Source of the DNA: Paludibacteraceae bacterium
Lineage (GTDB): Bacteria > Bacteroidota > Bacteroidia > Bacteroidales > Paludibacteraceae
Direction of reading: 5' to 3'
Length of the DNA stretch: 32,808 nucleotides
Assembly (NCBI GenBank): GCA_024401555.1
Contig: JAKSKV010000035.1
Coordinates: 1-32,808, forward strand
Shown here: positions 1 to 32,808 of the stretch, piece by piece
How the letters are laid out: each line of letters starts with the position of its first letter
Numbering within the stretch: the stretch's first letter is position 1
The notes under the pieces: generated by a model
Told to the model about the DNA's origin: nothing
Seen by the model: only the letters and a program-made list of their open reading frames with translations
The model's database searches: none
Program-made: the position numbers and the translations under genes

Positions 1-2302
1 TTGCAGGCTTTTTCTCTCCCTGCTCTTCGATGAGTTTCTTGCACTCCTCTACGGTTAGCTCAGCGGGTACCGCTGTCTTTGGTATCTTGTAGTTGGCGCC
101 GTTGTAGGCGATGTATGGACCGAATCGGCCATTGCAGATCTCGATGCCTTCCGCCTCGAATACCTTGATGAATTTATTGCGCTCTTGCTCGCGCTTCTCC
201 TCGATCAGTTCGATGGCCCGCTCTGGAGAGATCTCCATAGGGTCGTCTGTCTTTTTCAAGGAGAAATATTTGCCGTCATGTTTCACGTATGCGCCAAATC
301 GGCCTACGCCCACACTCATCATCTTTGATTCGTACTCTCCCAAATCGCGAGGCAACTTGAAGAGTTCCATCGCCTCCTCCAAAGTGATGGTTTCAATGGA
401 TTGGTTCTTTCTAAGGGAGGCGAAGCGAGGCTTCTCCTCATCCTCTGCGGTGCCGACTTGGACCACTGGGCCAAAACGACCGATTTTAGCTGAAACCGGT
501 TTGCCAGAGACTGGATCTGTTCCAAGGATGCGTTCTCCCACCTTTCTCTCCGACATCTTGCCAGAATCCTCCACCATTGGGTGGAAATGCTTGTAGAAGG
601 TGTCGATGGTGGAGGTCCACTCCACGCTTCCCTCGGCTACATCGTCGAACTCCTTCTCCACGTTGGCGGTGAAGTTGTACTCCATGATGTCTGGGAAATA
701 TTCGATCAAGAAGTCGTTTACCACGATACCTGTGTCGGTAGGGAAGAGCTTGGCGCGCTCCGTTCCGTAAACTTCCGTCTCGGTTTTCTCTGTGATCTTG
801 TTGTTTTGTAGAATGATGGTCTCGTAATTTCTGGTGGTACCCTCTTTGTCTCCACGTTCCACATAACCTCTGTTTTGGATGGTGGTGACGGTGGTCGCGT
901 AGGTGGATGGACGGCCGATGCCCAAATCCTCCATCTTCTTCACAAGGCTCGCCTCGGTGTATCTTGGCGGACGTTGTGTGAAACGCTCTACCGCTTGGGC
1001 CGATTGACATTGCAGTTTTGCGCCGACAGCTAAGTTAGGAAGCAATGCGCCCTCCTCTTGGTCGGCGTCGTCGTCGGATGATTCCATGTAAACCTTTAGG
1101 AATCCGTCGAATTTCAATACCTCACCCTCTGCCATAAAGTGGCGCTTCTCGCCTGAAACATCCACAGTGATGATGGTTTTTTCCAATTCCGCATCTGCCA
1201 TTTGAGAGGCGATGGTTCGCTTCCAGATGAGTTCGTACAAGCGTTTCTCTTGTGCGGTACCCTCAATGGTGTGGTTGCTGATATAGGTTGGACGAATCGC
1301 CTCGTGGGCCTCTTGGGCGCCCTTAGCCTTCGTTTGGTATTGTCTGACCTTCACGTAGCTCTCGCCAGCCATATTCATGATCTCCTCTTTTGCGGTGCCG
1401 AGCGCCAAGTTGGATAGGTTGACGGAGTCGGTACGCATATAGGTGATCTTTCCGGACTCGTAGAGTCGTTGCGCCACCATCATGGTCTGTGATACGGAAA
1501 ATCCCAACTTTCTGGATGCCTCTTGCTGGAGCGTAGAGGTGGTGAAAGGAGGTGCCGGGCTCTTCTTCGCCGGCTTCTTCTCTATGTTTTTGATGGAGAA
1601 CTGGGCGTTTTTGCAACGCTCCAAAAATGCGATGGTCTCCTCTTTTGTTTTCAATCTTTCAGAAAGTTCGGTGTGGAGGATCGCCTCTTTGCCCTCCGTG
1701 TCGACAACGGTAAAGACCGCTTGCACGCGGAAGGAGGCCTCCGCCTCGAATTTTTGGATCTCACGCTCTCTATCGACAATCAATCTTACGGTGACGGATT
1801 GTACGCGTCCCGCAGAGAGGGATGGCTTCACTTTCCTCCACAAAATAGGGGAGAGTTCGAAACCTACGATACGGTCCAAAACGCGGCGGGCCTGTTGCGC
1901 ACAGACAAGGTTGTCGTCGATGTCGCGCGGATGCTCGATGGCGTGGAGGATTGCCTCTTTCGTAATCTCGTGAAATACAATTCTTCTGGTCTTATCTTTT
2001 TGCAAACCAAGCACTTGGTATAGGTGCCAAGCGATTGCCTCTCCCTCGCGGTCCTCATCGGATGCGAGCCAAACAATCTCAGATTCTTTCGCTTTCTTCT
2101 TCAACTCGGTCACCAACGCTTTTTTATCCGCTGGTATTTCGTAGTCTGGTTCGAAGTTATGTTCGATGTCTATGCCTATGCCCTTCTTCTTTAGATCGCG
2201 AATGTGTCCGAAACTGGACAATACGGTGTAATCTTTGCCTAAAAACTTCTCTATGGTTTTGGCCTTTGCGGGGGACTCGACAATAACTAAATTTTTCTGC
2301 AT
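1..2302 (-). CDS. topA: DNA topoisomerase I, type IA (3' part beyond the window)
   Basis: Relaxes negatively supercoiled DNA by transient single-strand cleavage. About 767 codons are visible and the frame runs off the left edge, so the C-terminus is missing. The protein starts at the ATG complementary to 2300-2302 (MQKNLVIVESPAKAKT). The Toprim acidic motif SDEDREGE has D82, D84 and E86. The active-site tyrosine is Y288 in KITYMRTDS. Three GRFG motifs, at residues 608, 667 and 725 (spacing about 59), mark topoisomerase C-terminal repeats (Toprim_C_rpt type), common in Bacteroidota TopA. No zinc-finger cysteine clusters are visible in the part present. It diverges from recA, and a TATCTTTG box lies about 30 bases upstream of the start. 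The identification is secure; only the end is unknown. Confidence 0.97.
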   Translation of the reverse strand, partial: MQKNLVIVESPAKAKTIEKFLGKDYTVLSSFGHIRDLKKKGIGIDIEHNFEPDYEIPADKKALVTELKKKAKESEIVWLASDEDREGEAIAWHLYQVLGLQKDKTRRIVFHEITKEAILHAIEHPRDIDDNLVCAQQARRVLDRIVGFELSPILWRKVKPSLSAGRVQSVTVRLIVDREREIQKFEAEASFRVQAVFTVVDTEGKEAILHTELSERLKTKEETIAFLERCKNAQFSIKNIEKKPAKKSPAPPFTTSTLQQEASRKLGFSVSQTMMVAQRLYESGKITYMRTDSVNLSNLALGTAKEEIMNMAGESYVKVRQYQTKAKGAQEAHEAIRPTYISNHTIEGTAQEKRLYELIWKRTIASQMADAELEKTIITVDVSGEKRHFMAEGEVLKFDGFLKVYMESSDDDADQEEGALLPNLAVGAKLQCQSAQAVERFTQRPPRYTEASLVKKMEDLGIGRPSTYATTVTTIQNRGYVERGDKEGTTRNYETIILQNNKITEKTETEVYGTERAKLFPTDTGIVVNDFLIEYFPDIMEYNFTANVEKEFDDVAEGSVEWTSTIDTFYKHFHPMVEDSGKMSERKVGERILGTDPVSGKPVSAKIGRFGPVVQVGTAEDEEKPRFASLRKNQSIETITLEEAMELFKLPRDLGEYESKMMSVGVGRFGAYVKHDGKYFSLKKTDDPMEISPERAIELIEEKREQERNKFIKVFEAEGIEICNGRFGPYIAYNGANYKIPKTAVPAELTVEECKKLIEEQGEKKPA

Positions 2303-2331
2303 AATTATCTTTTGAATTTCGAAATCGGGGG

Positions 2332-2339
2332 CAAAGATA
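2332..2339 (-). promoter_or_regulatory. Bacteroidota -7 box upstream of topA
   Basis: Read on the minus strand this is TATCTTTG, an exact match to the TAnnTTTG -7 consensus of Bacteroidota sigma-ABfr. It lies 29 bases upstream of the topA ATG, implying a very short 5' leader. I see no clear TTTG -33 box at the expected spacing. Confidence 0.55.
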
Positions 2340-2526
2340 CAAATTAATTATGAATTATGAATTTTGAAATTTTATTTAAGGATTGAATTATTCTGAACCT
2401 GTGCAACGAATAGGCGTAGGTTTGTGTTTCCTTTGCATTGTCATTCAATGATGATGGATTCGTGATTGTTGATGATATGGCCGTGTAAAAATCACGGACG
2501 GAGTGTGAATAATCGGGAATTTTTTT

Positions 2527-2534
2527 TAAATTTG
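2527..2534 (+). promoter_or_regulatory. Bacteroidota -7 box upstream of recA
   Basis: TAAATTTG matches TAnnTTTG and lies 34 bases before the recA ATG at 2569. The -33 element is weak. The rest of 2303-2568 is AT-rich intergenic DNA between divergent topA and recA with no coding potential I can support. I see no LexA-like palindrome. Confidence 0.5.
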
Positions 2535-2568
2535 TCCCAATATCTAACTTTAAAAATATTTATTGAAA

Positions 2569-3582
2569 ATGGCAGAAGTAATTCAACCATCCAGTGACAA
2601 GCTAAAAGCTTTGCAACTTGCGATGGAAAAGATTGAAAAAGACCATGGAAAAGGTACCATCATGAAGATGGGCGACAGTAAAGTGGAAGAAATACCTGTA
2701 ATTTCAACTGGTTCTATTGGCTTGGACCTTGCGTTGGGTGTCGGCGGATACCCAAGGGGAAGAGTCATTGAGATATTTGGTCCGGAATCATCAGGTAAGA
2801 CCACCCTCGCTATCCATGCGATCGCTGAGGCGCAGAGAAATGGCGGTATCGCCGCAATCATTGATGCGGAGCACGCTTTCGACCGTTTCTATGCGGAGAA
2901 GTTGGGCGTGGATGTCAACAACCTTTTGATTTCCCAACCAGACAATGGTGAGCAGGCTTTGGAGATTGCCGATCAATTGATCCGTTCTTCGGCTTTGGAC
3001 ATCGTAGTGATTGACTCTGTGGCGGCTTTGACGCCAAAGGCGGAGATCGAGGGCGACATGGGAGACTCGAAGATGGGCTTGCAGGCTCGTTTGATGTCCC
3101 AAGCGCTCAGAAAATTGACAGGTACCATCAACAAGACTAATACCACTTGTATCTTCATCAACCAATTGAGAGAGAAGATCGGCGTTATGTTCGGAAATCC
3201 TGAGACGACTACCGGTGGTAACGCCTTGAAGTTCTATGCGTCGGTCCGTTTGGATATTCGAAAGACAGGACAATTGAAGGACGGCGAGAATGTGATTGGT
3301 AACCAAACGAGAGTGAAAATTGTTAAGAACAAAGTGGCGCCTCCATTCAGAAAGGCTGAGTTCGACATCATGTTCGGAGAGGGAATCTCGAAGATCGGTG
3401 AGTTGATTGACATGGGCGTTGAGTTCGGTATCATCAAGAAGAGCGGTTCTTGGTTCAGCTATGGAGAGACCAAGTTGGCACAAGGACGCGACGCTACGAA
3501 GGATTTGCTTCGCGACAATCCTGAGTTGGCGGATGAGATCGAAGTCAAGGTGCGTGAGGCGGCAAAAAAGGCCAATGCGTAG
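2569..3582 (+). CDS. recA: Recombinase RecA
   Basis: ATP-dependent strand-exchange protein for homologous recombination and SOS co-protease activity. The product is 337 residues, close to the family's usual 340-350. The Walker A motif GPESSGKTT spans residues 71-79 and the Walker B aspartate is D149 in the strand [10 protein letters not shown]. The loop regions around [16 protein letters not shown] and the segment [21 protein letters not shown] are typical RecA. A TTG at 2563 is in frame two codons upstream, but the ATG at 2569 ([11 protein letters not shown]) is the more likely start. The stop is followed after only three bases by the ATG of hflX, suggesting co-transcription. The C-terminal acidic tail is short. 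Confidence 0.98.
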
Positions 3583-3585
3583 TAA

Positions 3586-4827
3586 ATGGGACAGATCGTA
3601 AAGACTGAAATTTATGAGGAGTGGGCAGTCCTTGTGGGACTGATCACTCCTTTGCAAAAAGAGCAAAAAGCGAAAGAGTATATGGATGAGTTGGCCTTCC
3701 TTGCGGAGACGGCTGGCGCTCATCCCGTGAAAACTTTTTTCCAAAAAGTGGATGGTCCGAATTCCAATACCTTCGTCGGACCAGGTAAGTTGGAGGAGAT
3801 CCGTGATTACATCAAGGAGCAGGAGGAGAGTGAACATCCCATCGGATTGGTTCTCTTCGATGACGAGTTGTCTCCTAAACAGCTTCGTAATATCGAGAAG
3901 GAGCTTTGCGTGAAGGTCTTGGACCGAACCAGTTTGATCCTTGACATCTTCGCCAAGAGGGCACAGACCTCCCATGCGAAGACACAGGTGGAATTGGCGC
4001 AGTATCGTTATCTCTTGCCTCGATTGACTGGTATGTGGACCCACTTGGAGCGTCAACGAGGAGGTATCGGTATGCGTGGTCCGGGTGAGACGCAGATCGA
4101 GACCGACCGACGTATCATCCTTACCAAAATCTCTTTGCTCAAAGAGGAGTTAATCCATATCGACCAACAGAAAACGACGCAACGCAAGAACCGAGGGAAA
4201 ATGGTGCGTGTCGCCTTGGTGGGCTACACCAATGTGGGTAAATCGACCATTATGAACGCCATCAGTAAGTCGGATGTCTTTGCGGAGAATAAACTTTTCG
4301 CCACCTTGGATACCACGGTGCGGAAGGTTACCATAGAGAATTTACCGTTCCTTTTGACCGATACGGTAGGATTCATCCGTAAGTTGCCACACGATTTGGT
4401 GGAGTCGTTCAAATCAACGTTGGACGAGGTGCGCGAGGCGGATCTTTTGGTGCATGTGGTGGATATCTCCCATCCGACCTTCGAAGATCAGATTGCTGTG
4501 GTGGAGAAGACCTTGAAGGATATCAATTCGGCGGATAAGCCGACCATCATTGTCTTCAATAAAATAGACGCCTTCACCTATACACCGAAGGAGGAGGATG
4601 ATTTGACGCCGATGACGAGGGAGAATATCAGCCTCGACGAGTTGAAAAAGACGTGGATGTCGAAGATGCAGGAGAACTGTATATTCATATCTGCGAAGGA
4701 CAAGACCAATTTCGAGGAGTTGAAGGAGTTGCTTTATAAGCGCGTGAAGGAGATTCATGTGACAAGATTCCCTTACAATGACTTTATTTATCAGATGTAC
4801 GATGATAATGCGGAAGAGGTGGAGTGA
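3586..4827 (+). CDS. hflX: Ribosome-associated GTPase HflX
   Basis: HflX-family GTPase; characterised homologues bind the 50S subunit and split stalled or stress-inactivated 70S ribosomes. It has 413 residues. The N-terminal HflX domain carries the conserved glycine-rich segment RGGIGMRGPGETQIETDRR, followed by a basic coiled linker. The G domain has G1 GYTNVGKST at 213-221, G3 DTVG at 259-262, G4 NKID at 325-328 and G5 SAK at 369-371. The start ATG lies three bases after the recA stop with no Shine-Dalgarno sequence, so expression probably depends on the recA transcript. E. coli hflX instead sits in the hfq operon, so the recA linkage differs. Confidence 0.96.
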   Translation: MGQIVKTEIYEEWAVLVGLITPLQKEQKAKEYMDELAFLAETAGAHPVKTFFQKVDGPNSNTFVGPGKLEEIRDYIKEQEESEHPIGLVLFDDELSPKQLRNIEKELCVKVLDRTSLILDIFAKRAQTSHAKTQVELAQYRYLLPRLTGMWTHLERQRGGIGMRGPGETQIETDRRIILTKISLLKEELIHIDQQKTTQRKNRGKMVRVALVGYTNVGKSTIMNAISKSDVFAENKLFATLDTTVRKVTIENLPFLLTDTVGFIRKLPHDLVESFKSTLDEVREADLLVHVVDISHPTFEDQIAVVEKTLKDINSADKPTIIVFNKIDAFTYTPKEEDDLTPMTRENISLDELKKTWMSKMQENCIFISAKDKTNFEELKELLYKRVKEIHVTRFPYNDFIYQMYDDNAEEVE

Positions 4828-4884
4828 CGCTCCATCTCTTTTGTGTTTTATATACTAATACAAATTTTATAAGCAGAAGATACA

Positions 4885-6873
4885 ATGGCACAATATAGAA
4901 ATTTGACCTCATCCGAAATCGAGACGATGATTGCGCAGGGGTGCAATGCGGAAAATTGGGATGATGTGAAGGTAGTGGAAGGTTTTGATCCGAAAAGGGT
5001 ACGGGAGACGATTTTCTCCGGTAAAATCCGTTTGGGCCTCTTCGAAAAATCCCACACTTTGGAGGGCGGAGTAGTCCGCCATTCGGGAATCACCCATGCC
5101 ACTTTGCATAATTGCGTGGTGGGGGATAATGTCTATATCGGACGTGTGGCCAACTATATCGCCAATTATGAAATCTGCGACGATTCTTACATCGAGAATG
5201 TGGATGTGATGACCGTGGTGGGCAAAAGCACCTTCGGAAATGGCACACAGGTGGCCGCCTTGAATGAGGGTGGTGGACGTGAGGTGCCTATCTATGATCA
5301 CCTCTCCGCTCAGGTGGCTTATTTGATCGCCTTGTACCGCCACAGACCTGTGTTGGTGAAGAACTTGTGCGATTTGATCAACGACTATGCGGAGAAAAAC
5401 GCCTCTGAAATGGGACGTGTCGGAAAGCATGTCTCTATCCGTAATTGCGGAAAGATCAGAAATGTGAAGTTTGGTGATTATACGGTGGCGGAAGGTTGTG
5501 CCGAACTCTTGAACGGTAGCGTCAACGGAAACCAAGAGGCGCCTGTCCGTTTGGGTGTCCGCGTCATGGCGCGTGATTTCATCATCTCCTCTGGAAGTGA
5601 AATCGATGAGGGTGCGATGATCGACCGTTGCTTTGTGGGCCAGGCGTGCCAAATCGGCAAGCAATACTCCGCGACGGATACCTTGTTCTTCTCTAACTGT
5701 CAGGGATTCCACGGCGAGGCGGCTTCTGTATTCGCGGGTCCATTCACGGTGACGCACCACAAGTCCAGTTTGCTGATTGCGGGTATGTTCTCCTTTATGA
5801 ATGCGGGGTCCGGCAGCAACCAAAGTAACCATATGTATAAGTTGGGCCCTATTCACCAGGGAATCGTGGAGCGTGGTTCCAAGACCACCAGCGACTCTTA
5901 TGTGTTGTGGCCAGCCAAGATCGGTGCCTTCTCGTTGATCATGGGACGTCATACCAGCCATCCCGATACGACCGATCTCCCATTCTCTTATCTGATAGAG
6001 AATTCCAACGAAACGCTTTTGGTGCCAGCCGCCAATTTGCGAAGTGTGGGAACGGTGCGTGATGCACAAAAGTGGCCGAAGCGTGACCGTAGAAAGGATC
6101 CGAACAAATTGGATCAGATCAATTTTAACCTGTTAAGCCCATACACCATTCAGAAGATGATGAATGGTATCGAGGCGTTGGAGTCGTTGCAGAAACTCTC
6201 TGGAGAAGAGTGCGACCGCTACTATTACCACAACACCAGGATCAAGCGTACCTCCCTTTTGAAGGGTATCAAACTATACGATACGGCTATCGTGAAATTC
6301 TTGGGTAACTCAATCATTAAGAGATTGGAGGAGACCAAGTTTAAGAGCATCGACGAGATTCGTGAGCGCCTGAAACCAGACTTGAAGGATGGCTTGGGTG
6401 AGTGGTTGGATATCTCCGGATTGATCGCGCCGAAGCATCTGGTGGGCGATATATTGGACCGTGTGGAGAACAACCAGTACAAGAGCGTGGATGAGGTCTT
6501 GGAGGATTTCATCGGGTTGCATAAAAACTACTACACCTTGGAGTGGACTTGGGCCGCCGAGAAGATCGAGAAGCGTTTGGGCAAGAAGATCGATGAGATC
6601 ACGGTGCAGGACATCATCTCTTTGGTGGAGGCGTGGAAGAGTGCTGTTATTTCATTGGATAAGACGCTTTACGAGGATGCCAAGAAGGAGTTCACCCTTA
6701 CGGTTCAGACCGGTTTCGGTGTGGATGGAGGCGATCTTCGTCGTCAGAAGGACTTCGAGAATGTGCGTGGCGCTTTCGACAAGAATACCTTTGTCGTGGA
6801 GGTGTTGAAGCATATCGAGGTGAAGGAGGCGCTCGGTAATGAGTTGATCGATAGAATCAAAAATGTGAAGTGA
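4885..6873 (+). CDS. DUF4954-family protein with hexapeptide beta-helix
   Basis: A 662-residue soluble protein with no signal peptide or membrane segment. Residues about 60-350 hold imperfect hexapeptide-type repeats (for example LHNCVVGDNVYIGRVANYI and IDEGAMIDRCFVGQACQIG), expected to form a left-handed parallel beta-helix as in LpxA-like acyl- and nucleotidyl-transferases. The last ~250 residues are mainly charged and helical. I recognise it as the Bacteroidota DUF4954 family, whose function is not established; a sugar-nucleotide or acyl-transfer role is only inference from the fold. It lies 57 bases after hflX, and its stop overlaps the next start in a TGATG arrangement, indicating translational coupling with the membrane protein downstream. 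Confidence 0.85.
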   Translation: MAQYRNLTSSEIETMIAQGCNAENWDDVKVVEGFDPKRVRETIFSGKIRLGLFEKSHTLEGGVVRHSGITHATLHNCVVGDNVYIGRVANYIANYEICDDSYIENVDVMTVVGKSTFGNGTQVAALNEGGGREVPIYDHLSAQVAYLIALYRHRPVLVKNLCDLINDYAEKNASEMGRVGKHVSIRNCGKIRNVKFGDYTVAEGCAELLNGSVNGNQEAPVRLGVRVMARDFIISSGSEIDEGAMIDRCFVGQACQIGKQYSATDTLFFSNCQGFHGEAASVFAGPFTVTHHKSSLLIAGMFSFMNAGSGSNQSNHMYKLGPIHQGIVERGSKTTSDSYVLWPAKIGAFSLIMGRHTSHPDTTDLPFSYLIENSNETLLVPAANLRSVGTVRDAQKWPKRDRRKDPNKLDQINFNLLSPYTIQKMMNGIEALESLQKLSGEECDRYYYHNTRIKRTSLLKGIKLYDTAIVKFLGNSIIKRLEETKFKSIDEIRERLKPDLKDGLGEWLDISGLIAPKHLVGDILDRVENNQYKSVDEVLEDFIGLHKNYYTLEWTWAAEKIEKRLGKKIDEITVQDIISLVEAWKSAVISLDKTLYEDAKKEFTLTVQTGFGVDGGDLRRQKDFENVRGAFDKNTFVVEVLKHIEVKEALGNELIDRIKNVK

Positions 6874-7502
6874 TGGCGGGAAACAAGGATATCATAGAGG
6901 TCGAGACGGGCACTTACTTCCCTATTGCGGTGGTAGGTATCGGATTTGTCGCCATTGTGTGGGCGCTGGCCATATTTTTTGTGAAACTCCATTATGTCTT
7001 GACGGTGGATATATTTAAACCCTGGTCAAGGATTTTGTTGGAATTCGTCACGGATGATCTTCCCTGGATGATTCTCCTAACGATGGTGGGGCTGGTCTTG
7101 ATGTTTATGCGCAAGATCACCTGCTTTGATCCCTCTACGAAGATGTATAGGCGTGGCATGCGACTCTTCTCGTTTAGGGCGGGCGAGTGGCACCCTCTTT
7201 TGTTGGATAATTGCGCCTACCTCTCGTTCCAACGCTATAAGATGAATATCGATTATACCTTTGGTGGCTTGCTGAATAAGCATGTGGATGAATATGTCTA
7301 TGACTTGAGGTTTGTTAAGAAGGATGGCACCTTCGAATCGTTCGTCTCTGCCAGTACCTTTCAGGCCGTTGCCCAGATTGTTAAATTGGGCAATCTGTTG
7401 GGAAAACTTTATGGACTTCCCTTCTCCGACTATGTGAAGCAGGCGTTGATGAAGAAAAAAGTGGTGGATTTTACCGATGGTGAAGATTGGCCTACTCTCT
7501 GA
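6873..7502 (+). CDS. Conserved membrane protein of unknown function
   Basis: A 209-residue protein starting at the ATG that overlaps the upstream stop by one base; a GTG at 6870 is an alternative. Two strongly hydrophobic stretches, at about residues 16-37 and 65-80, are probable membrane helices separated by a short loop. The remaining ~125 residues are soluble and probably cytoplasmic. I do not recognise the family. Its last 26 bases overlap the phosphoesterase gene in another frame, so the DUF4954 gene, this gene and the phosphoesterase form a tightly coupled unit. Partnership with the DUF4954 protein at the membrane is plausible but rests only on this arrangement. Confidence 0.8.
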   Translation: MAGNKDIIEVETGTYFPIAVVGIGFVAIVWALAIFFVKLHYVLTVDIFKPWSRILLEFVTDDLPWMILLTMVGLVLMFMRKITCFDPSTKMYRRGMRLFSFRAGEWHPLLLDNCAYLSFQRYKMNIDYTFGGLLNKHVDEYVYDLRFVKKDGTFESFVSASTFQAVAQIVKLGNLLGKLYGLPFSDYVKQALMKKKVVDFTDGEDWPTL

Positions 7503-7968
7503 TACCCACGCTTGTTGGGACGATCGTTATGCGAAGTATTTTGCCTCGTGTGACGAGATTTGGCATGCTGGTGATATCGGTGGTTTGCCGCTCTATGAGC
7601 AGTTGGAGGGTTTGGGAAAGAGGTTGCGTGCCGTTTGTGGTAATATAGACGGACAAGATCTTCGTCGCTTTCTGAAGAAGGTGGAGTATTTCCGTTGTGA
7701 AGAAGTGGATGTTCTGATGACGCACATTGGCGGATATCCGGGCAAGTATGCTCCTGGCATGACGAAACTCTTTGCCGAGACTCATCCTAAATTGTTTGTC
7801 TGCGGACATTCCCATATCCTCAAGGCGCAATTCGATCCGACAAGACAGATGCTCTGTCTGAATCCTGGCGCTGCGGGAACTTTTGGTTTCCATAAGGTGC
7901 GGACCTTGATGCGCTTTGTCATTGATGGGGCGGATATCAAGGATTTGGAGGTGATAGAGTTGAATTAA
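7477..7968 (+). CDS. YfcE-like metallophosphoesterase
   Basis: A 163-residue calcineurin-like phosphoesterase of the compact YfcE/MJ0936 type, which hydrolyses phosphodiesters with a two-metal centre. All ligand motifs are visible: SDTH with D9 and H11, GDIGG with D33, GNID with N56, H83 in MTHIGG, and GHSH with H111 and H113. Length and motif spacing match the family. The ATG lies inside the upstream membrane-protein gene, a 26-base overlap, and the flavin reductase-like gene starts 22 bases downstream, so all belong to one probable operon. The physiological substrate cannot be deduced from sequence. Confidence 0.93.
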   Translation: MVKIGLLSDTHACWDDRYAKYFASCDEIWHAGDIGGLPLYEQLEGLGKRLRAVCGNIDGQDLRRFLKKVEYFRCEEVDVLMTHIGGYPGKYAPGMTKLFAETHPKLFVCGHSHILKAQFDPTRQMLCLNPGAAGTFGFHKVRTLMRFVIDGADIKDLEVIELN

Positions 7969-7990
7969 AAAATTAAGAACTACTTCCGTA

Positions 7991-8575
7991 ATGAAAGAGC
8001 AATTCAAACCCGGCACGATGATATACCCCGTGCCAGCCGCAATGATCTCTTGTGGCAACTGCGAGGAGGAGTACAACATCTTTACGGCAAGTTGGACCGG
8101 AACCGTCTGTACGGATCCGCCGATGTGCTATGTCTCCATCCGTCCCAGTCGTCACTCCTACGATATCATCAAACGAAACGGGGAGTTTGTCATCAATCTC
8201 ACCAACGAGGCATTGGCCCGTGCTACCGACTGGTGTGGTGTGAGATCGGGTAGGGATTTCAATAAGTTCAAGGAGATGAAATTGACGCCAGCCAAAACAC
8301 AGGTGATCAACAGTGTGATCATTGAGGAGTCTCCTCTTTCGATCGAGTGCAAGGTGGAGCAAATCATTCCGTTAGGTTCCCACGATATGTTTTTGGCCAG
8401 GGTGGTGAATGTGCAAGCCGACCGTAAGTATTTGGATCCTGAAACGGGTGCCTTCAAACTATCTGACGCAAAGCTGATTGCCTACAACCATGGCCATTAC
8501 TACAAATTGGGCGAACTGATCGGTAAATTCGGTTGGTCGGTGCAGAAGAAGGAAACGAAGAGGAAGAAGAGGTGA
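7991..8575 (+). CDS. Flavin reductase-like, FMN-binding split-barrel protein
   Basis: A 194-residue cytosolic protein of the flavin reductase-like family. The opening PGTMIYPVPAAMISCG, then NIFTASWTGTVCTDPPMCYVSIRP and the segment GEFVINLTNEALARATDWCG, correspond to the strands and loops that hold FMN in this fold. Members reduce flavin with NAD(P)H or serve as FMN-dependent oxidoreductases; the substrate here is unknown. It is the last gene of the plus-strand run starting at recA. Its C-terminus is lysine- and arginine-rich because the final codons also form the left arm of the terminator hairpin. Confidence 0.88.
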   Translation: MKEQFKPGTMIYPVPAAMISCGNCEEEYNIFTASWTGTVCTDPPMCYVSIRPSRHSYDIIKRNGEFVINLTNEALARATDWCGVRSGRDFNKFKEMKLTPAKTQVINSVIIEESPLSIECKVEQIIPLGSHDMFLARVVNVQADRKYLDPETGAFKLSDAKLIAYNHGHYYKLGELIGKFGWSVQKKETKRKKR

Positions 8576-8591
8576 TTTCACCTCTTCTTCC
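8562..8591. terminator. Bidirectional hairpin between convergent genes
   Basis: A perfect 14-bp inverted repeat: 8562-8575 (GGAAGAAGAGGTGA) pairs with 8578-8591 across a two-base gap. The left arm contains the flavin reductase stop codon and the right arm ends two bases before the stop of the convergent Rpn gene. There is no strong T-tract on either strand, so it may act as a terminator or as a 3' end stabiliser for both transcripts. Confidence 0.7.
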
Positions 8592-8592
8592 C

Positions 8593-9546
8593 CTATATGG
8601 ATTTGATTTCCGTCGGCGTTAATCCGGTGATATTGGCAATAAGATCGATGGATAATCCGTTCTTTTTCATCGCTCGAACTGTTTGATGAATGGCTTCGGT
8701 TTTACCCTTGGCTCTTCCCTCAGCCAATCCTTCAGCCAATCCTTCAGCTCTTCCCTCAGCCAATCCTTTTTCTTTGCCCTCTGCCAGACCTTTCGCCAAG
8801 CCCTCTTCATGACCCTTCGCCATTCCAATCTCAAAGCCATACTCTTTCATGTCGATCTCATCCTCTAATTTCTTCATGCAGGCTTCGTAGAGATCGATTT
8901 CTTCGTCTGAGAGTGCGGCGGACTCCGCTTTCTTCAGCAGCTTTAGCAGTCCTTCGTCTGCTCTTTCATATACTGATGGGCTAATTCTATCCATATTGCC
9001 TAAGTTTTTAAACATTTCCAACCATATATTCTTGGTGTTAATCTCAGCTTCGTCGAATTGGAAGTGTGGCAAAGATAGAAAAAATTTATGAATTCGATCC
9101 CACGATTCAGTCAGGTCATCTCTGTCGTACTCGCTTGTTCTGGTAACTGCTTTGGAGAATTGTCCGTTGGATTCTCCCATGATGAAGATTCCGATGATCG
9201 GGTCGATGTCCTTCTCCCGCTTGTTCCACTTGTCTCCCCGTTTTATCTGCCTTCTCATCAGTTGGTAGGTGTAGTAGGCGGCTCTGGTCTTAAAATACTT
9301 TTGGGCGCTGTTTTGCATTTCAACGAGAACCGTCTCTCCGTTTTCAGTGGTACAGAGAAGATCGAAGCAGACGCCCCGTTCTCCTCGGCTCTCTTTGGGC
9401 ATCTCCACGTTCTCGTATTTAACACTGGTGATTTTGTCGATTTCTCCCTCCAAAATCGCATTTAAAAATGATTTCATGATGACTTCGTCTTGCATGCAAT
9501 GCTTGAATGCGAAGTCACACTTCAGGTCGATGTACTTTTTCATCAT
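8593..9546 (-). CDS. PD-(D/E)XK nuclease-family (Rpn/PDDEXK_2) protein
   Basis: A 317-residue member of the Rpn/PDDEXK_2 family, often annotated as 'nuclease family transposase'; E. coli RpnA relatives are DNA endonucleases that promote recombination. The opening MMKKYIDLKCDFAFKH is characteristic. Catalytic positions are probably D62 in FDLLCTT and E76-M-Q78 in VLVEMQ, the family's usual D...ExQ variant. Residues about 225-270 are a low-complexity GLAEG-type repeat. A longer open frame begins at 9600, but that start lies inside a TATCTTTG promoter box at 9598-9605, so I place the start at the MM pair, 9546. It is convergent with the operon to its left and divergent from the restriction-modification locus. 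Confidence 0.88.
   Translation of the reverse strand: MMKKYIDLKCDFAFKHCMQDEVIMKSFLNAILEGEIDKITSVKYENVEMPKESRGERGVCFDLLCTTENGETVLVEMQNSAQKYFKTRAAYYTYQLMRRQIKRGDKWNKREKDIDPIIGIFIMGESNGQFSKAVTRTSEYDRDDLTESWDRIHKFFLSLPHFQFDEAEINTKNIWLEMFKNLGNMDRISPSVYERADEGLLKLLKKAESAALSDEEIDLYEACMKKLEDEIDMKEYGFEIGMAKGHEEGLAKGLAEGKEKGLAEGRAEGLAEGLAEGRAKGKTEAIHQTVRAMKKNGLSIDLIANITGLTPTEIKSI
8706..8818 (-). repeat. In-gene repeat encoding GLAEG/GRAEG units
   Basis: Short imperfect tandem units (plus strand CAGCCAATCCTT and variants such as CAGCTCTTCCCT) encode xGLAEG, xGRAEG and KEKGLAEG. The unit is close to 12 bases, so copy changes would keep the frame. Such tails are common in Rpn-family and some bacterial transposase-like proteins. 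Confidence 0.75.
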
Positions 9547-9597
9547 TGTTGAAATTTGCAAAATAAAACATTGTAGATAACTTGTTGTAATTTGGGA

Positions 9598-9605
9598 CAA
9601 AGATA
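9598..9605 (-). promoter_or_regulatory. -7 box for the Rpn-family gene
   Basis: Read on the minus strand this is TATCTTTG, an exact TAnnTTTG match 52 bases upstream of the chosen start codon. It supports the shorter start at 9546 over the open frame beginning at 9600. Confidence 0.5.
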
Positions 9606-9679
9606 ATAAAAATATTAATATATGTAATATTTACACTAAATATTATAGGTTTCATTATTGAAAATTAAATTTGTTCCAA

Positions 9680-9711
9680 TTGTGTGAATCGAATCAGTTT
9701 CCTTATCTTTG
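9680..9711 (+). promoter_or_regulatory. Promoter reading into the structured leader and RM genes
   Basis: TTG at 9680-9682, 21 bases, then TATCTTTG at 9704-9711 fits the Bacteroidota -33/-7 pattern. The predicted transcript begins near 9718, so a leader of about 425 bases, including the structured RNA candidate, precedes the RM gene at 10143. The stretch 9712-9930 otherwise holds only small hairpins (TACGC/GCGTA at 9805-9817; ATAGC/GCTAT at 9906-9919) and no credible gene. Confidence 0.5.
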
Positions 9712-9930
9712 TGAAAAGAATGCATTGTTATAAGTAATTATAAATATTGTATTGAACCGTGACTAACAAAGATTTTTGGACATCTGTCAAGAAAATATCA
9801 TCAATACGCTTAGCGTAAAGGTGTGGAGGCAATCGTAATATAACTAACGAAGTAGTAATTAAATAATACGAAACAGAAATAATTTAAATTAACATATTAT
9901 AAATCATAGCGTTTGCTATTTATTCGGTAT

Positions 9931-10071
9931 CATTCTGAAACGTGAGAAATTTTAGATAAATGTAATTGCTCGAATAAGTCAGTAAATGCCTGCGTCGTGT
10001 GGCGTGGGCTTGACTTATCTGTAATTACGGGCAATCTCACGGCCTCAGAATGTGGATAATGTTGAGTCCAC
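9931..10071 (+). ncRNA. Candidate structured RNA in the RM leader
   Basis: A nested, rod-like set of complementary arms that I could pair by hand. P1: CATTCTGA 9931-9938 with 10045-10052, continuing as 9941-9946 with 10036-10041 across a small internal loop. P2: 9965-9972 ATTGCTCG with 10028-10035, including one G-U. P3: ATAAGTCA 9974-9981 with 10011-10018. P4: 9988-9994 with 10003-10009, with two G-U pairs and an 8-base loop. P5: 10052-10056 with 10067-10071, meeting P1 at its base. This far exceeds what AT-rich spacer normally shows. I do not recognise an Rfam family (not 6S, tmRNA, RNase P or SRP by visible landmarks). It could be an independent RNA or a cis-acting leader of the RM genes. 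Confidence 0.5.
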
Positions 10072-10142
10072 GTTCTTTATGGTCAAAAGGATTGCTCGTT
10101 AACACTGAAAATAGATAAGCGAGCGCACAACAACGTAGGCTA

Positions 10143-12200
10143 ATGGCGGCAAAAAGTATTGAAGAGAAAATCGAGGACATTGCAAAAAAACAACTCGATA
10201 AATTTGGTGTGCAATACCACATAAAAACCGATAATATAAACACAGAAATAGACCACGCATTACAAAGTGCTGAGTCAAAATCTGGTGGTCAAGGTGGAAA
10301 TTACCCTGATATAAAGTGTTTGATTCAACTTCCAAGTAGTCAGCAGTATGTTCCTGTGATGATAGAAGTGAAGGGAACAAAAGGTGATTTTGAAAAGTTG
10401 GAGAATGGTGAAGTTCATAATCAAGACGATAATGGTAAACCGCTTTACAAACATATAAAGAAATACGCAGTAAATGGAGCCGTGCATTATTCCGAAGCTA
10501 TTGCACGAATTTCTAAATCTTATAGCGAGGTTATTGCTATTGGATTTAATGGCTATGAATCGGGTAGTACTATAAACACAGAGATGGGTGTTTATTTTGT
10601 GAGCAAAGCAAATATGTATTGCCCCAAAAAGATTGATGACTACACCGACTTTTCTTTCCTAAAATCAGAAAACCTATCTGCTCTTGAAACTAAACTAAAA
10701 AACATTCTCCTTTCAGAAGATGAGAAAGAACGTCAGACTCGTGAGTTAGAAGATCGTATCGAAAATACCCTCCAAGAACTTAATCAAGATATGCGTGATA
10801 AAATGCGTGTGTCGGAACCCAAAGACCGTCTTAAACTTGTTTGTGCATTAATTATGGCGGCTCTTGGCGTAGAGGGTAAAGTTCCTCCTCTTGAGATTGA
10901 GGATTTGAAAGGTCTGCAGACAGAGGAAGACCATGATGGAGCAATTATTTTGAGAAAGATTAAAGTGTTCTTGAATGAGAAGCATATCCCACAAGAAAAG
11001 CTCGACAATATATATTCGCTCTACAAAGGAATACTGAATGATGCACTTTATTATAAGTCTAATAATGGTGAAAGTACCATAAAGACAGCCTTTATTTATG
11101 TGAAGGAAGAAATTATGCCAATCTTCACTATGGGTGAGGAAGTGCATATTGACTTTACAGGAAAGCTGCTCAATGTGTTGACTGGCTGGATTACGGAGCG
11201 TGCAAGCGATGATGAAAAGAATGATGTTGTGCTTACTCCACGCTATGTTACAGAACTGATGGCGAGACTTTGTAAGGTAAACAAAGACAGCTATGTTTGG
11301 GACTGGGCGACAGGTAGTGCAGGTTTCCTTGTCTCTGCCATGAAGTTGATGATTGATGATGCTAATAAAACAATACAAAGCGAAGATGCGCGAAAAGCCA
11401 AGATTGCAAAGATTAAAGTGGATCAGCTGCTTGGTATTGAGCTTAGACAAGATATTTATGTGCTTGCCGTGCTTAATATGATTCTGATGAAAGATGGTTC
11501 AAGTCACATCTTGAATAAAGATTCTCTAAAAGAATACAACGGAAAATATGAGCAAGGAATGAACAAAGATGATGAATTCCCTGCCGATGTGTTCCTTCTA
11601 AACCCACCGTATTCAGCGGAAGGTAAAGGTTTTGTCTTTGTAGAAAAGGCTTTGAACAGAATGAACAAAGGTCGTGCGGCTGTGATTATTCAGGAAAATG
11701 CGGGAGGCGGAAAAGGTGATGGCTTTACGAAAAAGATTTTGGAACACAGCACATTGTTGGCTTCTATCCGTATGCCAATAGATTTGTTCATAGGCAAATC
11801 AAGTGTGCAGACTGCAATCTATTTGTTCGAGGTGGGAACTCCGCACGATGTAGAAAGCCTTGTTACGTTCGTTGACTTCAGCAATGACGGATACGCCCGA
11901 CAGAATCGCAAGAAATCAAATTCTAAAGTGAATTTGAAAGATGTTGATTATGTGAAGGATAGATATGCCGAGTTGGTTGATATAGTGCTTAATCGCAAGA
12001 CAAAGACGAGTTATTATACAGAAGCGAACGGACTTGTAGTGAAAGACTCCATTTCACTTGAAGGCAACGACTGGACATTTAACCAGCACCGTAAGATTGA
12101 CACAATGCCAACCGAGGCAGATTTCCGTAAGACTGTTTCGGACTATTTGAGTTGGAAACTTTCGACTATCATCAAGGAGGACTCTGCAAATTTTCAGTAA
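10143..12200 (+). CDS. BcgI-like fused endonuclease-N6-adenine methyltransferase
   Basis: A 685-residue restriction-modification protein. An N-terminal PD-(D/E)XK nuclease motif is visible (P55-D56 ... E75-V76-K77-G78). The HsdM-like methyltransferase follows, with SAM-binding motif I DWATGSAGF from D387 and catalytic motif IV NPPY at 487-490, typical of N6-adenine methylation. Fusing nuclease and methylase while leaving specificity to a partner is the BcgI (type IIB/IIG) arrangement and explains why no hsdR is present. The start ATG follows the ~425-base leader. The gene is AT-richer than pyrB or recA, suggesting horizontal acquisition. The last codons overlap the specificity frame and contain a possible slippery site (12188-12194). 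Annotation as plain HsdM would miss the nuclease motif. Confidence 0.85.
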   Translation: MAAKSIEEKIEDIAKKQLDKFGVQYHIKTDNINTEIDHALQSAESKSGGQGGNYPDIKCLIQLPSSQQYVPVMIEVKGTKGDFEKLENGEVHNQDDNGKPLYKHIKKYAVNGAVHYSEAIARISKSYSEVIAIGFNGYESGSTINTEMGVYFVSKANMYCPKKIDDYTDFSFLKSENLSALETKLKNILLSEDEKERQTRELEDRIENTLQELNQDMRDKMRVSEPKDRLKLVCALIMAALGVEGKVPPLEIEDLKGLQTEEDHDGAIILRKIKVFLNEKHIPQEKLDNIYSLYKGILNDALYYKSNNGESTIKTAFIYVKEEIMPIFTMGEEVHIDFTGKLLNVLTGWITERASDDEKNDVVLTPRYVTELMARLCKVNKDSYVWDWATGSAGFLVSAMKLMIDDANKTIQSEDARKAKIAKIKVDQLLGIELRQDIYVLAVLNMILMKDGSSHILNKDSLKEYNGKYEQGMNKDDEFPADVFLLNPPYSAEGKGFVFVEKALNRMNKGRAAVIIQENAGGGKGDGFTKKILEHSTLLASIRMPIDLFIGKSSVQTAIYLFEVGTPHDVESLVTFVDFSNDGYARQNRKKSNSKVNLKDVDYVKDRYAELVDIVLNRKTKTSYYTEANGLVVKDSISLEGNDWTFNQHRKIDTMPTEADFRKTVSDYLSWKLSTIIKEDSANFQ

Positions 12201-13393
12201 GCCCTCGTTTGAAGAACCTCAAAGATGATTTTGAGGCAGACGGGGGTGTTTGGAAAGAGTGGAGAATTGGGGATTTGTTTTTGTTGAAATCTAATCCTCA
12301 GTTAGACAAAGATAATTTTGTCTTTTCTGAGAATGCCAAGTATCCTTATTTTACAAGGACAGTTTTTAACAATGGAATATTTGGTGACGTAGAATTCTTT
12401 GATAATGAACATTTAATAAAAGGAAATAGTATCGCTGTCGGAATGATGGGAATGCAGTTCTTTTATATGCGTAATGATTTTTACGCAGGACAATTTACAA
12501 AAACTGTATATCCTAAATTCTTTGGATTTAATGAAAATATAGCTTTATATTTTATATCGTTGTTAAATAGATTCCAAAAAAAGTATTTAGGAGTCTTAGT
12601 TAGAAATTTTGAGGATGCTTTTTACAATACACATGTAACTCTTCCTACATTCAATAACGAGCCATCCTATTCCTACATGGAACAATACATCACCTTGTTA
12701 GAAGAAGAAAAGATGCTTCAAGTGGATAAGTTCCTTAAAGATTCGGGATTGAATGACACCGCACTTACCGCCGAAGAAATAGCCGCATTAGAAAAATTTA
12801 GAAACGGGGAGGTTAAGTTTGAGGAGAGGAAGATTGGGGATTTGTTTACATTAAAAGCAATCAAACAAGCAAAATCCCAATCATTGATACCAGAAGATTC
12901 TAATGGCGTACCCTATATCGTTCAGTCAACAAAAAATAACATGTATAAAATGCATGTTAATGAAAAATGGTTGATTGATAACAATGAATCACCTGTTGAA
13001 GGGAATGCGATAGTCCTAGGTGTTACATTGCCTGCAGTTTCGTATCAGCCTTATAAATTCGGTGCAAGTCAGGTAATTGTAGCTCGAGCAAATTTTCTAC
13101 AGGAATCAATAGGATTGTTTATTGTACCTATGTTGAAGAGACTCATGACACAATTTTCTTATTCGAAGAAACCAGGTATGAAAATCTATAATGATATGGT
13201 TTTGTCATTTCCTGTTGATACATCTGGCTCCATCGACTACTCCTTTATGCAACACTTTATATCGGCACAAGAGAAGTTGGTGGTGAAAGGTGTGGTTAAG
13301 TATAAGGATGAAATGTTTAATGCCAAAGGAAAAACATATATGGTTGGTTTTGATAGTTCCGATATGGCGGCAGAAGTGATAAATACTGATTGA
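12152..13393 (+). CDS. Restriction-modification specificity (S) subunit
   Basis: Recognises the target DNA for the upstream nuclease-methylase. Two target-recognition halves are visible: each begins with a matching motif (EWRIGDLFLLK and ERKIGDLFTLK) and ends with YSYMEQYI or YSFMQHFI, joined by a helical segment around LTAEEIAALEKF. This matches BcgI B-type and HsdS subunits. The start is unclear: the frame has no ATG or GTG before the conserved domain. Candidates are TTG at 12152 (inside the methylase gene) or TTG at 12209. The frame is -1 relative to the methylase, and reading through the A-AAT-TTT heptamer would fuse the proteins. The length of ~400 residues suits an S subunit. Confidence 0.82.
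   Translation: METFDYHQGGLCKFSVSPRLKNLKDDFEADGGVWKEWRIGDLFLLKSNPQLDKDNFVFSENAKYPYFTRTVFNNGIFGDVEFFDNEHLIKGNSIAVGMMGMQFFYMRNDFYAGQFTKTVYPKFFGFNENIALYFISLLNRFQKKYLGVLVRNFEDAFYNTHVTLPTFNNEPSYSYMEQYITLLEEEKMLQVDKFLKDSGLNDTALTAEEIAALEKFRNGEVKFEERKIGDLFTLKAIKQAKSQSLIPEDSNGVPYIVQSTKNNMYKMHVNEKWLIDNNESPVEGNAIVLGVTLPAVSYQPYKFGASQVIVARANFLQESIGLFIVPMLKRLMTQFSYSKKPGMKIYNDMVLSFPVDTSGSIDYSFMQHFISAQEKLVVKGVVKYKDEMFNAKGKTYMVGFDSSDMAAEVINTD
12174..12247 (+). promoter_or_regulatory. Candidate programmed -1 ribosomal frameshift site
   Basis: Four elements are in order. SD-like AAGGAGG is at 12174-12180. After seven bases comes the X-XXY-YYZ heptamer A-AAT-TTT at 12188-12194, in the methylase zero frame and one codon before its TAA (12198-12200). 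After a 6-7 base spacer comes a stem: 12201-12207 pairs with 12241-12247, with G-U pairs. Inside it, CCTCAAA 12217-12223 pairs perfectly with 12230-12236 around a six-base loop. A -1 slip gives ...SANF then SVSPRLKNLK..., entering the S-subunit frame. Functional frameshifting is inference. Confidence 0.5.
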
Positions 13394-13408
13394 TAAAGCG
13401 TAAACTAA

Positions 13409-13436
13409 AAGGGCATCCCTGAAAAGAGATGCCCTT
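13409..13436. terminator. Terminator between the RM locus and pyrI
   Basis: A 9-bp stem (13409-13417 AAGGGCATC with 13428-13436) with a ten-base loop lies between the convergent S-subunit gene and pyrI. On the minus strand the stem is followed by TTTTAGTTTA, so it suits termination of pyrBI; on the plus strand only a weak T tract follows. Confidence 0.65.
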
Positions 13437-13489
13437 CGTTATTTGTGAGAAACTAAGAGTTGACTTCGTCGAACTTAGCGGTTCTTTGT

Positions 13490-13957
13490 TTACAATACTT
13501 CCAACTCCTCCAACTTCGCAAAACGCTCGCAGTAGTAGCATTGCAACAGGGATTTACTCTTCTCGATGATCCTGAATTTGGATGCCATAGGCTCGTTGTT
13601 GGTGATGCATTTCGGATTGCGGCATTTTACGATGCCGATGAGTTCCTCAGGCAATTGCAAAACCATTTTCTCGCTCACCTCGTAATCCTTGATGATGTTG
13701 ATCTTCGCGGAGGGGGCAGCGACAGCGATTTTGTTCACCTCCGCTTGGGTGAAGTATTTGTCAGCCACCTTGATGATGGCCTTCTTTCCCAAACGTTTGC
13801 TCTCCAAGTTGTAGCCGAAGGTCACCTGGTTGTTGATGTGCTCCAATCCGAGGATGGAGATCACCTTGAACAACTTCTCGGAAGGTATGTGGTCGATGAC
13901 GGTACCATTCTTGATGGCAGCCACCTCTAATTTCTTTGATGCTTTTTCCATGCTCAT
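13490..13957 (-). CDS. pyrI: Aspartate carbamoyltransferase regulatory subunit
   Basis: Regulatory chain of aspartate transcarbamoylase, which binds nucleotide effectors and holds catalytic trimers together. It has 155 residues, the usual length. The C-terminal zinc site is complete: C112, C117, C140 and C143 (Cx4C ... Cx2C). The N-terminal nucleotide-binding segment (VIDHIPSEKLFKVISILGL) matches the family. The start at 13957 gives MSMEK; the second ATG two codons later is an alternative. It lies six bases after the pyrB stop, so the two are co-transcribed and presumably assemble as the allosteric holoenzyme, as in enterobacteria. Confidence 0.96.
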   Translation of the reverse strand: MSMEKASKKLEVAAIKNGTVIDHIPSEKLFKVISILGLEHINNQVTFGYNLESKRLGKKAIIKVADKYFTQAEVNKIAVAAPSAKINIIKDYEVSEKMVLQLPEELIGIVKCRNPKCITNNEPMASKFRIIEKSKSLLQCYYCERFAKLEELEVL

Positions 13958-13963
13958 ATCGTA

Positions 13964-14872
13964 TTATAGGCCTAACAAATCGCAGATGACCGCTTGACGG
14001 GCGAATACACCGTTGCGGGCCTGCTCGAAATAGTATGCTTTCTCGTTGCAGTCAACATCTTGGTCGATCTCATTCACCCTTGGAAGCGGGTGGAGGATAC
14101 GCATGGTTGGCTTGGTGTTGTCCAACATCTTGTTGCGAAGTGTGTAAATGTCCTTCACACGCTCATATTCGAAGAGGTCGGTGAAACGCTCCTTTTGCAC
14201 GCGGGTCATGTAGAGAATGTCGCAATCCGCGATGTTCGCCTCGCTTAGTTCGCTGTGCTCCTCGAATTTGATGTTGTGTTCCTTGCAGAAGATCTTGTAC
14301 TCGTCTGGCATCTTCAACTCATCGGGTGCGATGAAGGAGAAGGTTGGGTTGAAATGGTACATCGCCATGATCAAGGAGTGGACGGTACGGCCATATTTCA
14401 AATCACCCACCATGCAGATCTTCAGGTTTTCCAACTTGCCTTGCGTCTTCTTGATGGAGTAGAGGTCAAGCATGGTCTGGGTAGGGTGTTGGTTGGCGCC
14501 ATCGCCCGCATTCACTACTGGAACGCTTGAAACCTCGGAGGCGTAGCGTGCGGCACCCTCGATCGGGTTACGCATCACGATGAGGTCCGCGTAGTTGCTG
14601 ACCATTTTGATGGTGTCCTTCAAGGTCTCGCCCTTGGTGCCGCTGGTGGTTGATTTGTCTGCGAAACCGATGACACGGCCGCCCAAGCGGTTCACTGCTG
14701 TCTCAAAACTGAGTCTGGTGCGTGTGGAAGGCTCGAAGAATAGGGTAGCGACTACCTTGCCGTCGAGGATTTTTTGGTTCGGATTCTTCTCGAATTCAGC
14801 TGCCTTCTCCAAAATTTGGAGGATCTTCTCTTTCGAGTAATCCGTGATGGATACTAAACTTTTGTTTGCCAT
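13964..14872 (-). CDS. pyrB: Aspartate carbamoyltransferase catalytic subunit
   Basis: Catalyses carbamoyl phosphate plus aspartate to carbamoyl aspartate, the first committed step of pyrimidine synthesis. It has 302 residues. The carbamoyl-phosphate loop STRTR is at residues 49-53, the mobile 80s-type loop appears as [24 protein letters not shown] carries the conserved histidine, and [10 protein letters not shown] the C-terminal active-site loop. All expected catalytic motifs are intact. It is the first gene of a pyrB-pyrI unit. A terminator-like hairpin with a T9 run ends only about 14 bases before the ATG, which suggests control by transcription attenuation. Confidence 0.98.
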
Positions 14873-14886
14873 AGCATTTATGTTTT

Positions 14887-14925
14887 TTCAAAAAAAAACC
14901 AATGCGAGCCAAATCGCATTGGTTT
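14887..14925 (-). promoter_or_regulatory. Candidate transcription attenuator of pyrBI
   Basis: On the minus strand, AAACCAATGCGA (14925-14914) pairs perfectly with 14907-14896 across a six-base loop: a 12-bp stem followed immediately by a T tract (last stem bases plus T continuing to 14890). This is a textbook intrinsic terminator, placed inside the pyrB leader about 14 bases before the ATG. No other minus-strand gene lies upstream that it could end, so attenuation of pyrBI is the simplest reading. A seven-codon ORF (MGITKRS) precedes it in the leader and may or may not be translated. Confidence 0.7.
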
Positions 14926-14982
14926 CCCTTATTGTTTTCTATGATCGTTTTGTTATTCCCATATCATTAGGTTTTCACTATG

Positions 14983-14990
14983 CAAATTTA
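14983..14990 (-). promoter_or_regulatory. -7 box for pyrBI
   Basis: Read on the minus strand this is TAAATTTG, an exact TAnnTTTG match about 110 bases upstream of pyrB. Transcription from it would pass through the attenuator hairpin. No convincing -33 box. The gene-free stretch 14873-15193 otherwise holds only this promoter, the hairpin and the divergent promoter of the giant gene. Confidence 0.5.
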
Positions 14991-15109
14991 GTGCAAAAAA
15001 ATAAATTTTGGTGGCGTTGGATTGAAAATTTTTTTCGGACATTTTATATGTTTTTTTATCGTGATCGGGTAAAATCTTTTATAAATGTTAAAAAATGTGG
15101 CATTATTTC

Positions 15110-15139
15110 TTTGTAAATGAAAATGATTATATATCTTTA
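15110..15139 (+). promoter_or_regulatory. Probable promoter of the giant surface-protein gene
   Basis: TTTG at 15110-15113, 18 bases, then TATCTTTA at 15132-15139 resembles the Bacteroidota -33/-7 pair with the last base of the -7 box changed. It lies about 55 bases before the first ATG (15194) and about 105 before the ATG that best fits the signal peptide. Confidence 0.4.
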
Positions 15140-15193
15140 CATTTACGTAGTTTCTAAACCTATGTGCGCTTGTTTATGAAGGCGGAGATTTGA

Positions 15194-18100
15194 ATGAAAC
15201 TGCAAATGAATTTGAAACAAAGTATTAGAAAAGAATTTTATTATATGGTGAAACATTTACTACGGGTGAACTACACCTGTTTGGCAATGCTTTTGTCTTT
15301 GTTGTTGATCGGTCACCAATCCGTTTGGGCGGATGGTTCCAAAGATATGTATCCAAGTGACTATTATGCCCGTTATGGGGTCACTTCCGGCTCTGCTGGA
15401 GATTACCGCGCCTGCTTGCTCAGCGGTATCACCTCGTCGGGATCGGATCCCGATGTGGCGGCTCCATTTCCCACATTCGGAACAATAAAGGTCTATGCCA
15501 AGGCGGGTGAACACATCTATGTGGCATCAAGTGCCATGAAGGTGAAAAATGCTTTGACGAGGGAGTCGTACGGTAGAATCGACTGGCGTGCGCCAAACGG
15601 TAAGAGCGGAAGCGTGACCAATGTGCGTAGAGGTGGCTTGATCGCCAACCGCGCCCAAGAGTTGGCTGGTCCGAACATCAATGGTTCCACCAGAGGGTAT
15701 AACGCCTACCAAATCACGGTGGCTGCCGATCAGGAGGGTGTGTGGGAGATCGACTTCATCGGTGCGACCACCAAATTGGATTTCTCCTCCGAGACCACTT
15801 CGAACCATCGGATCGAATCGTGGACGGAGGATCAAAACCTGCCGTATATCAACGCATTTGACGTTTCCGTCTCCAATAAGGAAGATAATGCGTTTATTCC
15901 CGGCCGTGTCTATGCGAATGTCTTGAATCTTTTGATGCCATCCGCTTATGGAGGCACCAACTATAACTGCGAATGGTACACTACCCTGTATGTCTTGACC
16001 AATACCGGTTATTTGTACGAGGTGAAACCCAATGGCCAGAACGGACACTTCTCTACCTTCTTCGCCAACAACAAGGGTGTGCAAATCAATCCGGAAGGAT
16101 GGGTGACCGATAACTCGGACTTCTCTGCTTCCAAGGCTTTGGGATGCTACGGCGGTTTGCCCGCTTATGCGAGCCTTACCAGTGAATTGACTGGTAATCA
16201 GTTTAAAAATCAAAGGGTTCCGACTTTTGATCCTCGTCGTCCTGATAGGAGATCCACCCGTGTGATCGACGGAGAGGAGAGGGTGACGGATGACATCACC
16301 CATAAAATATTCTTTACCAAACCAGCCTCCGATCTTCCTGCCAGCGCACGGGCTGTCTATGGCAAGCAGGTGGTGGAGACATGGCTTTTGTCCGATCTGA
16401 ATGCAAAGGATACGCCGACTTTGACCAATTTGAACATTGTCGGTAAGGAGAGCAACAAGAAGGGAATCATGGGCCCTGAGGGTGTCAATCTCTTCTTCGA
16501 GGCCAATGCGGCGGGCGACTACCTCTTGGAGATGACTTTTGGCGAGGGATACACCAACAGAACATTCGCCGGTGTCTGCCAAAAGGGAGAGAATGTGATC
16601 GAGTGGGATGGCAAGGACGGTGCTGGCAGAATGGTGCCGGTGGTCGATATTGTCTTGGCAGGAAAGTTGAAGACCGCGGAGATCCACTTTCCGTTCTTCG
16701 ATTTGGAAAATAATAAAAAGGGATTGATCCTTAATCAATTGTCGGCAGATTGGTCGGCAGTCGAGCGTGATACGATCTACTGGGATGATTCTAAACTGGG
16801 TGTCGCCAAAGGTGCGGCTGAGGATGCCTTGGATATGACCAAGGGAACGAAATCCCCAGGACATATTTGGTTGAATAGGCAATCCGACCGCGGTAACAAC
16901 CGTATCATCGATACTTGGACCTATGCGCAAGGTGCGAGTGGCGAGACGCAAAGTCTCTCCGCCCTCTCCCTATACATTGATTTGTCGGTCAATTCCGTTA
17001 ATTGCGATGCGACTTCCACCCATGTGGGAGAAGAGATTTCCTATACGATGGAGATTGAGAACCGTGCGGTGGGTGAATACACTTTCAAGGGAGAATCCGT
17101 CCAAGTTAGTGCGGATGCCGATAGCGCCTCGTTTGGCGTTTGGTTCGCCGATGGAGGTTTTCATATGACGCAAGTGGAACTGGTAAGTTCGGATGATCCG
17201 ACTTGTGCGGTGAAACGGCAACCTTCGGGTGACGAATTCGGCATGGGTTACATCTCTTTGAAGAATGGCAAACGCGCAACTGTCCGTGTGAAGGGCTATG
17301 TGGATGCGAAAATGGCCCACCAAAAGGTGCAACCATTGGGCTTTGTGATGCGCCCGGGTGATTTCTTCGAGATCGACGCCAACAACCTCGCTTCCGATGG
17401 AATGCCTTTGGATCCCGCTGCCGAGTATGAGGGTATGAGCCATAATAACTTGGTGGAGGTCGCTACTCCGCTCTTTGTCTTGAACAGCGCTCCTGAACCA
17501 GGATCGGACGATGCGTTGGTGGCTGCTGGCCAAACGATAGAGGGCAATCTTTTGTCCAACGATATGGATCCGGATCAAGACGCGATGACCATAATAGGTT
17601 GTAGTTTGAATGGAACACCGCTGTCGTTGGGTGTCGCGAATGATATCTACCAAGCCTCCGTTTTGTGCGGATCTTTGTTGGTGAAGGGTGACGGATCCTA
17701 CGCCTTTACCGCCCATGGCGATTACAGTGGCCAGGTGCCTGATATCGACTACGAGGTGAGCGATCAGTTCGCGGAAAGCGGTGCCATTGCGACAACGGAT
17801 TTGACTCCTGGCGTGAGCGCCTCCTCTCTTGCTATTCAGGTCTTGCCAAACCATAGTCCGACGGTGTCACCTACTGAAGTCTTGATCCATAGGACGGGTG
17901 AAGAGACACTTTTGCCGATCGTTATCAACGATGAGGATGGTGACGAATTGACCGTTACCCTAGAAGGGGAAGATAAGGCACTGTTCGAAGTGCGCGGCGA
18001 TAGCCTCTATTATGTGGGTGCTGCCGTGAGCGGTCTCACCGTTTATCAGGTGACCGTGGTGGTGGCTGATGGCGTAAAGACACCTGTGTCTGTCCCAGTG

Positions 18101-21100
18101 AAGGTGAGTGTGAGCGAAAATCAGGTTCCTACTTTGACGCCTACAAATATCAACATACGTGCGAAGAGGAGAACTGCCTCCAGCTATTTATTGCCTATTA
18201 GGATTTCAGATCCGGACGGTGATAAAATCACCAGTGTCGTGCTATCCGGAAGTTCTGAATTCAGTGAGGTGGATGGCTACATCTACTTCAATGCGACCAC
18301 CACGAATACCAATGCATTGGGTGACCATAACTACACGATCTATGTCACCTTGACGGACGAACTGGGAGCCTCTTCCTCCGCCATCCGCGTGAATGTGACG
18401 GTAAGCGTGGTCTCTGCTGATATCTCACCGAGTGGCGCTTATGCCGTGGCAGACGATATCTATTATGGAGAGCCTCTTTTGAACGCCTTTACCCGAGGTG
18501 CGGAAGTGGAGGGCGAGTGGTTGATGAAGCGTAGCTCTTCCGTCTATTACGAGGACGACGCGATTCTTCCTGTCGGCTCTTATACCTTCGATTTGTTGTT
18601 CAATCCTTCGCAAGGCAATTACCGTGCGGAAGAGGTGCGTGAGGTCTCTTTCAATGTCTTGCCGAGGGCAATCACCTTGCAGTCGGAGTCTGCTTCGAAG
18701 ATCTACGACGGAACAGCGTTGTCCGCCCCAACTGTGAACCTGGTGGAGGGCAGCTTGGTGGGCGATGACCATTTCCTTTATTCCAATTTCGCCTCGCTGA
18801 CCAAGACGGGAAGCAAGGAGAATACCTTTGACGTCACGCCGGCCGCCGGTATGGCCGTCTCCAATTATGAGGTGACCAAGAAATATGGTACACTGATGGT
18901 GGAGAAGCGTGTGATTCAGGATTACGAAATCACTTTGGACGCCAACAGTTTCAAGTATGATGGTACACTGAAACAGCCGACCGTTACGTTGACAAAGGAT
19001 GGAGAAACATTGGACGAGTCGCTTTATACGGTCTCGTATAAATACAATAAGGATGCTTCTGATACCGCTTTGGTGATTATCTCTGGGGTGGAGAATGAAA
19101 ATGTCGAGTTGCGGAGTGATTCCGCTCGCTTCTCGATCACCAAGAGAAGGGTTGTTTTCGAATCGGGCAGTTGCGAGAAGGAGTACGATGGGGAACCTTT
19201 AGTCTGCAAGCAAATTAAATCCATCAGTGGCGATGGCGTGGCGGATGGGGATACCTATACGGTGAACTATACTGCGTCGATTACCGAAGTGGGAAGCGCC
19301 AAGAATACGATCAGTGTCCAATTCGAGGGTAATAACTATGTGGTATTCCTTTCCTATGGAACATTGACCGTGACGCCTAAAAGCGTGACGTTGACCGATG
19401 AGAACATTGTCTGGAGCGATAACTCCTTTGTTTATGACAAGACGGCGCATTGTCCGACTGCGACTATCACGGTGGATGGCGTAACGCTCGTTCCTGACGT
19501 GGATTATACCATTTCTTGCGAGAATAATGTGAAGGTGGGTGACGCTACGGTGACAGTGACCGCCCTTACGGGTGGAAATTGCCATTTCACGGCGTATGAG
19601 ACCACTTTGCCGATTACCCCAGCCACAATCCGTGTGACGGAGAAGCGCGTGGCCGCAAAGGAGTATGATGCTCTTTTGAATGCGGTGGTGGCGGTGGATG
19701 ACTTTGAGGGTCTCTATGGTGGCGACCAAGTTGGAGTGGCTGCGACTGGCGTCTTTGCGGATGCGAATGCCGGAGAACACAAGCAAGTTACCATTTCCTA
19801 CGAATTGACGGGTGACGATAAGGCAAACTACCAATTGACGCCTGCCTCCGAAATGTTTGACGAGGGTGTCATTACGGCCAAGGAGGTTTCCCTTGTATGG
19901 GATGAGCCAATCGAATTCACCTACGATGGCACACCGAAGCATGTGAGTGCGTCCGTGGTCGGAACAGTGGGCGACGAGTCTGTGCATGTGATCTCCTATA
20001 CGGGCGACCAGAATGTGGTTGCGGTCGGACACTACACGACAACTGCTGCCACATTGGATAGCGATAATTATCGTTTGCCTTCGGATGCGACGGTGGCATG
20101 GGAGATCAAGAAGATTACAGAAAAGCCGAATATTACCCTCTCAGGAGCTCCGTTCGTTTATGATGGAACAGCCCATCAGCCAAGCGTGACGGTCAAGGTG
20201 GGTGAGACGGTGGTGGATGCCTCCGACTATGCGGTGGAATACAAGAACAACGTGAATGCGGGCGATACCGCCATGGTGATTGTCTCCGCTTTGGCGGGTG
20301 ATGAGCATGTCTATTCATTTGATCAGGATACGGTTTACTTCTCTATTTCGAAGAGAGCCGTCGCTTATACTTCTCCTTCCGCTTCCAAAGAGTTCGATGG
20401 AACGCCATTGACAGAGGCCTCTTGTTCTCCTGATGACGCCTCGTCGGTCTTGGCGGGTGATGAGCCTACCATTACTTATACAGGTAGTCAGACCAACGTG
20501 GGTGTTAGTCCGAATACTTTTGAGGTCGTTTTCGAGCCAGACAATTATGAGGTGACTTACCATTATGGCACATTGACTGTGACACCAAAGGATATCGTTT
20601 TGGCGGAGACCGATGTGGTCTGGGACGAGACCGAGTTCATCTATGATGGTCAAGAACATTGCCCAACCTCCACCATTACAGTGGGTGGATTGGTGCTACG
20701 CCCGGATGAGGATTATGCGATATTCTGTACCAACAATGTGAATGTGGGAACTGATATGGCCCACATCGCGATTCGTTCCGCATCGGGAGGTAACTTCGAG
20801 TTTACTGACTACGAGGTGAACTTCTCCATTTTGCCTCGCAAGATCAGTGTCAAAGACTCGTTTGTGGAGTCCAAGGTTTATGATGGCACGACATCCGCCT
20901 CGGTTGTGGTGACGGCCATAGATAATGCGGTGGCCGGTGACGATATCGCTATTGAGGCCTCCGCTGAGTTTGAAAATGAACAAGCTGGAGCGTCTAAAAC
21001 GGTCGCTATCCAATATAGCCTATCTGGTGATGCGAAAGCCAACTATGAGTTATTATACGATGCGGCTACCTATACGGCAGGAGAAATTACGCCAAGAGGT

Positions 21101-24100
21101 GTGACGCTTGTTTGGAGCGAGGCTTCATTGCCGTTTAACGGAAATACACAAAGTGTTGAGGCGACGGTCGTTACCGATTTGGAAGGTGCCGTTGTACATG
21201 TAGTTGACTACAAGGACAATTCCGCTGCGGCGGTCGGAACCTATACGGCGAAGGCCTTGACCTTAGACAATACGAACTTCCAGTTGCCTGAGAACGACTC
21301 TTTGGTATGGCAAATTACCGAAATCGAGATCCACCCAACCTGGTATGCGGTTGACGGAATCTATGGTACGGTGGTGTTGGGTGACAATCCGAAGGTGACC
21401 TTGGATCAACCATTGGCGGGTACTCTCCTTTACAAAGTGGATGGGGTCTCTTTCGCGGAGGGCGATCTTTTGCCTGCAGGCTCCCACGTGGTGAGCGCAC
21501 TCTTCCGTGTGGAGGCTGGGTTTGATATCGATTGTGGCAGTCGGACAATTACGGTGAAGAAGATGACGCAGGAAAAACCTGTCATCACGCCTATTGCGGA
21601 GAGTCTTGCGGGTATGAACGACGGTAAGATGATCGGCTTGATGGTCGGCATGGAGGTGCGTGGCGAATCGGGAGATTTCTTCGCTGTAGAGGATGCCGAT
21701 CAACTGTTCGCTCCTGGTACCTACGCTGTCAGATGGGCGGGCGATGACTACAAGGAGGCATCGGAATCCGCCATCGTGGTGATCCTTCCTGGCATTGCGG
21801 AGTTCCAGGTGTCGCTCTCTTCCGTTGATGAGCAGATGGGAACAGTGATTGGCGCTGGCAGTTATGCCCACCATAGCGAGGTGACCATAGAGGCTACGGC
21901 GATGGAGGGATACCATTTCGATGCTTGGAACGGTACAATTACCGCGAACCCATACACTTTCGTCTTGGAACAAGACACCACATTTGTGGCCAGCTTCTCT
22001 TCGAATAGTTATACATTGACGTTGAAGAGCGATGGCGCAGTCTTGAAAAGCATGGAGGTGCATTATGGCGAAGTAGTCACCTTGGCGCAATTGGATACGA
22101 CGCCGACCAAGAACGGATATGAATTTGCGGGTTGGAATCAGACATTCCCTCTCACCATTGGCGCAGAAGATGTCGTGGTTGAGGCGAAGTGGAACAAAAA
22201 AACGTACCTCTTGACGCTTGAAGCGGAGCATGGTGCGATTGCCGGTGAGTTTACCAATCCGGTGCCATATATGAATGTTGTGGTGATTACCGCTGTTCCA
22301 GATGAGGGCTACCATTTCGTCATGTGGAAGGATGGTCAAACGGAGGAGGAGCGAGTGGTGAGAATTGTCTGTGATACGACGATGATCGCACTGTTTGAAC
22401 CAAATCAATATCAATTGTCTTTGATGGATGACGATATGCTTTTGAAGACAATGTCTGTTACTTTCGGTGAGGAGGTCACTGCAAGCGTCTTGGATTATGT
22501 CCCAGAAAAGGAGGGATATGATTTTGAGGGATGGTTGCCTGAACTTCCTATGGTGATGGGTGCTGCGGACACCGAGTTGCAGGCACAATGGAGCAAGAAG
22601 AACTACCATGTCACTGTGAAGACCGAGCATGCGACGGTGGATGAATTCACCTCTCCGGTTCCATTCGAATCCTCTTTGGAGTTGAATGTGCGACCAGCGG
22701 ATGGCTATCATTTTGCCTCGTGGAGTGATGGGTCTTTGGAGAATCCTCGCCATATAGTTGTTGTGAAGGATACCGTGTTGGAGGCTATGGTGGCGCCTAA
22801 TGAATACACCTTGTCGCTCATGGATGAGGATAGGGTTTTGAAGAATTTGGTGGTTGCTTATGGCGAATCGGTGACCGATGTCTTGGTTGACTACGTTCCT
22901 GAGAAAACGGGCTATCAATTTGTTGGATGGACCCCTCGATTACCGATGGTGATGGGGGCTGCCGATGACACATTGGTGGCTGAGTGGGGTAAACGATTGT
23001 TCCAAATCACGCTTGATACGATAGGTGCACCAGGTAGGGTAGAGACTGATTTTGAGAACCCGATTCCTTTCGAGACAGTCATCTCTATGACCGCTGTTCC
23101 GAATGTTGGCTATCATTTTGTCGCATGGAGCGATGGGGAGACACAAGCCGACCGTAAGATGGTTGTGGTGAAGAATGATACGCTGGCGCCTCGTTTCGGA
23201 CGGAATGAGGTGGAGGTGTTGGTGGTCAATTTGGATGAGGTGGTGAAACGCATCCCTGTACTATATGGCGACAGCGTTACGGAGTCCATGATCGGCCTCT
23301 CTTTGGAGCGTGAAGGATATGATTTCGTGGGGTGGCAACCTGCCTTGCCTCTTGTGGCAGGTGCGGAGAATGTGACGGTTGAGGCGGTATGGTCATTGAA
23401 GAAGATAGAGCTGACCATTCCTACCGTTGAACATGGTGCTATCTCCTCCGACTTCCAAAATCCAGTCTCTTATGGTGATACAATCAGCTTGACGGCTGTT
23501 CCAGATGAGGGCTACCATTTCGTATTCTGGGGAGACGGTGAAGAGTCCAATCCACGAAAGATAGTGGTCGTGGATGATACAGTGCCTACTCCGATCTTTG
23601 AGAGAAACCAATATGATTTGTATCTCTTGGCGGATGGCGATACTTTGGATGTGATCCCTATGATGTATGGTGATACCCTTACCGAAAATATGGTGGGTGT
23701 GACGCCGACCAAGAGGGGATACGAATTCGTGGGCTGGTTGCCTGAATTGCCGCTTGTTATCGGAGCGGAAGATCTCTCTATCGAGGCGCAGTGGCGTATA
23801 AAGACCTTTGAGATCACAATGGATAGTATCTTTGAACATGGAAAGATAACATTCGAATATGACGAACCGATTGAGTATGGCGACACGATCACCATTACCG
23901 CCGTTCCGAATGAGGGATATCACTTCCAGTCGTGGTCGGACGGCCGCCGCGGTAATCCGCGTGAGGTGGTGGTCAAGAGCGACACCTTCTTCATTCCTCT
24001 ATTCGCTTTGAACTCCTACACCTTGATGGTCATGAACGAGGCGGATACCATGAGGATTTATAACTTCCTCTATGGCGATACTGTCCGTCATGAGATTCTG

Positions 24101-25171
24101 GATCGTTTGATGCCAACCAAGGTGGGGCACGATTTCATCGGTTGGGATGTGCAATTGCCGCTCTTTATGCCTGCGCATGACACGGTGATTCGAGCACAGT
24201 ACATTCCGAAGATCTATACCGTCATCACGAAAATCAATGGTAATGTGGGTAAGGTGATCGGCGAGGGAGACTATGACTACGGCACGACTGCGGAGTTGAC
24301 CGCAGTGCCTAACCGAGGCTACCACTTCGTCTCTTGGGGCGATGGAGATACCACCACTTCTATCCGATTCACCGTCTCTTGCGACACCATCGTTTCCGCG
24401 TTGTTCGCCAAGGATGTCGATGAGATGATGGTCGATACATTGTTGATTCCTGCTTTGGGATATTGTCCAGGCACGGAGGATGTGATGCGTTATACCTTGT
24501 TGACTTCCGAAGCACCGACGGAGTACCGAATCATTTATGATGATGAGGCTAAGGCTGCTGGATTTGAGGATATTGATTTCTCTCCGATTATGGCGGATAA
24601 TGAGGTCCGTGTGGTTATCCCAGATTGTCCTGCCCATATCTATAAAGCGAAGGTTCAGTTCCGCAACGCTTATGGTTCGTTGACTCCGATCTTCGATGTG
24701 GATGTGAGGGTGAATTTGTCAAGCGATTTCATCATCGACATTTGGTCGGATGTGGTATCGGCCGTCAATTTAGAGAGCCGATTTGTGGAGTACCAATGGT
24801 TCCATAATGATGTGAAGGTGGGTGGTGCCAATATGCCTTACTACTGCGAAAAGCAGGGATTGACCGGCAACTATTACATGGAGGTGGTCACCACGGAGGG
24901 AGAACATCTACGCACTTGTAAGAAGTGGTTCAACAACGCCGCCAACACGACACTCTCTGTCTATCCTAATCCAACCGAAGGTATCGCTACCGTGGAGTTG
25001 AGTGTGGATAATGGTAATACGCATAATCTGAAGGTGACCAATTCGCAAGGTGTTACGGTCTATACCACCACCTTCTCTGGAAGAAAGATTCAAGTTGATT
25101 TCGGTAGATTCGTCTCTGGCACATATATCGTGGATGTGGATGGATTGACCGTGAAGGAGATAAGAAGATAA
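15194..25171 (+). CDS. Giant modular T9SS-secreted surface protein
   Basis: A 3325-residue exported protein. The signal peptide runs from about M18 (ATG at 15245, a likely alternative start) to A46 in SVWA-DG. Order of parts: a unique N-terminal region to ~760; cadherin-like or Big-type modules (~763-1075, with DMDPDQDAM, DEDGDELTV and DPDGDKIT Asp-rich loops); about 11 MBG/YDG-type modules (~1160-2040); 7 divergent InlB-type repeats (GYHFxxW) alternating with 6 Listeria-Bacteroides repeats (GYxFxGW) at ~2206-3075; an Ig-like region; and a T9SS type A sorting domain (~3252-3325, LSVYPNPTEG ... GTYIVDV). No enzymatic motif is visible. It looks like an adhesin or surface stalk. Nine bases separate it from the OmpA-like gene downstream. 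Confidence 0.93.
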   Translation: MKLQMNLKQSIRKEFYYMVKHLLRVNYTCLAMLLSLLLIGHQSVWADGSKDMYPSDYYARYGVTSGSAGDYRACLLSGITSSGSDPDVAAPFPTFGTIKVYAKAGEHIYVASSAMKVKNALTRESYGRIDWRAPNGKSGSVTNVRRGGLIANRAQELAGPNINGSTRGYNAYQITVAADQEGVWEIDFIGATTKLDFSSETTSNHRIESWTEDQNLPYINAFDVSVSNKEDNAFIPGRVYANVLNLLMPSAYGGTNYNCEWYTTLYVLTNTGYLYEVKPNGQNGHFSTFFANNKGVQINPEGWVTDNSDFSASKALGCYGGLPAYASLTSELTGNQFKNQRVPTFDPRRPDRRSTRVIDGEERVTDDITHKIFFTKPASDLPASARAVYGKQVVETWLLSDLNAKDTPTLTNLNIVGKESNKKGIMGPEGVNLFFEANAAGDYLLEMTFGEGYTNRTFAGVCQKGENVIEWDGKDGAGRMVPVVDIVLAGKLKTAEIHFPFFDLENNKKGLILNQLSADWSAVERDTIYWDDSKLGVAKGAAEDALDMTKGTKSPGHIWLNRQSDRGNNRIIDTWTYAQGASGETQSLSALSLYIDLSVNSVNCDATSTHVGEEISYTMEIENRAVGEYTFKGESVQVSADADSASFGVWFADGGFHMTQVELVSSDDPTCAVKRQPSGDEFGMGYISLKNGKRATVRVKGYVDAKMAHQKVQPLGFVMRPGDFFEIDANNLASDGMPLDPAAEYEGMSHNNLVEVATPLFVLNSAPEPGSDDALVAAGQTIEGNLLSNDMDPDQDAMTIIGCSLNGTPLSLGVANDIYQASVLCGSLLVKGDGSYAFTAHGDYSGQVPDIDYEVSDQFAESGAIATTDLTPGVSASSLAIQVLPNHSPTVSPTEVLIHRTGEETLLPIVINDEDGDELTVTLEGEDKALFEVRGDSLYYVGAAVSGLTVYQVTVVVADGVKTPVSVPVKVSVSENQVPTLTPTNINIRAKRRTASSYLLPIRISDPDGDKITSVVLSGSSEFSEVDGYIYFNATTTNTNALGDHNYTIYVTLTDELGASSSAIRVNVTVSVVSADISPSGAYAVADDIYYGEPLLNAFTRGAEVEGEWLMKRSSSVYYEDDAILPVGSYTFDLLFNPSQGNYRAEEVREVSFNVLPRAITLQSESASKIYDGTALSAPTVNLVEGSLVGDDHFLYSNFASLTKTGSKENTFDVTPAAGMAVSNYEVTKKYGTLMVEKRVIQDYEITLDANSFKYDGTLKQPTVTLTKDGETLDESLYTVSYKYNKDASDTALVIISGVENENVELRSDSARFSITKRRVVFESGSCEKEYDGEPLVCKQIKSISGDGVADGDTYTVNYTASITEVGSAKNTISVQFEGNNYVVFLSYGTLTVTPKSVTLTDENIVWSDNSFVYDKTAHCPTATITVDGVTLVPDVDYTISCENNVKVGDATVTVTALTGGNCHFTAYETTLPITPATIRVTEKRVAAKEYDALLNAVVAVDDFEGLYGGDQVGVAATGVFADANAGEHKQVTISYELTGDDKANYQLTPASEMFDEGVITAKEVSLVWDEPIEFTYDGTPKHVSASVVGTVGDESVHVISYTGDQNVVAVGHYTTTAATLDSDNYRLPSDATVAWEIKKITEKPNITLSGAPFVYDGTAHQPSVTVKVGETVVDASDYAVEYKNNVNAGDTAMVIVSALAGDEHVYSFDQDTVYFSISKRAVAYTSPSASKEFDGTPLTEASCSPDDASSVLAGDEPTITYTGSQTNVGVSPNTFEVVFEPDNYEVTYHYGTLTVTPKDIVLAETDVVWDETEFIYDGQEHCPTSTITVGGLVLRPDEDYAIFCTNNVNVGTDMAHIAIRSASGGNFEFTDYEVNFSILPRKISVKDSFVESKVYDGTTSASVVVTAIDNAVAGDDIAIEASAEFENEQAGASKTVAIQYSLSGDAKANYELLYDAATYTAGEITPRGVTLVWSEASLPFNGNTQSVEATVVTDLEGAVVHVVDYKDNSAAAVGTYTAKALTLDNTNFQLPENDSLVWQITEIEIHPTWYAVDGIYGTVVLGDNPKVTLDQPLAGTLLYKVDGVSFAEGDLLPAGSHVVSALFRVEAGFDIDCGSRTITVKKMTQEKPVITPIAESLAGMNDGKMIGLMVGMEVRGESGDFFAVEDADQLFAPGTYAVRWAGDDYKEASESAIVVILPGIAEFQVSLSSVDEQMGTVIGAGSYAHHSEVTIEATAMEGYHFDAWNGTITANPYTFVLEQDTTFVASFSSNSYTLTLKSDGAVLKSMEVHYGEVVTLAQLDTTPTKNGYEFAGWNQTFPLTIGAEDVVVEAKWNKKTYLLTLEAEHGAIAGEFTNPVPYMNVVVITAVPDEGYHFVMWKDGQTEEERVVRIVCDTTMIALFEPNQYQLSLMDDDMLLKTMSVTFGEEVTASVLDYVPEKEGYDFEGWLPELPMVMGAADTELQAQWSKKNYHVTVKTEHATVDEFTSPVPFESSLELNVRPADGYHFASWSDGSLENPRHIVVVKDTVLEAMVAPNEYTLSLMDEDRVLKNLVVAYGESVTDVLVDYVPEKTGYQFVGWTPRLPMVMGAADDTLVAEWGKRLFQITLDTIGAPGRVETDFENPIPFETVISMTAVPNVGYHFVAWSDGETQADRKMVVVKNDTLAPRFGRNEVEVLVVNLDEVVKRIPVLYGDSVTESMIGLSLEREGYDFVGWQPALPLVAGAENVTVEAVWSLKKIELTIPTVEHGAISSDFQNPVSYGDTISLTAVPDEGYHFVFWGDGEESNPRKIVVVDDTVPTPIFERNQYDLYLLADGDTLDVIPMMYGDTLTENMVGVTPTKRGYEFVGWLPELPLVIGAEDLSIEAQWRIKTFEITMDSIFEHGKITFEYDEPIEYGDTITITAVPNEGYHFQSWSDGRRGNPREVVVKSDTFFIPLFALNSYTLMVMNEADTMRIYNFLYGDTVRHEILDRLMPTKVGHDFIGWDVQLPLFMPAHDTVIRAQYIPKIYTVITKINGNVGKVIGEGDYDYGTTAELTAVPNRGYHFVSWGDGDTTTSIRFTVSCDTIVSALFAKDVDEMMVDTLLIPALGYCPGTEDVMRYTLLTSEAPTEYRIIYDDEAKAAGFEDIDFSPIMADNEVRVVIPDCPAHIYKAKVQFRNAYGSLTPIFDVDVRVNLSSDFIIDIWSDVVSAVNLESRFVEYQWFHNDVKVGGANMPYYCEKQGLTGNYYMEVVTTEGEHLRTCKKWFNNAANTTLSVYPNPTEGIATVELSVDNGNTHNLKVTNSQGVTVYTTTFSGRKIQVDFGRFVSGTYIVDVDGLTVKEIRR
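18670..21315 (+). repeat. About 11 MBG/YDG-type modules
   Basis: Modules of about 80 residues, each opened by a YDG-like motif: KIYDGTAL, FKYDGTLK, KEYDGEPL, FVYDKTAH, KEYDALLN, FTYDGTPK, FVYDGTAH, KEFDGTPL, FIYDGQEH, KVYDGTTS, LPFNGNTQ. Two flavours (K-x-YDG and F-x-YDG) interleave, suggesting growth by duplication of multi-module blocks. They are diverged in sequence, so recent DNA-level duplication is not evident. Confidence 0.8.
21810..24420 (+). repeat. Alternating InlB-type and Listeria-Bacteroides repeats
   Basis: Seven copies carrying GYHF followed by two residues and Trp (GYHFDAW, GYHFVMW, GYHFASW, GYHFVAW, GYHFVFW, GYHFQSW, GYHFVSW) alternate with six copies carrying GY/GH-x-F-x-GW (GYEFAGW, GYDFEGW, GYQFVGW, GYDFVGW, GYEFVGW, GHDFIGW). 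The two-module period is roughly 130 residues. These match the divergent InlB B-repeat and Flg_new/Listeria-Bacteroides repeat families seen in long surface stalks. Confidence 0.85.
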
Positions 25172-25180
25172 AAGAGCAAA

Positions 25181-26557
25181 ATGATGAGAGATATGAGGAT
25201 ATATAAGGGATTGATATTGTTGATGTTGATGGCCTGTCCGTTTATGGGACAAGCCCAACTGACTATGTATGATTTCTATTTGGATGTGACAGCGGGTGGC
25301 GGTTTGCATGCTATCCAATATTCACCCGAAGGAGGAGACCATACCCCAGGTTTTGGCTCGGAATTGAAATTGGCTTACCGCCGTCCGATCAATGAACGAT
25401 GGTGCGTGAGCGGAGGGTTGGGCTTTAGTTGGTACAACGGCCGATCCTTTTATGAGGATCTTCGCCTCTCCCGAGCTGCGGTGGATGCGCAAAATGGGGA
25501 GCCGTATGAGTATAGAGTGATCTTCACCAATTGGAAGGAGAAACAACACATCGCCAATTTGGAGATTCCTTTGATGGCCTCTTACCACTATCCGATCAAT
25601 CCGAAGTGGAACCTTTCCGCCGCCGCTGGATTGAAACTCTTTTTCCCTATCTCCAATAACTTTAAGATTACGGATGGTACATTGCAGACCAAGGGATATT
25701 TCGAGCATCTGACCAATATAGAGTACGAGAACTTGCCGCAACACGGTTTCTTTACCAAGGATGATTGCGAAGGCAAGGCCACGCTTCGTAAGGTGGGAGC
25801 GGCCGCCGCTGTTGATTTGGGCGCTTATCGATCGTTCAAACATAGCGATATGAGCCTCTATATGGGACTCTATTTCGGATATGGATTCACCAATTTGGCG
25901 AAAGAACATAGCACGCTTTTCGATGGAACCGATTACGTGGGTGTGGTGTCTTCCGACCGTATCGACAAGGCGCACCTTATCTCCGCAGGTATCAAGGCGG
26001 GTATCAGTTTCGGATTCCCTCGCATCTATCCTTTGCCTGAAATACAGCATGAATTGGCGATGGAAGATGAGAACTTCGCCTTTATCTTAGCAGGCGAGAT
26101 CGAGAAATTCGAGGATAGCGAGGTGGAGGATGTGCTTCGTATCGCCCGTGAATTAGCGGCAGCCGAGGAGGCCCGTAAGGCAAGGGAGTTGGCTGAGGTC
26201 AAGGAGGTCGTGAAGTGGCTGAACAAGAATGTGAAGGTGGAGTTCAAGTTGGGAGAGGCGGTTGTTCAGATGAATGATGAGATCCAATCCTACATCAATG
26301 ATTTGACTCACTATATTAAGACGACACCGGGCCGTAATGTCATCATTTGGGGCCATACCTGTAACTTGGGTACAGAGGCGAAGAATATTGAATTGGGTAT
26401 GCAACGCTCCGAGGCGATGCGTAAGTTGCTGATACAGGCGGGTTGTCCGATTAACCGTGTCATGGCTCGAAGCAAAGGATCTTCCGAACCATTGGTGCCT
26501 AATACTTGTGAGGCGAACCGTCGCCAGAATAGACGTATTGAAATTGTTGTGAAATAA
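25181..26557 (+). CDS. Outer-membrane beta-barrel protein with OmpA-like C-terminus
   Basis: A 458-residue envelope protein. The signal peptide ends near GQAQ. Residues about 30-290 are rich in alternating aromatic and hydrophobic strands (for example LYMGLYFGYGFTNLA), as in a porin-like barrel. An alanine/glutamate/arginine-rich coiled segment (about 310-345) leads to an OmpA_C-like domain (about 350-458). The usual GHTD is GHTC here (C394), with further cysteines C422 and C443, so canonical Asp-mediated peptidoglycan binding is not assured; related Bacteroidota proteins share this variant. It starts nine bases after the giant gene and is followed by a strong terminator, so the two form one unit. 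A role in anchoring or displaying the giant protein is inferred by analogy with SprB-SprF pairs. Confidence 0.88.
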   Translation: MMRDMRIYKGLILLMLMACPFMGQAQLTMYDFYLDVTAGGGLHAIQYSPEGGDHTPGFGSELKLAYRRPINERWCVSGGLGFSWYNGRSFYEDLRLSRAAVDAQNGEPYEYRVIFTNWKEKQHIANLEIPLMASYHYPINPKWNLSAAAGLKLFFPISNNFKITDGTLQTKGYFEHLTNIEYENLPQHGFFTKDDCEGKATLRKVGAAAAVDLGAYRSFKHSDMSLYMGLYFGYGFTNLAKEHSTLFDGTDYVGVVSSDRIDKAHLISAGIKAGISFGFPRIYPLPEIQHELAMEDENFAFILAGEIEKFEDSEVEDVLRIARELAAAEEARKARELAEVKEVVKWLNKNVKVEFKLGEAVVQMNDEIQSYINDLTHYIKTTPGRNVIIWGHTCNLGTEAKNIELGMQRSEAMRKLLIQAGCPINRVMARSKGSSEPLVPNTCEANRRQNRRIEIVVK

Positions 26558-26580
26558 TATTCTTGATAATTAATAGACTT

Positions 26581-26615
26581 GTAGAGACGTGGAATGCCGC
26601 GTCTCTACTTTTTTT
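26581..26615 (+). terminator. Intrinsic terminator of the surface-protein unit
   Basis: GTAGAGACG at 26581-26589 pairs with 26600-26608 (9 bp, plus a wobble), followed by seven T residues at 26609-26615. The arm sequence GTAGAGACG...CGTCTCTAC resembles palindromes dispersed in many bacterial genomes, so it may also be a repeat copy. Confidence 0.85.
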
Positions 26616-26683
26616 GTGATGTTGGTAAGCATCCGTCTAGAAAAAATCCATATTGGACGCGTACATTTCAACTAACCCAAACA

Positions 26684-27463
26684 TCAGTATATTGTCTCAA
26701 TTTCGGACATCATTATTGGCACATCTAAATGTATTGAGTCTGTGGTGGTTTCATAAATAGGCCTAACAACTTTAGCCTTTGGATTTTTCTCTGCCGCATA
26801 TTCATAATCTGAAACTTCTTCCGCATTGGTTATTTCACTCTTTAAATAGGTTCCCTTCTCTAAATCGATTTCTGTACTCGTCAGAGTTTCTGTAATCCAG
26901 CCTGCACTTTCATCTCTAAAACTATTTATCAATGTGTAATCTCCATTTTCATATTTAAATTCATACCCCCAAAAACCATATCTACCATGTGAATAGTCGA
27001 TGTGTAGTATTCCATTTTTCTCATAATACTCCAACTCGGGAGCATAATATATACCCCCATCTTCATTTTCGGAATAGAAACAATCTAAATTGTAAGATTT
27101 GATGCACAACGTCTTCCCTTGTTTTGCTAATACCACATAGCCTCTGGGATTACGGTCAACCATAGTGCCAGTTATATTGGGCTCATAGTTGTTTTTGTCT
27201 GTCAAACGGATCATTACAAACTTATGGTCGGAAGGTGATTTCATTATTTCCTCATAAGAGGTTTCTTTGTCGAACACGTAGTTCTTGGGTAACATGGCAT
27301 GAAGTTCACGATTAGAAGAACAGCTCATCCTTCTGAACTTAATAGAATCCTTTTCTTTCAACTCCAAGCCCACGAGTTTTGCCACTTCTGCTTGCTGGCC
27401 TGTGATTGCAAATGCGGTCACACAAAGCAATAATCCAGTAATAGAACTTACAAATTTTTTCAT
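26684..27463 (-). CDS. Secreted protein of unknown function
   Basis: A 259-residue protein with a clear N-terminal signal peptide (MKKFVSSITGLLLCVTAFAITG). The rest is rich in Tyr, Glu, Lys and Asn with a beta-strand pattern (GYVVLAKQGKTLCIKSYNLDCFY, ILHIDYSHGRYGFWGYEFKYENGDYTLINSF). There is no lipobox: the cysteine in the signal region is not followed by a mature start. I see no T9SS sorting domain and no catalytic motif I can name. It is encoded alone on the minus strand, convergent with the surface unit, and its promoter region carries two palindromes shared with the divergent leucine-rich-repeat gene. Confidence 0.75.
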   Translation of the reverse strand: MKKFVSSITGLLLCVTAFAITGQQAEVAKLVGLELKEKDSIKFRRMSCSSNRELHAMLPKNYVFDKETSYEEIMKSPSDHKFVMIRLTDKNNYEPNITGTMVDRNPRGYVVLAKQGKTLCIKSYNLDCFYSENEDGGIYYAPELEYYEKNGILHIDYSHGRYGFWGYEFKYENGDYTLINSFRDESAGWITETLTSTEIDLEKGTYLKSEITNAEEVSDYEYAAEKNPKAKVVRPIYETTTDSIHLDVPIMMSEIETIY

Positions 27464-27494
27464 GGTGATAATTCCGTGAATAAATTAGGTGTCT

Positions 27495-27516
27495 TCAACG
27501 TAGCCACCTACGTTGA
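27495..27516. promoter_or_regulatory. Perfect 9-bp inverted repeat in the leader of the secreted-protein gene
   Basis: TCAACGTAG (27495-27503) and CTACGTTGA (27508-27516) flank a four-base loop. It lies just downstream of the predicted minus-strand start of transcription, so it would be a hairpin at the mRNA 5' end or an operator. Confidence 0.5.
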
Positions 27517-27528
27517 TATTTATAACTA

Positions 27529-27536
27529 CAAATGTA
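27529..27536 (-). promoter_or_regulatory. -7 box for the secreted-protein gene
   Basis: Read on the minus strand this is TACATTTG, an exact TAnnTTTG match 66 bases upstream of the ATG. Its last two bases overlap the palindrome at 27535-27550. Confidence 0.45.
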
Positions 27537-27550
27537 ACAAATATTTGTTA
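27535..27550. promoter_or_regulatory. 16-bp perfect palindrome in the divergent promoter region
   Basis: TAACAAATATTTGTTA is fully self-complementary. It overlaps the -7 box of the minus-strand gene and lies upstream of the plus-strand promoter, the position expected of a dimeric repressor site controlling the minus gene or both. It is AT-only apart from one C and one G, so chance is possible. Confidence 0.35.
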
Positions 27551-27588
27551 AAGGTTATTAAAACAGCTGTGGAATAGGATAAAACGGC

Positions 27589-27596
27589 TATATTTG
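27589..27596 (+). promoter_or_regulatory. -7 box for the leucine-rich-repeat gene
   Basis: TATATTTG matches TAnnTTTG and lies about 68 bases before the ATG at 27664. The -33 element is not obvious. Confidence 0.4.
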
Positions 27597-27663
27597 ATCT
27601 GAAAACGGTAATCAATGTGTGTTTTGTTTACTGGCTATATAATCACTAAATATCGGTTATAAT

Positions 27664-30600
27664 ATGGGTGAGGAAAATAGAAATGAAGTCGATCTTCTGA
27701 AAGATCAGTGCAAAATAGAGAATCAATGCCTTTATATTCCAGAAGGCACGAAAATTATTCCTGAAAAGTGTTTTCACGGCGACCAAAGTTTCCAAACCAT
27801 CCATTTCCCCGATTCGTTGGAGGAGATAAAAATGTATGCCTTCGATGGTTGTGATGAATTGAGACGTGTCGTTTTGCCGCCCTCTTTGAAAAAAATGGGG
27901 CAAGATGCCTTCTGCGATTGTGAGCGTCTTGAGAGCGTTCAGTTGTCGGATGGATTGGAAGAGATACGCTATCACACGTTTAGTGGTTGCCGTTGTCTGA
28001 AAAAGGTGGTTTTCGGCAATGGATTGAAGAAGATCGGAGAGGAGGCTTTTCGTGGTTGTGTAGCCTTAAATGACATTGTATTACCTAATCAATTGAAAGA
28101 GATAGGGGAGCGGTGTTTCGCTGGTTGTGAATCGCTCACCAAGATCAATATTGGTAATGAGTTAGACTTGGTGTCGGGTGAAGCCTTCGCTGAATGTTCC
28201 AAACTGGCGGAGGTTGAGGCGGATGGTTTGCAGTATGCTCCCTTCCAGATGGATGTGTTCAAGGATACTCTTCTCCTGAATAAGAAACGGGAAAACAATG
28301 AAATGCTGATTATTGGCCATACGGTGGTGGATGGCAGATTTTGTAGCGGAGAGGTGACTATCCCTGACGGCATTTGGCAAATCGGCCCCGGTGCCTTTTT
28401 GGATTGTGCGGGAATGAGACGGATCCATATTCCATCGTCCGTAAAGGCGATTGATTATAAAGCTTTCCAGGGTTGTGTTCTGTTGGATGAGGTGAAGTTG
28501 CCACCTGAGTTGGCGTCTCTTTCCGAAAATGTTTTCAGGGATTGCTATTCGTTGAGACAGCTGGAATTGCCCGCAAAATTCGGGAAGGTTTGGGAAGGTG
28601 CGTTCGATGAAACCCCTTGGTTGGAAGCGCAACGACAGGAGGGTCGGCCGATTATCATTGGTGATACTTTTTATGATGGAAAAAGCTGTAAAGGCTCTGT
28701 TTGTGTGGAGGGTGTCTCCTCTATTGCGGGCGGTGCCTTCAAGGAGAATCATGATTTGACAACGGTGACGGTAGGTGAGAGTGTGAAATCCATTGGCGCT
28801 TCCGCTTTTGAACGATGTCTTAATTTGAAGAGCGTCTCTTTGCCCTCTCATTTGGATGAGATAGGTGCGCGATGTTTTTCCCACTGCTACTCTTTGGAAC
28901 GGTTGGAAATACCCGAAGGTGTGGAAGATATAGGTCAGGAGATGTTTTTCGCCTGTGGATCGTTGCGTGAGCTTAAATTGCCTTCGACCATCAAAAATGT
29001 TTATTTTAAAGCCTTTTACTGTTGCCCTCGATTGAAGAGACCGTCTTTCTCCGACGATGTCTATATCGCCTATCATGCCATTTATTGCATGGAGGATGAG
29101 TATTCCTCCTTGCCTACACAGGAGACGGCACGAACCGTCTTGATGGATGAGTTGATCAATAGGGAGGAACCTCCTACTTGGGAGATGTTGGAATGCCGAG
29201 GGGTTGCTGTCGCGAATAAGGCCTATTGTGGTAGAGCGGATTTGACGGAGATCGTTATTCCTGAAGGGGTGAGAATCATCGGAGAAGAAGCATTTAGAGA
29301 CTGCTCTAATCTTAAAAAAGTGGTGCTGCCGGATAGCGTTGAAATTATTGGTAAAAACGCGTTTGCCTCTACGGACATTGAAGAGTTGACCTTCCCGAAA
29401 AATTTGAAGTATATACTTCGTTCGGCATTTGCGGGATGTCGCTTGAAACGGGCGGATTTGCCTGATGGCTTGCAATATATTGGCGACTACGCTTTCAAGA
29501 GATCCGATTTGACGCAAGTGTATGTTCCAACTTCTGTGACAGATTTGGGGTATGGCGCATTCAGCGAATGCGAACGTTTGGCAACCGTGAGAATGATGTG
29601 CTCCGCCAAAGAAGAGTGGGGGTATTTCAGTGGATGCCATCGGTTGATTTCCTTTGTGAGTGCTGGTATGACGATCAATCCTCGTGATTTTGAGGGGACC
29701 GCTTTGTTGCGTCAGCCTTGCGATGAGGTGGGTGATTTCCTGATACGCTCAGGTTGTGTGTGTGAGGTGAAAAAGAAAACTTTGCCATCCGTGGTGGAGA
29801 TCCCAGAGGGCGTCTTCTCTATTGGCGTGGAGGTCTTCAAAGGACATGAAGAAATCAAGGAGGTGCGTTTGCCGGACTCTTTGTGCGCGATAGGTAGAGG
29901 TGCTTTTTGTGGTTGTACCCAATTGGAGAAGATCAATATGCCTGAAAATTTGCGGGAGATAGGTGCCGAAGCCTTCTCGAAGTGCGGGTTTAAGCGGTTT
30001 GACTGGCCAGCGAGTGTCACCACCATGCATCGTCACATCTTCCTCTCCTGCCATTCCCTACAAGAGATTACTTTGCCGGATACTTTGCGCGTCATAGAAT
30101 CGGAACCTTTTGGGGAAACTGCTCTCCACGACATTGTATTGCCTAAGAGTGTTGTTAAGTTTGGCAGATTAAAGGGGTTCCATGGTGAGGCATATCGCAA
30201 AGGTGAGACACTTACGATCCTCAATGATCAATATGATTGGCGGTTGGAAGATGATGAGGTTGCGGCGGTTGCGTGTCCAAACGATTTGCCCGATTATATT
30301 TTGTGGCGAGGCGATGTTTCTCAGTTCCCTGACATCCATGATCAATTCAAATTGTTGCAGGGATATGCGAGGGGATTGGAACTCGGATTCGAATATGGTG
30401 AGGCGTGCGATGCGAGAAATGCTCGTTTGATTAAGGATTTCCATCAAGATTATTCGTCGCTCTATCGCGGTTTCTCCAACACCTGCCTTGTGTTTCTGAC
30501 GATTCTAAATATGATCCTTCACATTGTCTTCTATCCCTATATTTGGATAAAAGAGATGGGACATATGTTCAGTACAGTGCATGAGCCATCCTATTTCTTT

Positions 30601-30708
30601 GATGCCATCATCAAAAGATGGCGCAAACGTCTAGATCGTCCACATCGGTTTATGGAGGTTGCTTCTGATGCGATGCTCCGCTACTTGGCAAAAGAAATGG
30701 CTGACTAA
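27664..30708 (+). CDS. BspA-type leucine-rich-repeat protein without signal peptide
   Basis: A 1014-residue protein built mostly of ~23-residue BspA/TpLRR (LRR_5) repeats with the pattern I-x-x-x-A-F-x-x-C-x-x-L-x-x-V-x-L-P, from about residue 20 to 880. The repeats are interrupted near 215-240, 315-345 and 470-500 by non-repeat segments. Most repeats have a Cys in the AF-x-x-C position. Unusually there is no signal peptide and no T9SS tail, unlike surface BspA proteins. One hydrophobic segment at about 942-961 (LVFLTILNMILHIVFYPYIW) is a probable membrane helix, followed by a basic helical tail. The long repeat array is therefore probably cytoplasmic, perhaps tethered to the inner membrane. 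Function unknown. Confidence 0.85.
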   Translation: MGEENRNEVDLLKDQCKIENQCLYIPEGTKIIPEKCFHGDQSFQTIHFPDSLEEIKMYAFDGCDELRRVVLPPSLKKMGQDAFCDCERLESVQLSDGLEEIRYHTFSGCRCLKKVVFGNGLKKIGEEAFRGCVALNDIVLPNQLKEIGERCFAGCESLTKINIGNELDLVSGEAFAECSKLAEVEADGLQYAPFQMDVFKDTLLLNKKRENNEMLIIGHTVVDGRFCSGEVTIPDGIWQIGPGAFLDCAGMRRIHIPSSVKAIDYKAFQGCVLLDEVKLPPELASLSENVFRDCYSLRQLELPAKFGKVWEGAFDETPWLEAQRQEGRPIIIGDTFYDGKSCKGSVCVEGVSSIAGGAFKENHDLTTVTVGESVKSIGASAFERCLNLKSVSLPSHLDEIGARCFSHCYSLERLEIPEGVEDIGQEMFFACGSLRELKLPSTIKNVYFKAFYCCPRLKRPSFSDDVYIAYHAIYCMEDEYSSLPTQETARTVLMDELINREEPPTWEMLECRGVAVANKAYCGRADLTEIVIPEGVRIIGEEAFRDCSNLKKVVLPDSVEIIGKNAFASTDIEELTFPKNLKYILRSAFAGCRLKRADLPDGLQYIGDYAFKRSDLTQVYVPTSVTDLGYGAFSECERLATVRMMCSAKEEWGYFSGCHRLISFVSAGMTINPRDFEGTALLRQPCDEVGDFLIRSGCVCEVKKKTLPSVVEIPEGVFSIGVEVFKGHEEIKEVRLPDSLCAIGRGAFCGCTQLEKINMPENLREIGAEAFSKCGFKRFDWPASVTTMHRHIFLSCHSLQEITLPDTLRVIESEPFGETALHDIVLPKSVVKFGRLKGFHGEAYRKGETLTILNDQYDWRLEDDEVAAVACPNDLPDYILWRGDVSQFPDIHDQFKLLQGYARGLELGFEYGEACDARNARLIKDFHQDYSSLYRGFSNTCLVFLTILNMILHIVFYPYIWIKEMGHMFSTVHEPSYFFDAIIKRWRKRLDRPHRFMEVASDAMLRYLAKEMAD

Positions 30709-30737
30709 GTGGAATGCCCCCTACAATCGGTCACCCA

Positions 30738-31178
30738 TCAATTCTTATATTGATATTGAGTTCCCAAAAACACGATAAGAAACAATGGCACGAAAATAAT
30801 ATATGACACCACAGATATCCAATTCGACGGAAGAAGCGTGGAAGCCCATATACCCAACCCTATGCCACCAATAAGGAAAATAATGCAAACTATCTTTTCA
30901 AGTGTATATCCAACGGAGAATGGTAAATTTTCCAAAAGACGAGTAAAACTCATTCCCAAATACCAGAATAGATATCCTGCTATCGCCGAGGATACAATTC
31001 CCAACAAAATACGCATCCCCATTTCCTTATGTTCCAAGGCGCAGTAAATGCCTATTGCCGGTATTGCCACAAAAAACAACGTCTGCAAAAAATCAGCAAT
31101 AAAATTAGATCTTCTGTTTAGGATCGCCGCTATAAGAGCAGCCAAAAGAGTTAGTATAATAAAAATTGCTCCTGCCAT
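30738..31178 (-). CDS. Small multi-pass membrane protein
   Basis: A 146-residue, very hydrophobic protein with four or five probable membrane helices (MAGAIFIILTLLAALIAAIL; FLQTLFFVAIPAIGIYCAL; ILLGIVSSAIAGYLFWYLG; IVCIIFLIGGIGLGIWAS; VVSYIIFVPLFLIVFLG). No family is recognised and no charged residues suggest a transport path. It lies downstream of the ATPase gene on the same strand, 79 bases away, and converges with the leucine-rich-repeat gene. Codon use and AT content resemble the ATPase gene more than the core genes. It could share a transcript with the ATPase. Confidence 0.7.
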   Translation of the reverse strand: MAGAIFIILTLLAALIAAILNRRSNFIADFLQTLFFVAIPAIGIYCALEHKEMGMRILLGIVSSAIAGYLFWYLGMSFTRLLENLPFSVGYTLEKIVCIIFLIGGIGLGIWASTLLPSNWISVVSYIIFVPLFLIVFLGTQYQYKN

Positions 31179-31257
31179 CTTTTATGTTAAACTAAAACTT
31201 AAAAATCGATGAAGTGCAACTTCGCGCAAGTGCCTTTTTTCGAGATTGATTCAAAAC

Positions 31258-32445
31258 CTAGTCAAATAACATTTCAAGATCCAACGTAAGGAATTCTTCT
31301 ATACTAAGTGCTCCCGACCCAACAACAAAAGCCATTTTGGGAGAGAACTTTTTATTAAAGATTGCGATACCTTCGTTAGTCGTGCGTCGTCCACTTTTTA
31401 CTTCTATCGCTATCAAGACTCCCTTTTTTTCTAATACGAAATCAACCTCCTGATTATCCTCGCGCCAATAGAATACCTTATAGCCATATTCTTCTGCATT
31501 TCCGACAAGATAGGCTCCGACTGCAGATTCCACCCAACGACCCCAACGTTTGAAATCTGTAAATTCTTTCTCGAATCCACGCCCTGTATTCGCACTCAGA
31601 AGTGCAGTGTTGAACACTTGGTATTTGGGTATGGAATTGAATTTTCGAGCATTGTCGTTGGCATACTTGTACAGTTTTGTTACCGCTTGACAATCGCTTA
31701 GTAGATCTATATAGTTAGACAAGGTTGTCACATTACCGGCGTCATTCAGCTGACCTAACATTTTTGTTAATGAAAGTATCTCCCCAGAATAATCACATGA
31801 TAGTTCAAACAATTGTTTAAGCAACGCAGGCTTATATATCGTCGTGGTCATAAGAATATCTTTTGAGACGACGGGATCAATTATTGAGTCTTTGATGTAA
31901 TCTCGCCAACGTTTCTCGTTTTGTATGTATTTTGCTCCCTGTGGATAGCCTCCATAATAGATGTATTGATTGATGTCGAACCCGAATGCGTCTCTCATCT
32001 CGTCAAACGACCAGTGTCCCATGCGTGTCAGTTCGTATCTGCCTGCCAAAGACTCCGTCAACCCTTTTTTTATAAGTAGACGCGAGGAACCCAACAAAAT
32101 GACTTTTATGTTAATCTTGTTACGAGTATCGCTGTCCCATTCCTTCTTTACAAATTCGCTCCAATTGTTTAGCTTTTGAATCTCATCAATCACAATAAGA
32201 AACTCATTGTATCTACGCACTTGCATTATACTCCTTGCGTTTGTCCAGATTGACGATATCCATTCCGGATTATTAGGATCAACACTATCGGCAGTCTCCG
32301 ACAAGAACGGCATCTCAATATCATCAAGCACTTGACCAACGACGGTTGTTTTGCCAACCTGACGAGGACCTGCAATCACTTGGATGGCAGAACGCTCTTC
32401 ATTGATCCTTTCTTTAATTATATGGTAATATTTGCGTTGATACAT
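31258..32445 (-). CDS. AAA_14/DUF4143 ATPase with C-terminal PD-(D/E)XK-like domain
   Basis: A 395-residue protein of the widespread AAA_14-DUF4143 family. The P-loop GPRQVGKTT is at residues 26-34, the Walker B strand LIVIDEIQK has D87-E88, and a sensor-like strand VILLGSSRL follows. The C-terminal DUF4143 part carries a nuclease-like signature EVDFVL ... IAIEVKSG with D335, E348 and K350. Cellular role is not established; such genes are frequent in accessory regions and have been proposed as defence- or toxin-related. The ATG at 32445 is the first in frame. Upstream lie four direct repeats that probably control it. Confidence 0.9.
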   Translation of the reverse strand: MYQRKYYHIIKERINEERSAIQVIAGPRQVGKTTVVGQVLDDIEMPFLSETADSVDPNNPEWISSIWTNARSIMQVRRYNEFLIVIDEIQKLNNWSEFVKKEWDSDTRNKINIKVILLGSSRLLIKKGLTESLAGRYELTRMGHWSFDEMRDAFGFDINQYIYYGGYPQGAKYIQNEKRWRDYIKDSIIDPVVSKDILMTTTIYKPALLKQLFELSCDYSGEILSLTKMLGQLNDAGNVTTLSNYIDLLSDCQAVTKLYKYANDNARKFNSIPKYQVFNTALLSANTGRGFEKEFTDFKRWGRWVESAVGAYLVGNAEEYGYKVFYWREDNQEVDFVLEKKGVLIAIEVKSGRRTTNEGIAIFNKKFSPKMAFVVGSGALSIEEFLTLDLEMLFD

Positions 32446-32484
32446 AATCTATTCACTCAGAAATTTCAATTTTCAAAGTAAGAA

Positions 32485-32572
32485 ATTTTACTCAAAACTT
32501 CCAAATATTTTACTCAATTCTTGATTGGATTTTACTCAAAACATCGTAATGTTTTACTCAATTCTAACGTTT
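32485..32572. repeat. Four direct repeats with an exact 22-bp period
   Basis: The core ATTTTACTCAA starts at 32485, 32507 and 32529, and GTTTTACTCAA at 32551: spacing exactly 22 bp each time, about two helical turns. The following bases alternate AAC, TTC, AAC, TTC, so there is also a 44-bp super-period. Read towards the ATPase gene the core is TTGAGTAAAA, and the array ends 40 bases from its start codon. Likely a regulator-binding array. The rest of the gene-free stretch 32573-32808 is AT-rich; apart from a short hairpin at 32614-32635 I see nothing in it. Confidence 0.8.
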
Positions 32573-32610
32573 ATTCAACCGTTGACATGGTGTCGTCAGA
32601 AATTATATTG

Positions 32611-32635
32611 TAGGGGCAATCCCTTGTGGTTGCCT
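32611..32635. repeat. Short dispersed-type palindrome
   Basis: TAGGGGCAAT ... TTGCC: GGCAA at 32615-32619 pairs with TTGCC at 32630-32634, with extra wobble pairs. It has the look of short GC-rich palindromes scattered in many genomes, but only one copy is present in this window. Confidence 0.3.
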
Positions 32636-32808
32636 AATACATCTGATTTTTTAAAGTGTAGGATTAAGTTGAAATTATAATGCTCGAATCTTTTGACTTA
32701 TTATAAATCTTGTGATAATAGTGAAGTGATTTGCCATTCAAGTATAATATGTGATTTGACTAGTCCTAAATAACCGTTACAGTTTTAGACTTAGTTTATC
32801 ATAGGACA

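Follow-up and report, generated by a model that had tools for sequence, protein, structure and literature searches.

A probable programmed -1 frameshift joining the nuclease-methylase and specificity parts of BcgI-like restriction enzymes

Restriction enzymes of the BcgI kind, and Type IIB/IIG enzymes with a separate specificity (S) subunit generally, combine a nuclease-methylase (RM) fusion with an S subunit that carries two target-recognition domains (TRDs). BcgI is described as having a 2RM:1S stoichiometry (PMC3874165, PMC4081073). The single-chain Type IIB enzymes AloI, CjeI and TstI carry RM and S on one chain; PMC3874165 gives their composition as 1RM:2TRD and calls their working a mystery. 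An engineered M-S fusion of EcoKI is active in vivo and needs added M in vitro (PMC3510504). That fusion is man-made; in natural EcoKI, S is started separately, by coupling. In dnaX, which encodes part of E. coli DNA polymerase III, an upstream SD-like element, a slippery heptamer and a downstream hairpin give two products with a common N terminus, their ratio being suited to assembly. The +1 frameshift of prfB (RF2) is a second point of comparison.

The stretch of DNA analysed here (the window, 32,808 nt from a Paludibacteraceae bacterium) contains an RM gene that runs into an S reading frame (Table 1). The RM chain has an N-terminal PD...EVK motif from residue 55 and NPPY at residue 487, which we take to be the nuclease and N6-adenine methyltransferase motifs. 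PADLOC matches residues 2-680 to REase_MTase_IIG (E 5.5e-178), with a further domain match to N6_Mtase, so that nuclease and N6-adenine methyltransferase lie on a single chain. The S part, which matches Specificity_II, has two TRDs. RM and S together thus resemble BcgI. Unlike BcgI, whose S appears as a separate subunit in reviews, S is expected here mainly as an RM-S fusion, predicted at 1083 aa and 123 kDa. The S frame is open from 12131 to 13393, exactly -1 to RM, and ahead of the conserved start of S it offers TTG codons only, at 12152 and 12209. An earlier sequence-only reading had described an overlapping -1 frame without ATG or GTG before the conserved domain, and had placed the heptamer one codon before the methylase stop with AAGGAGG 7 nt upstream; our check of the open reading frames agrees on each point. 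A second copy of the system (locus L062) is present in the same genome.

Table 1. Features of the RM/S junction in the window
Feature	Position	Strand	Remarks
RM subunit (BcgI-like nuclease-methylase)	10143..12200	+	ATG start; 685 aa, 77 kDa
SD-like element AAGGAGG	12174..12180	+	7 nt ahead of heptamer
Slippery heptamer A_AAT_TTT	12188..12194	+	in RM frame
S part, -1 frame	12194..13393	+	399 codons past slip; two Methylase_S stretches
RM stop codon TAA	12198..12200	+	one codon (CAG) past heptamer
Stem-loop	12201..12247	+	outer stem 12201-12211/12237-12247 (11 bp); inner hairpin 12217-12223/12230-12236
TTG, sole rival start near conserved S start	12209..12211	+	within 5' stem arm; Leu codon of SPRL

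For comparison we collected 122 loci and kept 93, namely those in which the RM match extended past residue 600 with more than 150 bits, plus L016 and L020. Removal of 35 near-copies (junction identity >80%) left 58 non-redundant junctions, among which the window (L011) is represented by its near-copy L003. L005, which retains little of its RM, fell out by score, yet was used in the junction comparisons. Records were taken from 6 of 117 plasmid, 2 of 62 phage and 5 of 29 E. coli entries. RM peptides found no match when run against viral contigs. Sampling of the window's phylum yielded one positive among 395 genomes, the window's own, and that of the class of a gill-symbiont genome one among 229, again that genome alone.

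S lies in the -1 frame relative to RM in 36 of the 58 junctions and in +1 in two; 12 are natural in-frame RM-S fusions, and three, on Lactobacillaceae plasmids, have an ATG-started S, as do two distant relatives. A one-base sequencing error, raised earlier as a possible refutation, is excluded because the -1 junction recurs in genomes that are unrelated, complete E. coli chromosomes among them. The other refutation raised, an ATG-started S without a heptamer, is found in the three Lactobacillaceae loci (by eye, no heptamer within the 50 nt examined). It is very improbable that S is simply dead or phase-off, an indel having split it from RM. In its favor, some S genes of the family contain poly-G tracts, RefSeq labels one E. 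coli S a pseudogene with its N terminus missing, L005 has lost most of RM, and PMC3936762 regarded two H. pylori systems as inactive, the likeliest cause being a missing start codon. Against it, the -1 relation is kept in 36 of 58 diverse junctions, and between 30 nt ahead of the stop and 6 nt past it the longest single-base run is 3-7. The activity that PMC4450513 reports for a relative, HpyUM032XIII, both in its own genome and from cloned RM+S1+S2, would also count against a dead frame if its junction is alike.

The zero-frame X_XXY_YYZ heptamer ahead of the RM stop is a recurrent feature. The last eight RM codons hold one in 35 of 39 non-redundant loci, as compared with 277 of 25,242 other RM codons (1.1% per codon, or 8.45% per eight-codon stretch); the binomial tail of 1.6e-33, like the other P values here, is nominal since the loci share ancestry. 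Five different heptamers occur. The A_AAT_TTT of the window is also present in L003, L004, L005 and L012 and, in another lineage, in L076 and L082, while L056 has G_GAT_TTT and L103 likewise lacks a full heptamer. C_CCA_AAG, G_GGA_AAG and A_AAA_AAG, which rank highest in efficiency in PMC4066793 when tested in E. coli together with stimulators, account for 20 of 36 slip sites, and A_AAA_AAG, the dnaX heptamer, is the one carried by the RM loci L071-L073 and L075 of E. coli. The same paper selected 18 motifs that are under-represented and shift at more than 0.10% in the absence of stimulators. Neither A_AAT_TTT nor GGGAAAA (13 of 36 slip sites) is among these 18, which counts against the frameshift reading. 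The runs of identical bases bear on a further alternative, a fusion made by transcriptional slippage instead of ribosomal frameshifting. Seven consecutive A residues in L071 and the E. coli relatives L072, L073 and L075 would favor it, but in 35 of 36 loci the maximum run length around the junction is 3-6, and the slippage-prone runs cited in PMC3711429 (A runs >7, T runs >8) are longer than those at the junctions. We give transcriptional slippage hardly any chance.

Immediately downstream of the stop, the window folds into a stem-loop with an MFE of -28.6 kcal/mol (z -4.9), a stability reached by none of 200 dinucleotide shuffles. The pairing noted previously, 12201-12207 with 12241-12247, is the outer seven base pairs of an 11-bp stem, and the inner hairpin was likewise found. 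Against a synonymous-codon null, the downstream stem has z below -2 in 31 of 38 loci, compared with 5.4% of 685 control windows from the same S genes, as expected of a stimulatory structure at a suitable distance and under selection. In five of the seven exceptions (L061, L083, L087, L092 and L103) the stem reaches across the RM stop or lies ahead of it; the other two are the +1 loci L080 and L104, whose stems do not exceed the null (z +0.6 and +0.3). When eight loci with a stem so placed were refolded from the slip site and compared with dinucleotide shuffles, z was below -2 in L061, L084, L087 and L103 and between -1.5 and -1.9 in L083, L089, L091 and L092.

Two stem classes were aligned, their sequences picked by eye. 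In class A (19 sequences), 98.1% of the cells are paired and 11 cells show two-sided changes; the covariation score was equalled by 0 of 500 shuffles, while 138 of 500 had at least as many pairs changed on both sides as the three observed. Class B (12 sequences, with the window among them and near-copies included) is 89.5% paired, its score was also equalled by 0 of 500 shuffles, and only 8 of 500 had as many as its six pairs with two-sided changes. Under strict filters, a class A covariance model matched 11 of 249 Campylobacterota genomes, all within the BcgI-like RM family (10 RM genes and one remnant), eight of these matches being already in the model. Up to E 10 the model did not match the window or L002, nor did it match the second copy, and in the fused, ATG and +1 loci none of its hits was judged real (seven weak matches overall, E 1.2-5.6). 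Related enzymes from widely different bacteria carry the signal as well, with compensatory changes.

The sequence-only reading had proposed that homologues should conserve heptamer, SD and stem with silent-site constraint. Heptamer, stem and constraint are conserved; SD-like motifs located 3-20 nt ahead of the slip site, an optional feature of -1 signals, are present in the window and in 21 of 37 loci, not universally, against 269 of 4180 background windows (6.4%). We also considered the idea that strong heptamers dispense with the SD. An SD is present with 14 of 16 motifs not ending in AAG and with 6 of 20 that do (Fisher p 0.0008, tree kinship ignored), but the tree holds only 3-5 independent pairs, which is not significant, and the idea remains a lead. 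The anti-SD of Bacteroidota is said to be masked, so the SD-like element would have a weaker role in the host of the window.

Could S instead be translated by coupling, with ribosomes that finish RM reinitiating at TTG 12209 or another start to give free S? L003 has a TTG at +14; in the window and in L004, L005, L012 and L056 one stands at +11. The Lactobacillaceae homologues have ATG coupled starts, and ordinary initiation is possible in eight further loci, with an ATG or GTG overlapping the RM stop in L065, L102 and L116 (3 of 38) or an ATG at +14 or +20 in L013, L057, L090, L095 and L096 (5 of 38). Moreover, PMC3936762 reports that a separately started S was active, methylating with its RM in Hpy99XXII, so that fusion is not always needed. 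However, TTG 12209 sits in the 5' arm of the stem and encodes a conserved Leu, for which relatives have TTA (L076, L082) or Ser (L007, L062), and the preceding SPR is shared with relatives and with the in-frame fusions L107 and L113. In 19 of 38 loci, including L062, the S frame contains no ATG, GTG or TTG as far as +48, and coupling accounts for neither the heptamers nor the stems. We therefore regard coupling as unlikely.

The linker from RM to S measures 30-41 residues for 29 of the 34 predicted -1 products and 32-42 for 10 of the 12 in-frame fusions; the linker pattern found no match in the remainder. The idea that every fusion hides a reversed signal was rejected, as a stem was found in only three of 13 (L077, L107 and L113, best of 23 offsets), and heptamers near the fused junction in nine of 13 do not clearly exceed what chance would give in a stretch of that width. 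L107 and L113 combine an in-frame fusion with G_GGA_AAC, a -1 stop two codons on and a retained stem, and so approach the dnaX layout. In L080, L104 and L109 (two of them non-redundant), an SD-like AAGGA is followed by CTT-TAG-C, and S continues in +1 with no start codon. These loci resemble prfB in layout; unlike prfB, they involve no release-factor gene and the stop is UAG.

Taken together, the -1 layout, the heptamer, the SD-like element, the constrained stem, the start-less S in half of the loci and the fusions with similar linkers make a programmed -1 frameshift that yields RM and RM-S very probably the best explanation of this junction. Ribosomes on the RM gene would reach A_AAT_TTT with AAGGAGG able to pair with 16S rRNA and the stem-loop ahead. 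A fraction would slip back one base and read on into S, giving the RM-S fusion, and the others would stop one codon later, giving free RM. Free RM and RM-S are the likely products, and they could assemble into a BcgI-type 2RM:1S enzyme, in which case slip frequency would set the RM:S ratio. In vivo slippage, its rate, the assembly and the role in the ratio are inferred. The parallel with dnaX extends to both signal and products, except that the dnaX shift shortens the protein and the RM shift would add a whole second part. Like the 12 in-frame fusions, the frameshift product resembles single-chain Type IIB enzymes, with the difference that frameshifting would add extra free RM. RM plus RM-S also follows the logic of M plus M-S in EcoKI.

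Our literature searches found no report of programmed frameshifting that makes the specificity chain of a restriction enzyme, in line with the earlier statement that no case was described in this enzyme class. If the frameshift is real, S genes that annotations list as truncated or without a start may work after all, and it could explain why H. pylori BcgI-like systems were called inactive for want of an S start, as PMC3936762 has it, while a relative is active according to PMC4450513. The single-chain Type IIB puzzle of one catalytic unit with two recognition domains, as put in PMC3874165, would become testable with natural enzymes that would make both chains. The candidate signals are of several kinds: a -1 type using five heptamers and two or more stem classes, a +1 type like that of prfB, and a reversed type like dnaX. 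Somewhat better than even, in our estimation, are the chances that recoding is the assembly rule of the BcgI-like family, in which the working enzyme would be an RM/RM-S heterodimer, its ratio kept by interchangeable signals that move with the target-recognition cassette, so that recombinational specificity switching would bring its own frameshift signal.

The window's RM, a BcgI-like nuclease-methylase, carries PD...EVK from residue 55 and NPPY at residue 487, and its specificity part, S, contains two Methylase_S stretches. The sequence-only reading had proposed that a programmed -1 frameshift at the RM stop joins the two in a fusion, RM-S. The junction consists of AAGGAGG, 7 nt, the slippery heptamer A_AAT_TTT, CAG and TAA, followed without a gap by a stem of 11 bp enclosing a 7-bp hairpin. 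A second, divergent copy in the same genome (L002/L062, contig G000:C92; RM 56% identical) has a matching layout, but its heptamer is G_GGA_AAA, and ATG, GTG and TTG are all absent from its S frame to about 150 nt beyond the stop.

Coordinates of the RM and S frames and of other genes in the window
Feature	Position	Strand	Description
Transposase	8593-9600	-	PD-(D/E)XK family (PF12784); upstream of the RM operon
RM	10143-12200	+	685 aa; N6_Mtase match; PADLOC Type IIG REase-MTase over residues 2-680, E 5.5e-178
S frame	12131-13393 (open)	+	-1 relative to RM
Large protein	15194-25171		3325 aa; InlB B-repeat-like, List-Bact, YDG and Ig-like domains; Por secretion C-terminal tail
Repeat protein	27664-30708		BspA-type leucine-rich repeats

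Homologous RM/S loci (L-numbers) came from genome contigs (8 loci), related genomes, plasmids (6 of 117 records used), phage records (2 of 62 used), E. coli and the phylum, presumably Campylobacterota, of the Sulfurovum genome that carries L006. Matches occurred in 29 of 5426 E. coli genomes, with at least 80% of the query covered in 22; five of the 29 were taken. At E 1e-60, 48 of 249 genomes of the L006 phylum matched. Filtering and removal of near-copies left 58 junctions. The source genomes are often metagenome assemblies, and loci related by descent do not count as independent. S lies at -1 in 36 junctions and at +1 in two. Twelve are in-frame RM-S fusions, three have an ATG-initiated S (all on Lactobacillaceae plasmids), two are distant relatives of the ATG type (L016 and L020), and in three S is unreadable (L063, contig end; L075, IS1; L085, lost). 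Some of the in-frame fusions look partly decayed; a stop is encountered inside S in L097, and RM is interrupted by a stop in L101 and split into two pieces in L107. L005 has lost most of RM and retains the junction and S. A Lactobacillus gasseri plasmid (L049) bears two N-6 DNA methylase and S pairs in tandem. The E. coli version is located in prophages downstream of antiterminator Q (L064, L074), with tRNA-Ile and two tRNA-Arg after it in L074, and on a viral-collection contig (L136) the open frame 5' of the RM match encodes tandem ATSDQRP repeats.

Up to +48, the S frame lacks ATG, GTG and TTG in 19 of 38 loci. In the others, candidate starts fall within the stem/loop region or far upstream inside RM, except in L065, L102 and L116, where an ATG or GTG overlaps the RM stop and translational coupling would be possible; L105 and L119 have a signal of the same kind as L102 and L116, yet without the overlapping GTG. 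An ATG stands at +14 or +20 in L013, L057, L090, L095 and L096.

A heptamer was found no more than 8 codons from the RM end in 35 of 39 loci (the -1 class plus the class without S) and no more than 14 codons away in 36, all but L056, L085 and L103; the background is 277 in 25,242 codons. The 36 slip sites comprise GGGAAAG (15), GGGAAAA (13), AAATTTT (3), CCCAAAG (3) and AAAAAAG (2). That different heptamers occupy the same place argues that function, rather than a common peptide, has been selected. CCCAAAG, GGGAAAG and AAAAAAG are described as the most efficient motifs in E. coli with stimulators, and the list of 18 selected motifs in the same source includes neither AAATTTT nor GGGAAAA (PMC4066793).

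Relative to a null in which S codons were re-drawn synonymously, z for the downstream stem fell below -2 at 31 of the 38 loci (mean -3.2). Of 685 control windows taken from other parts of these S genes, 5.4% did so, and the three ATG-type loci scored above 0. Class A stems (19 sequences, picked by eye) align without gaps across heptamer, spacer, 11-bp stem and 15-nt loop, with pairing in 98.1% of cells (slid controls, 37-51%). Two-sided changes affect three pairs, as many as in 138 of 500 shuffles; none of the 500 reached the covariation score or the 11 cells that carry such changes. The window belongs to class B (12 sequences, some of them near-copies), where 89.5% of cells pair; 8 of 500 shuffles equalled its 6 of 17 pairs with two-sided changes, and none its covariation score. 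A third arrangement, spanning the RM stop, has weaker fold scores (L083, L084, L087, L089, L091, L092, L103).

A class A covariance model, run on 249 Campylobacterota genomes with strict filters and 22 candidates scored per genome, gave 11 matches, every one at a BcgI-like RM/S locus, 8 of which had gone into the model itself; one new match adjoins a decayed RM remnant. The model missed class B, with no match in the window or L002. A degenerate pattern, applied to 2.9 million viral contigs, matched three stretches, each carrying the E. coli prophage junction.

The E. coli loci L064 and L072 are 98% identical in RM DNA to 47 nt before the stop, differ at the junction and the first part of S, and return to 98% agreement further on; GGGAAAG goes with a class A stem in one of them, and AAAAAAG with a different stem in the other. 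Likewise, L078, an in-frame fusion, and L080, a +1 locus, have 97.7% of RM in common as far as the junction. Since both pairs share RM but differ at the junction, the signal seems to move together with the recognition cassette. On a quick RM tree, in which 22 of the 59 inner branches are weak, in-frame fusion requires at least seven changes over supported branches. Two in-frame fusions, L107 and L113, retain the class B stem together with G_GGA_AAC, two codons after which the -1 frame meets a stop; this reversed, dnaX-like layout would give free RM and is suggestive only. The RM stop region of L080, L104 and L109 resembles the prfB site: AAGGA precedes CTT-TAG-C, S continues in +1, and there is no stem.

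Among the articles listed by literature searches there was no case of frameshifting at a restriction-enzyme RM/S junction, and a term search of the main text of PMC3711429, PMC4066793 and PMC10885494 and of part of PMC5009743 gave no restriction-modification example. Methyltransferases are listed among phage genes known to hold a frameshift (PMC10885494), and a -1 site was considered in a C-REase fusion whose product was not seen (PMC3850674). The H. pylori systems HP1471/HP1472 and JHP1364/JHP1365 were judged inactive, most likely for want of an S start codon; given a ribosome site, a start codon and a corrected S frame, JHP1364/JHP1365 methylated DNA, so a separate S can work, and HP1471/HP1472 after the same changes did not (PMC3936762). 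A relative, HpyUM032XIII, was found active (PMC4450513). G tracts of 8-17, like those of the published H. pylori systems, occur in the S region of L076, L079, L082, L084, L087, L089, L091, L092, L102, L106, L108, L114-L117 and L121, 578-821 nt past the RM stop, with a second tract at 1197-1312 nt in three loci; we infer kinship of these loci with H. pylori, and the tracts likely make recognition phase-variable.

In the window, a -1 shift is predicted to yield RM-S of 1083 aa (123 kDa) alongside RM of 77 kDa. For 29 of 34 predicted -1 products the RM-to-S linker is 30-41 residues long, and for 10 of 12 natural fusions 32-42; the pattern failed on the others. Both predicted +1 products have a linker of 32 residues. 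BcgI is described as 2RM:1S (PMC3874165, PMC4081073), and an engineered EcoKI M-S fusion as active in vivo and requiring added M in vitro (PMC3510504). A mixture of RM and RM-S would meet both the BcgI stoichiometry and an EcoKI-style need for M plus M-S.
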